In this document: positions 1 to 64,000 of the stretch, piece by piece | Layout of the letters: the number at the start of each line of letters is the position of its first letter | Numbering within the stretch: position 1 is the stretch's first letter | Source of the DNA: Photorhabdus heterorhabditis | GTDB lineage: Bacteria > Pseudomonadota > Gammaproteobacteria > Enterobacterales > Enterobacteriaceae | NCBI RefSeq assembly: GCF_018448905.1 | Contig: NZ_RCWA01000008.1 | Coordinates: forward strand, 62,001-126,000 | DNA: 64,000 bases | Direction: 5' to 3' | Translations under genes and position numbers: made by a program | The notes under the pieces: model-generated | What the model saw: only the letters and a program-made list of their open reading frames with translations | Databases searched by the model: none | What the model was told of the DNA's origin: nothing

Positions 1-339
1 CTCTATTGCCTGATTTAATACCATCTTCAGACGACATGCAGACGTAATATGGCAAGATTCCTGGCTACAGTTAACCAATGACAATGGTTCTAGCGCACGA
101 ACTACATCACCAATTCTGATATCTTTTGCCGGTTTACCCAGACGAATGCCGCCGTTTTTACCACGGACAGCGTCCACTAATCCTAAATGGCTCAATTGGT
201 TAATGATCTTTACCATGTGGTTACGAGAAACACCATAAACATCAGTAACTTCAGAAATACTGGTCATCTGGCTTTGCGGTAAAGCAGCCATATAAATTAG
301 CGCGCGCAAGCCATAATCTGTAAAACTCGTTAACTGCAC
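1..339 (-). CDS. nsrR: NsrR nitric-oxide-sensing repressor (C-terminus cut by window edge)
   Basis: Rrf2-family [2Fe-2S] transcription factor that represses nitrosative-stress genes such as hmp until nitric oxide destroys its cluster. The first 113 codons are visible and align throughout with E. coli NsrR: an N-terminal winged helix, and the three cluster cysteines in NCSQESC-x5-C. Translation begins at a GTG (337-339) preceded by AGAGGT, the same unusual start codon I recall for E. coli nsrR. It lies downstream of purA on the same strand, as in E. coli, but a strong hairpin separates them. The C-terminal ~28 residues lie outside the window. Confidence 0.96.
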
Positions 340-481
340 ATCAACCTCTGGATAATGAGATATAAGTTAATATATCCGAGAACAAACTGAAAAAATAAGT
401 ATTTGTTCAAATTATATACCATGAATTGGCCAAAATTCTGTTGATCTTCTGGTAGTTAAGCAAAAAAGGCCATAATAAATA

Positions 482-511
482 GCAAAAAACCGGGCTGAAA
501 AGCCCGGCTTT
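482..511 (-). terminator. Rho-independent terminator after purA
   Basis: A 7-bp GC stem (490-496 paired with 501-507, CCGGGCT/AGCCCGG) with a GAAA-type tetraloop is followed on the minus strand by six T residues. It sits 20 bp past the purA stop and separates purA from nsrR transcription. Confidence 0.9.
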
Positions 512-530
512 ACCTAATTATCTCACATAA

Positions 531-1862
<1,332 letters not shown>

Positions 1863-1933
1863 CTAACATCTCATTCCACACCTTTCAGTAATTTTTATCA
1901 CATCGGTTATCTTTGTTAACCACCTGACATGAC

Positions 1934-1956
1934 AAGGCCCGCCTAATGCGGGCCTT
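1934..1956 (-). terminator. GC hairpin between hflC and purA
   Basis: A perfect 9-bp stem (AAGGCCCGC 1934-1942 with GCGGGCCTT 1948-1956) and 5-nt loop lie 22 bp past the hflC stop. There is no clear T-run on the minus strand, so termination may be partial or the hairpin may only protect the hfl message end. Confidence 0.6.
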
Positions 1957-1977
1957 ACTTATAGATTCAAAAATCTA

Positions 1978-2988
1978 TCAGCGCTGAACTGCACGTTTTT
2001 CAGGTGCCTTCATATAACGGAAGAAATCAGTATCTGGACTTAACACCAGAACATCTTTTCCATCTTCACTGAAGCTTTTCTCGTAAGCACGTAAACTACG
2101 GATAAAAGCATAGAAATCCGGGTCCTGACTGAATGCATCAGCAAACAGTTTAGCCGCCTCTGCATCACCGGAACCACGCAAAGTACGGGCTTCACGCTCC
2201 GCTTTTGCCAACGTTTCGGTGACCTGCTTATCCGCTGCTGCGCGCAATTTCTCTGCTTCTTCCAGGCCCTGAGAGCGATGACGACGAGCTACCGCTTCAC
2301 GTTCCGCACGCATACGCTGGAAAATAGCTTCTGAAACTTCTAACGGCAGGTTGATCTGCTTGATTCGCACATCAACAACCTCAATACCCAGAGCTGCCAT
2401 ACTGTTCGGATTAATAGCCGATTGTTTACCCGCCGTTTCTTTCTCTACTCGAGCTACAGCAGATGCGATAGCATCATCCGCTTCACTGGTCGTTGCTACT
2501 TCACTGTCAGTGGTACCTTTATTCAACGCATCACGAACATCGGTAGTCAATTTGCCACGTGAATCAGTAACAATACCGCGAACATCCAAACGACCAATTT
2601 CAGAACGTAAACGGTCACTGAACTTACGTTTCAGCAAAACTTCAGCCTGAGAAATATCACCATTACCAGTAGCCAGATAATAACGGCTAAAATCGATAAT
2701 GCGCCATTTCAGGTAAGAATCGACAATCAAGTCTTTGTTTTCACTGGTCAGGAACCGATCCGCCTGAATATCCATAGTTTGAATACGGGCATCAAGGGTT
2801 TTCACTGTTTCAATGAATGGCACTTTAAAATGAAAACCAGGTTCATACACAATCGGTTTATTTTCCGCATCACGGACAACCTTACTAAAACGTAGAACAA
2901 TACCGCGCTGTCCTTCATGCACGACAAACACTGAGGTATATAAAACTACCAGTACAGCGACAATAATAACAATGAATGGCTTACGCAT
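1978..2988 (-). CDS. hflC: HflC, SPFH-family modulator of FtsH protease
   Basis: Inner-membrane SPFH (prohibitin-like) protein that forms the HflKC cage around FtsH and restrains its proteolysis of membrane substrates. A single N-terminal membrane anchor (about residues 5-22) is followed by the SPFH domain and a coiled-coil region rich in Glu, Ala and Arg (about 220-290), ending in the conserved DPDFYAFIRSLRAYE segment. The length of 336 residues compares with 334 in E. coli. The start is 2 bp after the hflK stop, so the two subunits are almost certainly co-translated. Confidence 0.97.
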   Translation of the reverse strand: MRKPFIVIIVAVLVVLYTSVFVVHEGQRGIVLRFSKVVRDAENKPIVYEPGFHFKVPFIETVKTLDARIQTMDIQADRFLTSENKDLIVDSYLKWRIIDFSRYYLATGNGDISQAEVLLKRKFSDRLRSEIGRLDVRGIVTDSRGKLTTDVRDALNKGTTDSEVATTSEADDAIASAVARVEKETAGKQSAINPNSMAALGIEVVDVRIKQINLPLEVSEAIFQRMRAEREAVARRHRSQGLEEAEKLRAAADKQVTETLAKAEREARTLRGSGDAEAAKLFADAFSQDPDFYAFIRSLRAYEKSFSEDGKDVLVLSPDTDFFRYMKAPEKRAVQR

Positions 2989-2990
2989 GA

Positions 2991-4205
2991 TTATTGTCTC
3001 CCTACTCTAACAGTGTCATTACGCAGATTATCTGTCCGGTTCGAACTTAACGGTATTGTCGGACGAGTAACTCGTGGGCTGAGACCTGCTGAATTACCTG
3101 GCTGGCTTTCCACGCCCGTTTTACCTTTACCGCTGGCTGTATCGCTGCGGAACATTTGATCCAATGGCAGGACCATCAGATTATTATTATTCTCACTAGC
3201 AATAACCTTACGAGTATGACTCAGCACCTTTTCCATAGTCTCAATGTACAGACGCTCACGAGTAATTTCTGGGGCTGCTTTATATTCAGGCAACATTTTG
3301 GCAAAACTTGCTACCTCACCCTGTGCCTCCAATACCACTCGAGCTTTATAAGCTTTAGCATCTTCAATTAGCCGCTGAGCCTGACCATTTGCACGTGGCT
3401 GAACTTCATTAGCGTAAGCTTCCGCTTCACGAATGTATTGCTGTTCGTTTTCACGGGCGGCAATCGCATCGTCAAATGAAGCTTTTACTTCCTCTGGTGG
3501 ACGGGCAGTCTGGAAGTTAACATCCAACAGAGTAATACCCATGTTGTATGGACGAATAGTTTCTTCCAGTACCCGTTGGGTATCGCTACGTACAATAGTA
3601 CGACCTTCAGTCAGAATTTTATCCATGGTGTATTTACCTATCACACCACGCACTGCGCTGTCTGTTGCCTGACGCAAGCTGTTATCAGGGCTTGTTACGC
3701 TATAGAGATAAGCAGCTGGATTAGTCACACGGTATTGAACGTTCATTTCTACACGAACAACGTTCTCATCAGAAGTCAGCATCACACCAGATGCCGCCAG
3801 CTCACGAACAGACTCTACGTTAACTGGAACAACTTCATCAATGAACGTTGGTTTCCAGTTCAGACCTGGCTGCACAATATGGCTCAATTTGCCCAAACGG
3901 GTAACAACGCCACGTTCTGTTTCTTTAATCGTATAGAAACCACTAGCGGCCCAAATAACGACTATAGCAACAGCAGCAAGGCTCATAATACGCCCGCCAA
4001 ATTTTGTTCCTTGGTCAGAACCATTACCGCCCTTATTCCCACCGAAACCACCAAGTTTACTACTCAGCTTACGGAACAGATCGTCGAGATCAGATGCCCC
4101 ACGGTTTCGACCACCTTTGTTCCCGCCAGAGTTGCCGCTATTATTATTGCTGCTCCCCCACGGGTCGCGGTCCTGTCCGTTGTTCCCGGGCTGATTCCAC
4201 GCCAT
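2991..4205 (-). CDS. hflK: HflK, SPFH-family partner of HflC
   Basis: Second subunit of the periplasm-facing HflKC complex that regulates FtsH. Residues 1-75 are a Gly/Asn/Asp-rich cytoplasmic tail starting MAWNQPGNN. One membrane segment follows (about 75-92), then the SPFH domain with the conserved ETERGVVTRLGK motif, and a long Glu/Ala/Arg-rich helix to about residue 310. The C-terminal tail is variable. At 404 residues it is slightly shorter than the E. coli protein, mainly in the low-complexity tails. It sits between hflX and hflC as in E. coli. Confidence 0.97.
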   Translation of the reverse strand: MAWNQPGNNGQDRDPWGSSNNNSGNSGGNKGGRNRGASDLDDLFRKLSSKLGGFGGNKGGNGSDQGTKFGGRIMSLAAVAIVVIWAASGFYTIKETERGVVTRLGKLSHIVQPGLNWKPTFIDEVVPVNVESVRELAASGVMLTSDENVVRVEMNVQYRVTNPAAYLYSVTSPDNSLRQATDSAVRGVIGKYTMDKILTEGRTIVRSDTQRVLEETIRPYNMGITLLDVNFQTARPPEEVKASFDDAIAARENEQQYIREAEAYANEVQPRANGQAQRLIEDAKAYKARVVLEAQGEVASFAKMLPEYKAAPEITRERLYIETMEKVLSHTRKVIASENNNNLMVLPLDQMFRSDTASGKGKTGVESQPGNSAGLSPRVTRPTIPLSSNRTDNLRNDTVRVGRQ

Positions 4206-4310
4206 GTTTTAGCTCCATTCTTTTATGATTGGTTTTTCAGGCTAAGAGCTGCTTGTAAACAAGCTAACTCTCAATCACACAAGTTTTCTGATATTCATCT
4301 GCCAGACAAA

Positions 4311-5591
4311 TCAGACGATGTAATCAAGCAAATCCTGTTCTTGTTTGCACAGACGGCGCCAGTCAACAATCGGCATTCTCACTTCGATACCAACTTTGCC
4401 GCCCTCTTCTATCCACTCTTTCTCTATTGCCTGAAGTTGATAGAAGCGGCTGCGTAAACGGCCCGCCTCTGGCGGCAAGCGCAATTCGTAGTGTGCGATT
4501 TCACCCGAAAGGCGCTCCGTCAACGCTTGTAACAACAACGGGATACCTTCACCGGTTTGCGCAGACAACCAAACTCTGACCGGTAAGTTATCTTCGTTGC
4601 GATCAATACGCGGTGTAAAATCTCCCAACATATCAATCTTATTCATCACCAGCAGTACCGGAATTTCATGAGCGTCTATCTCTTCCAGTACGCTGTCAAC
4701 TGCGGCAATATTTTCGTCTATACGACTATCCGCAGCATCAACGACATGCAGCAATAATGTTGCCTGCCGGGTTTCCTGCAATGTGGCTTTAAATGCCGCA
4801 ACCAGATCATGAGGCAAATGACGGATAAAACCAACAGTATCAGCCAACACAGCAGTGCCAACATCATCAACTTCAATCCGCCGCAGCGTTGGGTCCAGAG
4901 TAGCAAATAATTGATCAGCCGCATAAACTTCAGCGGAAGTCATACGGTTAAACAAGCTCGATTTACCGGCATTGGTATATCCCACCAGTGAAATCGTCGG
5001 TATATCCGCTTTATTCCGCGCCTGACGCCCCTGCTCTCGCTGTTTCTCAACCCGGTTGAGACGGCTCAAAATCTGGCGAATTTTATCCCGCAATAAACGC
5101 CTATCCGTCTCAAGCTGAGTTTCCCCAGGCCCTCTTAGGCCAATCCCACCTTTCTGGCGTTCAAGGTGAGTCCATCCCCGAATAAGACGGGTAGAAAGAT
5201 GGCGTAACTGCGCCAATTCTACCTGTAACTTCCCTTCGTGAGTCCGTGCCCGCTGGGCAAAAATATCTAGAATCACGCCGGTACGGTCGATCACCCGACA
5301 TTGACAGAGCCGTTCAAGATTGCGCTCCTGTGCAGGACTGAGTGCATGATTAAACAACACAACATCAGCACCACTGGCCTGTACAGCCTCAGCAATCTCC
5401 TCAGCCTTACCTTCTCCGACAAAATATTTCGGATGAGGGGCTTTTCTACTCCCCGTGACAATCTGTACAGGAACTACACCAGCAGAAGTTACCAGTGATT
5501 CAAACTCACTGAGATTATCGGTGTCTTTATCCTGCGAGAAGAACACATGCACCACAACGGCTTGTTCACCGCCTTCATAACGCTCAAACAA
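4311..5591 (-). CDS. hflX: HflX, ribosome-splitting GTPase
   Basis: OBG-HflX GTPase that binds 50S/70S ribosomes and splits stalled or heat-damaged ribosomes. The N-terminal HflX domain carries the [13 protein letters not shown] motif. G1 is [10 protein letters not shown]3 is DTVGF and G4 is NKID. It has 426 residues, as in E. coli. The start is TTG (5589-5591) preceded by AGAGGT at good spacing, and the protein then matches E. coli from its second residue ([11 protein letters not shown] against FDRYDAGEQAV). A rare start in this gene appears conserved and may limit expression. It lies between hfq and hflK, with a terminator-like hairpin just upstream. Confidence 0.96.
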
Positions 5592-5628
5592 AGGTGCGAC
5601 CTCTCAGGCTGAGTCAAAAATTACAGGA

Positions 5629-5663
5629 AAAAACATAGGTAAAACCTCCCTACCTATGTTTTT
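5629..5663 (-). terminator. Terminator hairpin between hfq and hflX
   Basis: A 12-bp stem (AAAAACATAGGT 5629-5640 with ACCTATGTTTTT 5652-5663) and an 11-nt loop. The A/T flanks make it U-rich on either strand. It lies 26 bp after the hfq stop and probably sets the abundant hfq mRNA apart from hflX. Confidence 0.8.
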
Positions 5664-5688
5664 CTTCATTCAGTCACTATTCTCAAGC

Positions 5689-5997
5689 TTATTCAGCGCC
5701 ATCACTGTCCTGTTGTGCGGCTGGAGCTGAGGCTCCCCCGGAGTGATAATTACCTACACTGGCCCCTACACCTGTATTGCTACTGTGATGAGAAACCGGA
5801 CGAGAAGGTACAACAGTAGAGATGGCATGTTTATAAACCATCTGGCTAACCGTATTTTTCAGTAAAATGACAAACTGGTCAAAAGATTCAATCTGACCCT
5901 GCAATTTGATGCCGTTGACCAAATAAATAGAAACCGGGACCCTTTCACGCCGTAATGCGTTCAGGAACGGATCTTGCAAAGATTGCCCCTTAGCCAT
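5689..5997 (-). CDS. hfq: Hfq RNA chaperone
   Basis: Sm-like hexameric RNA chaperone that pairs sRNAs with mRNAs and sets RNA turnover. Residues 1-70 are essentially identical to E. coli Hfq: the N-terminal [19 protein letters not shown], the Sm1 region, and the Sm2 signature YKHAIST. The disordered C-terminal tail (about 72-102) diverges and is rich in Ser, Gly, Ala and His, ending in acidic residues as in E. coli. The total is 102 residues. It is encoded downstream of miaA in the conserved miaA-hfq-hflX cluster. Confidence 0.99.
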
Positions 5998-6107
5998 TCT
6001 ATATTTTCCTTATTTTGTTGTTTTTAACTAAGAACCTGGAGGTTCGAAAAAATGAACTACTCAAAAATTGCGCTTTGGTACTCATCAATTGTACACAATC
6101 AATAAAC

Positions 6108-7049
6108 CTATGCACTAACAACCTGCATTACTGTGCTTAAAGCCTGTTCAGGTTGGGAACTATCCAACCAATGAACCGACTTCCAACCTCTGAGCCAAGT
6201 TATTTGACGCTTTGCCAACTGGCGCGTCGCACAAATACCGCGATAAACCATTTCATCATAGTCAATCTCGCCGGAAAGGTAGGACCACATCTGGCGATAA
6301 CCAACACAACGAATAGAAGGTAAGTCCACATGCAGATCATTACGAGCATAAAGTGCTTTAGCTTCTTCTTCAAACCCTGATTCAAGCATTTGATGAAAAC
6401 GCGCTTCAATACGTTGATGAAGGATCTCACGCTTTGCGGGAGCAATAGCAAATTGATGGACACGATAAGGAAGCTCTTCACCTGACAATTTAGTCAGTTC
6501 AGTAAGCGTTTTACCTGAAATAAGAAAAACTTCCAACGCCCGGGAAAGTCTTTGCGGATCATTCGGATGAATTCTTAATGCAGCCACAGGATCAATCTTC
6601 TGTAATTGTTGATGTAATATATCCCATCCTTGTTCTACCGCCTGTTGTTCTATCTGCGCCCGAATAACCGGATCAGCAGAAGGCAACGGTGATAAACCTT
6701 CAAGTAATGCTTTGAAATAGAGCATAGTTCCACCAACCAATAGAGGAATACGGCCGGAAGCTGTAATTTCTGCCATTTCTCTCAACGCGTCACGACGGAA
6801 ATCAGCCGCAGAATAGGGTTGAGAAGGGTCCAAAATATCGATCAAACGATGAGGTGCCAATGTTTGCTCTTCCGCTGTCGGTTTAGCCGTGCCGATATTC
6901 ATTCCATGATAAATCAGCGCAGAATCAACACTGATAAGTTCCACAGGAAGATGCTGGCGTAAAGCAATAGATAAGGCTGTTTTGCCAGAAGCCGTCGGGC
7001 CCATAACAAAGATTGCCGTCGGCAAATGTTGAGTTTTCTGATCACTCAT
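6108..7049 (-). CDS. miaA: tRNA dimethylallyltransferase MiaA
   Basis: Transfers a dimethylallyl group from DMAPP to the exocyclic amine of A37 in tRNAs reading UNN codons, the first step to ms2i6A. The P-loop [10 protein letters not shown] lies near the N-terminus, followed by the substrate-binding [19 protein letters not shown] block and [14 protein letters not shown] near the end. I start at ATG 7047-7049 (MSDQKTQ), giving 313 residues against 316 in E. coli. A longer frame adds 11 residues with no counterpart. This start overlaps the mutL stop by 8 bp, implying translational coupling. Confidence 0.97.
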
Positions 7050-8943
7050 GAGTAAGGGATGCCACCACTGCTTGTAAATCAATTAATTGTAATAACCCAC
7101 CTGGCGGAGATTTCACCAGTTGTGGGCAAAGCCGCTCAACATCAGCCAACAACTGTACTGCCTGAGCAACATTCCACGTTTCATGCTCACTACCAATATG
7201 GCAAGCAAGCCAAGTTACAACCTGTTCTGCCGATACTGATGGCTGCTGTGCCAAGTAACCCAGCAACTGAGGAATTAATTTAGGCAAATTTTGCTGACGC
7301 AATGGTAACGATACCGCACGTAGTGTTGCTTTTCCATGAGATACAGATGCTTCAACACCAAAAGAGCCTAATAAGTCACTATAACGATTTAAAGCACCAG
7401 CTTCTTCTTTACTGAGAGAAAGTTTTAGCGGTATCAAAAGTGGCTGTGATTTCAGTCCTTGCTCCGTTGGTGTTAACTGTACTTGTTTTAACCAACGTTC
7501 AGCAACTGGTAAGGATAACAAGCCAATGCCTAATGGAGATTCAATCAGAGCATAACATGGCGGATATATGCTTAACACTTTACCAAAACTATGGCTGTTA
7601 TTTCTAACCGAAACAGGAGCAGAAGTCACCTTTTCCGCCATAACAGGAACGGTTCTTGCCGGAAACAACTCTCTTTTCTCTTCAGTCTCCGGTGCAGATT
7701 GCATCATCTTTTGATACAACTCACCCTGACGTTTCTGATAAACGTTCCCATGATACTGGTAGTTTTCACCACTACGAGAAAAACCCGAGCTCCCCTTACC
7801 TGACGGAGCTTCTTTTGGTAATGAAGTTGCCACAGATGCAGCGTTATTCTGCCGGGAAAAATGATTTTCTCCCGCTGATGGGCGGTTTTCCGGCTCCCAA
7901 ACCGGTGCAGGCTCACAGCATGCCATATCCAGTTCAGCACTGCCGCTGCGTTGTTTTAATACGGCTGTCACACCCTGATAAATAAAATCATGTACCAAAC
8001 GGGCTTGATGGAAACGAACTTCATGCTTTGCCGGATGCACATTAACATCCACCTGATGCGGATCAACTTCCAGATACAAAACATAAGCCGGCTGTTGTTC
8101 TCCCCGTATCAAATCTTGATAAGCTTGGCGAATAGCATGATTGATCAAGCGATCACGCATCATGCGTCCATTCACATAACAGTACTGAATATCTCCACTC
8201 GCAGTAGCATTCATTGGGTCAGCAACCCACCCTTTGATAGATAAATCTCCGTGTTGCCACGAAAGAGAAAGCGCCTGCTGCATAAAAGCGGTACCACAAA
8301 TAGAAGCCAACCGCCGTTCATGCTGGGATTCATCTTTTGCTGGCCGGTACTGGCGAACCAGTTTGCCGTTATGATGCAGATTGACTGATACATCCAGACG
8401 TGCCAACGCAATACGTCTGATAACTTCGTCAATATGACCAAATTCCGTTTTCTCTGTTCGAAGGAATTTGCGTCGTGCCGGTGTGTTATAAAACAAATCC
8501 AACACTTCGACAGTACTGCCCACCGGATGCGCAGCCGGCTTCACAGCCACTTCCATATCCCGCCCTTCAGCGTATGCTTGCCAGGCTTCATTCTGTTCTT
8601 CTGTACGAGAAGTTAATGTCAAACGCGATACTGAGCTGATACTGGCCAGCGCCTCTCCACGAAATCCCATACTAATAATAGCTTCCAGATCATCCAGTGT
8701 TGCAATCTTACTGGTGGCATGACGAGCCAGAGCCAGAGCAAGATCCTGGTGATTAATTCCACAGCCATTATCACGGACACGAATAAGCTTTACTCCACCG
8801 CGCTCAATTTCAATATCAATGCGGCTAGCTCCAGCATCAAGGCTATTCTCCACCAACTCTTTTACTACTGATGCAGGACGTTCTACTACTTCTCCTGCAG
8901 CAATTTGGTTTGCTAATTGAGGAGGTAAGATCTTGATCGCCAT
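7042..8943 (-). CDS. mutL: DNA mismatch repair protein MutL
   Basis: GHKL-type ATPase that links MutS mismatch recognition to MutH incision and UvrD unwinding. The N-terminal ATP site is intact ([22 protein letters not shown]-type motif, [13 protein letters not shown]), as is the [10 protein letters not shown] motif near residue 310. The central linker (about 335-450) is low in complexity and poorly conserved, as usual. The C-terminal dimerisation domain ends the protein. Length is 633 residues against 615 in E. coli, the difference lying in the linker. It sits between amiB and miaA. Confidence 0.97.
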
Positions 8944-8954
8944 ATTTTTAACCT

Positions 8955-10256
8955 TTACTTCCCAGCTGTTTTAGGTGCAGCCTGTAATGGATTTTCCAGA
9001 AAATAGTTACGCAATCCTCTGTGGATAGCACTTGCCAGCTTATCCTGAAAATCACTAGAACCAAGTAATGTTTCTTCAGCTGAGTTACTGATAAATCCTG
9101 TTTCTACCAAAATTGAAGGTATATCCGGTGAACGTAATACACCCAGACTAGCATGTTCTGGCAAACGTTTATGTAATGAACCAATTTTACGCAATTCGCT
9201 CAAAACCTGTACAGCAACATTATAACCCACCCGTTGAGAGTGACCGAATTGCAAATCCAACACAGCTTGGCTCAGATAAGGATCAGCCCCATTTGCCAAT
9301 GCATCACCTGCCCCTCCCAATAACTCAGACTGTTTCTCATGCTGTTCAAGCCAATTACCCAATTCACTGTTTGCACGTTTGTTTGACAATACCCACACCG
9401 AGGCACCACGCGCACTGTGATTAGGTGCAGCATCCGCATGAATAGAAACCAGCATATTTGCACTATGCTTACGCGCAACCTCGGAACGACCAACGACAGA
9501 AATAAAATAGTCTCCGTTACGGGTCAGAACAGGTTTGAACATAGGATCATTGCGTAACAACATTTCAAGTTTACGCGCTACACTGATAGTAACGTTCTTC
9601 TCTTTCAGTCCACGCTGTCCAATTGCTCCAGGATCTTGCCCGCCATGGCCTGCATCAATAGCAACAACGACCTGCTGACGGCCTTTAGGTATTATTTGTG
9701 GAGCTGCCTTTTTTGTCGCAGGCAATTTATTGTTAGTAAGTAACGGCTTACTTGCTGCCACCTGTGAACTTTCTCTGAAAACAGGATTGCTAACAGACAT
9801 GCCGGAAGCCCGTAAGGTAAAGATAACTCGATGTTCACTCCCCGATTTCTGCACTATAGAGTTGACTTTAACTTTATGATTTAGTTCAAGCACGATACGT
9901 TTTTTTTGTGGCACTGGTGATTGACTGGATCGGATTTTCCTCACTAAATCCTGTCCCGGCAAGCTCATTGGCAAGCCAATAATATTTCCAGACTGGTGGA
10001 TATCTACGACTAAACGTTCCGGTGAATGTAGTGGGAAAAAACTATAATCAGGGCGACCACCTGAAAAAACCATGGTCACTTTAGATTCACTTCTACTATT
10101 ACTGACGTGAATATTGGATAACGTTGCCGCTGTTGCTGTTGTCACCACTAAACTGCTCATCATGACAAATAACCAGCAAATCATCATAAAACGAATTTGC
10201 CATCTCTTTATCATTTTTGCGACTAAAGCACGCATCATACTCGGGTGATCTCTCAT
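8955..10256 (-). CDS. amiB: N-acetylmuramoyl-L-alanine amidase AmiB
   Basis: Periplasmic zinc amidase that cleaves septal peptidoglycan during daughter-cell separation and is activated by EnvC. It has an N-terminal signal segment (about residues 17-43, ending near TATAA), an AMIN targeting domain (about 45-150), a linker, and an Amidase_3 catalytic domain from about 195. Visible catalytic elements are [18 protein letters not shown] and the late LVETGFISN glutamate. The ATG overlaps the tsaE stop as ATGA. Other in-frame Met codons (7, 15) could serve as starts. No LysM domain follows the amidase. Confidence 0.95.
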
Positions 10257-10717
10257 AAATATTTCAAATTATCTAACAGGCTCTCACCATATTCAGACAA
10301 AGCAATAAAATGCGCCTGCCGCCCCTCAGACTGGTAACTCAAATATAATTTAATATCTGCATCCGGTAACACGCCTTCTCCTTGCTGAGGCCATTCAACC
10401 AGACAAATAGCATCCTGATGAAAATAATCACGTATTCCCATAAATTCTAATTCTTCTGGATCAGCTAATCGGTAAAGATCGAAATGGTAAACCGGCCTAG
10501 GCGTTAAAGCATAAGGTTCAACCAAAGTATAAGTTGGGCTTTTTACATGTCCTTTATGACCCAAAGATTGTAAAAAACCACGACTAAATGTGGTCTTACC
10601 GGCACCTAAATCACCATACAAATAAATTACACTGCCACGATTACAGACAACCGCAACCGCACGCCCAAGAGAAACAGTCGCATCTTCATTTTGAAGTGAC
10701 AAAACAAGTTCTTTCAT
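10253..10717 (-). CDS. tsaE: TsaE, ATPase for tRNA t6A37 synthesis
   Basis: Essential P-loop ATPase that resets the TsaBDE complex during threonylcarbamoylation of A37 in ANN-decoding tRNAs. The Walker A motif [14 protein letters not shown], the [11 protein letters not shown] segment and the [17 protein letters not shown] block are all present. Length is 154 residues against 153 in E. coli. In E. coli nnr (NAD(P)HX repair) lies just upstream; here 170 bp separate tsaE from the divergent queG and nnr is absent. Confidence 0.97.
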
Positions 10718-10888
10718 CGAATAATATCTGCTGTTTTATTAACTCATCAGTTAAAACGATAACCCTAACACAGCCCTATTATCAACATCTAACGTCTTCT
10801 ACTCAGTTTCATTACCAAACTCATTATTTTTAGCCTGCAACAGATCATGCTACACTGTGGCTCCTTGCAGCATAAACTAATTTCCACC

Positions 10889-12046
10889 ATGGCAACTCCT
10901 CTCGACCTCAATCTCCTGACCACAAATATCAAACAATGGGGCCTCTCTCTTGGTTTCCAGCAAGTTGGCATTTGCGATACTAATTTATCAGTGGAAGAGC
11001 CAAAATTTCAGGAATGGCTGGATAAGCAGTATCACGGCGAGATGGCATGGATGGAGCGCCACGGTATGATGCGTACACGTCCTCATGAACTACTACCAGG
11101 GACATTGAGAGTTATCAGTGTAAGAATGAATTATCTTCCTGCCAGAGCCTCTTTTGCTAGCACGTTAAATGATCCCGAACTCGGCTATGTAAGCCGCTAT
11201 GCCTTGGGAAGAGATTATCACAAACTACTACGCCAACGCCTGAAGAAATTGGGTGAACAAATTCAAGATTATTGCCATAATTTTGAATATCAGGGAATCC
11301 TTAATTTCCGGCCTTTTGTTGATTCAGCGCCGATAATGGAGCGTCCACTAGCCGCTAAAGCCGGATTAGGCTGGGTTGGCAAACACTCACTTATCCTTAA
11401 TAAAGAAGCTGGCTCATGGTTTTTTCTTGGTGAGCTGCTGATTAATCTTCCCCTGCCTGTAGACGCTCCACAAGAAGAACATTGTGGCCGCTGTGTGGCC
11501 TGTATGACAACCTGCCCAACAGGTGCGATTACCGCCCCTTATATCATTGATGCCCGCCGTTGTATTTCCTATCTCTCGATTGAACTGGAAGGTGTTATTC
11601 CTGAAGAATTACGCCCACTAATGGGAAACCGCATTTATGGTTGTGATGACTGTCAGATTATCTGCCCATGGAACCGCTTTTCTCAGTTGACAGATGAAGA
11701 TGATTTCAGTCCACGAGCAGCACTACATGCACCGAAGTTATTGGATTTATTTAATTGGAGTGAAGAAAAATTCCTTCGGATAACGGAAGGTTCCGCAATC
11801 CGCCGTATTGGTCATTTACGCTGGTTACGTAACATTATTGTTGCTTTAGGAAACGCGCCATATCAAGACGATATCGTTCTATCTCTACAACAGAAATTAG
11901 GATTAAACACCATGCTTGATGAACACATTCATTGGGCTATTGAACAACAAATGACTCGCCGCAAAGCTAACATTATCAATGTACAGACTTCACAACAAAA
12001 ACGGCTTATTAAAGCGATAATCAAGGGCCTGCCCAGAGACGCTTAA
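10889..12046 (+). CDS. queG: Epoxyqueuosine reductase QueG
   Basis: Cobalamin- and [4Fe-4S]-dependent enzyme that reduces epoxyqueuosine to queuosine in tRNA. It aligns along its length with E. coli QueG. Two ferredoxin-like clusters are visible, CGRCVACMTTCPTGA (near residue 200) and CDDCQIICPWNR (near 255), with the RPFVDSAPIMERPLA block before them and a HEAT-like tail ending KGLPRDA. I start at ATG 10889 (MATPLDLN), giving 385 residues. The frame is open 42 bp further upstream, but those residues do not resemble the family. Confidence 0.96.
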   Translation: MATPLDLNLLTTNIKQWGLSLGFQQVGICDTNLSVEEPKFQEWLDKQYHGEMAWMERHGMMRTRPHELLPGTLRVISVRMNYLPARASFASTLNDPELGYVSRYALGRDYHKLLRQRLKKLGEQIQDYCHNFEYQGILNFRPFVDSAPIMERPLAAKAGLGWVGKHSLILNKEAGSWFFLGELLINLPLPVDAPQEEHCGRCVACMTTCPTGAITAPYIIDARRCISYLSIELEGVIPEELRPLMGNRIYGCDDCQIICPWNRFSQLTDEDDFSPRAALHAPKLLDLFNWSEEKFLRITEGSAIRRIGHLRWLRNIIVALGNAPYQDDIVLSLQQKLGLNTMLDEHIHWAIEQQMTRRKANIINVQTSQQKRLIKAIIKGLPRDA

Positions 12047-12091
12047 TTATTAGCCATTTATCTAATATACAAAAGAGTCAGATAATTCTCC

Positions 12092-12453
12092 TGTGAATAA
12101 AATAAAAACCCCTTGCTGATCAATGTGCAAAAAAAGCGCAAGTGATCAATATGTCATTTCTTAACAAAGGAGCATTCCGAAAAATTATCAATAGGTTACA
12201 GAAGAAACATCTGTTTTATAAAATTTAGAATAAGAAAAATCTAAAGGAAACAGCCTGTGGATAAGTCTGTGTGATAATTTTAAGGTGTCGTACTTAGTTA
12301 TCGGGCAATGACTTTCCACTCTGTGGATAAAAAACAGGAACCTGCACCGAACGGGATAGCCCCAAAATCGAATCAAAATAAGCGAGTATTGTCATTGAGG
12401 AAGAAACTTAGGACGAGAGGCAAACCTATCAAATCCCATATAACTCATTGATT
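12092..12453. promoter_or_regulatory. datA: datA-like DnaA-box cluster with IHF-type site
   Basis: Between queG and the next gene (643 bp without a believable CDS) are three DnaA boxes in the same orientation: TGTGAATAA (12092-12100), TGTGGATAA (12256-12264) and TGTGGATAA (12322-12330). The last two are perfect complements of TTATCCACA. A full match to the IHF consensus in reverse (YAANNNNTTGATW) lies at 12441-12453. In E. coli the DnaA-titrating, DnaA-ATP-hydrolysing locus datA sits between queG and the glyVXY tRNA genes and combines DnaA boxes with an IHF site. Here queG is adjacent and glyVXY follows after an accessory insert. Function is inferred from motif and synteny. The rest of 12047-12689 is AT-rich, with a direct repeat TGATCAATRTG at 12117 and 12143. 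Confidence 0.65.
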
Positions 12454-12689
12454 AAAAAGATATTTTTATTACTAACAAGCAACGAAAGGAGTGCATTATG
12501 TACTACCTTGGAAAATTTGGCAAGCAGAAGTTGAAAAAATCTTTTGGAATTAAGCATAATACCCTTCCCTATACTCTCTACACCAAACAACAATAAACCA
12601 AAGTTAATTCCCTCCATTGACAACCTCTTGATATCAGCCCCATAGTAAAAGGGCTGACATTTGTTGTTCAAACTATCTCAGATACACAA

Positions 12690-13145
12690 TTAGTAACTGT
12701 AAGTGAACGATACCTGCTCCTGCCCAGCTGGGCTGTGATAATATGAAGGTGTGCCGTTTGTCACCACATGCCGGATGATGACTCTAACGCCATTGTCAAA
12801 CCGATAGTTGTTGAATACATCCGTACTTCCCGCCGAATTAAGCGCAACGGGAATGCAAAGAATCTCTGTCGAAGAGTAAGGTTGAGAATAACAGAGTTCC
12901 GCTCGTTCTCCAGTTGTAGTGGGATAGGACGAAGTCCTCCAGTTAACTGATGATAACTTTTTGGTTGCGTTCAATGTCCCAGAAGGGAAATCTGTCGATA
13001 ACAATGAAAACTGACTAAGAGAAGAACCGGTACCCGTTGAGAACACCATTAGAATAGGTGGATTCACAGTCTTAACAATAGTGTGTGACACAGCTAATAC
13101 AGGAGATACTGCCCCCAATAATACTAGGAAAAATAGTTTTTTCAT
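12690..13145 (-). CDS. Secreted hypothetical protein, 151 aa
   Basis: I do not recognise the family. The first ~18 residues are a clear Sec signal peptide (MKK, hydrophobic core LFFLVLLGAV, likely cleavage after VLA). The mature part of about 133 residues is rich in Ser, Thr, Tyr and Val, with only two cysteines (near 94 and 106), compatible with a small disulphide-bonded beta-sandwich exported to the periplasm or outside. A good GGGGTAAG ribosome site precedes the ATG. It stands alone between the datA-like region and a LysR gene, so context gives no function. Probably an accessory gene. Confidence 0.7.
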   Translation of the reverse strand: MKKLFFLVLLGAVSPVLAVSHTIVKTVNPPILMVFSTGTGSSLSQFSLLSTDFPSGTLNATKKLSSVNWRTSSYPTTTGERAELCYSQPYSSTEILCIPVALNSAGSTDVFNNYRFDNGVRVIIRHVVTNGTPSYYHSPAGQEQVSFTYSY

Positions 13146-13384
13146 TTCTTACCCCTATTGCTCTTTATTGAAATTAAGTTAGTTACTTTCGAACAAACAA
13201 CCTTCAACCGAACAACATCTACCTGAAAAAACACAAAACTTCGGCGCACCTAATTTCCACCGAGAATACTCCATACACAACTTCCCGCTTCTTAGCTTAT
13301 ACGTGCGCCTTCAACTAATTATCAACGAAACGATCGATTCCGGCAAAACCTGAGCCATTAGCAACAAAATGACACCACCCGCGC

Positions 13385-14302
13385 TCATTCGTTGACGAGC
13401 ACCCTAGAAATTAAAGAGGAAGTCGGACTCGCTACACGAAATTTTTTAGTCATCAATGTGATAAATGCTTTAGTAGCTGGTGACGATTGACGTTCATCAA
13501 ACACAGCTAATCCAACGCGTCGTTTCACTTTTGGATTCAGAGCTTTCTTGACATAGCGAGCTTCGATAGTCAGCGGCAGAGATGACTCAGCAACAATCGT
13601 CACCGCATCCCCACGTGCAACCGTGGCCAAGGTGCTTAACAATTGAGACGTTCGATAACGAATATTGGGTTGCAACTTTGCTGATAAAAAAAGTCTGGAA
13701 ACCAGTTCAGCCGATCCCGCTTCTGTCAACACGAATGGACCGATACACAGATCCTTCAACGTCACGGCATCTTCCAATGCCAAAGGATGATCTGTCGGCA
13801 GCAACGCCACCATCTGATCTTCAAGAATCGGATAGGTATCGAATTGATCTTCCGGTAGCGTCACGAATCCCACATCTACTCGCCTATCCATAAGCCATTG
13901 CACAACTTGCCTGTCAGGTCCCTCATCAACATGAATCTCAATACCGGGATAAAGCCTGCGATAGTCAGCTAGTACCTCTGGCAACAGTCGTAGAGATGAG
14001 GTTGGACCAAACGATCCGATCCGCAACGTCCCCCACTTCATTCCTCTTACATCAGATGCTTCTTGCTGCATAGTCTCCGCCAGACCAAGAATTGCCTGGG
14101 CTTTCCGAAGCAAACTTTCCCCTATATCTGTCAGTTCAATAATTCCTTGATATCGATGAAACAGCTCTACGCCAAGCTCCTGTTCAAGGACTCTGATGGC
14201 ATGGGAAACCCCAGACTGAGAGATCTTGAGCTGAGCTGCTGCTAAGGTAAAGCCCTTCCGTTCGGCAACAACAGCAAAAATTTCGAGCTGAGTTAAAGTC
14301 AT
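13385..14302 (-). CDS. LysR-family transcriptional regulator
   Basis: 305 residues with the standard LysR layout. The N-terminal winged HTH (about 1-60) has the TLAAAQLKISQSGVSHAIRVLE signature. It is followed by a linker helix and a two-lobed periplasmic-binding-like effector domain (about 90-295). It is transcribed divergently from the TPR protein and EamA exporter genes, the usual arrangement for a LysR regulator controlling its neighbours. The ligand cannot be told from sequence. Confidence 0.92.
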   Translation of the reverse strand: MTLTQLEIFAVVAERKGFTLAAAQLKISQSGVSHAIRVLEQELGVELFHRYQGIIELTDIGESLLRKAQAILGLAETMQQEASDVRGMKWGTLRIGSFGPTSSLRLLPEVLADYRRLYPGIEIHVDEGPDRQVVQWLMDRRVDVGFVTLPEDQFDTYPILEDQMVALLPTDHPLALEDAVTLKDLCIGPFVLTEAGSAELVSRLFLSAKLQPNIRYRTSQLLSTLATVARGDAVTIVAESSLPLTIEARYVKKALNPKVKRRVGLAVFDERQSSPATKAFITLMTKKFRVASPTSSLISRVLVNE

Positions 14303-14340
14303 TATCTCCCCCTTGAGTAATCACTCATTTCCTCATGATC

Positions 14341-14358
14341 ATACATCTGAATAAGTAT
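14341..14358. promoter_or_regulatory. Possible LysR operator in divergent intergenic region
   Basis: Dyad ATAC-N10-GTAT between the LysR gene and the divergent TPR gene, matching the loose interrupted-palindrome style of LysR sites. It is supported only by position and symmetry. Confidence 0.3.
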
Positions 14359-14447
14359 ATGCAATGCGGGTATAAAGCAATAGGCAAGGCATGCTCGCCA
14401 GCACTCAACAGAGTTTCCAAACCATAATTAATTAAAAAGGGGATTTT

Positions 14448-15638
14448 ATGAGTTACCAATGGCCTCCAGACGGAATATCTTCCATATGGCCGGAGATCAA
14501 CAGAACATTCTTATCTCTCCGTGGATTTTCAGACGAACTCATTCCAATGAATGAGACTCAGAGAACCTACAAAAAACTCCTGATGGGACTTGATGCAATC
14601 ACCACTTGCGAAATGAAAGAACTTTATAGATTCAAAATCATATTAGCTCAAATGGACGAGCAAGAAATCTCTCGCCCTGAGCTTTGCCTTATCCATAAAG
14701 CATTCACTGCCTGGGTGAAATTTGATTACGAGAACGCGAGATCGCTTCTGACACAGCATATTCGAGCATACCCATCGGATATTGTTGCGATCTTCTTTAT
14801 TCATATGCTTGATTTTTGTACAGGAAAAACAGCCAAACTGAAACCTCTTCTGCTTTATTGTGACGAATACATTCCTAAAACTTATTACCTCTATCCATAC
14901 TATCTTTCCATAAAATCCTTCGTCCTTTGTGAAGATCAATGTCTTAATGATGCCTTAAAGATTGGTATTGAATCTGTTAAATTAATGCCAAACAACATAT
15001 ATGGCATTCATGCTGTCGCACATGCCTTGCATGAGCTAGGTCGCTGGAAAGACCTTTGCCACTTCCTGACTGACTGCAAAGAGAATTGGATAACCAACGC
15101 AGGGATGCGAATGCATGTGTACTGGCATCTGGCTATTGCTTACGAACGATCCAATGAAATCACACTGGCGCTGCAAGCTTTTGATGAATTATATGCGCTA
15201 AAAGACAATCCATTCGCCAAACAAGACCTGGACGCCGTAGGATTCTTATGGCGGCTCAGACTCAAATCTGCTGACACCAAGTTCCAACCAATATGGGAGC
15301 ACCTTGCCATCCTTTGGACAGGAAGCATCAGCGCATCCACATCTTACTTCCACAAGATCCATGCAGCATTAGCTTTTTCTGCAACAAACCAGTCTTTTCT
15401 TATCGAGAAGCTAATCGCAGAAAGTGATGGATTTGGCATCGAACCAGACACACATTCCACAGGTATAGACGTCCTTAAAGCGATCTTACTATTCACAGCT
15501 AAACACTACGAGGAGTGTCTAAACAAACTCTACCTCAGCCATGAGAAGTGGCCATTATTAGGAGGTAGCCGTGCTCAACGTGAAATATTGGACCAGACCA
15601 TGGAATACGCTGCCTTAAAAGCATCTCCCATCATATAA
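14448..15638 (+). CDS. TTC38-like tetratricopeptide repeat protein
   Basis: 396 residues, predominantly alpha-helical, no signal peptide. The region around residues 180-230 contains the HAVAHALHELGRW motif followed by a YWHLAIAYE helix pair, and the C-terminus has GGSRAQREILDQT. Both match what I recall of the tetratricopeptide-repeat-38 family found in animals and some proteobacteria, whose biochemical role is unknown. The ribosome site AAAAGGGG precedes the ATG. It is followed after 18 bp by the EamA exporter, suggesting an operon controlled by the divergent LysR regulator. Family assignment is from memory of motifs. Confidence 0.75.
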   Translation: MSYQWPPDGISSIWPEINRTFLSLRGFSDELIPMNETQRTYKKLLMGLDAITTCEMKELYRFKIILAQMDEQEISRPELCLIHKAFTAWVKFDYENARSLLTQHIRAYPSDIVAIFFIHMLDFCTGKTAKLKPLLLYCDEYIPKTYYLYPYYLSIKSFVLCEDQCLNDALKIGIESVKLMPNNIYGIHAVAHALHELGRWKDLCHFLTDCKENWITNAGMRMHVYWHLAIAYERSNEITLALQAFDELYALKDNPFAKQDLDAVGFLWRLRLKSADTKFQPIWEHLAILWTGSISASTSYFHKIHAALAFSATNQSFLIEKLIAESDGFGIEPDTHSTGIDVLKAILLFTAKHYEECLNKLYLSHEKWPLLGGSRAQREILDQTMEYAALKASPII

Positions 15639-15656
15639 ATTTCGACACTGACAAAC

Positions 15657-16652
15657 ATGAAAAGCAATCACACATTAACGCAGTCGGTCAACAACCATTC
15701 AACCTATATCAAGCTGTCTCTTGTCGCTATTATCTGGGGCGGGACATTTGTTGCAGGTCGATATATTTCTGCCGAAACGCCCCCTTTACTCTCAGCGAGC
15801 CTGAGATTCATTCTTGCGGCCATGACACTAATCATCTTCCTTATTCTATCGGGAAAAATGTTCGTCAAGATTAATCGACATCAGCTATTGAAAATCATTG
15901 GGCTTGGCTTCTGCGGGATATACACCTACAGCCTTTTCTTCTTTTATGGTCTGCATCACACCACCGCATCCAGAGCTTCACTTATCGTAGCGCTGAATCC
16001 AGCAATAATGGCGATTTTTTCATATTTCTTTTATAAGGAAAGGCTATCGCCATTAAAAGCACTGGGAATTACGCTTTGCCTGCTTGGTGCAATGATCGTG
16101 ATCCTCAGTAAAGCACCGCAATTTACTGTTGGAAAAGGGAGCAACTGGTTAGGTGACGCGTTGATCTTCGGCTGTGTTTTAAGCTGGGTTGCTTATAGTG
16201 TCTTCTGCAAGAACATCGTAAACCAAATTGGCCCACTACACACAGTGACATACTCCATTCTGGCGGGAGCAATCATGCTGACAGCAACTGCCATTTTCAC
16301 CGAGCAAATGAATTTATCGGCAATACATGCATTATCCATTACCGATCTCTACAGCGTACTTTATCTTGGCGTAGTGGGTTCAGCAGTAGCCTACATCTGG
16401 TATTACGACGGAATCCAAAGAATTGGTTCCACTCGCTCTGGCGTATTCATTGCGCTTAATCCTTTCACTGCGGTATTGCTTGGCGCAGTACTATTAAATG
16501 AAGGATTAACGTTCCCAATGTGCGTCGGAGGTGCCCTCGTTATTGGCGGTATCCTGATCTGCAATAAGACATCAACCGAGAAGAAACTTATTCCACCCAA
16601 ATCTAAACCTAGGATCGGCCATATAGTGAAAACAAAGAATTACAAAAAATAA
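15657..16652 (+). CDS. EamA/DMT-superfamily exporter
   Basis: 331-residue integral membrane protein with about ten hydrophobic segments and two EamA repeats. The first starts at LVAIIWGGTFVAGRYIS with the typical WGG entry motif; the second begins around residue 170. A short basic tail ends the protein. The family exports amino acids or small metabolites, but the substrate is not evident. It lies 18 bp downstream of the TPR gene with a weak ribosome site, so it is probably co-transcribed and under the LysR regulator. Confidence 0.9.
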   Translation: MKSNHTLTQSVNNHSTYIKLSLVAIIWGGTFVAGRYISAETPPLLSASLRFILAAMTLIIFLILSGKMFVKINRHQLLKIIGLGFCGIYTYSLFFFYGLHHTTASRASLIVALNPAIMAIFSYFFYKERLSPLKALGITLCLLGAMIVILSKAPQFTVGKGSNWLGDALIFGCVLSWVAYSVFCKNIVNQIGPLHTVTYSILAGAIMLTATAIFTEQMNLSAIHALSITDLYSVLYLGVVGSAVAYIWYYDGIQRIGSTRSGVFIALNPFTAVLLGAVLLNEGLTFPMCVGGALVIGGILICNKTSTEKKLIPPKSKPRIGHIVKTKNYKK

Positions 16653-16668
16653 GCCAGAATCTTACCCT

Positions 16669-16701
16669 ATCGACGCTTTGGTACAGAACAAAAGCGTCGA
16701 T
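16669..16701 (+). terminator. Inverted repeat after the EamA gene
   Basis: A perfect 11-bp stem (ATCGACGCTTT 16669-16679 with AAAGCGTCGAT 16691-16701) and 11-nt loop lie 17 bp after the stop. No T-run follows, so it is a hairpin that may end or protect the transcript rather than a classical terminator. Confidence 0.5.
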
Positions 16702-16905
16702 CTTACAAAGACTGATAGCAAACCTGATTTCTGGACTTAAAAACCGTGAATGTAAGAAACTTCAACGGACATTTGCATATCAAAAATTGGAACGGAGCAA
16801 TGCAATGTACAACCTCTCTCTAACAAACTCCAAAATAATAATTTTTCCTACATTACCTTATGTCAATAGACTTGTTTGTTCCACTTTTCCAGAATCGGCA
16901 TTTGC

Positions 16906-16937
16906 TTAATTGATTAAGTCATTTTATAATCAATTAA
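16906..16937. promoter_or_regulatory. Palindromic operator of the toxin-antitoxin pair
   Basis: Perfect 11-bp inverted repeat TTAATTGATTA / TAATCAATTAA with a 10-bp spacer, about 50 bp upstream of the antitoxin start. Type II antitoxins usually repress through such dyads, so this is the likely autoregulatory site. Confidence 0.6.
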
Positions 16938-16985
16938 TTGACTTTTTATAGTCTATATTTAGTCTTTTTTGATATGAGGGATTCT

Positions 16986-17261
16986 ATGCGTTATTCAGAA
17001 CAGATTAAGCCCATTAGTTACCTAAAAGCCAATGCAGCTACGGTGATGACGACACTCGCTGAGTCCCGCTCACCGATGATTATTACGCAAAATGGCGAGG
17101 CAAAAGCGGTGATTCAAGATATCGCCTCTTATGAGCAGACTCAGGAAACTATAGCGTTGTTAAAGATTTTAGCTTTAGGACAACAACAAGTTAAAGCAGG
17201 TGAAGTCACACCAGTAAAGGATGTGGTTCAACGTTTAAAGAACAAGAAGAAGTTCTCCTAA
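16986..17261 (+). CDS. Phd/YefM-family antitoxin
   Basis: 91-residue antitoxin. The N-terminal DNA-binding fold shows the family pattern (ISYLKANAATVMTTLAES, then PMIITQNGEAKAVI) and the C-terminal basic helix should wrap the toxin. I use ATG 16986, preceded by GAGGG. An upstream in-frame start lacks a ribosome site. Its stop overlaps the toxin start by one base (TAATG), giving coupled translation with antitoxin first. Expected to repress its own promoter through the palindrome upstream. Confidence 0.9.
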   Translation: MRYSEQIKPISYLKANAATVMTTLAESRSPMIITQNGEAKAVIQDIASYEQTQETIALLKILALGQQQVKAGEVTPVKDVVQRLKNKKKFS

Positions 17262-17593
17262 TGCCATATCATATAGCGCTGACTAAAAATGCCGAAGCGG
17301 ATTTAGAGGATATTTACGATTACATTGTCGAAAATGACAGTTCAGAGAAAGCCGATTATGTATTGGATCAGTTGCTGAAAACAGCAGACAGTCTGGCTAA
17401 CTTTCCTGAAAAAGGCAATTATCCCAAGGAGTTGCAGGAGTTAGGGATTCGTGACTTCCGCCAAACATTTTTTAAACCTTACCGGGTCATTTATCAAATC
17501 ACAGATCAACAGGTGGTCATTTTTGTGATTGCCGATGGTCGACGGGATATGCAAACCCTGCTTACGCATCGGTTGCTAAGTGTATCTGCATGA
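17261..17593 (+). CDS. ParE/RelE-superfamily toxin
   Basis: 110-residue toxin of the RelE/ParE fold: an N-terminal ALTKNAEADLEDIYDYI helix, then YRVIYQI and FVIADGRRDMQTLL strands with the late Arg-Arg. The sequence is closer to ParE (gyrase poison) than to ribosome-dependent RelE nucleases, but the target cannot be decided here. It is translationally coupled to the antitoxin. The pair ends 12 bp before the tRNA-Gly cluster. Confidence 0.88.
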   Translation: MPYHIALTKNAEADLEDIYDYIVENDSSEKADYVLDQLLKTADSLANFPEKGNYPKELQELGIRDFRQTFFKPYRVIYQITDQQVVIFVIADGRRDMQTLLTHRLLSVSA

Positions 17594-17605
17594 TTAAGGA
17601 AGGAT

Positions 17606-17681
<76 letters not shown>

Positions 17682-17750
17682 ATTACTGACTGGCTGGTGA
17701 TAACTTGAGACAAGACATTAATCTCACGATATCGATTTCAGGCTTGAACT

Positions 17751-17826
<76 letters not shown>

Positions 17827-17876
17827 GTCACTGATGGGCTAATGACAGCCTGAAACAACATACTAACGTCTAAATT

Positions 17877-17952
<76 letters not shown>

Positions 17953-18009
17953 AATCTTTTTTAGTATGCCATCATACCTTATGAAATTCTTCATCGGTAC
18001 GGGGAGCGC

Positions 18010-18037
18010 ATTATACGAGAAATCCTTGCGCTCGCAA
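18010..18037 (-). promoter_or_regulatory. Promoter of the glyVXY tRNA operon
   Basis: On the minus strand, -35 TTGCGA (18032-18037), a 16-bp spacer, and a perfect -10 TATAAT (18010-18015), then GCGCTCCCC. A GC-rich discriminator is the hallmark of stringently controlled stable-RNA promoters. It lies about 58 bp before the first tRNA. Confidence 0.8.
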
Positions 18038-18162
18038 GCCCTTCAACACAAAAAAATAAACTTTTCGGTTAAATGGTGATTTAAACACCAATGCGGATTA
18101 ATTAATCATCATACCGGGCTTGCATTATCATACCAGCAAAGGACAAAAATCAAACGTTCTTG

Positions 18163-18708
18163 TTACGATTGAATAAAATGTTCCCGATAATAAGCCAATT
18201 CAGCAACTGATTCGCGGATATCATCCAGTGCCTGATGAGTATTTTGTTTTTTAAATCCAGTCAGGATCTCTGGCTTCCAGCGACGGGCTAACTCTTTCAA
18301 TGTGCTGACATCCAGATAACGGTAGTGGAAATAGGCTTCCAATTCTGGCATATAACAGAACAGGAAACGGCGGTCCTGACCAACACTATTACCACAAATG
18401 GGTGAAACACCCGCCGGAACCCATTTTTCCAGAAATTCAATCGTCGCCTTCTCGGCGCCACGCGCATCAATTTTGCTTGCTTTAACACGTTCAACTAACC
18501 CACTGCCAGTATGAGTACGCACGTTCCATTCATCCATCAGAGCAAGTTGTTCATCAGACTGATGAATCGCAATGACAGGTCCCTCAGCCAAGATATTCAA
18601 ATTTGCATCAGTGACAATTGTCGCAATTTCAATAATGCGATCCCGCTCTGGATCTAAACCCGTCATTTCCAAATCTATCCAGATAAGATTGTGCTCACTT
18701 TTTGACAT
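18163..18708 (-). CDS. orn: Oligoribonuclease Orn
   Basis: DEDD-family 3'-5' exoribonuclease that degrades dinucleotides and pGpG, the final step of RNA and c-di-GMP breakdown. Length is 181 residues as in E. coli. Catalytic acids appear in [10 protein letters not shown] (ExoI), around [11 protein letters not shown] (ExoII) and in [10 protein letters not shown] (ExoIII with His). It lies upstream of glyVXY and divergent from rsgA, as in E. coli. Confidence 0.98.
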
Positions 18709-18802
18709 GTTATATCCTAGGTTAGAGAGATAATTCTCATTAATGGTGTATCATAACGCTTTTAAGAAATAGCAGCGATAAATGTGGAACAAGTGAGGTT
18801 TG

Positions 18803-19858
18803 GTGGCTAAACATAAACTATCCAAAGGCCAACAACGGCGGGTACAGGCAAATCATCAGCGCAGACTGAAAACACAGGATAATAAACCTGAAATGGATGA
18901 CAGCCAGTTAGGTGAACCCCAAGAAGGTCTGGTCATTAGCCGTTTCGGTCAACATGCTGACGTAGAGGCAAAAAACGGTTCTATACAACGCTGTAATATC
19001 CGCAGAACTATTCGTTCACTGGTAACCGGTGATCAAGTGGTATGGCGTCCTTCACTACAAACACAAACGGATGTTAAAGTGAATGGCATTGTTGAAGCGG
19101 TTCACGAGCGTATTTCCGTACTTACACGCCCTGATTACTATGATGGCATCAAACCTATTGCCGCCAATATTGACCAAATAGTCATCGTTTCGGCAATTCT
19201 TCCTGAGCTTTCACTCAATATTATCGATCGTTACCTTGTTGCCTGTGAAACACTGGGTATCGAGCCATTGATTGTACTGAATAAAATCGATCTACTGGAC
19301 GAAGAAAGCCGTGAGTGGGTCAGCGAAGTGATGTCTACATACCATAATATTGGTTACCGAGTATTACAGCTATCAAGCCATACTGGTGAAGGTATGGAAG
19401 AGTTGGTAAAAATGCTCGCTGGCAGAATCAGTATTTTTGCTGGTCAGTCCGGTGTGGGTAAATCAAGCTTACTCAATACACTCCTGCCGGAAGATGAAGA
19501 AGAAATATTGGTCAATCAGGTTTCCGATGTTTCTGGTTTGGGTCAGCACACGACGACGGCATCCCGCCTTTATCATTTTCCACATGGCGGTGATGTTATT
19601 GATTCTCCCGGTGTACGGGAATTTGGGCTATGGCATTTAACACCAGAACAAGTCACTCAAGGTTTTGTGGAATTCCGTGATTATCTGGGAAGCTGTAGAT
19701 TCCGTGATTGTAAACATCGGGATGACCCAGAGTGTGCGTTACGAAAAGCGGTAGAAAATAATGAAATAGCTGAAGAGCGTTTTGAGAATTATCACCGTAT
19801 TCTCGACAGCATGGACCAAATTAAACCACGCAAGACATTTACAAACAACAATAGCTAA
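18803..19858 (+). CDS. rsgA: RsgA, circularly permuted 30S-maturation GTPase
   Basis: Checks the decoding centre late in 30S assembly and releases RbfA. The basic N-terminus ([19 protein letters not shown]) is followed by an OB-fold. The permuted GTPase has G4 NKID before G1 [10 protein letters not shown] and G3 DSPG, and the C-terminal zinc knuckle is CRFRDCKH with the later PEC. I start at GTG 18803, preceded by GAGG at proper spacing and matching E. coli. A TTG one codon earlier is too close to the ribosome site. 351 residues. Confidence 0.97.
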
Positions 19859-19870
19859 CTGACATCAAAT

Positions 19871-19898
19871 AAAAGGGCAGGTACAATAGCACCCTTTT
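19871..19898 (+). terminator. Weak hairpin between rsgA and psd
   Basis: AAAAGGG (19871-19877) pairs with CCCTTTT (19892-19898) across a 14-nt loop, 12 bp past the rsgA stop. The stem is short, so termination, if any, is probably partial. Confidence 0.4.
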
Positions 19899-19934
19899 GT
19901 CTAATTTGCCGATAATAAAATCCAAGAGGTTGAC

Positions 19935-20828
19935 GTGCTGGATAACATTAAAATCAGGTTGCATTATTTACTCCCTAAACAGGGAATTACTAATCTGGCA
20001 GGCTGGTTTGCAAACAAAAAGGCTGGCTGGCTCACCCAACTAGCAATCAAGGCGTTTGCCCGTGTTTATAAAGTGAATATGAATGAAGCGAAAGCGCCTG
20101 AATTTTCAGCCTATACTACATTCAATGAATTCTTTATCCGTCCGTTAAAAGATGGTATTCGCCCGATTGTCAGCGAAGAACATCAATTAGCGCAACCTGC
20201 TGATGGTATCATTAGTCAGTTAGGTAATATCCAATCAGACCAAATTCTCCAGGCCAAAGGTCACCACTATACACTTGAAGCCTTGCTAGCCGGAAATTAC
20301 CAGTTAGCAGAAATATTCCGTGATGGGCAGTTTGTAACTACTTACTTATCACCTAAAGATTATCACCGTGTGCATATGCCTTGTGATGGATTGCTAAAAG
20401 AGATGATCTATGTTCCAGGTGATCTATTCTCTGTAAATCCACTGACTGCCGCCAACGTGCCAAATCTGTTCGCTCGTAATGAAAGAGTTATCTGCCTGTT
20501 TGATACTCACTTTGGACCAATGATACAGATTCTGGTTGGTGCAACCATCGTCGGCAGTATTGAGCTGACTTGGTGTGGTACAGTGACACCACCACGGGAA
20601 GGCATCATAAAACGTTGGACTTACCCTGAAGCCGGTGCAACTGGCGCGATTTCTTTCAAGAAAGGCGAAGAAATGGGGCGTTTCAAATTAGGTTCTACCG
20701 TTATTAACCTGTTTGCACCAAATCAGGTACAGTTAGCCGGGAACTTAAGCAGTGGCTCAACAACCTGTATGGGTGAACTGTTAGCCCAAGCTATCATACC
20801 TAACAAACCCACTGACAACATAAGCTAA
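19935..20828 (+). CDS. psd: Phosphatidylserine decarboxylase proenzyme
   Basis: Inner-membrane enzyme that decarboxylates phosphatidylserine to phosphatidylethanolamine. It is made as a proenzyme that self-cleaves between Gly253 and Ser254 in the LGST motif ([10 protein letters not shown]), leaving a pyruvoyl group on the alpha chain. The HRVHMPCDG and [10 protein letters not shown] blocks are conserved. It has 297 residues and lacks most of the acidic C-terminal tail of the E. coli protein (322). The start is GTG 19935 after an AAGAGG site. mscM follows by 26 bp, the conserved psd-mscM pair. Confidence 0.97.
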
Positions 20829-20854
20829 TCCCCTTCCAAGGAGAGCCCTCTATC

Positions 20855-23800
20855 GTGCGCCTGATTATCTTATTGCTTAGCCTGCTCATTATTGGTCCGG
20901 CTTTTGCTGCTATTCAGCTTGATGAAAACCAGCTCAAACAAGAACTGCAACAAATTGAATCCAGCAAAAATCCGCAGGATGCAGAAGTTGCTCAGGCGCT
21001 GCAAGGCGCTCTCAGTTGGATTGCCGATACTAAATCTGCTAATGACAGAATGCAAAAGTATCAGACTGCCATCGATGATTTCCCTAAAATAACTAAAGAA
21101 CTTCGTCAAAAATTACTCTCTGAAAGTGATACTCCCCGTCCAATTCCTGCTAACCAACCCATCGCAAACATTGAGCAACAGATTATTCAGGTCAGTAGCC
21201 GGTTAATAGAACAAGGGGGACAATTACAGCAAGAGCAGGATAAAGGACGGGAAATCAGCGACTCTCTGGTACTATTACCACAACAACAATCAGAAGCGCG
21301 ACGCCTGCTAACTGAAGCATCCTCTCGCCTGCAATCATTAGGAACACCATCCACTCCATTAGGAGAGGCTCAATTTGCCTTTGCTCAAGCCGAAGTTAAT
21401 GCCCACAAAGCGACAGTCAATGAACTCGAAATAGCTCAACTTTCTGCTAATAATCGGCAGGAAATTTCCCGTATGCGGGTTGAGCTATTCAAAAAGCGGT
21501 ATCATCGACTTGATCTTGAGCTTCAACAACTCCGCAGTCAACTCAATGCACAACGCCAGCAAAAAGCAGAATTAGCACTGGAACATACAGAGATGCTGGC
21601 AGAACAAAGTGATCAACTACCCAAATTTCTGCTTGATGAATTACAACTAAACCGAAATTTATCTCAGGAGCTCAATCAGCAAGCCCAACGAATGAACATC
21701 ATAGGCTCAAAACAACGCCAGGCAGCCAGTGATATTATTCAGGTTCGGCAGGCATTGAGTACCATTCGAGAACAAGCACAATGGCTTGGTGGCTCCACAA
21801 CGCTTGGAGAAGCACTCCGAACCCAGCTTGCCCGCTTGCCTGACATGTCTAAACCCCAACAACTTGATCGGAACATTATCAAATTCAGAGTCGATCGACT
21901 GAAATACGAAGATATGCTGGAGCGATTACAAAAAGAAGCAAAACCAGCGCTGGGAAATAACACTGCACTGACAATCGAACAAGAACGGATTTACGACTCC
22001 CTTATCCGCACCCGTAAAGAATTACTTAATTCATTATTGTCTGGTTATGACAGTGAAATTCTTGAACTGACCAAACTCAAAGTGGCGACCAACCAGTTAA
22101 ATGATGCACTGACAGAAGTAAAAGAAGCCACACACCGCTACCTATTCTGGGTCGCAGATGTTAATCCAGTTTCTCTCGATTACCCTATCAGTGTTGTGCA
22201 TGATCTCACCCGTTTATTATCTCTGGATACTTTCTCTCAGTTAAGCGGCGCCCTGATAGTCATGCTGACCACTCAAGATACATTGTTATATCTGCTTGGA
22301 ACACTATTTCTTGTCATATTCAGTGTCAGTTCTCTCCGCCATTACCACGCATTTCTTGAACGCTCGAGTAATCGCATTGGCAAAGTAACATATGATCACT
22401 TTTCCCTCACTTTACGCACTGTGTTCTGGTCGATTATTGTTGCTCTACCTTTGCCAATGCTCTGGTCCGCGGTTGGCTACGGGTTACAAAGCGCCTGGCA
22501 ATACCCTATGGCAACCGCCATTGGTTATGGTGTCAGCGCGACAACTCCCGTCTTATGGATCTTTATATTAAGTGCCACTTTTGCACATCCAAACGGATTA
22601 TTCATTGCTCATTTCCGCTGGCCAGAAGAGCGGGTCAAACGGGCACTACGATTCTACCAACTCTCTATCTTTGCTATTGTGCCATTAGTGATGGCATTGA
22701 TAACTTTCGAACATTACAGTGATCGAGAATTCTCCTCCACACTTGGCAGGCTCTGCTTCCTGGTATTGTGTGTATCATTAAGCCTGATTACCAATAGCCT
22801 GAAACGAGCAAAAGTCCCACTTTATCTGGATAAAAACGGTTCTGGTGAAAACGTTATCAATACAGCTCTCTGGTGGATTTTACTCTCTGCTCCGATAATC
22901 GCGGCTCTAGCTTCCATCCTAGGATATTTCAATACATCACAAGCATTGCTGGGGCGTTTGGAGACCTCTGTTGCTATCTGGTTCTTCTTACTGGTTATCT
23001 ACTATATTATCCGTCGCTGGATGTTAATTCAGCGACGCAAGATCGCCTTCGAACGGGCAAAACAGCGACGGGCAGAAATTCTGGCTCAACGTGCCAAAGG
23101 AGAAGATGATTCAACGGGGTCAAGCAGCATCGAAGGCGCCATTGAAGTTGACGAACCGATTATTGATTTGGATGCAATTAGTGCTCAATCATTGGGACTG
23201 ATACGTTCAATTCTAACCATGTTTGCACTGGTTTCATTGATTTGGCTCTGGTCAGAACTCCATTCAGCTTTCTCATTCCTGGAAAACATCCGTTTGTGGG
23301 ATGTCACCACCACAATGAACAATATAGAAACTATCCAGCCCATCACCATGGGTTCTGTATTGATTGCCATACTGGTCATTATTATCACAGCTCAATTGGT
23401 ACGTAACCTGCCCGCACTACTTGAACTGGCCTTATTGCAGCATTTGGAACTGACTCCAGGTACTGGCTTTGCCATTACCACACTGACTAAATACACCATT
23501 ACCTTAATCGGGAGCTTAGTAGGTTTCTCGCTGATTGGTATTGAATGGTCAAAACTGCAATGGCTTGTTGCTGCGCTAGGGGTTGGGCTTGGTTTTGGTT
23601 TACAAGAAATCTTCGCCAATATCATCTCTGGTCTGATGATCCTATTTGAAAAACCCATCCGTATTGGTGATACCGTCACCATCCGTAACCTGACCGGAAG
23701 CATCACAAAGATCAACACCCGGGCAACAACACTCTCAGATTGGGATAGAAAAGAGATTATTGTTCCCAACAAAGCATTTATCACTGAGCAGTTTATTAAC

Positions 23801-24187
23801 TGGTCATTGTCTGACACGATCACCCGTGTCGTACTGACAATCCCTGCACCGACAGAAAATAACAGCGAAGAAGTCACCCAAATCCTGTTAACTGCGGCTA
23901 AGCGCTGCTCTCTGATCCTTGATAACCCTGCACCTGAGGTGTATCTGGTCGACCTACAGCATGGCATTCAGATATTTGAACTCCGAATTTATGCTGCTGA
24001 AATGGGGCACCGAATGCCTGTCCGCCATGAAGTCCACCAGCTTATTCTGCAAGAGTTTCATCAACATGGTATTACTCTGCCATTCCCGCCATTTCAGGCT
24101 AGCATTGATATAATTGGTCAAAATATCCGCAGCGCTACAACCAATATGTCAGGCCGAAATCCACCACGTCAACCGGGTAGTTTGTAA
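20855..24187 (+). CDS. mscM: MscM (YjeP), mini-conductance mechanosensitive channel
   Basis: 1110-residue inner-membrane channel of the MscK/MscM class that opens on hypo-osmotic shock. An 18-residue signal peptide ends in PAFA. A long periplasmic coiled-coil domain rich in Gln, Glu and Leu spans about 20-460, followed by about eleven membrane segments (about 465-930). The MscS-like pore and beta domain follows, with GVGLGFGLQEIFANIISG near residue 910. The start is GTG 20855 after AAGGAG. Length and order after psd match E. coli (1107). Confidence 0.96.
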   Translation: MRLIILLLSLLIIGPAFAAIQLDENQLKQELQQIESSKNPQDAEVAQALQGALSWIADTKSANDRMQKYQTAIDDFPKITKELRQKLLSESDTPRPIPANQPIANIEQQIIQVSSRLIEQGGQLQQEQDKGREISDSLVLLPQQQSEARRLLTEASSRLQSLGTPSTPLGEAQFAFAQAEVNAHKATVNELEIAQLSANNRQEISRMRVELFKKRYHRLDLELQQLRSQLNAQRQQKAELALEHTEMLAEQSDQLPKFLLDELQLNRNLSQELNQQAQRMNIIGSKQRQAASDIIQVRQALSTIREQAQWLGGSTTLGEALRTQLARLPDMSKPQQLDRNIIKFRVDRLKYEDMLERLQKEAKPALGNNTALTIEQERIYDSLIRTRKELLNSLLSGYDSEILELTKLKVATNQLNDALTEVKEATHRYLFWVADVNPVSLDYPISVVHDLTRLLSLDTFSQLSGALIVMLTTQDTLLYLLGTLFLVIFSVSSLRHYHAFLERSSNRIGKVTYDHFSLTLRTVFWSIIVALPLPMLWSAVGYGLQSAWQYPMATAIGYGVSATTPVLWIFILSATFAHPNGLFIAHFRWPEERVKRALRFYQLSIFAIVPLVMALITFEHYSDREFSSTLGRLCFLVLCVSLSLITNSLKRAKVPLYLDKNGSGENVINTALWWILLSAPIIAALASILGYFNTSQALLGRLETSVAIWFFLLVIYYIIRRWMLIQRRKIAFERAKQRRAEILAQRAKGEDDSTGSSSIEGAIEVDEPIIDLDAISAQSLGLIRSILTMFALVSLIWLWSELHSAFSFLENIRLWDVTTTMNNIETIQPITMGSVLIAILVIIITAQLVRNLPALLELALLQHLELTPGTGFAITTLTKYTITLIGSLVGFSLIGIEWSKLQWLVAALGVGLGFGLQEIFANIISGLMILFEKPIRIGDTVTIRNLTGSITKINTRATTLSDWDRKEIIVPNKAFITEQFINWSLSDTITRVVLTIPAPTENNSEEVTQILLTAAKRCSLILDNPAPEVYLVDLQHGIQIFELRIYAAEMGHRMPVRHEVHQLILQEFHQHGITLPFPPFQASIDIIGQNIRSATTNMSGRNPPRQPGSL

Positions 24188-24230
24188 AAAAATGATGAAG
24201 CACTGAACACCCGTACTTGAATCAACCCGC

Positions 24231-24282
24231 TCTATTTCAGGCAGAATATTACCTTTTACCGCCATCCTATGCCTGAAATAGA
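24231..24282. repeat. Inverted copy of the PAAR gene 3' end
   Basis: TCTATTTCAGGC at 24231-24242 is the exact reverse complement of 24271-24282. The second arm is the last codons (S-L-F-Q-A) of the minus-strand PAAR gene. The transcript could form a 12-bp hairpin with a 28-nt loop; alternatively, this is a scrap of a second PAAR end in inverted orientation. Confidence 0.6.
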
Positions 24283-24530
24283 CTTTGCGAAGCAATCAGT
24301 GTCGCCCCACAAGAGGTTTTCATTCCCTCCAGAGCATAGGTTTGCCCATTAGAGCCGACTATGCCAGGCGTTCCTTCCACAATGGTTTGATTGCCACCAC
24401 ATTTTGGACAGGATACCGCATCCCCAACCCGAGCCGCTTTCTTCCCTGACACATCCAAATCGCCATCACCTGTCAGCACCTTGCCACCATGCGAAGTCGA
24501 ATCTCCAACCAAAATAATGGAACGTAACAT
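24267..24530 (-). CDS. PAAR-domain T6SS spike-tip protein
   Basis: 87-residue stand-alone PAAR protein that should cap the VgrG spike and help carry effectors. The N-terminus reads IILVGDSTSHGGKV, followed by CPKC (about residues 41-44) and a late Cys in KTSCGA, the pattern of metal-binding PAAR tips. It is the only T6SS gene here on the minus strand, divergent from tssF. It is a diverged relative of the three PAAR copies further right. It probably marks the left edge of the T6SS block just after mscM. Confidence 0.9.
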   Translation of the reverse strand: MLRSIILVGDSTSHGGKVLTGDGDLDVSGKKAARVGDAVSCPKCGGNQTIVEGTPGIVGSNGQTYALEGMKTSCGATLIASQSLFQA

Positions 24531-24807
24531 ATTTCACCCTCTTAACTATTAATTGAATATTAATTTCAGCTTCCGACATCTGGCTATCAAGACGTCATCA
24601 CTTCTTAATTAAGATTAAGGCAAACCTCCCCCAATCAAATTCATCAAAATAAACTACACAATCAAGTTACCGGAACACCTATAAAATTTACATCACCAAC
24701 TGTTTTAAACCACAATTTTCATACATTAAAACAATCAACCTTGATATTCATCAGATTGAAATATAAATTTACATTAATTGTTGATCACAAAAGAGACAAG
24801 CATAAGT

Positions 24808-26541
24808 ATGAAAAATTTTGAAGACTTCTATCGGGAAGCACTTTCACAAATAAAGCATGATATGCAGAACGCGGCACAAGAGCATCCACACCTTGCCCCA
24901 TTTACCGCCGAATCGGGTGATCCTGATATTCTCCGATTACTGGAAGGGTTCGCGCTGATGACTGCCGGAATTCAGCAGAAAATTCATGATGGTTTCCCTG
25001 AAGTGATTAATCCTCTTTTACGAAAGGTCTGGCCGATACCGCTACATCCTATTCCTTCAACCAGTGTTATTCAGTTAGATATTCAACCTGGCAGCATAAC
25101 TGAAGCCACACATATTGCCAAAGGCAGTGAAATTTCCGCCATACAGCATAACCAGACCATGACGTTCAGAACCACCCAGGATGTCAGCATTGAGCCGGTC
25201 ACTCTGCTTCATAAAACTCTGGCGCACAACGAAAACAAAAGCCTTATATCACTGACCTTTCAATATCATGGGCAAACCCGCAACTGGAAGACAGGAAAAA
25301 TCATGCTTTTTCTGGGAGCAGATCAAAAACTGGCGTCTTTGCTGACGAAATACACCGATCAATCGCTAAATAACACGTATCTAAAAACATCCCTTGAAGA
25401 GAAAAACATGTGTCTGGCTATCGAGATCGCTCCACGTCTGAAGGAAAATCTTGTATTGCCGAGACCACATGACTATTTCTGGCCGTTACAGGCACTATAC
25501 GAATACCTTTATCTCCCACATGTTAATGACTTTATGTCATTTGACTTATCAGAGGAAATCTCTCAGCTCCGTTTGGGGGATGACAAGCAATTTACCCTCA
25601 TTTTAGAATTCGACAGCAACATTCCTATAGAGGATATTACCCCCGCATTTATTCCCCACTGCGTACCTGTTATCAATCTGGTGTCGGCAAGAACAAAACC
25701 GATAGTATTTGAAAAGGGCAAATCGCGTTACGTATTGCCGGCAGATGAAATCTTTAGTCTTGACAGTGTTAAACTCAAATACGAACCTGAGGCAATATCG
25801 GGCGGAACTGACCACCGGGTTCCCCTTATCGACAGTGCGCAACTGGCAACTCACCATTTCGCCGAGCCGAGTGACAGAATATTACTTTTTAACCCTATAC
25901 GGGAAGCAGTGCCATTTGGTGGCAGTCAAATTAATCTCACCTTTTACGATCATCAGGCAAAACCCGTAACGGAACACGATTACCGCGACTTTTACTGCCA
26001 ATATCAGCGATTTCATCAGCAAGCACGGACACTGGGCATCGGGCAAATCTGCATACCCAGTGAACAGATACCCAGCCATATTCAGGTCAGGAATATCGTG
26101 GCCGCTTCAAAAGATTTTCCTGCCATCGTAGACAGTCATCAACATTGGCCGATACTCTCCTTGCTGTCTCTCGGGCCATTTTTTTTCAGTCATATTGACA
26201 TGGTCAAATCGCTGGTCAAACAACTTGATACCTTTGCCCATCTGGACGCCCCACGTAGTCGGCATATTCAGCGTATGGCCGACGGCCTCAGTCGTATCCG
26301 CACCGTTCCATACGACTATCTGGTCAAAGGTATCCCCGTGCGAGGCCAGGAAATCACGCTGCATATGACCCCCGAACATTATGAACATGAAGGAGAAATG
26401 TATGCTTTTGCCAAAACATTACACACCGCTTTCTCCCTCTGCCTGGTTGAAACCAGCTTTCACAAATTAACCGTCATCAATAACGACACCAATGAAAACT
26501 GGGAATTTTACAACATGCCTGGGCATCAGAAGCTCATGTAA
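24808..26541 (+). CDS. tssF: TssF, T6SS baseplate wedge protein (orphan)
   Basis: 577-residue TssF/VasA protein, a structural part of the T6SS baseplate wedge. The N-terminus reads FEDFYREALSQIKHDM, with the family block PHLAPFTAE-x-GDPDILRLLEGFALMTA shortly after, and the length is near full size. I start at ATG 24808; a TTG 30 bp upstream is in frame but lacks a clear ribosome site. No other core T6SS gene (tssA-E, G, J-M, clpV, hcp) is in the window, so this is either a duplicated orphan component carried with the vgrG cluster or a remnant of a dismantled locus. vgrG follows after 14 bp. Confidence 0.9.
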   Translation: MKNFEDFYREALSQIKHDMQNAAQEHPHLAPFTAESGDPDILRLLEGFALMTAGIQQKIHDGFPEVINPLLRKVWPIPLHPIPSTSVIQLDIQPGSITEATHIAKGSEISAIQHNQTMTFRTTQDVSIEPVTLLHKTLAHNENKSLISLTFQYHGQTRNWKTGKIMLFLGADQKLASLLTKYTDQSLNNTYLKTSLEEKNMCLAIEIAPRLKENLVLPRPHDYFWPLQALYEYLYLPHVNDFMSFDLSEEISQLRLGDDKQFTLILEFDSNIPIEDITPAFIPHCVPVINLVSARTKPIVFEKGKSRYVLPADEIFSLDSVKLKYEPEAISGGTDHRVPLIDSAQLATHHFAEPSDRILLFNPIREAVPFGGSQINLTFYDHQAKPVTEHDYRDFYCQYQRFHQQARTLGIGQICIPSEQIPSHIQVRNIVAASKDFPAIVDSHQHWPILSLLSLGPFFFSHIDMVKSLVKQLDTFAHLDAPRSRHIQRMADGLSRIRTVPYDYLVKGIPVRGQEITLHMTPEHYEHEGEMYAFAKTLHTAFSLCLVETSFHKLTVINNDTNENWEFYNMPGHQKLM

Positions 26542-26555
26542 CTTAAGGAAACATC

Positions 26556-28532
26556 ATGAAAACCGGACTCTGCTTTTCCTGCACTATCGGCAACCTGGCA
26601 CCTAAAACGTTTGCGGTCGTTGATTTTACGTTAGATGAGGCGCTTTCATCGTTATTTACCTTATCCCTGACATTGGCGGCCCCGCGTTCAGATATTGATA
26701 CGGATACACTTCTGCTCCAAACCGCACGGTTCACCGTCACTCGTAACGACATTCTACAACGTGAAGTGAAAGGGGTAATTGAAAGTGCAGTTGTTGGGAC
26801 CACCAACCGGCATCAAACCCAGTATCATCTGACCATCAGACCAGAAATGTGGCTTCTGACCCTCGACCAAGACAGCCGTATCTATCACCAGACCAGCATT
26901 CCCGACATCTTGCAGCAAATCCTGCAACAAAAAAAACTCCGGGCTAATATGCATTTAAATCACGTACATTCAGTGCGGGAATACGTCACCATGAAAAGGG
27001 AATCCTCCTATGATTTCTTTACCCGCCTCGCGGCTGAAGAGGGGATTTTCTTCTGGTTCGCCGATGACGGGCTCTATGTGAGTGATAGCCACTTAAATAT
27101 GAGAGCGCCTGATACGTTGATGTATAACCCGGATGTCACCAGTGCAATAGAAGAAAATGTTATCTACAAATGGTTACTTGGCTCCCACATGCGCCCCGAA
27201 TCTATCGCCCAGAAAGACCGGAATTATCACAACCCCAATTATGCTTTACAGCATAACGCAACGGATTTTGCGGCAGAGAGCAACACACCCTTTCGTATTT
27301 TCGAAAGTTACGGGCGTTTTCTGAAAGATAAAGAGGGCATGCCCTTTACTCAATACAGGCTGGAAGCTTTGCGGGCTGACAGCAAATCAGGGCAAGCGGC
27401 CAGTAATTGTATTCGATTAATGCCGGGCAGAATCTTCACATTAACTCACCACCCTATTGACACCATGAATGACCGCTGGCAAGTCATCTCCTCTCAACAT
27501 AGCGGGCATGTCCCTGCTGTTTTAGGTGATGGCGGAACCGGCACTACGCTACATTCACAGACCCAATTTATTCCAGGCCGTAACGACTGGCGTCCCCTCT
27601 ACCGTTATAAGCCCCTGGCTGATGGAGATGAAGTTGCCACCGTTGTCGGCCCCGACACAGAAGAAATCTATGTCAATAAAGATGGCGCGGTTCGTGTTCA
27701 CTTCCACTGGAACCGGTATGATGCCCCCAACGATCAAGCGTCTTGCTGGGTTCGGGTGGCACAAGGTTGGAATGGTAACGGATTTGGCTTTCTGGCGACA
27801 CCGCGAGTCGGTCAGGAAGTGATTATTTCCTACCTCAACGGGGATATTGACCGTCCGATTATTACCGGATGCACGTACAACGGCCTTAACCGCCCACCGC
27901 TGAATTTACCGGCGGAAAAAACCCGTACTACGTTTAGAACCAAAACACATAAAGGTCATGGTTTTAACGAATTGCGTTTTGAGGACGAGAAAGGAAGCGA
28001 AGAAGTGTTTATTCATGCTCAGCAGGATATGAATACGCAGGTTCTGAATGATGAAACCCGTAATATCGGGAATAACCAGACACATCATATCAAACATGAT
28101 GCCCATTTACGCATTGATAATGAGTACCGCGTACAGGCGGGCAATGATATTTCCCTATCTACGGGGCAAAAACTCCATATTAAGGCAGATGACGCCCTGT
28201 TAACTCAAAGCGGCAATGAAATTCACCTGAGTTCCGGCGCTAAAGTCGTGATTGATGCCAGCAGTGAACTGACCCTACAGGCCGCTGGGCACTTCCTTAA
28301 AATCGATGCGGGCGGTATTACCAGCAGTGCGGGCATTAACTTTGGCAGTGGATCACCCGGCAGCGGCTCAGGTTGGGGTGGCAAACTGCCGGATAGGCTA
28401 GATAAGCTGAAACAAGCGAGTGTCGTACAGGCAGAAAAAGCCTTGACGGCACCGTTGAAAGAAATTTGTCTGACCTGTCTGATAAAAGCAGAGCTGAATG
28501 GCACGGCAATGGTTATCAGGGGGCAATCATGA
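26556..28532 (+). CDS. vgrG: VgrG (TssI) T6SS spike protein
   Basis: 658-residue trimeric spike. The gp44/gp27-like N-terminal half includes the ESSYDFFTRLAAEEGIFFWF segment (near 150-170). The gp5-like OB domain has the signature GAVRVHFHWNRYDAP and then PRVGQEVIISYLNGDIDRPI (about 375-440). A repetitive beta-needle region then runs to about residue 600 and a Gly/Ser-rich linker leads to a short helical tail. No toxin domain is fused, so cargo is carried by separate effectors. Its stop overlaps the DUF4123 start (ATGA), tying spike and chaperone synthesis together. Confidence 0.96.
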   Translation: MKTGLCFSCTIGNLAPKTFAVVDFTLDEALSSLFTLSLTLAAPRSDIDTDTLLLQTARFTVTRNDILQREVKGVIESAVVGTTNRHQTQYHLTIRPEMWLLTLDQDSRIYHQTSIPDILQQILQQKKLRANMHLNHVHSVREYVTMKRESSYDFFTRLAAEEGIFFWFADDGLYVSDSHLNMRAPDTLMYNPDVTSAIEENVIYKWLLGSHMRPESIAQKDRNYHNPNYALQHNATDFAAESNTPFRIFESYGRFLKDKEGMPFTQYRLEALRADSKSGQAASNCIRLMPGRIFTLTHHPIDTMNDRWQVISSQHSGHVPAVLGDGGTGTTLHSQTQFIPGRNDWRPLYRYKPLADGDEVATVVGPDTEEIYVNKDGAVRVHFHWNRYDAPNDQASCWVRVAQGWNGNGFGFLATPRVGQEVIISYLNGDIDRPIITGCTYNGLNRPPLNLPAEKTRTTFRTKTHKGHGFNELRFEDEKGSEEVFIHAQQDMNTQVLNDETRNIGNNQTHHIKHDAHLRIDNEYRVQAGNDISLSTGQKLHIKADDALLTQSGNEIHLSSGAKVVIDASSELTLQAAGHFLKIDAGGITSSAGINFGSGSPGSGSGWGGKLPDRLDKLKQASVVQAEKALTAPLKEICLTCLIKAELNGTAMVIRGQS

Positions 28533-29020
28533 CACCGGAATTACAGAAAAAATGGAGTGAATACAGAGAAATACATCCCGAAATGAAATGGTATGCCTTA
28601 GTCAGTGGCCTACAATATGAACGTCATTTTGCTGAGGAGATTAAGTATATCGCCGACACGAATAATCCCCTGTTCCGGCAATACCCGGATGCCAAAATTG
28701 CATTCGCGGGACCATGGTTGTTTGATATGGCTTATGCGAAATCATGGGAAGAAAAGTTATCTACGCTGGAAAAGGTTGCACCTTCGGTGTCCTGGCTACA
28801 CACCACGCTGTCTTTGGACAAACTGACTCGTCACCTTGAAAACTACCTGAATGTTGAGCTGGAAATGGGAGAAACAGCATTGCTGCGTTTTTACGATCCC
28901 CGCATTTTGCATCAAATTCGGGATATTTTCAGCCCAGAGCAATTGGCGGCATTCACTGACGGTATTCATGAGTGGGTGTATTCATTTGATAATAATGATT
29001 ATTTTGTAAAAGGAGCCTGA
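28529..29020 (+). CDS. DUF4123 T6SS effector chaperone (TecT/Tap-1-like)
   Basis: 163-residue DUF4123 protein. These adaptors load a specific effector onto VgrG/PAAR and are not themselves secreted. The conserved core LLRFYDPRIL is present near residue 110, with the GPWLF motif earlier. I start at ATG 28529, overlapping the vgrG stop; the open frame upstream lies inside vgrG. Gene order (VgrG, DUF4123, small protein, Tox-REase-5, Imm52, PAAR) matches the TecT/co-TecT/TseT/TsiT system of P. aeruginosa. It is the only DUF4123 gene in the window and so may serve all three nuclease effectors. Confidence 0.9.
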   Translation: MTPELQKKWSEYREIHPEMKWYALVSGLQYERHFAEEIKYIADTNNPLFRQYPDAKIAFAGPWLFDMAYAKSWEEKLSTLEKVAPSVSWLHTTLSLDKLTRHLENYLNVELEMGETALLRFYDPRILHQIRDIFSPEQLAAFTDGIHEWVYSFDNNDYFVKGA

Positions 29021-29022
29021 CG

Positions 29023-29367
29023 ATGATAAAACTCAGCAAGGAGCAGGTCGCTAAATTTATTGATGCGGAAGATGAGGCTTATGTGACCCAGATCCGACAA
29101 CGTATTCTGGCTGAGCATAGTGAATCAGTCGAAAATGAAAGTGAACACAGCCTGCACAAGCGGTTAAAGAAAACTTATCTGGATTTGATTGTGATGAGGT
29201 TTAAAGATGAAGCTTTGATCCGCTCTTATTTATACTTCGTTGCATTTAACCGTGATTTTCACGGCTCATCAGAAATCCAGAACATGTTAAACGCGGGAGA
29301 TAGCCCGGAACAACAATACCGTGATTATTTGCAGGTCATGGAGAATTTATTGAACAGGAGAAATTGA
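29023..29367 (+). CDS. Small T6SS protein at the co-chaperone (co-TecT) position
   Basis: 114 residues, helical and charged, no signal peptide. I do not recognise a named domain. It lies 2 bp after the DUF4123 gene and 1 bp before the first Tox-REase-5 effector, exactly where PA3906 (co-TecT) sits in P. aeruginosa, which binds TecT and is needed to deliver TseT. Its last ~20 codons recur as relics in front of effector copies 2 and 3, showing that the duplications began inside this gene. The function is inferred from position only. Confidence 0.7.
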   Translation: MIKLSKEQVAKFIDAEDEAYVTQIRQRILAEHSESVENESEHSLHKRLKKTYLDLIVMRFKDEALIRSYLYFVAFNRDFHGSSEIQNMLNAGDSPEQQYRDYLQVMENLLNRRN

Positions 29368-29368
29368 T

Positions 29369-30001
29369 ATGCCATTACCACTTCTTGCGCCAGCGGCTCC
29401 TGCTCTTTTAGCTGCCGCTGAATGGACTCTTGCTACCTGTGCAGCAGGATTAGTCGCCATTGGTGTGATGGAAAGCACCAAAGATAAAGAAGGTGAACAA
29501 GACAAGGCAAAAGCGGGTACACAAACAATTACGTCATCCCGTACCGAATGTGAAAAATGTCCGGCAATTGGGAAAGTGATGATGGTTTGGGAAAAGACCA
29601 CATCGTATTCAGAAATAACCATTGCTTATCAAACAAAAATTGCCGGGACGATATACAACCCTGAATTAAACCTAATTGAAACCTGGTTATGCATGGATAC
29701 AAGTTTTGATGGTTGGAAACCTGCAAAGTGCTTATTTCTTGAGGCTAAGGCGAATTACGATCAATTTTTTAAAAATGGGGAACCTAATGGTTTTTATCGT
29801 AAGGTAAAGTTAGGTAAGAAAAAACTGTCTGGACATGATAGCATGTTGAAGCAAGCCAGAAAACAAAACGAAGTATGTATCGCATTAAATAACATTCCAA
29901 AATCTCACTGGCATTTTCTACAACCTGTATCTTATTCATATTTTACAGAGGCTTTTGCTCCATATCTCAATATTAAAACTTTTAATACTATGATGTCTTA
30001 A
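29369..30001 (+). CDS. T6SS nuclease effector 1, Tox-REase-5 domain
   Basis: 210-residue predicted DNase effector of the TseT type. Residues 1-35 are hydrophobic and Ala/Leu-rich, possibly for PAAR or chaperone binding. A CxxC (61-64) follows. The Tox-REase-5 core carries a PD-(D/E)xK site: Asp114 in FDGWKP, then Glu125-x-Lys127 in LEAKANYDQFF. Residues after ~136 (GHDSMLKQ, SHWHFLQPVSY) differ from copy 2 but resemble copy 3. It is followed 31 bp later by its presumed immunity gene. Family assignment rests on these motifs and the gene order. Confidence 0.88.
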   Translation: MPLPLLAPAAPALLAAAEWTLATCAAGLVAIGVMESTKDKEGEQDKAKAGTQTITSSRTECEKCPAIGKVMMVWEKTTSYSEITIAYQTKIAGTIYNPELNLIETWLCMDTSFDGWKPAKCLFLEAKANYDQFFKNGEPNGFYRKVKLGKKKLSGHDSMLKQARKQNEVCIALNNIPKSHWHFLQPVSYSYFTEAFAPYLNIKTFNTMMS

Positions 30002-30032
30002 TAACCAGAATAACTTATAGGAGAATTGAAAT

Positions 30033-30788
30033 ATGTTCATTATACACCCAAGAATAAAATTATTTTATGATCTTAGAGAAGCCATCACACCGGAATTAGC
30101 ATTAGCCGATACGTATCAGTTAATGAATCATATCAATAACCTCAGTAACAATTCAAGTGGTTGGCATTTACCTGGATATAGTGAAGAAGAAATGAGAGAA
30201 AATAACGTATTTAATGAAAATGGCATTACTGAGTATGCTTTAAAAGAATTCAGGGGGATTTATGAGGATGACGGAAGATCTATTATAGTGTCACTATTTG
30301 ATAACCCTATAATTGATAATTATGAAAGTGTAAAATTAGAAAATAATATTACATATATTGGTCAGGATGATATTCATTCCAATCCTAATAGATTGGGGAA
30401 AACTAATATATCTATTGACCTTGCACTTGAAAAAGAAAAATTCAACCTTAAAAACTTTATCGGCTTTATTAAACATTTGGTTTCTCATAGATATTCTCCA
30501 TTTATTATGACAGATACTAGAGGTTATAGATTAAATCAAAAACAAATTTTCCCAGACCGCCTAAGTGCTGGCTGGATGCTCTATTTACCAATAGAAATAG
30601 ATCCAACTTTAGTTCCAATGGCGGAAGAAATAATACCTGTTTCTGATAAAAATGACAAAAAAGGCTCATTGATTATCACGACAAAAGATATTTTTGATAT
30701 TGAAAACCAGGAGCATATCAATAAAGCCAATGATATTGAAATCTGCTTGCGGGATCTACAAATACTACCATTGATGACAGAGTTATAA
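30033..30788 (+). CDS. Imm52-like immunity protein 1
   Basis: 251-residue cytoplasmic protein. The signature PDRLSAGWMLYLP (about residues 172-186) and an N-terminal WHLPG fit the Imm52 family, which I recall as the usual partner of Tox-REase-5 toxins (TsiT type). It should bind and block effector 1. The last ~75 residues (from IEIDP to MTEL) are nearly identical in all three immunity copies, while residues 1-170 vary. The ribosome site AGGAGA precedes the ATG. A PAAR gene starts 2 bp after its stop. Confidence 0.82.
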   Translation: MFIIHPRIKLFYDLREAITPELALADTYQLMNHINNLSNNSSGWHLPGYSEEEMRENNVFNENGITEYALKEFRGIYEDDGRSIIVSLFDNPIIDNYESVKLENNITYIGQDDIHSNPNRLGKTNISIDLALEKEKFNLKNFIGFIKHLVSHRYSPFIMTDTRGYRLNQKQIFPDRLSAGWMLYLPIEIDPTLVPMAEEIIPVSDKNDKKGSLIITTKDIFDIENQEHINKANDIEICLRDLQILPLMTEL

Positions 30789-30790
30789 AT

Positions 30791-31054
30791 ATGACAAATC
30801 GAGCCGTAATCCGATTAAACGACCTCACCGATCATGGTGGTCAAGTCATTACTGCCATTGATAATTACGTGTATCAAGGCGTGCCTGTTGCCGCTAAAGG
30901 TGATTTAGTCAGCTGCCCTAAATGCAAAGGGGTTTTCCCTATTGTAGAAGGGAGCAATGACTTAAAGCATCAGGGAAAACCTGTCGCATTAGAAGGTATG
31001 CATACGGCATGCGGCGCAAAACTGATTGTCAGTCAGAAAGATTTTCTCGCTTAA
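30791..31054 (+). CDS. PAAR tip protein, cassette 1
   Basis: 87-residue PAAR protein (VIRLNDLTDHGGQVITA start). CPKC (about residues 39-42) and a late Cys in HTACGA are the likely metal ligands. Nearly identical to the cassette 3 copy and shared in architecture with the minus-strand PAAR at the block edge. It is placed after the immunity gene rather than before the chaperone. Confidence 0.92.
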   Translation: MTNRAVIRLNDLTDHGGQVITAIDNYVYQGVPVAAKGDLVSCPKCKGVFPIVEGSNDLKHQGKPVALEGMHTACGAKLIVSQKDFLA

Positions 31055-31215
31055 TGAGACGACAATCATTTTGGCCTATTAGGACAACACTGACGCACTA
31101 CGCTTGTCTTCTCCATTGTACCGGGCTAATACATGAATCCGGTAAAACGGAGAGCCGAGAAAAACACCGTGATTATTTACAGGTCATGGATAACTTATTG
31201 AACAGGAGAAATTAA
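31055..31215 (+). pseudogene. Cassette spacer with co-chaperone 3' relic, copy 1
   Basis: The first ~90 bp (31055-31145) have no recognisable gene but recur at 32754. From about 31146 the DNA matches the end of the 114-aa co-chaperone-like gene, ending in the codons for RDYLQVMDNLLNRRN and a TAA one base before effector 2. The relic still supplies the AGGAG ribosome site for effector 2. Confidence 0.8.
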
Positions 31216-31216
31216 T

Positions 31217-31825
31217 ATGCCATTACCACTCCTTGCGCCAACGGCTCCTGCTCTTTTAGCTGCCGCTGAATGGACTCTTGCTACCTGTGCAGCAGGATTA
31301 GTCGCCATTGGTGTGATGGAAAGCACCAAAGATAAAGAAGGTGAACAAGACAAGGCAAAAGCGGACACACAAACAATTACATCATCCCGTACTGAGTGTG
31401 AAAAATGTCCGGCTATCGGGAAAGTGATGATGGTTTGGGAAAAAACCACATCGTATTCAGAAATAACTCTTGCTTATCAAACAAAAATTGCCGGGACGAT
31501 ATACAACCCTGAATTAAACCTAATTGAAACCTGGTTATGCATGGACACAAATTTCGATGGTTGGAAACCTGCACAATGCTTATTTCTTGAGGCCAAAGCC
31601 AAATATGATCAATTTTTCAAAGATGGAATGCCTATAAGTTGGTGGAAAATAAGTAAAAGCGGGGATAGATCCATGACGACTCAAGTAGAAAAACAGCAAG
31701 AAGTATGCACTACATTAAATGGAATCCCAAATTCTCACTGGCATTTTATGCAACCTATAAGCTATGCCTATTATTTAGAGAAATTTTCTATTTATCCCAA
31801 TATTAAAGTATTTCACACTATTTAA
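31217..31825 (+). CDS. T6SS nuclease effector 2, Tox-REase-5 domain
   Basis: 202 residues. The first ~135 are almost identical to effectors 1 and 3, including the catalytic Asp114, Glu125 and Lys127 (FDGWKPAQCLFLEAKAKYD). The C-terminal ~65 residues are strongly diverged (SWWKISKSGDRSM, EKQQEVC) with only SHWHFMQPISY in common. The switch from identity to divergence falls just past the catalytic motif. It is paired with the equally diverged immunity protein 2, 23 bp downstream, which supports specific toxin-immunity matching. Confidence 0.88.
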   Translation: MPLPLLAPTAPALLAAAEWTLATCAAGLVAIGVMESTKDKEGEQDKAKADTQTITSSRTECEKCPAIGKVMMVWEKTTSYSEITLAYQTKIAGTIYNPELNLIETWLCMDTNFDGWKPAQCLFLEAKAKYDQFFKDGMPISWWKISKSGDRSMTTQVEKQQEVCTTLNGIPNSHWHFMQPISYAYYLEKFSIYPNIKVFHTI

Positions 31826-31848
31826 CATCTAAGTAAAGGTGAAAAAAA

Positions 31849-32571
31849 ATGACTACATTATCATTAAACATGAAATTATATACAGATTGGAAAGAACCAT
31901 TAACTCCAACAATAGTTCTTACCGATTTATATAAAATCACACAACAAGTAGATATATTTTTTAGACTCCATAAAACTTGGTATTTACCAGGAGATACTCG
32001 TCAAGAATCTTTACAACATATTGCTTTTGATCAGCAAGGAGCAACAAAAGAAGCAATAAAAGAGTTTGAAGAAGATTATACAGAAGAAAATCCTATAGTT
32101 ATTAAAGGGATTTGGGATGGTGAAGATGATGACCATTCATGTTCAATTTGTTATATGAATTATCGTCGAGATCGGTTAGGACAAACCCAAATAGATTTTC
32201 ATATATCTATTGAAGAAAATGAATTTCAGCTATCACGATTAATCAACTTTATTAATTTTCTGATTTCTACTCATAATGCACCTTACATTATGGTAGAAAA
32301 CAATACATATAGAATAAAAAGAAAACACGTTTTCCCAGATCGTTTAAGTGCTGGCTGGATGCTCTATTTACCAATAGAAATAGACCCGGCTTTAGTTCTA
32401 ATGGCAGAAGAAATAATATCTATTTCTGATAAAAATGACAAAAAAGGTTCATTGATTATTACCACAAAAGATATCTTTGATATTGAAAACCAGAAGCATA
32501 TCAATAAAGCCAATGATATTGAAATCTGCTTGCGGGATTTACAAATACTACCATTGATGACAGAGTTATAA
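31849..32571 (+). CDS. Imm52-like immunity protein 2
   Basis: 240 residues, the most diverged of the three copies over residues 1-165 (WYLPG instead of WHLPG; acidic DGEDDDHSC segment), then switching to near identity from FPDRLSAGWMLYLP to the C-terminus. It presumably neutralises effector 2. The sharp boundary between variable and constant halves, also seen at DNA level, suggests recombination between copies. Confidence 0.82.
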   Translation: MTTLSLNMKLYTDWKEPLTPTIVLTDLYKITQQVDIFFRLHKTWYLPGDTRQESLQHIAFDQQGATKEAIKEFEEDYTEENPIVIKGIWDGEDDDHSCSICYMNYRRDRLGQTQIDFHISIEENEFQLSRLINFINFLISTHNAPYIMVENNTYRIKRKHVFPDRLSAGWMLYLPIEIDPALVLMAEEIISISDKNDKKGSLIITTKDIFDIENQKHINKANDIEICLRDLQILPLMTEL

Positions 32572-32573
32572 AT

Positions 32574-32753
32574 ATGACAAATCGAGCCGTAATCCGATTA
32601 AACGACCTCACTGATCATGGTGATCAAGTCATTACTGCCATTGATAATTACGTGTATCTAGGCGTGCCTGCTGCCGCTAAAGGTGAATTAGAAGGTATGC
32701 ATACGGCATGCAGAGCAAAACTGATTGTCAGTCAGAAAGATTTTCTCGCTTAA
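32574..32753 (+). pseudogene. Internally deleted PAAR, cassette 2
   Basis: Same start and end as the neighbouring PAAR copies, but 84 bp (28 codons) are missing in frame, leaving 59 residues. The deletion removes the CPKC motif and the following strand; a TTAG occurs at both deletion edges in the intact copy. Additional changes include the late HTACRA in place of HTACGA. A folded, metal-bound tip is unlikely, so I treat it as a decayed gene, although the frame remains open. Confidence 0.8.
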
Positions 32754-32914
32754 TGAGACGACAATCATTTTGGCCTATTAGGACAACACTGACGCACTAC
32801 GCTTGTCTTCTCCATTGTACCGGGCTAATACATTAATCCGGTAAAACGGAGAGCCGAGAAAAACACCGTGATTATTTACAGGTCATGGATAACTTGTTGA
32901 ACAGGAGAAATTAA
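32754..32914 (+). pseudogene. Cassette spacer with co-chaperone 3' relic, copy 2
   Basis: Near-exact duplicate of 31055-31215: the unassigned ~90-bp spacer and then the last codons of the co-chaperone-like gene (RDYLQVMDNLLNRRN) with TAA one base before effector 3. Shows that cassette 3 was copied from a cassette that already carried the relic. Confidence 0.8.
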
Positions 32915-32915
32915 T

Positions 32916-33542
32916 ATGCCATTACCACTCCTTGCGCCAGCGGCTCCTGCTCTTTTAGCTGCCGCTGAATGGACACTGGCTGCTTGTGCAGCCGGATTAG
33001 CCGCCGTTGGTGTGATGGAAAGTACCAAAGGTAAAGAAGATGAACAAGACAAGGCAAAAGCGGACACACAAACAATTACATCATCCCGTACTGAGTGTGA
33101 AAAATGTCCGGCTATTGGGAAAGTGATGATAGTTTGGGAAAAAACCACATCGTATTCAGAAATAACTCTTGCTTATCAAACAAAAATTGCCGGGACGATA
33201 TACAACCCTGAATTAAACCTAATTGAAACCTGGTTATGCATGGATACAAGTTTTGATGGTTGGAAACCTGCACAATGCTTATTTCTTGAGGCTAAAGCTA
33301 AGTATGACCAATTTTTTAAAAATGGAGAGCCTAAAAATTTCTATAAAGATGTAAAATTAAAAGGCGATATGTCTGGGCATGACAGTATGATTTATCAGGC
33401 TAAAAAACAAAATTTAGTATGTACAACTTTAAACAATGTACCGAAATCATATTGGCATTTTTTGCAACCTGTATCTTATGCATATTTCTCTAGAGCATTT
33501 ACTAAGTTTAATAACATTAAAATATTTAATACTGTAATTTGA
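32916..33542 (+). CDS. T6SS nuclease effector 3, Tox-REase-5 domain
   Basis: 208 residues with the shared N-terminal ~135 and catalytic Asp114/Glu125/Lys127. Its C-terminal part (SGHDSM, PKSYWHFLQPVSYAYF) is closer to effector 1 than to effector 2 but clearly different from both. The N-terminal hydrophobic stretch carries a few substitutions (LAACAAGLAAVG). It is followed after 47 bp by immunity 3. Confidence 0.88.
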   Translation: MPLPLLAPAAPALLAAAEWTLAACAAGLAAVGVMESTKGKEDEQDKAKADTQTITSSRTECEKCPAIGKVMIVWEKTTSYSEITLAYQTKIAGTIYNPELNLIETWLCMDTSFDGWKPAQCLFLEAKAKYDQFFKNGEPKNFYKDVKLKGDMSGHDSMIYQAKKQNLVCTTLNNVPKSYWHFLQPVSYAYFSRAFTKFNNIKIFNTVI

Positions 33543-33589
33543 TAGTTGTTTAATTATATTAATTTTGCTTTGCGTAAAAAGGTAAAGAT

Positions 33590-34324
33590 ATGACAACAAT
33601 ATACCCAAGAATAGAACTATTTCACGATCTAAACGAGAGCATAACACCTAAGGTGGCATTGAGTGATTTATATCCGGTGGTGCAGCAAGTAAATAAATTA
33701 TCAAATAAGCAAAGTGGTTGGCATTTACCTGAGAATTCTTTGGAGGAGAGATTGCTGTACCGAGCATTTGATGAAAATGGACCTACTGAGTACGCATTAA
33801 AACATTTTGAAGCAACTTTTGATGAAAAGTTTAAACTTATTGTTAAATCTTTATCAGATGGAAATAATGAAGACAATAATAGTATTTTATATACAAGCGA
33901 AGATGAAATTCATAATAATCCTGTCCGGTTAGGGAAAACCAATATATCAATTAACATTAGTCTTAAAAAAGAAGATGTTAACTTTGAGAAGTTCATAGTA
34001 TTCATTAAAAATTTAATATCTAATTGTAAATCTCCATTTGTTTTAGTAGATACAAGAGGTTACTCGTTAAAACAAAAACAAGTTTTTCCAGATAGAGCTT
34101 ATGTCGGTTGGATGCTCTATTTACCAATTGAAATAGATCCGACTTTAGTTCCAATGGCAGAAGAAATAATATCTATTTCTGATAAAAATGACAAAAAAGG
34201 CTCATTGATTATCACGACAAAAGATATTTTTGATATTGAAAACCAGGAGCATATCAATAAAGCCAATGATATTGAAATCTGCTTGCGGGATCTACAAATA
34301 CTACCATTGATGACAGAGTTATAA
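33590..34324 (+). CDS. Imm52-like immunity protein 3
   Basis: 244 residues; N-terminal half like immunity 1 (YPRIELFHDL, SGWHLP) but with many substitutions. The GWMLYLP motif and the last 75 residues are the common type. Its resemblance to immunity 1 mirrors the resemblance of effector 3 to effector 1, as expected if each immunity co-evolves with the adjacent toxin. Confidence 0.82.
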   Translation: MTTIYPRIELFHDLNESITPKVALSDLYPVVQQVNKLSNKQSGWHLPENSLEERLLYRAFDENGPTEYALKHFEATFDEKFKLIVKSLSDGNNEDNNSILYTSEDEIHNNPVRLGKTNISINISLKKEDVNFEKFIVFIKNLISNCKSPFVLVDTRGYSLKQKQVFPDRAYVGWMLYLPIEIDPTLVPMAEEIISISDKNDKKGSLIITTKDIFDIENQEHINKANDIEICLRDLQILPLMTEL

Positions 34325-34326
34325 AT

Positions 34327-34590
34327 ATGACAAACAGAGCCGTAATCCGATTAAACGACCTCACCGATCATGGTGGTCAAGTCATTACTGCCATTGATAA
34401 TTACGTGTATCAAGGCGTACCTGTTGCCGCGAAAGGTGATTTAGTAAACTGCCCTAAGTGCAAAGGAGTTTTCCCTATTGTGGAAGGGAGCAATGACTTA
34501 AAGCATCAGGGAAAACCTGTCGCATTAGAAGGTATGCATACAGCATGTGGTGCAAAACTGATTGCCAGCCAGAAGGATTTTCTCGCTTAA
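34327..34590 (+). CDS. PAAR tip protein, cassette 3
   Basis: 87-residue PAAR protein, intact CPKC and late Cys, almost identical to the cassette 1 copy. It is not followed by the cassette spacer; instead a VasX-like effector begins 18 bp later, so it may serve either the nuclease or the pore-forming effector. Confidence 0.92.
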   Translation: MTNRAVIRLNDLTDHGGQVITAIDNYVYQGVPVAAKGDLVNCPKCKGVFPIVEGSNDLKHQGKPVALEGMHTACGAKLIASQKDFLA

Positions 34591-34608
34591 TTACAGGAAA
34601 GCTATGAA

Positions 34609-36516
34609 ATGGATGCCGACATGATTATCAAGAACATCAATGAATACCTGCACCTGAATGAACAATCGCGGATTGTTATTCTGCACGATCCGGTAGGCCG
34701 TCAACGGGATATCGCGGAAGCTTACTCCATCCTGAATCTGTGGCAACAGAGCTATCACGCTTCCAATATCTACCCATTAACCATTGGCTTCTATGTCGAA
34801 AAGCTCAAAGCGACGAAAAACCCGGAGCTGAAAAAGAAAATAGATGACAGTATCCATCAGGACCGCTGGAACAACGACTGGCCGAAACTGAAAGAAACCA
34901 CCGAAGACTTTGAAGCGCGTCAGGCAAAGTTGATGAAACTGTTTGAAGCTTTCGCGGATAACCCGGACCTCAGTTATCAGGTCGGCGGGCTGAAAAATTA
35001 CTTTCATTACTTCTTTTCATTGCAAGATAAAAAAGAGACGCTGGAAGAAGAGGACGCGCTGGAGTTTCAGTTTTTCAGTGAAATCCTCTCTGGTCTGCTT
35101 GGCAATCTGCAATCCTCCCTGCCCGGCCAACAGGTTTTGGCAAAGCTTGCCGCCAAAGCATCAGACAGTGACGGAGACGGTAACTTCTGGCGCACCATTA
35201 CCACCGGGGTTATCGCCGTGCTGAATAACGACAAAGTAAAATCACCGATGCTTAAGAGCCAGTTTATTCGCGGAGTTGATAATATTTTGCAGGGTATGGG
35301 GACCTTTCTGGCCACCGTCTGCGCTAACCCCGATCAGGCGATTTCTCAGGGAGCAAATTATCTCCACCAGCTTCCCCAGAAAGCCATTGACCAGATAACC
35401 CAACAATTTGTCCCCGCCCTGTTATCTACGTTGGGTGTAGTGATTGAATCGGATGGCCGGGTGGCACTCAGTGAACAAAGCTATCAGGAAGTGCTCAAGC
35501 GACTGGAATCGAAAGCAAATCGTCACCTGCCAGATCCAGCGGTGCGGACACAGGCTATTGGGGAACGGATTATTAACTGGAGTAAACGCCTGGAATCACT
35601 TGGCAATAAACCGGTGATGACCCTGCCCGCGGTTAAAACCAGTGCAGACTCGCCGGTTCAGCTTTTTACCTTAGACGGAGCCGGTAAACCATCCATTGGC
35701 TTACTGTTTGACTCTTCACTGACTGGTGTCAGCCTATTTTTGAATGCGTTTACCCTATCGGACGTGCTCAAACAGACAGAATATGCCCGCAACAACCCGT
35801 TACAACCCGGCCCGACCTATATGAATCTGCTACGCTTTAGTACCGCGGTGATTGGTATGAGTGCTGATTTGGCTTCTATCAGCTCGACGCTGGCGAGCAA
35901 AGTGAACTCCCCGATAGTAAAAGCGCTGATGAATGGGATAAAAGTGCCCGCTATCAATGCGGCTATGGTCAGCCAGTTCTCCCGTGTTGCTGGTAGCATA
36001 GCGGGTTATTTAGGGGCGCTGGTTTCCTTCTATGATGCGAGTAACGCCTTTAAAGTGGGTAATAGTGTGGAAGGTTATAGCCAAGTAGCGATAGGGACAG
36101 GTACGATTATCCTAACAACAGTAGGATTAATATTCTTTGCCGCTGGCTCTGTCATGACAGCAGGCTTGCTAGCATGGCTGGCTGCGGGAATCAGTTTGCT
36201 TGTCGGTGGCAGTATTGGACAGGCCACCAGTGCTTGGTCAGATCTCGAAAAAGTGCTGAATAACTGTTTTTGGGGAGCTGGGAAAAAGTATAATTTTTGG
36301 GGAGGAAAAGGAAGACCTGACATATCTAGTCAATTCGAAATAGTCAGAGAAATGAATAATGACACACAAAATCATTTTGTTATCGAAAACCAGGAGTTTT
36401 TAAATCTGTTTATTCAGCCACAACTGAAAATACATCAGGGTTTGGTGTCACGACCTATTGTTTTACCCTGCCTGCTTTTCAGATGGGTCTCTCAGATATT
36501 CGCGGGATCTTTGTGA
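34609..36516 (+). CDS. VasX/BTH_I2691-like pore-forming T6SS effector, N-terminal part
   Basis: 635 residues before the stop. The N-terminus has the VILHDPVGRQRDIAEAY segment that I associate with VasX_N/BTH_I2691 effectors. A long helical middle follows, then C-terminal hydrophobic segments (about 355-380, 395-425, 495-540) suited to membrane insertion, as in colicin-like VasX. The zero frame ends at 36516, but family-like sequence continues in the -1 frame to 36836 and ends by overlapping the immunity gene, so the true product is probably about 742 residues and this gene is frameshifted or recoded. The preceding PAAR and following membrane immunity genes support the call. Confidence 0.8.
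   Translation: MDADMIIKNINEYLHLNEQSRIVILHDPVGRQRDIAEAYSILNLWQQSYHASNIYPLTIGFYVEKLKATKNPELKKKIDDSIHQDRWNNDWPKLKETTEDFEARQAKLMKLFEAFADNPDLSYQVGGLKNYFHYFFSLQDKKETLEEEDALEFQFFSEILSGLLGNLQSSLPGQQVLAKLAAKASDSDGDGNFWRTITTGVIAVLNNDKVKSPMLKSQFIRGVDNILQGMGTFLATVCANPDQAISQGANYLHQLPQKAIDQITQQFVPALLSTLGVVIESDGRVALSEQSYQEVLKRLESKANRHLPDPAVRTQAIGERIINWSKRLESLGNKPVMTLPAVKTSADSPVQLFTLDGAGKPSIGLLFDSSLTGVSLFLNAFTLSDVLKQTEYARNNPLQPGPTYMNLLRFSTAVIGMSADLASISSTLASKVNSPIVKALMNGIKVPAINAAMVSQFSRVAGSIAGYLGALVSFYDASNAFKVGNSVEGYSQVAIGTGTIILTTVGLIFFAAGSVMTAGLLAWLAAGISLLVGGSIGQATSAWSDLEKVLNNCFWGAGKKYNFWGGKGRPDISSQFEIVREMNNDTQNHFVIENQEFLNLFIQPQLKIHQGLVSRPIVLPCLLFRWVSQIFAGSL
36399..36405 (+). other. TTTAAAT heptamer at the -1 frameshift of the VasX-like gene
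   Basis: In the effector's reading frame the bases read T TTA AAT, the X XXY YYZ layout of -1 slippery sites. Slipping here joins ...QEFLN to SVYSATTE and on through FTLPAFQMGLSD to the stop at 36836. The two frames overlap from about 36364 to 36516, so other junctions (for example near 36435) are possible. Whether this is programmed slippage, a mutation or an assembly error cannot be told from sequence alone. Confidence 0.45.
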
Positions 36517-36836
36517 CTCCATTCAGAACTCCCCACTACTGGGAAGGAAAAATAGATTATGTTGAAATTAACCACCGCAAATATATTCCTGATACCTTCC
36601 GTAGTACCAAATTCAGGGAAGCTAAGGAGCAGGCCAAACTTACCTTGAATGGCGATACGGCAACGCTGGAAGTAGTCATCGCAGAAACAATGGGCGTTTA
36701 TCCCCGCAGTAGCGAACTGTACTGGTATTATGAGCAATCAGAAAATGTCATTGCCCCTATGCGTTATATCTTGGGAGAAAAACCCACAGCAGAAAATACC
36801 ATTAAAGGCAGTTTTGACGGAGAGCGTATATTATGA
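36405..36836 (+). CDS. C-terminal part of the VasX-like effector (-1 frame)
   Basis: The -1 frame is open from about 36366. Read from the heptamer it gives about 143 residues including CFTLPAFQ, RGIFVTPFRTPHYW and a folded soluble tail ending GSFDGERIL. A start at ATG 36483 would give 117 residues, but no ribosome site is obvious, so independent translation is unlikely. Its stop overlaps the first immunity ATG (ATGA), which shows that this frame is the natural end of the effector gene. Confidence 0.7.
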   Translation, partial: SVYSATTENTSGFGVTTYCFTLPAFQMGLSDIRGIFVTPFRTPHYWEGKIDYVEINHRKYIPDTFRSTKFREAKEQAKLTLNGDTATLEVVIAETMGVYPRSSELYWYYEQSENVIAPMRYILGEKPTAENTIKGSFDGERIL

Positions 36837-37801
36837 AGCAACGACTCAAAAATCTACTCAAAAAATGGTTTTCCACTATTCATCCACTGCCAGCCAAACG
36901 GCTGGCACGCTGGGAAAAAGAACTTCTGACAGCGCCACCGGATATTAAGGATGTAGAAACTATTAAACATGTAGAAATACTGGATTATCTTGATAATAAG
37001 GAATGTCATATCCGTAATCCACAACGCCGTTTTAGGAGTATTAATCTAATCCCAGTAACATTAGGGATTATTAGTAGCCTTATTCTAAATATTAACGGAT
37101 TTATCGAAGATCGTAAAAATGATGAAAAAGGGATTCATAGTTGGGTGGTATTAGTAAAGAAAAAGTACGGCGAAGAATTTTATTTACGCGATGATCTACC
37201 CGATTATATGGAAAGTGCCCGCTATATCGGCAACGATAAAGAGATCTCCCTGAGGAAATACCTGCACTATCGCTATAATTTTTATGAGTATAGCAATGAT
37301 TTTTTGATAACTGATATGATATTTTTACTGCTTTACCTACTGATTATTCCACCTTTTGTTTATTGTGTATTTTTCTGGCAGAGACAGGCACCATTAATTA
37401 TCGACCGTGAGCGACAGATTTTTTACACCTGGTATAAAGGCAAAGCCTATACCGCCCGTTATCCACAATTAGGCATGCTGGAAAAAACTAATATTCTGTA
37501 TCTCAAAGTCTACGGACTAGACGAAAATAATAACCTTATCGAGCGAGTATTTATCCCTAACGTCAGCAGCTATACTTTTGCCTTCTTAAGCAGTGGCAAT
37601 GATAAAGCGCTGGCAGTCGCCTTTATGGTGAAGTTTTTATTAAACGGTAAAGAAGCAGTCAGTAAAGTAGATTATAAACGTCGTGGACCGCTTATCTGGT
37701 GGAGTAAAGATAAAAGACCCGCCGATTTAGACGAACAGATTCCGTTGATTTTGGCCGAACTGGATCGCTTAGGTCCCCCTGATGAAGATCTTTCCGAATG
37801 A
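36833..37801 (+). CDS. Membrane immunity protein, array copy 1
   Basis: 322 residues. Basic N-terminus (LKNLLKKWF, PAKRLARWEKE), one hydrophobic segment (about 71-90), a ~100-residue probably periplasmic loop (YGEEFYLRDDLPDYM), a second hydrophobic segment (about 163-185), and a soluble C-terminal domain ending GPPDEDLSE. A two-span inner-membrane protein directly after a pore-forming effector fits an immunity role like TsiV2 for VasX. I do not recognise a named family. It starts on the effector stop (ATGA). This copy has the most distinct N-terminus (MKQR, FSTIH). Confidence 0.75.
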   Translation: MKQRLKNLLKKWFSTIHPLPAKRLARWEKELLTAPPDIKDVETIKHVEILDYLDNKECHIRNPQRRFRSINLIPVTLGIISSLILNINGFIEDRKNDEKGIHSWVVLVKKKYGEEFYLRDDLPDYMESARYIGNDKEISLRKYLHYRYNFYEYSNDFLITDMIFLLLYLLIIPPFVYCVFFWQRQAPLIIDRERQIFYTWYKGKAYTARYPQLGMLEKTNILYLKVYGLDENNNLIERVFIPNVSSYTFAFLSSGNDKALAVAFMVKFLLNGKEAVSKVDYKRRGPLIWWSKDKRPADLDEQIPLILAELDRLGPPDEDLSE

Positions 37802-38766
37802 AAGTGAAATTAAAAAATTTACTTAAAAAATGGTTTCCTACTGTTCATCCACTGCCAGCCAAACGGCTGGCACGCTGGGAAAAAGAACTTCTAGCCGTAC
37901 CACCAGATATTAAGAATGAAGAAACTATTAAACATGTGGAAATACTGGATCTCCTTAATGATAAGGAGTGCTGGGTTAGAAGTCCCCAGCGCCGTTTTAG
38001 AAGTATTACCCTGATCCCGGTAACATTAGGATTAATTACTAGTCTAATATTAACAGTGAATGATTTTATGAAAGAACGAAAGAGTAATGAATCAGAAATT
38101 TATCATTGGGTTGATATAGCTAAAAAGGAGTATGGTAAAAAATTTTATTTACGCGATGACCTTCCTGATTATTTGAATGGTATGAACTATATTGGTGATG
38201 ATAAAGATCTCTCTCTGAAGAAATACCTGTATTATCGATATAACTATTATCTATACAGCGACTACCTTTTAAAAGTCGATATAGGTTTCCTACTACTCTA
38301 TCTGCTGATTATTCCCCCTTTTGTATGGGCTATATTTTTTTTACGCCGTCAGGCGCCACTAATTATCGATCGTGAACGACAGATTTTCTACACCTGGTAT
38401 AAAGGTAAAGCCTATGCTGCCCGTTATCCACAAGTGGGTATGGCAGAAAAAACTAATATTCTGTTCCTCAAAGTCTACGGTCTGGACGAAAAAAATCAAC
38501 TTATCGGACGTGGTTTTATCCCTAACGTCAGCAGTTATACTTTTGCTCTTTTAAGCAATGGCAATGATAAAGCGCTGGCAGTCGCATTTATGGTGAAGTT
38601 TTTATTAAACGGTAAAGAAGCAGTCAGTAAAGTAGATTATAAACGTCGTGGACCGCTTATCTGGTGGAGTAAAGATAAAAGACCCGCCGATTTAGAGGAT
38701 CAAATTCCATTGATTTTGGCCGAACTGGATCGCTTAGGTCCCCCTGATGAAGATCTTTCCGAATGA
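37798..38766 (+). CDS. Membrane immunity protein, array copy 2
   Basis: 322 residues, same layout as copy 1. The first ~45 and last ~130 residues are nearly constant; the loop between the membrane spans is the most distinct (HWVDIAKKEYGKK, YLNGMNYIGDDKDLS). It carries the KECWVRSPQRR and LEDQIP variants that it shares with copy 4. The start overlaps the previous stop (ATGA). Confidence 0.75.
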   Translation: MKVKLKNLLKKWFPTVHPLPAKRLARWEKELLAVPPDIKNEETIKHVEILDLLNDKECWVRSPQRRFRSITLIPVTLGLITSLILTVNDFMKERKSNESEIYHWVDIAKKEYGKKFYLRDDLPDYLNGMNYIGDDKDLSLKKYLYYRYNYYLYSDYLLKVDIGFLLLYLLIIPPFVWAIFFLRRQAPLIIDRERQIFYTWYKGKAYAARYPQVGMAEKTNILFLKVYGLDEKNQLIGRGFIPNVSSYTFALLSNGNDKALAVAFMVKFLLNGKEAVSKVDYKRRGPLIWWSKDKRPADLEDQIPLILAELDRLGPPDEDLSE

Positions 38767-39731
38767 AAGTGAAATTAAAAAATTTACTTAAAAAATGGTT
38801 TCCCACTGTTCATCCACTGCCAGCCAAACGGCTGGCGCGTTGGGAAAAAGAAATTCTAGCCGTACCACCGGATATTAAGGATGCAGAAACCATTAAGCAT
38901 GTGGAAATATTGGACTACCTTGATAATAAAGAATGTCATATTCGCAATACCCAACGCCGCGCCCGGAGTATCGCTTTAATCCCGGTTACACTGGGAATTA
39001 TTAGCAGTTTGGCGTTAAACGTTAACGATTTTATAGAGTCACGAAAAAATAATGAAGTATGGATACATGGTTGGGTAAATTTGGCGAAAAAAAAATACGG
39101 GGATAAATTCTACCTACGTAATGATTTACCAGACTATATGGAAAATGCCCGCTATATTGGTAACGATAAAGAAATTTCGCTAAGAAAATATTTATATTAT
39201 CGTTATACTTTTTACCCAAGTAGCACTAAACTTCTCATTATTGATATAAGCTTCCTACTGCTCTATCTGATAATTATTCCACCTTTTGTATGGGCTATAC
39301 TTTTTTTACGCCGTCAGGCACCATTAATTATCGATCGTGAACGACAGATTTTTTACACCTGGTATAAAGGTAAAGCCTATGCTGCCCGTTATCCACAATT
39401 AGGCATGGGGGAAAAAACTAATATTTTTTATCTCAAAGTCTATGGACTGGATGAAAATAATCAGCTTATCGGGCGTGGTTTTATCCCCAATGTCAGTAGT
39501 TATTCCTTTGCTTTCTTAAGCAGTGGCAATGATAAAGGGCTGGCAGTTGCCTTTATGGTGAAGTTTTTATTAAATGGCAAAGAGGCGGTCAGTAAAGTAG
39601 ATTATAAACGTCGTGGACCGCTTATCTGGTGGAGTAAAGATAAAAGACCCGCCGATTTAGACGAACAGATTCCATTGATTTTGGCCGAACTGGATCGCTT
39701 AGGTCCCCCTGATGAAGATCTTTCCGAATGA
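38763..39731 (+). CDS. Membrane immunity protein, array copy 3
   Basis: 322 residues, same layout. It shares KECHIRN and LDEQIP with copy 1, and has its own variants around the second span (FYPSSTKLLIIDISF). Starts on the copy 2 stop (ATGA), so the whole array should be translated as one coupled message. Confidence 0.75.
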   Translation: MKVKLKNLLKKWFPTVHPLPAKRLARWEKEILAVPPDIKDAETIKHVEILDYLDNKECHIRNTQRRARSIALIPVTLGIISSLALNVNDFIESRKNNEVWIHGWVNLAKKKYGDKFYLRNDLPDYMENARYIGNDKEISLRKYLYYRYTFYPSSTKLLIIDISFLLLYLIIIPPFVWAILFLRRQAPLIIDRERQIFYTWYKGKAYAARYPQLGMGEKTNIFYLKVYGLDENNQLIGRGFIPNVSSYSFAFLSSGNDKGLAVAFMVKFLLNGKEAVSKVDYKRRGPLIWWSKDKRPADLDEQIPLILAELDRLGPPDEDLSE

Positions 39732-40696
39732 AAGTGAAATTAAAAAATCTACTCAAAAAATGGTTTCCCACTGTTCATCCACTGCCAGCCAAACGGCTGG
39801 CACGCTGGGAAAAAGAAATTCTAGCCGTACCACCAGATATTAAGGATGCAGAAACCATTAAGCACGTGGAAATACTGGATCGCCTTAATGATAAGGAGTG
39901 CTGGGTTAGAAGTCCCCAGCGCCGTTTTAGAAGCATTACCCTGATCCCAGTAACATTAGGGATTATTAGTAGCCTTATTCTCAATATTAACGGATTTATC
40001 GAAGACCGTAAAAATGATGAGAAAGCTATCCATCGGTGGGTCAATCTAGTAAAAGAGGAATATGGCGACGAATTTTATCTGAGAAATGACTTACCAGACT
40101 ATATGGAAAATGCTCGTTATATTGGCAATGATAAAGAGATCTCCCTGAGAAAATATCTGCATTACCGCTATAATTATTATCTATACAGCGACTATTTCTT
40201 TAAAGTTGACATGGGGTTCCTGTTGCTCTATCTGCTAATCATTCCACCATTCATCTGGGGTATTTTTTTTTCACGCCGTCAGGCACCATTAATTATCAAT
40301 CGTGAACGACAGATTTTTTACACCTGGTATAAAGGTAAAGCCTATGTCGCCCGTTATCCACAAGTGGGTATGGCAGAAAAAACTAATATTCTGTATCTCA
40401 AAGTCTACGGACTAGACGAAAATAATAACCTTATCGAGCGAGTATTTATCCCTAACGTCAGCAGCTATACTTTTGCTTTCTTGAGCAGTGGCAATGATAA
40501 AGCGCTGGCAGTCGCCTTTATGGTGAAGTTTTTATTAAATGGCAAAGAGGCGGTCAGTAAAGTAGATTATAAACGTCGTGGACCGCTTATCTGGTGGAGT
40601 AAAGATAAAAGACCCGCCGATTTAGAGGATCAAATTCCATTGATTTTGGCCGAACTGGATCGCTTAGGTCCCCCTGATGAAGATCTTTCCGAATGA
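39728..40696 (+). CDS. Membrane immunity protein, array copy 4 (mosaic)
   Basis: 322 residues. It is a patchwork: KECWVRSPQRR and YNYYLYSDY as in copy 2, ILNINGFIEDRKNDEK and NNLIERVFIPN as in copy 1, ENARYIGNDKEIS as in copy 3, LEDQIP as in copy 2. Such alternation points to gene conversion between copies. One substitution, IINRERQ for IIDRERQ, is unique. The start overlaps the copy 3 stop. Confidence 0.75.
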   Translation: MKVKLKNLLKKWFPTVHPLPAKRLARWEKEILAVPPDIKDAETIKHVEILDRLNDKECWVRSPQRRFRSITLIPVTLGIISSLILNINGFIEDRKNDEKAIHRWVNLVKEEYGDEFYLRNDLPDYMENARYIGNDKEISLRKYLHYRYNYYLYSDYFFKVDMGFLLLYLLIIPPFIWGIFFSRRQAPLIINRERQIFYTWYKGKAYVARYPQVGMAEKTNILYLKVYGLDENNNLIERVFIPNVSSYTFAFLSSGNDKALAVAFMVKFLLNGKEAVSKVDYKRRGPLIWWSKDKRPADLEDQIPLILAELDRLGPPDEDLSE

Positions 40697-40989
40697 AAGT
40701 GAAATTAAAAAATTTACTTAAAAAATGGTTTCCTACTGTTCATCCACTGCCAGCCAAACGGCTGGCACGCTGGGAAAAAGAGCTTTTGGCAGCACCACCG
40801 GATATTAAGGATGTAGAAACCATGAGGCCGTTTATCAAACTGGAACTAATAGAAACCGATTTGCTGGAAGCCCCTGAACCACGTGATATTCGATCGTTCG
40901 TAACAGAGTTAACACAGGAAGGAAAGATTATTACGGGTTTTCCCTGCGCTACAGTTGTCAGCCTCAGGCTGAAAAACTGGTTGCTATAA
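40693..40989 (+). pseudogene. Truncated fifth copy of the immunity gene with foreign tail
   Basis: The first ~43 codons are the array type (to DIKDVET); from about 40823 the sequence is unrelated and encodes 54 further residues (RPFIKLELIETDLLEAPE...) of no recognised family before the stop. Both membrane spans are lost, so it cannot act as the others do. It marks where the array was broken, perhaps by recombination with an unknown neighbour gene. Confidence 0.75.
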
Positions 40990-41064
40990 TGAGAAGGACA
41001 GCGGCTGCAATGCGTCATGTTGAGCGAAAAGATGATGAGTCATTGAATAGCTCATTGTATTCAT
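40984..41064 (-). pseudogene. Relic of a YefM/Phd-type antitoxin gene
   Basis: ATG 41062-41064 with a strong GGGAGG ribosome site opens a 26-codon frame beginning MNTMSYS, the start typical of YefM-family antitoxins, then running into unrelated residues and a stop. The upstream GTAC-rich operator is also YefM-like. The toxin gene and the rest of the antitoxin are gone. Truncation lies right at the end of the broken fifth immunity copy. Confidence 0.5.
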
Positions 41065-41084
41065 AGTCATTACCTCCCAATGTT

Positions 41085-41131
41085 GTACCCATAGCTGTAC
41101 TTGTACAAATATAAGTACGCGAGTGTTGTAC
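41085..41131 (-). promoter_or_regulatory. GTAC-rich operator of the lost yefM-type gene
   Basis: Five GTAC cores at 41085, 41097, 41103, 41115 and 41128 (spacings 12, 6, 12 and 13 bp), including a full TGTACA at 41102-41107. E. coli YefM binds operators with TGTACA cores, so this looks like the surviving control region of the relic antitoxin. Confidence 0.5.
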
Positions 41132-41270
41132 TAATGATATTTCTGTGACTCCAATTCAATCTCATGGAGAAAATGACTGAGTGGGAATTTTCAATGATAA
41201 TTTCATGTTTTCCACCCGGACTTTTCATCTGACAAAACCGACAATAAACTTAAACAGTAAAAAAATAAGA

Positions 41271-41364
41271 GGTGTTTTTAGGGCTTAAATGACCCTGAAA
41301 ATTAACTTTTTTATCCATTAAATCGTGCTTAAACACCCGTATTTTCAGATAATTTTTTTACGGG
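41271..41364. other. Nested inverted repeats in long AT-rich gap
   Basis: The stretch 41132-41638 has no gene. Within it lie paired elements: GGTGTTT 41271-41277 with AAACACC 41331-41337, AGGG/CCCT (41280-41283 and 41293-41296), CTGAAAAT 41295-41302 with ATTTTCAG 41341-41348, and CCCGTA 41336-41341 with TACGGG 41359-41364. These are alternative foldings that could be a small RNA or decayed terminators. I see no matched promoter. Confidence 0.35.
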
Positions 41365-41638
41365 ATAATTTCTTTTCAACTTTCTATTAATAGTTGATGG
41401 TTTTAATTAAGTCTAAATTAATCACCGATAAAAATAAATTTGTGATTGATATTCTTGTTAGTTAATTCGTCATTTTTAAATAAACTTAAAAACCGCATTT
41501 TCTATCTACTTAAAAAACTTTAATCATTTCTATTTTACCTTTAATGATTAAAGCTTTTACCTGTTTCTTCGTGATACGCTTACCCTTTTTCCAGATTTTA
41601 AAACCATTCTGATTTTTCCTCAGGACAATAGTAAAAAC

Positions 41639-41670
41639 AAAAAAACCGCGGGATACATCTATCCGCACGG
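41639..41670 (-). terminator. Terminator downstream of yigL
   Basis: On the minus strand CCGTGCGGATA pairs imperfectly with TATCCCGCGG around a GATG loop and is followed by seven T residues. It lies about 100 bp past the yigL stop and ends the recQ-pldB-yigL direction of transcription. Confidence 0.8.
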
Positions 41671-41767
41671 CTTGACTTGAAAAGGCAGTTAATCATTAAG
41701 TACCAATTAAAGAACTCACATTTTCACCAGTAATCTGAGTCAATAACGCTTAATGATGACTAACCAA

Positions 41768-42568
41768 TTAAACCTGATACATTTTGCATAAATAGCGGGA
41801 AACAGCATCATCCGCATTTGAGCCAATCACATCCATATCTGGCAGGATATCTTTCAAGCGCTGGTGAGCATCCCGCATAATACATCCCTTACCTGCCGCC
41901 ATTAGCATTTCCAGATCATTCATCCCATCACCAAAAGCTATGCAATCACTTAGTTTATAACCTATAGATTTAGCAACCTGTTCAAGTGCATGACCTTTGG
42001 AAACACCACCAGCCATAACCTCCAGACAATTACGCAATGAAAAACTCACATTTACTCTGTCACCCCAACGTGCGTTAATTGCCTCCTCCAAAGTGATCAA
42101 TAAATCATGATCTTCACAGGTAAAGTAAACTTTGCACACCCCATCAGTCTTAAAACTATCACGCTCAAAAAGCTGATAATGGAATACTGACTCCTGGAAA
42201 AATTCTTCCTGCTCAGGGCTTTCACGATTTATATACCAGTCGTCATTACAGTAATAATTCGTCAAAATATTGGGGTTATCAAACTCCATTAAACATAAGT
42301 CATGCACAATATCAGGATCAACGTTGTGGCTGAAAACCAGTTCACCCGCAGTGTTGTGTACCCGGGCACCATTGGAAGTAATCATATAGGCATCAATACC
42401 AAGACTGTCACGGATTTGCGCAACATCCACATGATGACGGCCAGTAGCAAAAATAAAATGAATGCCTTTGTTTGTCAGTAAATTAAGTGTTTCCTTGGTG
42501 TAAGAAGTTAATTTGTGATCAGGAGACAGCAAAGTGCCATCTAAATCTGAAGCAACAATGTGATACAT
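41768..42568 (-). CDS. yigL: YigL, HAD-type sugar/pyridoxal phosphatase
   Basis: Cof-type haloacid dehalogenase phosphatase; E. coli YigL dephosphorylates pyridoxal phosphate and phosphosugars and helps relieve glucose-phosphate stress. 266 residues as in E. coli. Motif I is DLDGTLL at residues 8-14, motif II FATGRHH with ITSNGA, and motifs III/IV are in GVSKGHAL and AFGDGMNDLEML. It starts 21 bp after the pldB stop, the conserved pldB-yigL pair. Confidence 0.96.
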   Translation of the reverse strand: MYHIVASDLDGTLLSPDHKLTSYTKETLNLLTNKGIHFIFATGRHHVDVAQIRDSLGIDAYMITSNGARVHNTAGELVFSHNVDPDIVHDLCLMEFDNPNILTNYYCNDDWYINRESPEQEEFFQESVFHYQLFERDSFKTDGVCKVYFTCEDHDLLITLEEAINARWGDRVNVSFSLRNCLEVMAGGVSKGHALEQVAKSIGYKLSDCIAFGDGMNDLEMLMAAGKGCIMRDAHQRLKDILPDMDVIGSNADDAVSRYLCKMYQV

Positions 42569-42589
42569 AGTTATGGTTCCTAAATTAAA

Positions 42590-43588
42590 TCAATTTTGAT
42601 CAAAAAAATCACAAATGGCGTTGAGTGCCTGGCTACGTAATTTATCTTTTTCAAACAGGATTTCATGATGTGCCCCTTGTATAATCAAAGGTAGCTGCTC
42701 TTGAACAAGAATCTCTTTTTTCTGACGTGATTTACAAAAAGCCCGTAGTTTCTGATTATTAATGACCTTATCTTCACTGGCTTTTAAAACCATCAGTGGT
42801 GTCTCAATTTTTCCTGCTTTTTCTATCAGCATGTCGCCAACTAACATACTTTCCCGCATCCAATGATATGTCGGGCCACCGATACGTAATTCTGGGTCAT
42901 CCGCGTAATAACGAAGGTAGCGGCAATAACGTTCCTGGCTATGTGTCAGAAGGTTGATCAAATAAGGCAACGGGCGCCATTTCCCGGTTAATACGGCGTA
43001 ATTGTTGCGTATATCCGGGTGCTTTTCTGCCCGGTTTACCAGAAAGGTTGCCAACCAACGTGGCATGGGTAAGTTAATACCAAACATTGGAGCGCACAGG
43101 GCCGCTGCATCAAAAACCTGGCTATGACGTAATAAAAATCCCCCTAATATTGCCGCCCCCATGGAATGAGCCAGCGCATAACAGTGGGAATAGTGACGAG
43201 GAATAATTTCTCTTTCTATAAACGTTTCAACATCATCAATATAGTCATTGAATTTTTCTACATGCCCTTTTTGCGGATCTTCAAGCATCCTGCTGGATCG
43301 CCCCTGCCCACGATGATCAATAATAAAAACATCGTAACCTAGGTGATAGAAATCAAATGCCACTTCCGGGTATTTGACATAACTTTCACTTCGGCCAGGC
43401 AAGATAACAACCGCTCTATGATTCTTTGTGGTTGTACAAAAACGGACATAGCGTATCAGCACATTATCAATACCAATAAACTCATGTTCTTCTCTGATTT
43501 GCCAGAAATCTAGCAGAGGCCCGCTAGCAAAAGCAGAGAACTGTATCTCACGATTGAGCCAGCTTTCTTTCAATCTTTCGGGCATCAT
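42590..43588 (-). CDS. pldB: Lysophospholipase L2 PldB
   Basis: Inner-membrane-associated alpha/beta hydrolase that deacylates lysophospholipids. 332 residues (340 in E. coli). The nucleophile elbow is AHSMGAAILGG near residue 135, the FIIDHRGQGRSSR segment precedes it, and the catalytic His is likely in IIQGAHHEILFEKD near the end. It lies 14 bp after recQ. In E. coli rhtC and rhtB come between recQ and pldB; both are missing here. Confidence 0.95.
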   Translation of the reverse strand: MMPERLKESWLNREIQFSAFASGPLLDFWQIREEHEFIGIDNVLIRYVRFCTTTKNHRAVVILPGRSESYVKYPEVAFDFYHLGYDVFIIDHRGQGRSSRMLEDPQKGHVEKFNDYIDDVETFIEREIIPRHYSHCYALAHSMGAAILGGFLLRHSQVFDAAALCAPMFGINLPMPRWLATFLVNRAEKHPDIRNNYAVLTGKWRPLPYLINLLTHSQERYCRYLRYYADDPELRIGGPTYHWMRESMLVGDMLIEKAGKIETPLMVLKASEDKVINNQKLRAFCKSRQKKEILVQEQLPLIIQGAHHEILFEKDKLRSQALNAICDFFDQN

Positions 43589-43602
43589 AAATTATCCTCA
43601 AG

Positions 43603-45441
43603 CTATTCGAATTCCTCCAAATGTTCATGGATCAAAGCCATAAAGACATCACCAAAACGTTCAAGTTTTCGTTGCCCTACTCCGTTAATTAATAACATTT
43701 CATCCGCTGTGACCGGGCATTGCTCTGACATTTCAATCAAGGTGACATCGTTAAATACAACAAAGGGAGGGATATTATTTTCGTCAGCAATCGATTTTCG
43801 CAATTTACGCAGCTTAGCAAACAGCTTGCGATCGTAATTACCACTATACGATTTACTTTGCTGACTGCGCCCTTTCAGGCTCTGTATTCGTGGAACAGCC
43901 AGTTTTAGCGGAACTTCACCACGCAATACTGGCCGCGCAGCTGCTGTTAATTGTAATGCAGAATAATTGGTGATGTTTTGACTAATAAAGCCTAAGTGAA
44001 TAAGTTGCCGCAATACACTGATCCAATACTCCTGGCTTTGTTCTTTACCGATACCATAAACGGGCAAACGGTCATGCCCCATATCACGGATACGCTGATT
44101 ATTCGCACCTCTGAGCACTTCAACGATATAACCGATACCAAAGCGCTGACCAACCCGGTAAACACAAGAAAGCGCTTTTTGTGCATCCACCAGACCATCA
44201 TAATTTTTAGGTGGATCAAGGCAAATATCACAGTTGCCGCAAAGGTTTTGCTTATTTTCACCAAAATAATTCAGCAATACCAGACGGCGGCAAGTTTGTG
44301 CTTCGGCAAAAGCGCCCATTGCATTAAGTTTATGCCGTTCAATATCCTGTTGCGTGCCAACAGGTTTTTCTTCCAAACAACGGCGAAGCCATACCATATC
44401 AGCCGGATCATAGAATAATACCGCTTCCGCAGGTAGGCCATCACGTCCGGCACGCCCTGTCTCCTGATAATAGGATTCAATATTACGTGGAATATTAAAA
44501 TGAACCACAAACCTGACATTGGGTTTATTAATTCCCATACCAAACGCGACTGTTGCCACAACAACCTGCAAATCATCACGTTGAAATGCATCCTGTACCC
44601 GAGCACGTTGGCTGTTATCTAACCCGGCATGATATGGTGCAACACTTAAGCCACGTTTTTGTAAGCGCTCTGACGTTTCTTCAACTTTGCTGCGGCTGTT
44701 GCAATAAATGATGCCACTTTTACCTTTTTGAGCGCGGATAAATAACCATAATTGATCTAATGGCTTGTATTTTTCTATCAAGGTATAACGAATATTCGGA
44801 CGATCAAAACTGCTGATATGAATAAGCGGATTATTAAGATTTAGTAGACGGACAATATCATTGCGGGTAGTTTCGTCAGCGGTCGCAGTCAACGCAATGA
44901 CCGGTAATGTTGGAAACCGTTGCCTGAGCTGCCCCAACGCCCGGTATTCAGGCCGAAAATCATGGCCCCACTGTGAAATACAATGTGCTTCATCCACCGC
45001 CAGCATAGCCGGTTGCCATTCCAGAAGTTGCTCAAGGAAGTTATCCATCATCAAGCGTTCAGGAGCGATATACAGCAATTTGATCATTCCCTGACGACAA
45101 CGCCGGATCACATCAATCTGCTGTTCGCGAGCCTGAGTTGAATTCAGGCAATCAGCCGCAACACCATTTGCCTGCAATTGATCCACCTGATCTTTCATCA
45201 AAGAGATCAATGGGGAAACAACCAACGTGATCCCATCCTGTACCAGTGCCGGGATTTGGTAACACAACGATTTACCACCACCCGTCGGCATAATGACCAA
45301 ACAGTCACGCCCTTCAAGAATGGTATTAATGACTTGTTGCTGACCAGACCGAAATTGCTGATAACCAAAGGTTTCCCGCAATACCTGCTCTGTCAGTGAT
45401 ATCGTATTGATGACTTCTGCGGTAGACACGCTTTTCCTCAA
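43603..45441 (-). CDS. recQ: ATP-dependent DNA helicase RecQ
   Basis: 3'-5' SF2 helicase of the RecF recombination pathway. 612 residues. Walker A is MPTGGGKSLCYQ, the DExH box is AVDEAHCISQWGHDF, and motif VI is QETGRAGRDG. The RecQ-Ct zinc site uses C-x-n-CGNCDIC (about 380-405), and a C-terminal HRDC domain ends the protein. The start is preceded by AGGAAAAG. It is transcribed away from yigI; pldA, which lies between them in E. coli, is absent. Confidence 0.97.
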   Translation of the reverse strand: MRKSVSTAEVINTISLTEQVLRETFGYQQFRSGQQQVINTILEGRDCLVIMPTGGGKSLCYQIPALVQDGITLVVSPLISLMKDQVDQLQANGVAADCLNSTQAREQQIDVIRRCRQGMIKLLYIAPERLMMDNFLEQLLEWQPAMLAVDEAHCISQWGHDFRPEYRALGQLRQRFPTLPVIALTATADETTRNDIVRLLNLNNPLIHISSFDRPNIRYTLIEKYKPLDQLWLFIRAQKGKSGIIYCNSRSKVEETSERLQKRGLSVAPYHAGLDNSQRARVQDAFQRDDLQVVVATVAFGMGINKPNVRFVVHFNIPRNIESYYQETGRAGRDGLPAEAVLFYDPADMVWLRRCLEEKPVGTQQDIERHKLNAMGAFAEAQTCRRLVLLNYFGENKQNLCGNCDICLDPPKNYDGLVDAQKALSCVYRVGQRFGIGYIVEVLRGANNQRIRDMGHDRLPVYGIGKEQSQEYWISVLRQLIHLGFISQNITNYSALQLTAAARPVLRGEVPLKLAVPRIQSLKGRSQQSKSYSGNYDRKLFAKLRKLRKSIADENNIPPFVVFNDVTLIEMSEQCPVTADEMLLINGVGQRKLERFGDVFMALIHEHLEEFE

Positions 45442-45842
45442 CCATTAAAAAATCACAGACATTATTCAATAAACGTCTGGGCATTATGCTATCTCACTCT
45501 TGGAATAATTACAGCATGTCATTGAACAATCAGTCCGATACCAACACAGTCTGGACAAATCTTTGACTATTTCCTTTCCCCAAAGTTAATCAGTTGACCT
45601 CAATACTTTTAAATGTGAAATAGTCTATTTTCAGTCAGTTAAACCCAATATCTGGGTTTCTATCTGCTTCAATTTGCTATGGTGACATCCAATCATATTA
45701 TTTAGTAATTTGATTTTTTTCAGGTGATTACTCTATATTCCCGGTAAACTGGCAAGGTTAGCAACAAAAGCATAATATTAACAATTAATTAACTATATAA
45801 AGTAATGTTAATAACACATACCTTAATTTGGGATTAAATTAA
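45442..45842. other. Divergent recQ-yigI intergenic region
   Basis: 401 bp, AT-rich, no believable gene and no recognisable pldA remnant. It must hold promoters for recQ (minus) and yigI (plus), but I cannot single out a convincing -35/-10 pair. Confidence 0.6.
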
Positions 45843-46313
45843 ATGCCTACAACTGAAATAACCCTAGAGGAAGCCCGCCAACTGATTGGGGATGCTTTTG
45901 TTCATCATATGCCATTTAACCAGTTATTAGGGCTTGAATTACTTCGATTTGAACAGGATTATGCAGAAATACAGTTCCATAATCAGAGTAAACTGGTGGG
46001 TAATATCGCGCAGAAGATTTTGCATGGTGGTGTGATTGCCTCAGTATTGGATGTATGTGCCGGATTGGTCTGCATCGGTAATACGTTAAGCCGCCTGACA
46101 CCTATTTCACGAGAAGAATTAGAAAAGCGATTATCAACAATGGGAACTATCGATTTGCGGGTGGATTATCTACGCCCCGGCAGAGGTGAGGTATTTACTG
46201 CCACCAGCAGCATTATCCGTAGTGGAAATAAAGTTTCTGTTGCCAGAGCTGAACTCCATAATGAGCAGAGATCCCATATTGCCGGCGCAACGGCAGCTTA
46301 TCTGGTTGGCTAA
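45843..46313 (+). CDS. yigI: YigI, hotdog-fold thioesterase
   Basis: 156-residue PaaI/YigI-type thioesterase; the E. coli enzyme hydrolyses medium- and long-chain acyl-CoAs. Hotdog hallmarks are visible: [15 protein letters not shown] (central helix) and [16 protein letters not shown]. Length is 155 in E. coli. It precedes rarD, the reverse of the E. coli order in relation to recQ but the same neighbours. Confidence 0.94.
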
Positions 46314-46433
46314 TCATATAATTTTAACTCTTTAATCCATTGCGTAATATTCAGCCCGGTGACATATTATTTCCATGTTAACGGGCTAACAGCTCATTAC
46401 ACTTTTTCCACCTTATATTTATATCAGGACAAT

Positions 46434-47324
46434 ATGAACAAACCACAAACCACCAAAGGAGTTTTATACGCCTTCGGAGCCTGTTTTATCTGGGGAATTG
46501 CTCCAGTTTATTTCAAACATATTCAGCAAGTACCTGCTGACGAAATTTTGACCCATCGTGTCATATGGTCATTTTTCTTTATGTTGTTGCTGGTAACATT
46601 AACTCGCCACTGGTCACAGGTAGCCAAAGTTTTTCATCAACCTAAAAAAGTGTTATTGCTGGCCGTGACTGCTACTGTGGTTGCCTGTAACTGGCTGATT
46701 TACATCTGGGCGGTAAACCACGGTCATATGTTGGAGGCCAGTTTAGGTTATTTTATTAGCCCACTGGTTAACGTTTTATTTGGTATGTTGTTTTTGAGTG
46801 AACGTTTCCGTCGAATGCAATGGACTGCTGTTATTCTGGCTTTTACCGGCGTGTTAATCCAGCTATGGCAATTTGGTTCTATACCAGTTATTGGGTTAAG
46901 TTTAGCGGTCACTTTTGCCTTGTATGCCCTGCTTCGGAAGAAGATGAATGTTGATGCGCAAACAGGTATGACGATTGAAACACTGTGGTTACTGCCGGTT
47001 GCGGCCATTTACCTGTTTGGTTTTGCCAACAGCTCAACCAGTGATTTAAGTACCAACTCTACGACACTTAATTTATGGCTGATTTCTGCGGGCATTATCA
47101 CTACTGTACCATTACTGTTATTCACAGAAGCTGCTGCTCATCTGCGTCTATCTACGCTTGGATTCTTCCAGTATGTCGGCCCAACATTGATGTTCTTGCT
47201 GGCAACCTTGGTTTACGATGAACAAATAGGCACTGACCGGCTGATTACTTTCGGCTTTATCTGGGCTGCATTGGTGCTATTTACACTGGATGCCGTATAT
47301 ACGCAGCGTAAATTGCAGAGATAA
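46434..47324 (+). CDS. rarD: RarD, EamA-type transporter
   Basis: 296-residue inner-membrane protein with ten hydrophobic segments, as in E. coli RarD (chloramphenicol-sensitive protein family). The start block GVLYAFGACFIWGIAPVYFKHI is characteristic. I use ATG 46434, preceded by AGGAC; the frame extends 75 bp upstream without similarity. A GNAT relic follows after 8 bp. Confidence 0.95.
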   Translation: MNKPQTTKGVLYAFGACFIWGIAPVYFKHIQQVPADEILTHRVIWSFFFMLLLVTLTRHWSQVAKVFHQPKKVLLLAVTATVVACNWLIYIWAVNHGHMLEASLGYFISPLVNVLFGMLFLSERFRRMQWTAVILAFTGVLIQLWQFGSIPVIGLSLAVTFALYALLRKKMNVDAQTGMTIETLWLLPVAAIYLFGFANSSTSDLSTNSTTLNLWLISAGIITTVPLLLFTEAAAHLRLSTLGFFQYVGPTLMFLLATLVYDEQIGTDRLITFGFIWAALVLFTLDAVYTQRKLQR

Positions 47325-47332
47325 CAAAAATA

Positions 47333-47782
47333 ATGAAAATAACCATCAGATTAGCCAAAACAACAGAACAAATTACCCTTGAAGCACTCCAGTTACGTGC
47401 CTCTTTGATGTGGGAAGATGATTGCAAGTTATTATTAGCAAATCCTCACATGATAGAACTCCCTACAGAATATATTGCAGCAGGATATATTTATATTGCG
47501 GAACAAGCTGGCGTAATTCTAGGGTTCAGTGTTGTATTGCCACAATCTGATGGAAATTCAGAACTTGATGGATTATTTATTGAACCGGCTTTTTGGCATC
47601 AGGGTATTGGCAAGCAATTGGTATAGACAGCATTGAATAATGTTCATACAAAAGGAGGAACATCATTGCGAGTTCTGGCTAATCCTCAAGCCGAAGGGTT
47701 TTATATTGCTCTTAGCTTTGAACGTTTAGGAAAAGAATACACTCAATTAGGGACAGCAATTTGTATGATTAAGTACATATGA
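47333..47782 (+). pseudogene. GNAT acetyltransferase interrupted by an in-frame TAG
   Basis: The 150-codon frame reads as a complete small GNAT protein (LRASLMWEDD; FIEPAFWHQGIGKQLV, the acetyl-CoA loop; then LRVLANPQAEGFYIALSFERLGKE), but codon 98 (47624-47626) is TAG. The stop falls directly after the Q/G-x-G-x-G/A cofactor loop, so the 97-residue product lacks the C-terminal half of the fold. The rest of the frame is clean, which suggests a recent mutation (for example TGG or CAG to TAG). Confidence 0.88.
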
Positions 47783-47871
47783 TAAAAAAATCACAGGACA
47801 TAGTTGCAATACAATCATGTTCTTTAAAATTAATGTCTTATATCATCACATTCACTCTATTTTTAATAATT

Positions 47872-47999
47872 ATACCTGTTATCTTTCAAGTTGCCTCTTT
47901 GTTGGCTGCACTCACTCACCCCAGTCACATCGTTCTCTATGACATAGTTATCTATGCTCCCGGGGATTCGCTCCCTTGCCGTCGCGATCCATCTTGGAG
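47872..47999. repeat. ERIC repeat element
   Basis: About 128 bp matching the Enterobacterial Repetitive Intergenic Consensus: the cores CTCACCCCAGTCAC and GCTCCCGGGGATTCGC correspond to the two classical ERIC primer sites, set in a long imperfect palindrome that begins TATACC. About 15 extra bases separate the two cores compared with the usual form. The left end abuts the intact-looking flank after the GNAT relic, and the right end runs into the IS630 relic. Confidence 0.8.
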
Positions 48000-48002
48000 T
48001 TT

Positions 48003-48713
48003 TTAACACCTGAAAATGGTCGTTAATTCTAGACATCAGTGAGTCCGCTATATCAGGTAGCGTTGTGGTGAAAAATTTGAAGACTTTGTCTCGAAATTCA
48101 TGTTTATCAGCGAAATAACGGTTATTTCGAACCTGTTCATTCATGACCTTCCATAATCGCTCTATCGGATTTAAATTTGGGCTATAGGGAGGAAGGTAAT
48201 GTCACTCAATATTGCTCACATAAGCCCACTCCTTCACAAGATGAGCTTTGTTGTAACCCGCCCCATCCACAATAAGATGAATTTTTTGATGATAGTCAGG
48301 ATAAGACTTTCTTATTTCATTGAAAAAATAGCAAATGTTGTCATCATTGATGGTTTGATATTCTTGGAATGCTAAAAGTAATATTCCAGAGCTGAGCAAC
48401 ATAGGTCACGATTTCATGTGGGTGATGGAAAAGATGTTGAGATAAGTGGTTGATTAAAAAATCAGTTTGCTTTAGAGAAAGTCAACTATCAGCCCCCATT
48501 ATCAGATTTAAGTTTACCTTGATTAAGGTAATCACTGATATGGCGGTCAACAATGGTCTGATGGAGTCGCAATGCTTGGGCTATCATCACAGCACTCCAC
48601 CCTTAAGAGGCCAGAAGGATAGCTTTTATTCTGTCTCGCACTTGACCATCACGAGTTGTGTCGTGAAGACGCTCAAGTTTGATTTTTTGTTCTGATGTAA
48701 TAAATATTTTCAT
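48003..48713 (-). mobile_element. Decayed IS630-family transposase
   Basis: Reading the minus strand from ATG 48711-48713 gives the typical IS630 N-terminal HTH (VRDRIKAILLAS, GWSAVMIAQALRLH) with a TAA (48603-48605) in frame. Then comes a frame change, and a deletion that removes the first catalytic Asp. The remaining DDE half has IVDGAGYNKAHLV, an in-frame TGA (48202-48204), and then YLPPYSPNLNPIERLWKVM. It cannot make an active transposase. It seems to have been inserted next to or into the ERIC element. Confidence 0.85.
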
Positions 48714-48773
48714 AGCGAGGATAATGATCTCCATTTCGTATAAAATCAAGCATCTTCAATGATCACGGGTATA

Positions 48774-48872
48774 TACCGGATCGATAGCAGGCTGGCCATG
48801 ATTATGGCAATACAAAAGAGCAACTGATTCGAGGATAAATTCGAAATCAATGGCGGCAAGCTCTGTTCGGTG
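48774..48872 (-). mobile_element. Scrap of an IS1182-like transposase
   Basis: About 33 codons on the minus strand read ELAAIDFEFILESV...YCHNHGQPAIDPV, resembling the N-terminal FxFI...YCxxNGRPSIDPV block of IS1182-family transposases. It ends abruptly at CGGGTATATA, which resembles an ERIC terminus, so an ERIC or ERIC/IS630 composite seems to interrupt it. Confidence 0.5.
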
Positions 48873-48889
48873 AACGGAACTAGATTAAA

Positions 48890-48922
48890 ACAAAATGCCG
48901 GATAAAAAAACCAGCATTTTGT
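48890..48922 (-). terminator. corA terminator
   Basis: A 12-bp stem with one mismatch (ACAAAATGCCGG 48890-48901 with CCAGCATTTTGT 48911-48922) and A-rich loop, followed by TTTAATC on the minus strand. It lies 18 bp past the corA stop. Confidence 0.8.
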
Positions 48923-48940
48923 CGGTAATCTGTAATTAAA

Positions 48941-49891
48941 CTAAAGCCAATTCTTCCGCTTAAAATAGAGATACGGTGCAAGACCAGCCGCAATCATTAA
49001 ACCAATTGCGCCTGGATAACCAAATGTCCAGTGTAGCTCTGGCATAAATTCAAAGTTCATACCGTAACTGGAAGCCACCAACGTTGGTGGCAAAAATACC
49101 ACAGAGACAACTGAGAAGATTTTGATAATCCGGCTCTGTTCTATATTGATAAAACCCATTGCTGCCTGCATCAGGAAGTTAACTTTTTGGAACAAGGATT
49201 CATTATGTGGCAACAAGGATTCAATATCCCGCAGTATTTCACGGGCTTGCTCAAGCTGATCAGCCGGTAAACGGGCACGTCGCACCAAAAAGTTAAGCGC
49301 GCGCTGAGTATCCATAAGGCACAAACGAACCTTCCAACCAATATCTTCCTGCTCAGCAAGACTGGACAAGGCAATATCAAACTCATCCCCCTGTTTCCCT
49401 TCCATAATGACCCGGCTCAGGGATTCCAGCACGCTATAAATATTTTCGATAACATCAGCCAGCTGTTCGATTTTTGTTTCAAACAAATCCATCAGCACTT
49501 CATAAGCATTACCATCAACTAATATCTGATTACGAGCACGCATACGGTACAATCGGAATGCAGGGAGCTCACGCTCTCGCAATGTATAGAGACGACCATC
49601 ACGAATAGTAAATGCAACTGTTGCGTTGCCTGCATGGTCTTCTGCGTCTTCAAAGTAAAAAAATGAGTGGACGTGTATTCCGTCTTCATCTTCAAAAAAA
49701 CGCGCCGATGCCTCAATATCATCCAATTCCGGTCGAGTTGCCAAAATTTGGCCTAATTCATTTTGAACATGAAGCCTATCTTGTTCTTCCGGCTCGACCA
49801 AATCTACCCACAAGGAATCGGATAACTTTTCTCCCTCTTCTAATTCAAGACGGAGCAGGCGATTATTCTCTAACTTAAATGCGCTCAGCAT
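48941..49891 (-). CDS. corA: CorA magnesium/cobalt transporter
   Basis: 316-residue pentameric Mg2+ channel, identical in length to E. coli CorA and almost collinear. A large acidic cytoplasmic domain is followed by two C-terminal membrane spans. The [11 protein letters not shown] selectivity loop (GMN) and the basic end YFKRKNWL are intact. It lies downstream of uvrD on the same strand, after a 95-bp gap with a weak hairpin. Confidence 0.98.
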
Positions 49892-49986
49892 GTATCATAA
49901 GTCTCCTTTACTCCCTACATGATCGTAAGGCGCGAATGTTACGCTTAGAAGAAAAAGCGTGTCAACATTCAACCTGGATATTATTT

Positions 49987-52149
49987 TCAGACCGTTTCAA
50001 GCCTGGCATAAGCAGCTACCAACCACTTAATCCCTTCGCCCTGAAACGCGATTTGCAACCGGCTGTGTTCACCATCACCCTCCATATTAACAATGGTTCC
50101 TTCACCAAATTTAGGGTGACGAACACGTTGTCCGAGAGTATAACCACTATCATTGGAACTTATTGGCGTACCTAACCGACGATGGCTGACTGGACGAGAG
50201 ACTGTCGCACGTAACCGAACCTCTTCAATACATTCTGGTGGCAGCTCCCCAATAAAACGGGATGGCCGATGATAAACTTCTTTACCATATAAACGGCGGC
50301 TTTCTGCATAAGTGATTGTCAATTTTTCCATTGCTCGTGTCAGGCCCACATAAGCCAGACGACGCTCTTCTTCCAAACGTCCACCTTCTTCAATCGACAT
50401 CTGGCTTGGGAACATACCTTCTTCCATACCAACAATAAATACCTGTGGGAACTCTAACCCTTTAGCCGAATGTAATGTCATCAGTTGCACTGAATCCTGA
50501 TAGGCATCTGCCTGACTTTCTCCTGATTCCAGCGCTGCATGGGAAAGAAATGCCTGCAATGGCATCAAATTTTCATCCTCACCTTGATAACTGAATTGGC
50601 GGGTTGCAGTGACAAGCTCCTCAAGGTTCTCTATACGCGCCTGGGCTTTTTCACCTTTTTCCTGCTGATACATCGCTCGCAGGCCAGAATCACGAATAAC
50701 CCTGTCAGTCTGAACATGCAATGGCATATCTTCCGTTTCTGACGATAACGCCTCTATCAGTTCAATAAAGCGCTGTAAGGAAGAGGCTGCACGCCCGGCC
50801 AGCACTTTCTCCTGAAGCAAAGTTTGACAACTGTCCCACAAAGTTTCCTGTCGTTCACGGGCAGACTGGCGGACAATATCCAACGTTCTGTCGCCAATAC
50901 CACGGGTAGGCGTATTCACCACGCGTTCAAACGCCGCGTCATCATTGCGGTTAGCAATTAAACGTAAGTAAGCCAGTGCATCTTTAATTTCCTGACGTTC
51001 AAAGAACCGCTGACCACCATAAATACGGTACGGCATTGATGCCTGTAATAACGCTTCTTCCAACACACGGGATTGGGCATTGCTGCGGTAAAGTATGGCA
51101 CAGTTTTTCAACGCGCCCCCGTTTTCGAGCCAGCTTTTAATCCGGCTGACTACATAACGAGCTTCATCCAATTCATTAAATGCACAATAAAGGGAAATGG
51201 GTTCACCCTCTATACCATCAGTCCACAGATTCTTACCCAGACGATCACTGTTATTGGCAATCAATGTATTTGCAACCTTAAGAATATTACTGGTAGAACG
51301 GTAGTTCTGCTCCAAACGGATAGTTTCAGCGCCAGAAAAATCTTTCAGAAAACGCTGAATATTCTCAACCTGAGCCCCACGCCAGCCATAAATAGATTGA
51401 TCATCGTCCCCGACAATCATCACTTTTCCCGTTTCCCCCGCCAGCAAATGAATCCAGGCATATTGAATACTGTTAGTATCCTGAAACTCATCTACTAAAA
51501 TATTAGTAAAGCGACCACGGTAGTGTTGTAAGATCTGCGGTTTATTCAGCCAGAGTTCATGGGCCCGTAGTAGAAGCTCGGCAAAATCTACCAGCCCGGC
51601 CCGATCACAAGCCTCCTGATAAGCTTGATAAACTTTCTGCCATGTCATCTCAACAGGGTTGCCATAACTTTCAATATTCTGTGGCCGCAATCCTTCATCT
51701 TTTTTGCCGTTGATGTACCACATCCCCTGACGTGCCGGCCATTGTTTATCATCCAAATTCATCGCTTTGATAATACGTTTAAGCAAACGGTGCTGATCTT
51801 CGCTGTCAAGAATCTGAAAATCCTGTGGCAGATTGGCATCCAGATGATGTGCCCGTAACAATCGATGAGCCAAACCATGGAATGTACCAATCCACATGCC
51901 CCCTTGACTGGTACCGATCAAGTTTTCAATCCGGTGACGCATCTCTGCGGCAGCCTTATTGGTAAAAGTCACTGCCATAATGGAAAATGGTGAAGCATTC
52001 TCCACTGATAATAACCAAGCAATCCGGTGTACCAGAACCCGGGTTTTACCACTCCCTGCTCCGGCCAGTACCAACATGTTTGTCCGCGGAGCCGCTACAG
52101 CTTCCCGTTGTTTGTCATTCAGACTTTCGAGCAGATAGGAGACGTCCAT
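49987..52149 (-). CDS. uvrD: DNA helicase II UvrD
   Basis: SF1 3'-5' helicase for mismatch and nucleotide-excision repair. 720 residues from ATG 52147-52149 (MDVSYLLESLNDKQ), exactly the E. coli length; nine further residues upstream in frame are not conserved. Walker A is AGAGSGKTRVLVHR, motif II DEFQDTN, motif III GDDDQSIYGWRGA and motif VI VGLTRA. A LexA box lies 38 bp upstream, so SOS induction is expected as in E. coli. Confidence 0.97.
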   Translation of the reverse strand: MDVSYLLESLNDKQREAVAAPRTNMLVLAGAGSGKTRVLVHRIAWLLSVENASPFSIMAVTFTNKAAAEMRHRIENLIGTSQGGMWIGTFHGLAHRLLRAHHLDANLPQDFQILDSEDQHRLLKRIIKAMNLDDKQWPARQGMWYINGKKDEGLRPQNIESYGNPVEMTWQKVYQAYQEACDRAGLVDFAELLLRAHELWLNKPQILQHYRGRFTNILVDEFQDTNSIQYAWIHLLAGETGKVMIVGDDDQSIYGWRGAQVENIQRFLKDFSGAETIRLEQNYRSTSNILKVANTLIANNSDRLGKNLWTDGIEGEPISLYCAFNELDEARYVVSRIKSWLENGGALKNCAILYRSNAQSRVLEEALLQASMPYRIYGGQRFFERQEIKDALAYLRLIANRNDDAAFERVVNTPTRGIGDRTLDIVRQSARERQETLWDSCQTLLQEKVLAGRAASSLQRFIELIEALSSETEDMPLHVQTDRVIRDSGLRAMYQQEKGEKAQARIENLEELVTATRQFSYQGEDENLMPLQAFLSHAALESGESQADAYQDSVQLMTLHSAKGLEFPQVFIVGMEEGMFPSQMSIEEGGRLEEERRLAYVGLTRAMEKLTITYAESRRLYGKEVYHRPSRFIGELPPECIEEVRLRATVSRPVSHRRLGTPISSNDSGYTLGQRVRHPKFGEGTIVNMEGDGEHSRLQIAFQGEGIKWLVAAYARLETV

Positions 52150-52186
52150 AATTACCATCAGTTGATTAGACAGCAACCAAAGGATG

Positions 52187-52202
52187 CTGTGTTTTTATAC
52201 AG
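52187..52202. promoter_or_regulatory. LexA box upstream of uvrD
   Basis: CTGTGTTTTTATACAG is a full CTGT-N8-ACAG match with an AT-rich centre. It sits between yigB and uvrD, 38 bp before the uvrD ATG, the same logic as the E. coli uvrD SOS promoter. Confidence 0.85.
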
Positions 52203-52215
52203 AATAATTTCTTGA

Positions 52216-52932
52216 TTATATCAATGCTGTCAAAGAAGCCAAATCGGAAATCTCAATGTGCGGCAGCAGGCGACTTTCAGCTACCTGCAATAATTTTTTA
52301 TTTTCTGTATTAATCCAGCAAGCTTGCATACCACTACGAACTGCCCCTTCCACATCGGTATTCAGGTCATCACCGACGTGCAAAATTCTCCCAAGCGGTA
52401 AACTCAAGCGATCTGCTGCCAAACGATACATATCACTGTAAGGTTTTGAGCGCCCATCAGGGCCAGCTTTCAACACAAATTTAAAATAACGAGCAAGGCC
52501 ACAAGCCGCTGGTTCTGCATTACCATTCGTAATAGCTACCAATGGCATCCGTTCAGCAAGTATAGCTAGGGTTTTATGTGTTGCTTCAGGCACATCAATC
52601 TGACTGCGCCAGTGTGCGAAATGGGCCGTAATCTCATCTGCCCCCCGACAAGCATCTTCACGGCTAAAACCGTAATGACAAAACATCAGCTCCGCAGACT
52701 GCCAACGCAATAAAGTCATGTCATGATAAATGTCAGGATGTTGCTCAAGTATCACTTTACGGAAAACTCTCAGATCCTGATGATCAAGGTGACTAAATTT
52801 AGGAGAATATTGCCGCACAAAATTCAGTACTTCTTCTTCTGCCTTATCTAACACTGGGCGATTATCGTAAAGTGTGTCATCCAGATCAAATGTCATTGCT
52901 GAGACTGGCGCAAGAGGCCGATAAAAATGCAT
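52216..52932 (-). CDS. yigB: YigB, HAD phosphatase of flavin metabolism
   Basis: 238-residue haloacid dehalogenase hydrolase; the E. coli enzyme dephosphorylates FMN and the riboflavin precursor 5-amino-6-(5-phosphoribitylamino)uracil. Motif I is DLDDTLYDN, motif II AITNGNA, the Lys motif GRSKPYSDMY and motif IV HVGDDLNTDVEGA. I use ATG 52932 (MHFYRPL, as in E. coli); a GTG one codon earlier overlaps the xerC stop. The conserved dapF-yigA-xerC-yigB order suggests one operon. Confidence 0.96.
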   Translation of the reverse strand: MHFYRPLAPVSAMTFDLDDTLYDNRPVLDKAEEEVLNFVRQYSPKFSHLDHQDLRVFRKVILEQHPDIYHDMTLLRWQSAELMFCHYGFSREDACRGADEITAHFAHWRSQIDVPEATHKTLAILAERMPLVAITNGNAEPAACGLARYFKFVLKAGPDGRSKPYSDMYRLAADRLSLPLGRILHVGDDLNTDVEGAVRSGMQACWINTENKKLLQVAESRLLPHIEISDLASLTALI

Positions 52933-53843
52933 CACGATTTCCCTCGTTTGGCTCTGGGATGAGCGACATCATACACTTTTGTCAAATGCTGGAAATCCAA
53001 GTGGGTATAAACTTGCGTAGTAGACAAGCTGGCATGACCAAGCAGCTCCTGAACCGCACGCAAATCACCACTGGATTCTAGAATATGAGTGGCAAAAGAG
53101 TGACGCAATTTATGAGGATGGATATGAGTATTTATCCCTTGGCGTATGCCCCACTGCGCAAATCGCTGCTGTACATTCCGGGTTGATATCCGCCGCCCCC
53201 TATTTGAGATAAAAACAGCATTATCCCCCGGTTCGAACAATTCTCGCATCTCCAGCCAGCGATTCAGCCATTCAATCGCAGTCCGTCCCACAGGAACCTT
53301 CCGCTCTTTACTCCCTTTACCTAAAACCCATACCTCTCCACTTTCAAGATCCAGATGTTGACAATCAAGACTAACCAGCTCCGATAAACGCAGCCCAGCA
53401 CCATACATCACTTCCAACATAGTCCGGTCACGCACTGATAATGGATCATTGAAATTGATATTGAGTAATTGGTCGACTTCATCCACATCAATATTTTTCG
53501 GCAGGTGGCGCTTAGTTCCCGGGGTACTCACGGCTTTACCCGGGTTAACGGCAATCACGCCCTGAGTAACCAACCAATCAAGGAAACTGCGCAAGGAAGA
53601 TAAGCGCAAAGACAAGTTAGCTGACTGTAAACCAGCGCGGCGACTACGTGTTACTAACATTCTCACTTTGGCAGGATCAAGATCTTCCCATTGTCTAACA
53701 TCTATTGCTAAAACCATCTCAGCCAGCGCAGAAAGATGACGACGGTAATTAATGATAGTCACCGGGCTTAGCCGACGCTCTACCCTGAGATACCGCAGAA
53801 ATACCTCAACCGGTTCCAGTAATAGATCGATTTCTTGCGTCAT
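52932..53843 (-). CDS. xerC: Tyrosine recombinase XerC
   Basis: Site-specific recombinase acting with XerD at dif to resolve chromosome dimers. 303 residues. The N-terminal SAM-like domain spans about 1-100. Catalytic residues are visible in [12 protein letters not shown] (Arg), [10 protein letters not shown] (Lys), [10 protein letters not shown] (His-x-x-Arg), GHASLSTTQ (His) and the nucleophile Tyr in VYTHLD. It overlaps yigA at its start (ATGA) and yigB at its end. Confidence 0.97.
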
Positions 53844-54544
53844 ATCCGTTTAATCCATCGAGACAGTATATCCGGCAATAACTTAGCCAGATGATCAAGC
53901 ATATCCGTTCCCATGCCCTCCTGATAATGCTGATGATTTCGGCTGTTAAATATTACCACTCCCAACTCTCCCCTAGTGCCCAGTAGAGATACAGCAACTG
54001 AACCTACATGACGAACCTGTGGCAATAACAATAAAATTTCCGGCCCGTTCAGCATACCGAGGTAGTGGTTATTATTACCAAAACGCTGAATACGGATTGG
54101 TTCGAAAGCATTACGGGAAAGCGCTAAACCAGGCGCATTAAACGGTGCTCCAATATGCCATTTATCACTAAACAGACGGATAGTTGCACTATTTAGCCCC
54201 AGATTTTTCGCCCATGAACTCAACCGACCAAGCATATCCTGTAAACTTTCTGCCGCAGACAAATCAACAAGTAATTTAAACAATTGCTCAAACAACCGTT
54301 CATTCACTTTGGCCTGCTCCATTAACAGGGTTATCTCTTCTTCCAGATAAGTAGTGCGTGTTCTCTGACGGCTCATATACCATTCAACCAAAGAAATAGC
54401 TTCTCTTACCGGGTGAGGAACCTGTAGCTGTTCAATAGCACGTGCATTGCGGATAAAGAAGTTGGGGTTTTCCAACAAATATTCCACAACCGCCTGATCA
54501 TTAAGTGTACCACTGATGCTTAACGGCTTTTCTTTTTTCTCCAT
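53840..54544 (-). CDS. yigA: YigA, DUF484 protein
   Basis: 234-residue DUF484 protein with an N-terminal helical part ([35 protein letters not shown]) and a GAF-like C-terminal domain. Its function is not established, but the gene is always next to xerC in enterics. The start is uncertain: ATG 54542-54544 gives a length like E. coli (235), while a GTG 15 bp upstream is in frame. The stop overlaps the xerC ATG. Confidence 0.93.
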
Positions 54545-54577
54545 CTTCCGACGCCCCACGGTTCAAAACAGAATCGA

Positions 54578-55402
54578 TTACAAATGAATTGTGCCATCAT
54601 AAACATGTGTCGCCGGTCCAGTCATATAGAGGGGAGTTCCCGGCCCTGCCCAGCAAATAAACAGCGAGCCTCCAGGCAAATCTACCCGAACATGACTGTC
54701 GAGTAGTTGTTGCTGAATGCCGACTGCCACCGCAGCACAAGCACCGCTACCACAAGCTTGAGTTTCCCCAACTCCACGTTCATAAACCCGTAAACGGATA
54801 TGACCACGATTTAAAACTTGCATGAAACCAATATTAGCCCGTTCAGGAAATCTTTCGTGGCTTTCCAGTGCTGGCCCCAGAATTTCCACTTCGGCAGTCT
54901 CCACGTCTGCTACCTGAATCACGCAATGGGGATTCCCCATAGAAACAACACTGCAAAGAACCGTTTTCTCTATCACCCTTAAAATATAGGTTTTTTCTGC
55001 TCTTAACGCGCGAAATGGTACATTATGGGGTTCAAATTCAGGTTCCCCCATATTAACGCAAACCTGATCATCATTAGTGATACTCAGCACCATACGCCCT
55101 GATTGGGTACTGACTTTTATCTCACGTTTATTAATCAATCCCTTAAGACGGACAAAACGGGCAAAACAACGGGCACCATTGCCACATTGTGCGACCTCAC
55201 TACCATCGGAATTAAAAATGCGATAATGAAAATCCAAATCCGGATCATAAGGTGCTTCAACAATCAATAATTGATCGAAGCCAATACCCGTATTCCTGTC
55301 TGCCAGACGGCAGATCAGTTCTGGTGAGAAATAAACATTTTGGGTCACAGCATCAACGACCATAAAGTCATTACCAAGACCATGCATTTTGGAGAACTGC
55401 AT
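54578..55402 (-). CDS. dapF: Diaminopimelate epimerase DapF
   Basis: Converts LL- to meso-diaminopimelate for lysine and peptidoglycan synthesis by a two-cysteine, PLP-free mechanism. Both catalytic cysteines are visible in CGNGARC (about 73) and ACGSGAC (about 217). It has 274 residues from ATG 55400-55402 ([12 protein letters not shown]), as in E. coli, with GTGGAG at good spacing; an upstream in-frame start adds four residues. Upstream lies lptM. Confidence 0.97.
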
Positions 55403-55447
55403 ATAACGCTCCACCGTAAACCGCGGTAACTACCCGGCTTATCTCGC

Positions 55448-55633
55448 TTATTTCTGAGAGATGCTGCCCACTTTCTGCTCTTTTTGCGCGCTATCTTCAT
55501 GCACCTGAGCCGCAGTCGTCGTTTTTTCTGCCGGTGGTTGTTCTGGTGGAAAATAAAGAGGGCCTTTTAGGCCACAACCAGAAAGTGTAAATAAGGTTAT
55601 GATAGCCAGAAACCCGTGTAATTTTTTCTTCAT
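55448..55633 (-). CDS. lptM: LptM (YifL) small lipoprotein
   Basis: 61-residue outer-membrane lipoprotein that in E. coli binds LptD and aids maturation of the LptDE lipopolysaccharide translocon. The signal peptide ends at the lipobox LSGC (Cys20), followed by the conserved GLKGPLYFPPEQPP that mediates the LptD contact; the tail is disordered. Sits upstream of dapF and divergent from cyaY, as in E. coli. Confidence 0.94.
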   Translation of the reverse strand: MKKKLHGFLAIITLFTLSGCGLKGPLYFPPEQPPAEKTTTAAQVHEDSAQKEQKVGSISQK

Positions 55634-55711
55634 TGCATTAATGCCTGTAATTCATACGTCAATATTCTCTATAATCGCAGTTAGACCTCGAAAAGCAAAT
55701 AGGAAATGAAG

Positions 55712-56032
55712 ATGAACGACAGTGAATTTCATCAGTTAGCTGACCAACTAATGCTTTATATTGAAGAGCAACTGGATAACTATGATGGCGATGCTGATAT
55801 TGACTGTGAAACCAATGGCGGTGTCATGACCCTGAGCTTTGATAACGATAGCAAAATTATTATCAACCGCCAGGAACCTTTCCATCAAATCTGGCTAGCA
55901 ACTAAAAACGGGGGTTATCATTTTGACTATAAAGATGGTCAGTGGATTTGCGACCGTCGCGGCGGAGATTTCCTCACCATGCTAGCGCAGTCCATCACAG
56001 AACAAAGTGGTGAACTGTTCAGTTTTGAATGA
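55712..56032 (+). CDS. cyaY: CyaY frataxin
   Basis: 106-residue bacterial frataxin that binds iron and tunes IscS-dependent Fe-S assembly. The acidic first helix ([25 protein letters not shown]) and the strand motif [24 protein letters not shown] are conserved. I start at ATG 55712 (MNDSEF); the ATG two codons earlier is only 2 bp from the AGGA ribosome site. Convergent with cyaA. Confidence 0.97.
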
Positions 56033-56040
56033 TTACCCCA

Positions 56041-56059
56041 TACCCCGCGTGGCGGGGTA
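56041..56059. terminator. Hairpin between convergent cyaY and cyaA
   Basis: TACCCCGC (56041-56048) pairs with GCGGGGTA (56052-56059) around a 3-nt loop, 2 bp before the cyaA stop on the opposite strand. There is little T-run on either side; it could act for both convergent transcripts. Confidence 0.55.
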
Positions 56060-56061
56060 AA

Positions 56062-58644
56062 TCAATAATGTGATACAGAACGATAAAGTTCCGGCAGCTC
56101 TTCTGCGCGATTTTCCCCATCATCAGTTACACATAAATGTGAGAAAGATGATCCGCTGAATGGAATAACCTGAACCAGGCCTCCCATTTGGACAATTTGA
56201 TAAAACTGTGGCAGGTTAAAATTAATAAAACTTGATCCGTAAGTAAACCGATCATGAGATGAAGAATAAAACCGGCTGACATCGCGCACCAGTTCCTCCT
56301 TACTCCCCTCACAATGAGAGTAAATTTCTACCCGATTGGCTTCATCCAGAATATAAATATTAAAGCCTTTGCCATCTTCCGCATTTTCGAAGAAAAATTG
56401 AATGATCCCCTCACTGGCAAAACCATCAACCACCGCGGGCAAGTGTGTCTCTTTGGTATTGATTTTTACCGGCAACCCATGCAATTTGTTATTAGAAATT
56501 GCCCCATAAAATTCCACCGCATTTTCTAACTTCTGCACAGATACGTTAAGACGTTCAAAGAAAAGCCCCCAGGTCTGTCCTGCAATGCGCAACGCCTTAA
56601 AACGGCCCGGGTCCTGACGATTGCTGGACAAACGCAACTCAATACATTCAGATACGAGTTGCTGAATTCGAGTGCGGATAAGTCCACGTAAATGCTGGCT
56701 GTAACAGAACACTTCAACCGCTGCTGGTGGCGCAGCATCCTGATGCATTTTGCCCAAAATAGTTTTCAATGCTTCCAGAACAGATTGTTCACCACTAAAA
56801 TGTAAAGTTCGCACTTCATTCCATGAATTACGGTAAAGCAAGTCAATACTGCCAACCAAACACTGCTGCGATTCACCAAAGCTGAATACATCAAGCTTAC
56901 GAAAATCAAAATGCACGACCTGATTGGCGAACTCAGCGGTCGGATCTTTCTCCAGATTGACAATAATTGCCAAATGGCGAATCTCACATGGGCTATAAAG
57001 GGCCTTTGGCGTCGGGGCTGGCAGACGGATAGGGAAATGAACGGAAATATCGTTAATTAATTCATGCAATTTCAGCTCATCACACTGGGCTTCACCATTA
57101 TGAATATGAATACAGGATTTTTCTGTCAACAAGCCGTTAAAATAGGTCCACGACACCAGTTTATTCAGATAACGGTTATATTCCAGAGGCTGATGACCAA
57201 TAATTGATTCAATGGTTGGTGCCTGATTGTAGAGATACCAACCACTACGATTTGCACGCCCTTGAGGAACATAAATAAATGTTAAATTTTTTTCTGATAA
57301 GTCTGGAGAAATCTGTGGATTAACCAACGTCACCTTCCCCGGCAACGCTTCAAATGCAGCGTATAGCTTACGGGTCAGTACACCAATATCCTGTGGACTG
57401 GCACTGACACTCAGATTATTGCGGCGAGCGAAACGGATTAGGTTACGATAACTCTGCATCATGGTATCAAGCAGCTCATTATGAGCGTCACGAACCTGTT
57501 CAATTTTCCATGAATTACGGTTATCCAAGATTTCCAGCCGTTCTGCATCCCACTTCCACTCATATACCAGTTGAGTCAGAACTTGGCACCGCCAGCCGTT
57601 ATAACCTTTATCATCTTGATCAAGAGAGAGCTTTTCACAAACTTTTAAATAGAAGCATCGACGTATTAGATCCAAACGAGTCGTATCATTAATTTCCGTC
57701 AGATAGCGGGTAACACGTTCAAGCATCATGCTATATGCATCAAGGCCAAAGGAGACAATTTCACCCGCGTGCAAACGCTGCTTCATCTCCATTGCCAATA
57801 ACTTACCGTTAGGATATTCCCAAGAATAGGCTTCTAATAACAGGCTTTTCAATACAGCTTTATAAGGAGAGTCGATACTTTTGTACAGTTGCCATAAACT
57901 GGCGCCAAAGTATTCCTCAGCGGATAATTCGCCCAACCCACCAAGATCAAGCCACTCATTTGGAGTCAGAACACCTTGCGCATAAAGCGACAAAACATAT
58001 TCATCATAATGGCTTTCTTCTTCTACTGGCACCATCTCCCATAGCAAACGCTTACCGGCCATACGTACAGCAGTACGATAAAATTCATCAAGTAACAGAA
58101 TATGCTGAGTAGAACCACAATCCTCACCACCAAGGCTACCACTGGTATTATGGCGAAATCGGTTTTCATCAATAAGAAAAAAATTAACTTCGATGCCAAG
58201 CGCCGCAGCCCACTGTTCAATAAGAGTACATTTACGTTGCAGCAGAAGGCGCTCATCATTATCAAGCCATGACTGATGACATACCCAAATATCCAGATCG
58301 GAACAACAGCTTTGCCCGATTGACGAAGTACTCCCCATTGAATAGATACCCGTAATGGGAAGCTCACCATTGGCAGGCGGTTCTATAACGTGATTTAATT
58401 TATTCTCTAAATCAATAAGATAAGATTTCTGTACTTCATCATGATCATGCTCGAAAAAACACACGCCATAGGGAACATTACCATTGATGTAACCTGGCAT
58501 CAGCGGATGATGATAATGCAATAATACTGGCAGTAAACTGTATACCTGTTTGAATTCCGCACTCATGGCGGTAGAGGCGCGTTCTAACCTGAGTTGGTTT
58601 ATCGCGTCCAGTCTCTGCTTCAGCGTTTCAATATAAAGGTACAA
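56062..58644 (-). CDS. cyaA: Class I adenylate cyclase CyaA
   Basis: Makes cAMP for CRP-dependent control; activity is set by the glucose PTS through the C-terminal domain. The N-terminal nucleotidyltransferase site [18 protein letters not shown] supplies the metal-binding Asp pair. The long regulatory half has [22 protein letters not shown] and the terminal [19 protein letters not shown] start at TTG 58642-58644: the bases GGCGATACGTC before it and the protein after it match E. coli cyaA, where TTG is known to limit synthesis. This gives 860 residues (848 in E. coli). An ATG 93 bp upstream is in frame but falls next to the expected transcription start. Confidence 0.94.
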
Positions 58645-58748
58645 GACGTATCGCCCGATTGAGTTCCAGTGCCCAGATAAATCCCCTGCTTCCGGCTGAT
58701 ATAGCTCAATGGAATTATTTATAATGATTTTTACCAATTTATTACCGG

Positions 58749-58768
58749 AAACGTGATCAATTTAACAC
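58749..58768 (-). promoter_or_regulatory. CRP site in the cyaA promoter
   Basis: On the minus strand GTGTTAAATTGATCACGTTT matches the CRP operator of E. coli cyaA P2 as I remember it. cAMP-CRP binding there represses cyaA, closing a negative feedback loop. It lies about 105 bp before the TTG start. Confidence 0.8.
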
Positions 58769-58769
58769 C

Positions 58770-59240
58770 TTGTAGATAAACCGTAAAGTCAGTAAAGCAA
58801 TTGAATTGCAATATCCCCCCCAGCAAGAAACCAAGTAACACATTGTTATATATAAAAATAACAATAAAACCCACACCATTTATACTTTCTTTTATATAAG
58901 GAAATTTCCCCTATCCAGTTTTCAGGTATTGTATGTAATTCTTTGTTATTAACGACCTGATAGAAATCACCTTATTGGTTATATTTCAATTAGCGATTCT
59001 TTCTATTCAGAATTCTCCAATTACAGAAATAATTTACTAGAAAATTTAATTCACATTTAAATCAATCCAATGGCATTGACATAAAAATAATTTAAAAATT
59101 AAAATTTATTTTATATTTTAATATAATCTGTATATTATCTTCCCAGGTCTTAGCTGGAAAAAAAACTGTTGAAGTGTTAAAACAGGTATTATGTTTTTCA
59201 TCTATATGACAACTGCAAAGCCTGAAAAATACAAGCATCT
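58770..59240. other. Divergent cyaA-hemC intergenic region
   Basis: About 470 bp, very AT-rich, especially 58980-59150. It must carry hemC promoters; candidate -10 elements occur near 59120-59140 (TATAATCT, TATTATCT) without a strong -35. I see no gene or stable RNA here. Confidence 0.6.
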
Positions 59241-60182
59241 ATGTCAACTAAAACTATCCGTATCGCAACCCGCCAAAGCCCTCTGGCTATGTGGCAAGCA
59301 TTATATGTTCAGAAAAAATTGCAACAATTTCATCCAGATCTGGCAGTTCAACTGGTTCCCATGGTAACCCAAGGAGACATCATTCTGGACACACCTCTGG
59401 CAAAAGTGGGTGGTAAGGGGCTATTTGTCAAAGAACTTGAACTAGCTCTGCTTGAAGGTCGGGCGGACATCGCCGTTCATTCGATGAAAGATGTACCCAT
59501 CTCTTTTCCCGAAGGGTTAGGATTAGTCACTATTTGCAAACGTGATGATCCACGTGATGCTTTTGTTTCTGTCAAATATCACTCTCTCGATAAACTGCCA
59601 ACAGGCAGCATTGTTGGTACATCAAGCTTACGCCGTCAGTGTCAACTCCGTGAATTACGCCCTGACCTGATTATCCGTGACCTTCGAGGTAATGTTGGAA
59701 CCCGTCTGAGTAAGCTGGATAATGGTCATTACGATGCTATCATTCTCGCTGTTGCAGGATTGAAAAGGTTAGAATTGCATGACCGTATCCGTACACCATT
59801 ATCCGCAAAACAGTCATTACCTGCCGTTGGTCAGGGAGCCGTGGGGATTGAATGCCGCCTTGACGACCAGCAAACACGAACTCTACTAGCACCATTAAAC
59901 CACTATGATACAGAAATCTGTGTTCTTGCCGAACGAGCAATGAACACCCGTCTGGAAGGAGGCTGTCAGGTACCAATAGGTAGCTATGCCATCTGGCAGG
60001 ATGGAAAAATCTGGCTGCGAGCATTGGTTGGAGCGCCAGATGGCAGCGTTATTATTCGTGGCGAGCGGACAGTTTTACCCAAAGATGCATGTCAAGCAGG
60101 CGTTGAACTGGCCAAAGAATTGTTGGAGCGGGGAGCAAGAGAAATTCTGGCGGAAGTTTATCAAGGCAATCCCCCTACATGA
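59241..60182 (+). CDS. hemC: Porphobilinogen deaminase HemC
   Basis: Polymerises four porphobilinogens into hydroxymethylbilane. 313 residues as in E. coli. [14 protein letters not shown] lies at the N-terminus, the catalytic Asp segment is [14 protein letters not shown], and the cofactor-binding cysteine is in [12 protein letters not shown] (about residue 242). First gene of hemCDXY; its stop overlaps hemD (ATGA). Confidence 0.98.
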
Positions 60183-60919
60183 GCATTCTGGTAACACGCC
60201 CTTCTCCTGCCGGAGAAGAATTAGTTAGAAGATTACAGGCTGCGGGCAAAACTGCTTTCAGCGCACCTTTAATCGATATTCGCCCAGGTTCAGAACTGTC
60301 ACAACTGGCTGAAAAACTTTGCCATCTGAATACCGGTGATATGGTATTTCTGCTGTCAAAAAATGCAGTGCATTATGCAAACTCAAAGTTAAATCAAATT
60401 AATCTATCATGGCCAGACAAGCTGATTTATTATGCTATTGGCAGATCAACCGCTCTGGCTTTTCATCAACTGACTGGTATAAATATTGCCTGGCCATCAG
60501 AGGGCGAAACCAGCGAAATCCTGCTAGAACTACCCTCATTATATCAGGTTGAAAATAAACAAGCTTTGCTGCTCAGAGGAAATGGCGGGCGTGAACTTAT
60601 TGCCCAAACTTTGACAGAAAGAGGTGCCACAGTTAATTATTGTGAATGTTATTTTCGCCAGCGAGTAGATTACTCGGCAGCAGAATTCAGCGCCCGCTGG
60701 CAAAGATATGGGGTAAAAACTTTAGTTGTAACCAGCGGCGAAATACTGCAATTGTTATACAACTTAATACCCGACAGTGATCGAAACAGGTGGTTATTGA
60801 ATTGCCATCTTATTGTGGTAAGCGAACGTCTTGCACATACCGCCCGGAATTTGGGCTGGCAAGATGTCAAAGTTGCTAAAAGTGCAGATAATGATGCCTT
60901 AATTCAGGCCCTAGAATAA
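60179..60919 (+). CDS. hemD: Uroporphyrinogen-III synthase HemD
   Basis: Closes hydroxymethylbilane to uroporphyrinogen III with inversion of ring D. 246 residues, E. coli size. The family is poorly conserved; recognisable parts are [28 protein letters not shown] (where many have S-x-N-A), [16 protein letters not shown] and [13 protein letters not shown]. It is coupled to hemC through ATGA. Confidence 0.96.
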
Positions 60920-60939
60920 ACTGACATGGGATACCCACT

Positions 60940-62073
60940 ATGACGGAACAAAAACAGTCCGCCGAGACAATTGAAAAAGTAATAGAAAAGGTTGAACCCC
61001 CGCAACAGCCCGGAATAGAGCCTCAGAAGCAAAAACGTTCTGGCGTTCTGAGAAACATTATTACTATTGCAATTATTCTGGCAATCGGTGGTGGCCTTTA
61101 TTACTACGGACAACAGCAAAGCCACTTACTGAGTGCAGAGAACCATGAGCTGCGCCAACAACTGGAATCGCTGAAACATCAACAATCACAAGATCAGCAA
61201 CGTATTGAAGCTCTGTTCAAAGAACAGGCGAAAGCTTCGAGCAAGGTTGCCACACAAGCCGCACAAAATGAGCAATTGGATCGTCATCTGCAAGAATTAC
61301 AGGCCAAAATATCTGCGTTATCCAGTTCTGATGTAAAAAGCTGGCTACTGGCACAGGCTGATTTTCTAGTCAAAATGGCTGGACGAAAATTATGGAATGA
61401 CCAAGATGTCGTCACTGCCGCTGCTCTGCTAAAAAATGCAGATGCCAGTCTTGCTGAAATGAATGATCCAAGCCTAATTGAAATTCGTCGTGCAATTACA
61501 CAGGACATCAGCGAATTATCCGCCATTAGCCAAGTTGATTTTGATGGCATTATCCTGCGGGTTAATCAGCTCTCTAACCAAGTAGACAACCTGCGTCTGG
61601 CTGACAATACCCCCGATGGTTTACCAATGGATGAAGACAATCATGAATTGACCGGCACCTTATCCGAATGGCGCCAGAATCTGAGCAAAAGCTGGAACAG
61701 CTTTATGGATAACTTCATTACTATCCGTCGCCGTGATACTGCTGCTGAGCCATTATTGGCACCAAATCAGGATATCTATCTACGGGAAAATATCCGCGCC
61801 CGTTTATTGATTGCAGCTCAGGCAATACCGCGTCATCAAGGAGAAGTATTTAAACAATCACTGGAAACGGTTTCAACCTGGGTCAGAGCTTACTTTAATA
61901 TTAACGATCCAAATACTAAAGCATTCCTGGAAGAAATTGATTCACTGAGTCAGCAACCTATTTCCATTACTGTGCCAGATCATCTTTCAAGCCAGCCTTT
62001 ACTGGAAAAACTGATGCAAACCCGGGTCCGCAGCTTGCTGTCCCAATCTTCTGCAATCAATCAGGAGGGTTAA
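60940..62073 (+). CDS. hemX: HemX, membrane protein of the hem operon
   Basis: 377 residues: an N-terminal acidic/proline-rich cytoplasmic tail, one membrane span (about 37-57), a coiled-coil rich in Gln/Glu (about 65-125), and a helical periplasmic domain. It is often labelled uroporphyrinogen-III C-methyltransferase, but it has no SAM-binding methylase domain; its role is unproven. It lies between hemD and hemY as in E. coli. Confidence 0.94.
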
Positions 62074-62076
62074 GCT

Positions 62077-63285
62077 ATGCTGAAAGTCCTGTTACTGTTT
62101 GTTGTGCTGATTGTTGGTATTGTGCTTGGTCCAATAGCTGCGGGTCATCAGGGGTATGTGCTAATTCAAACTGACAACTACAATATTGAAACTAGCGTTA
62201 CCGGTCTGTTTATTATATTTGTTCTTTTACAGTTAGTACTTTGCTTTCTTGGTTGGTGCTACCGCAGAGTTATGCGCACAAGCTCACGCACTCGAGGTTG
62301 GTTCCTTGGGCGCAAACGTAGCCGTGCCCATGCCCAAACAAAAGAAGCACTGATTAAACTGGCAGAAGGTGATTTCAAACAAGTGGAGCAATTGCTGACC
62401 CGTAATGCTGATCATGCAGAACAACCTGTAGTCAACTATTTACTGGCCGCTGAAGCGGCCCAGCAACGCGGAGATGAATTCCGTACTAATCAATATCTGG
62501 AACGTGCAGCAGAAGTCGCAGACAACAATCAGTTGCCTGTGGATATTACCCGTGTACGTATTCAACTAGCGCAAGGTGAAATTCATGCGGCCCGCCATGG
62601 TGTGGACAAACTACTGAATCAAGCTTCACGCCATCCAGAAGTGTTGCGCCTAGCTGAACAAGCTTATACAAGATCAGGGGCTTACCAGTCACTGATTGAC
62701 ATACTACCGACAATGGAAAAAATCCATCTGCATGATGAGTCACAAATTCATAAGCTGCGTCAACAAGCCTATATCGGTCTGATGAATCAATATATGTCAG
62801 AACAAGGCAGTGAAGGTTTAAAACGTTGGTGGCATGATCAAGGCCGTAAGATTCGTCATAATGTGGCTTTGCAAATTGCAATATCTGAACATTTGATCGA
62901 ATGTGACGATCATGAAACTGCACAAAAGATCATCCTGGAAAGTTTAAAACGTCAATACGATGAACGTTTACTACGGCTGATCCCACGGTTGAAAAATGAA
63001 GATCCAAAACCGGTACAAAAAGCACTGGACCATCAATTAAAGCAATATGGTGCTACTCCTTTATTGAATAGTACTCTTGGACAGGTTGCTTTACACCACG
63101 GAGAATGGGAAAAAGCAACAAAAGATTTTAAAGCAGCATTAGCTCAACGCCCCGATGCTCATGATTATGCCTGGCTAGCAGATGCATTGGATAAGTTACG
63201 CAAACCGGAAGAAGCGGCACAGGTTCGCCGTGAGGGATTGGTGCTAACTTTGAAGCGTAAGAGTAACGTAGTTCATAGCAAATAG
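62077..63285 (+). CDS. hemY: HemY, TPR membrane protein of the hem operon
   Basis: 402 residues: two N-terminal membrane spans (about 3-24 and 41-61), a basic stretch, then TPR-like helical repeats in the cytoplasm/periplasm boundary domain. Ortholog of E. coli HemY, which has been proposed to coordinate late haem-synthesis steps but is not the protoporphyrinogen oxidase of the same name. It starts 3 bp after hemX and is followed by a terminator. Confidence 0.95.
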   Translation: MLKVLLLFVVLIVGIVLGPIAAGHQGYVLIQTDNYNIETSVTGLFIIFVLLQLVLCFLGWCYRRVMRTSSRTRGWFLGRKRSRAHAQTKEALIKLAEGDFKQVEQLLTRNADHAEQPVVNYLLAAEAAQQRGDEFRTNQYLERAAEVADNNQLPVDITRVRIQLAQGEIHAARHGVDKLLNQASRHPEVLRLAEQAYTRSGAYQSLIDILPTMEKIHLHDESQIHKLRQQAYIGLMNQYMSEQGSEGLKRWWHDQGRKIRHNVALQIAISEHLIECDDHETAQKIILESLKRQYDERLLRLIPRLKNEDPKPVQKALDHQLKQYGATPLLNSTLGQVALHHGEWEKATKDFKAALAQRPDAHDYAWLADALDKLRKPEEAAQVRREGLVLTLKRKSNVVHSK

Positions 63286-63351
63286 CTCAGATAACACGGT
63301 ATCTTCGCTATCCAGTTACCGTTATTCTTTTCGCATTTTTCACACTTCACT

Positions 63352-63378
63352 AAAAATGCCCCATTCGAGGGCATTTTT
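63352..63378. terminator. Bidirectional terminator after hemY
   Basis: AAAAATGCCC (63352-63361) pairs perfectly with GGGCATTTTT (63369-63378) around a 7-nt loop; the A/T flanks serve as T-runs for hemY on the plus strand and for the TM2 gene on the minus strand. Confidence 0.88.
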
Positions 63379-63604
63379 CTAGCCATATTTTCTGGCGAAA
63401 TCTTCATCGGAAGTGCAGAGATAAATAATAAATTCAATAAACGAGATAAGTGAAGGAATGAACATCCAGCAAAATAGTAGGTATAAAATTCCCATGCCTA
63501 TCTTACCCAAATAAAATTTATGGGCGCCAAAGCTACCAAGAAAAAAATGCCAATAATGCCGCCACAATTCTGTTATTACTACCAGAAGAATGTACCCTTA
63601 TCAT
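63379..63604 (-). pseudogene. TM2-domain membrane protein with frameshift in a T7 run
   Basis: The frame from ATG 63602-63604 (after GTGGGG) reads MIRVHSSGSNNRIVAALLAFF, the usual start of TM2 proteins. The body LGSFGAHKFYLGKIG...FIEFIIYL lies in another frame. The break is a run of seven A on the plus strand (63541-63547); six would restore a single 74-residue protein with two membrane spans. It is thus a one-base insertion: a mutation, a phase-variable tract or a sequencing error. TM2 proteins have no defined function in bacteria. Confidence 0.85.
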
Positions 63605-63822
63605 CGCCCCACAATGTGGGCACGACTATGCAGATTCATGCAACATCTTTCCGCAGCCAAAGCATCCAATCATTCTTGATATTTATATATTCCCTTTAAG
63701 TAGGTTAAAAAAGTAACCAAGCCTATTTTATAGCGAAACCAGCAATCATATTTTCAGCTTTGCCTATATTAGATATTCATATCTGAACCGTTCATAGATT
63801 AAAGATATTCCTAAAGATGGGC

Positions 63823-63854
63823 CAAAAAAACACCTACCTTAGAAAGATAGGTGT
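63823..63854 (-). terminator. Minus-strand terminator near the right edge
   Basis: ACACCTA (63830-63836) pairs with TAGGTGT (63848-63854), extended by CCTT/AAGA, and is followed on the minus strand by seven T residues. It implies a transcript entering from the right. Confidence 0.75.
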
Positions 63855-63933
63855 ATAAATACAATCAGGTCTACAGACGGATAGTGCCTCACTCAACGTT
63901 GAGTCCGGTCGGTGATGAAAAGACAGCTGTATC

Positions 63934-64000
63934 TTATTCATCGTGACATGGACAATAGGCACCGATAATCGGCTCTGCATCATCCCTGGGTTTATGAAGC
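63934..64000 (-). CDS. C-terminal end of an unidentified gene (cut by window edge)
   Basis: An open minus-strand frame from the edge to TAA (63934-63936) gives 22 codons, ending in AYCPCHDE. No family can be named. Support comes from the strong minus-strand terminator 80 bp downstream. It could equally be chance open frame. Confidence 0.3.
   Translation of the reverse strand, partial: LHKPRDDAEPIIGAYCPCHDE

Follow-up and report, generated by a model that had tools for sequence, protein, structure and literature searches.

The closest described systems are arrays of immunity genes. In the T7SS, esaG and tipC form strings of non-identical immunity paralogues, with twelve esaG genes in one strain and up to 15 tipC genes, and recombination via conserved blocks alters both copy number and sequence; for the membrane family tsaI, little evidence of recombination is reported (available part of Garrett et al. 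2022, PMC9484751). In V. cholerae, effector-less immunity genes lie behind a T6SS effector and resemble immunity genes that are effector-linked in other strains, and the accessible sections of that study attribute the arrays to effector displacement, argue against duplication and note that the immunity types can differ (Kirchberger et al. 2017, PMC5361080). Homogeneous polyimmunity loci, in which paralogous immunity genes from a single superfamily stand in tandem, have been proposed as cover against non-kin toxins (Zhang et al. 2012, PMC3482391, in excerpt). The effector VasX must be presented on the periplasmic face to damage the inner membrane, TsiV2 protects against it, and an internal promoter within vasX drives tsiV2 (PMC3857813, in excerpt).

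The window, the whole 64,000-nt stretch of Photorhabdus heterorhabditis DNA analyzed here, holds a locus of the known kind represented by the esaG/tipC strings and the V. cholerae arrays, but its protein family is unrecognised and its regularity is unusual. With a probability of roughly 65%, the array is a homogeneous polyimmunity locus against one VasX-like, probably pore-forming T6SS effector family, with specificity cassettes reshuffled in register. The genes are tandem paralogues of one superfamily, which differs by Pfam from the SUKH, Imm6, Imm11, Imm28, Imm33, Imm36, and Imm41 families named in the excerpted text of PMC3482391.

Insofar as the available parts of these reports allow comparison, conserved blocks flank a variable region and recombination is detected, as in the esaG/tipC strings. 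Those strings, however, belong to a Gram-positive T7SS and to other protein families, whereas the Photorhabdus array encodes a predicted membrane protein beside T6SS genes (no T7SS toxin partner was found, the neighbors in the window being T6SS genes), its units are of one length and ATGA-joined, and its shared block also takes in the toxin tip. As in V. cholerae, orphans resemble the linked immunity genes of others (4 of 10 first copies, at an identity of at least 0.90); unlike those arrays, the Photorhabdus ones consist of one family in exact register, with outer ends homogenised within species. The order of effector gene and then immunity gene is that of vasX/tsiV2, and intact relatives of the Photorhabdus type carry VasX_N, but vasX is followed by one immunity gene and the Photorhabdus effectors by arrays of copies. 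No paper on T6SS immunity arrays of Photorhabdus was among the literature matches listed.

Anatomy of the array and the preceding effector remnant

The first-pass annotation had described an exact tandem array with a 965-bp unit, and this is borne out, with 965 nt at all four steps between the five starts and ATGA overlaps throughout (Table 1). Pairwise, copies 1–4 are 81–86% identical in DNA and 78–87% identical in protein. Identity in 60-nt windows drops as far as 57% in the middle and amounts to 90–100% from nt 781 to the end and 78–98% at the very start (nt 1–90). The variable stretch, placed by peaks of entropy and pN and by model helices at residues 64–112 and 154–181, recurs at the same place in copies 2–4 (+965, +1930, and +2895), and the four copies carry four distinct loop combinations.

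Table 1. Features of the array and its surroundings (positions in the window)
Feature	Position	Strand	Remarks
T6SS context: TssF, VgrG-like spike, DUF4123 adaptor	24778..29020	+	Pfam PF05947; PF05954, PF22178, PF04717; PF13503
Three tandem modules Tox-REase-5 toxin / Imm52-like protein / PAAR	29369..34590	+	directly precede effector remnant
VasX-like T6SS effector remnant, body	34594..36444	+	ORF 34609-36516, 635 aa; without N-terminal VasX_N part
Same effector remnant, 3' end, other frame	36438..36833	+	ORF 36483-36836, 117 aa
Immunity-like gene copy 1	36833..37801	+	322-aa ORF
Variable stretch, copy 1	37085..37327	+	codons 85-165: first membrane helix end, loop, second helix start
Immunity-like gene copy 2	37798..38766	+	322-aa ORF, ATGA overlap with copy 1
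Immunity-like gene copy 3	38763..39731	+	322-aa ORF, ATGA overlap with copy 2
Immunity-like gene copy 4	39728..40696	+	322-aa ORF, ATGA overlap with copy 3
Truncated fifth copy	40693..40989	+	~134 nt repeat-like (to ~40826), then unrelated sequence; 98-aa ORF

Searches of Pfam, NCBIfam, PDB sequences, and PDB folds assigned the immunity-like protein to no family or fold, and a match to DUF3993 in 1 of 40 homologues (0.0017) is regarded as chance. The pLDDT of the structure model rose from a poor 44.8 to 81.2 once the alignment was made more diverse, and the helices named above are those of the second, better model. The predicted topology is that of an inner-membrane protein. We infer that the genes encode immunity proteins from their place behind VasX_N effectors in relatives and from the sharing of cassettes described below, and the putative immunity protein probably protects its host cell against a pore-forming weapon deployed by competing bacteria. 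A homologue in another genus of the family likewise sits after VgrG, DUF4123, and VasX_N effector genes, on a contig that ends about 100 nt past the gene.

The gene before the array had been called a VasX-like effector; it is indeed a relative of VasX_N effectors, but not an intact one. Its body corresponds, in one frame, to residues 289–905 of a 1034-aa relative, and its 3' end, in a different frame, to residues 904–1034 (73%). The body matches the NCBIfam BTH_I2691 family (NF041559) over profile positions 346–844 of 858 (E 2.8e-16) but scores 59 bits where the curated cut-off is 150; three relatives, at 61–108 bits, also fall short of it. VasX_N (PF20249) was present in all three intact effector relatives scanned and was not found by Pfam in the effector ORF of the window, and the gene is classed, on its sequence, solely as a remnant of a VasX-type effector. 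In the modules preceding it, Imm52 scores 23.7 and 14.8 bits, short of its 25-bit cut-off, or is unreported. A promoter scan gave 13 sites as compared with 21.3 ± 5.3 in shuffles; as this lies below the shuffle mean, no promoter is claimed, and one within the effector remnant, as in vasX, is kept as an idea.

Register and mosaicism of the copies in Photorhabdus

Among the Photorhabdus loci read, 53 of 54 near-full-length open copies are 322 aa long, the 54-copy count being the unbiased one and the 53-copy set having been preselected for this length; the remaining copy, of 321 aa, is the last of its array piece (L038:1485-2450). The step between neighboring intact copies is 965 nt in 36 of 36 cases, and the largest array is an unbroken 965-nt ladder of 15 copies.

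The proposal that the array was recently amplified is not supported, as codons 46–180 (membrane helix, loop, and second helix) are near synonymous saturation, with the outer ends more alike. The ratio dN/dS is 0.03–0.21 in every window of the comparison, and its average, an estimate made rough by saturation, gave no sign of positive selection.

The statistics on the 53-copy set omit truncated, frame-broken, and contig-cut copies as well as the 321-aa copy. In this set the nearest neighbor is of the same species for 23.2 of 53 copies at the 3' end (nt 781–966; permutation mean 11.2, with 1 of 2000 permutations as high) and for 21.8 at the 5' end (nt 1–120; 4 of 2000), compared with 7.5 in the middle (nt 250–500; 1749 of 2000). 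Species clustering is also absent from nt 600–780 (13.2 of 53; 494 of 2000), and homogenisation is thus confined to the outer ends. Species labels change 24 times on the 3'-end tree (30.5 ± 1.6 when shuffled) and 34 times on the middle tree (30.7 ± 1.7 when shuffled). Judged from these comparisons, the outer ends track species and the middle types cross species borders. Incompatibility between neighboring sites is 0.539 versus 0.639 ± 0.007, with 0 of 1000 permutations as low, a signal of recombination, and exchange of middle parts seems to have taken place both between copies and across species.

Five copies, spread over four arrays, are frame-broken, so that not all copies are being kept. 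Since these five have homopolymer runs near the break (8–9 A in four copies and 8 T in one), a slippage switch was considered; it is weakened by 10 of the 53 intact copies, which have A8 or A9 at the corresponding place, and decay or sequencing error is equally possible.

Effector tips and first copies

A block of ~1.26 kb, comprising the effector tip and the front of the first immunity gene, is 95–100% identical across three species. Effector tips are at least 96% alike in four pairs of loci, representing two independent cassettes, and in all four pairs the first copies agree at 98% or more over codons 85–165; the other copies of those partner arrays match at just 0.48–0.79. Across 10 loci, a set from which the effectors thr2 and kha2 and the effector-less array pieces are omitted, the effector tip correlates with codons 45–180 of the first copy (r 0.64, p 0.001) and with the conserved part of that copy as well (r 0.46, p 0.025). 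For 7 de-duplicated loci, r is 0.38 (p 0.05) with effector residues 840–905 and, with the whole tip, 0.14 for codons 45–180 and −0.07 for codons 81–165; the conserved part (181–322) against effector residues 780–840 gives r 0.87 (p 0.018). By these measures the correlation is carried by shared cassettes and is weak or absent among the de-duplicated loci; consequently, linkage inside transferred DNA could explain the association of effector and first copy without cognate selection.

Four of the 10 effector-linked first copies recur at non-first positions in other species, with a loop identity of 0.93–1.00, namely akh54_1 of P. akhurstii with carA_8 of P. caribbeanensis (1.00), akh07_1 with noenA_2 (0.99), noenA_1 with carA_8 (0.98), and kha_1 with carA_4 (0.93). 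The other six, including that of the window with a best value of 0.83, do not reach 0.90 against any non-first copy elsewhere.

Explanations for the array

If the array is a polyimmunity locus reshuffled in register, each copy would sit in the inner membrane, its ends conserved and its membrane-plus-periplasmic segment exchangeable, with that segment meeting the membrane tip of the incoming effector. The copy adjacent to the effector would be the partner of its tip, and the remaining copies would be orphans covering tips borne by other Photorhabdus; the copies would thereby bind effectors and protect the cell. With units of uniform length and ATGA junctions, a crossover between similar stretches preserves register and frame, and the array may therefore gain copies, lose them, or acquire new middles in them and stay undamaged. 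Within the window, the Tox-REase-5 modules occupy the place expected for the N-terminal part of the effector, the front of which they may have displaced, and the effector has decayed, with four immunity copies remaining open. The earlier suggestion of putative immunity proteins beside a VasX-like effector, with extra copies covering variant effectors, fits the comparative data.

More tentatively, the array may be a heritable combinatorial store of putative immunity specificities that draws in effector-tip/immunity-front cassettes of rivals. Given the uniform length and translational coupling, any crossover, even with DNA of a different species, would leave a functional gene. The constant 3' portion of every copy would serve as a landing arm for cassettes, and a lineage would build new loop combinations; within this reading, the Tox-REase-5/Imm52-like modules of the same island would repeat the design. 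If the copies differ in specificity, one operon would show a bacterium recording the weapons of its competitors, and new immunity would be seen arising by recombination. The 15-copy ladder and the linked effector types of sister species predict which copy should block which tip, making the purpose of orphan immunity genes directly testable. The array would also unite effector displacement (T6SS) and paralogue recombination (T7SS), two models treated separately in the available parts of the reports.

Tandem duplicates could instead be kept for more of one protein, or be decaying leftovers without specificities of their own, in keeping with the broken effector of the window, three genomes of the genus in which just remnants of the gene survive, the five frame-broken copies elsewhere, and the weak correlation after de-duplication. 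This is made unlikely by middles that approach synonymous saturation yet retain open frames and low dN/dS, and by the 11 distinct loop combinations in the 15-copy array, beside the 4 in 4 of the window, since dosage alone would not keep different middles.

In P. khanii, an effector remnant, an immunity copy, a second effector, and two more copies (one broken) follow one another, and in the window the effector remnant stands behind three toxin modules, as if whole effector-immunity modules had been displaced sequentially, in the manner proposed in the accessible text on V. cholerae, with no recombination between tandem copies. However, P. khanii is the sole exception, as no effector match, and hence no effector 3' remnant of the V. 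cholerae type, was found between copies in the window or the other arrays searched. Together with the invariant step between intact neighbors and the outer ends homogenised within species, this renders displacement alone quite improbable, and it is rejected for the ladders; both processes probably act, displacement at the front of the array and in-register exchange inside it.

A short-read assembly artefact over repeats is very improbable, for although contig ends interrupt the P. akhurstii array pieces and exact shared stretches reach 209 nt in P. noenieputensis and 181 nt between two copies in the window, where a join error is accordingly possible but not indicated, the median longest shared exact stretch of the 15-copy array is just 64 nt, ladders recur in several assemblies, and the units of the window differ by 14–19%.

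As a separate observation, the Tox-REase-5/Imm52-like modules have a variable toxin end and a variable immunity front between constant arms.

The array and its setting

The window carries four intact immunity-like genes of 322 aa and a truncated fifth copy, and the reading frames bear out the exact 965-nt spacing of five starts with ATGA overlaps that was claimed in the first-pass annotation. Pairwise identity among the copies is 81–86% for DNA and 78–87% for protein. In 60-nt segments it is 90–100% for all pairs from nt 781 to the end of the gene, 78–98% at nt 1–90, and falls to 57% mid-gene. The partners in likeness switch along the gene, with copies 2 and 4 being 92–97% identical over nt 121–240, and copies 1 and 4 sharing 92–93% over nt 211–300 and 97–100% over nt 661–780. 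The array is the only one in its genome and is followed by genes for HAD and S33-type hydrolases (Pfam), which we take to be yigL- and pldB-like.

Features of the window around the array (window positions)
Feature	Position	Strand	Remarks
Separate PAAR gene	24267–24530	-	immediately before TssF
TssF, VgrG-like spike protein, DUF4123 adaptor			upstream of the toxin modules
Tox-REase-5 toxin/Imm52-like protein/PAAR modules, three in tandem	29369–34590		between T6SS genes and effector remnant
Immunity-like reading frames, four, intact, 322 aa	starts 36833, 37798, 38763, 39728		steps of 965 nt, ATGA overlaps
Truncated fifth copy	start 40693		965 nt after fourth start, ATGA overlap; repeat-like for ~134 nt

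The array stands behind a decayed effector. Set against an intact relative of 1034 aa, the remnant covers residues 289–905 in one frame and 904–1034 in another, and a domain scan of its ORF found no VasX_N (PF20249), a domain present in all three intact relatives' effectors scanned. The proposed VasX-like effector before the array is thus upheld in its likeness to intact VasX_N relatives but not in its intactness. Effector similarity begins at 34594, directly past the end of the last PAAR gene at 34590; the effector may have been cut short when the toxin modules arrived.

These modules follow a cassette design like that of the array, with a constant toxin front and variable end, and a variable immunity front and constant end. 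Across six modules, three in the window and three in the relative's locus L034 (L034:1727-7039), the Tox-REase-5 proteins are 88–95% alike in the first 125 columns and 58–67% beyond, and the Imm52-like proteins 40–66% alike in the first 175 columns and 90–99% beyond.

Distribution and copy number

Matches to the immunity family were found in nine of 13 Photorhabdus genomes, the window's own included, and were absent from the other four; three of the nine (genomes G001, G003, and G011) hold remnants only. All 12 loci in a scan of named genomes belong to Photorhabdus. Matches occurred in 3 of 198 sampled genomes of the taxonomic family and 10 of 394 of the order (both including the window's own). 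The assemblies used throughout are mostly drafts, with one genome per species, and exact stretches common to copies reach 209 nt. P. noenieputensis has an unbroken 965-nt ladder of 15 copies at the same yigL/pldB site and a second array adjoining a queuosine-synthesis gene, and the P. caribbeanensis arrays have nine and four intact copies. A script requiring 322 aa selected 53 intact copies spread over 12 array pieces, with no two proteins identical; a recount without the length filter gave 54 ORFs that span 270 or more family residues, 53 of 322 aa (one appearing as 327 aa from an upstream start) and one of 321 aa. All 36 steps between neighboring intact copies are 965 nt. Five frame-broken copies are a single nucleotide too short or too long, giving steps of 964 or 966 nt.

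In another genus of the taxonomic family, 18 of 30 genomes have homologues with 37–38% identity, those listed at full length measuring 316–341 aa from the first start codon, and neighboring matches are unevenly spaced at ~0.94–1.16 kb. One such locus reads VgrG, DUF4123, VasX_N effector, homologue, the contig ending ~100 nt later. Among the genomes searched, the strict ladder is confined to Photorhabdus. A distant genome of the order (L082, G392:C22:262000-277000) has five weak matches within about 5 kb, perhaps an independent, irregular cluster.

Age and recombination of the copies

Synonymous difference per site among the 53 copies is 0.34 in codons 1–45, 0.63 in codons 46–180, and 0.36 in codons 181–322, where the ceiling is 0.75. 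dN/dS is 0.03–0.21 throughout, and amino-acid change is highest at codons 91–110 with a second rise at 141–170. The middles therefore seem old and functionally preserved and the outer ends younger, as homogenization would make them, which argues against the earlier proposal of a recent amplification followed by diversification.

Incompatibility of neighboring informative sites was 0.539 versus 0.639±0.007 when permuted (0 of 1000 as low). The 3' end (nt 781–966) groups by species, with a same-species nearest neighbor for 23.2 of 53 copies (1 of 2000 permutations as high) and 24 changes of species label along the tree (24 or fewer in 0 of 300 shuffles), as does the 5' end (nt 1–120; 21.8 of 53, 4 of 2000; 26 changes, 5 of 300). 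Species clustering was absent from the middle (nt 250–500; 7.5 of 53, 1749 of 2000; 34 changes, a count that 299 of 300 shuffles did not exceed) and from nt 600–780 (13.2 of 53, 494 of 2000). Segments of the variable loop form 19 combinations among the 53 copies and are mutually linked (mutual information 0.60–1.34 versus 0.18–0.59 permuted), and codons 52–71 show weak or no linkage to them. The last copies of the L038 (L038:1485-2450) and L024 array pieces deviate in their final codons, one being 321 aa; homogenization may not reach the edge of an array.

Effector link, proposed mechanism, and decay

Effector residues 761–1000 have 61–84% mean identity in 40-residue blocks versus 82–100% in preceding blocks. 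A DNA block that starts ~720 nt ahead of the first immunity gene and runs to ~nt 540 of that gene is shared at 95–100% by P. namnaonensis (near yigL) and the second arrays of P. noenieputensis and P. caribbeanensis, the last having neighboring genes of the same lengths as the P. noenieputensis array. Outside the block, identity is 77–97% upstream, 82–100% in the rest of the first gene, and 58–83% in the middle of the second. The effector tip (its C-terminal end) and the front of the first immunity gene thus seem to have travelled together as a unit.

In four locus pairs the tips are ≥96% identical (three of these pairs are one cassette, leaving two independent cases), and in all four the first copies agree to ≥98% over codons 85–165; the other copies reach 0.48–0.79 there. 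Over 10 loci, tip and first-copy distances correlate (r 0.64, p 0.001 for codons 45–180; r 0.47, p 0.018 for 85–165), with effector residues 840–905 fitting the loop best. Randomly drawn non-first copies gave r -0.08±0.13 (maximum 0.35 in 300 draws) and last copies no clear correlation (r 0.25, p 0.12). Two results count against this link. The conserved part, codons 181–322, correlates with the tip too (r 0.46, p 0.025). With near-identical loci collapsed to seven, the whole tip gave r 0.14 or -0.07 and residues 840–905 r 0.38 (p 0.05); codons 181–322 against residues 780–840 gave r 0.87. The shared tip/immunity cassettes are real, and the link may reflect binding or merely linkage within transferred DNA. 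Four of the 10 effector-linked first copies (akh54_1 of P. akhurstii, akh07_1, noenA_1, and kha_1) have a loop match of 0.93–1.00 among the non-first copies of another species; the best such matches are 0.86 for tas_1, 0.83 for the window's first copy, and 0.75–0.80 for carA_1, nam_1, noenB_1, and carB_1.

A model of copy 1 with 40 diverse homologues (mean pLDDT 81.2) has a long helix (64–112), short helices (124–132 and 140–150), a helix at 154–181, and a strand-rich domain to ~240; it matched no solved fold at E 0.001. Hydropathy peaks at codons 71–90 and 161–180. Because basic residues flank the helix pair, both protein ends are predicted to lie inside, with the variable loop periplasmic. 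Passages of PMC3857813 describe VasX as harmful to the inner membrane only when it acts from the periplasm, with TsiV2 protecting. On the favored reading, each copy would contact its effector's membrane tip through the loop and helices, the first copy would be matched to the effector beside it and the remainder would serve as orphans against rivals' tips, and in-register exchange would maintain the exact ladder. The window is best read as a late state, with a broken effector and four copies still open.

As far as the passages of the three papers extend, the principle is covered jointly by polyimmunity loci (PMC3482391), by V. cholerae arrays attributed to displaced effectors (PMC5361080), and by T7SS strings whose paralogues recombine (PMC9484751). 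Among the literature matches listed, neither this 322-aa family in Photorhabdus, nor an exact 965-nt ladder reaching 15 copies, nor a block joining toxin tip and immunity front was found.

Four frame-broken copies (L026:10614, L026:13508, L027:9124, and L029:7777; + strand) have runs of 8–9 A near gene nt 282 or 324, and a fifth (L046:4915) has 8 T near nt 538. The runs sit close to the break, and some intact copies have them too; decay, slippage, and sequencing error are equally possible causes. In P. khanii (L027/L041), the order is effector remnant, immunity copy, second effector that differs over an internal stretch, broken copy, and intact copy, possibly a snapshot of module displacement. 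The remnant-only loci L034 (7203-7463), L047 (10001-10198), and L035 are collapsed arrays, retaining codons 1–41, 1–66, and 4–50 plus 300–322, respectively, and two of the three also keep a piece of the effector's end.
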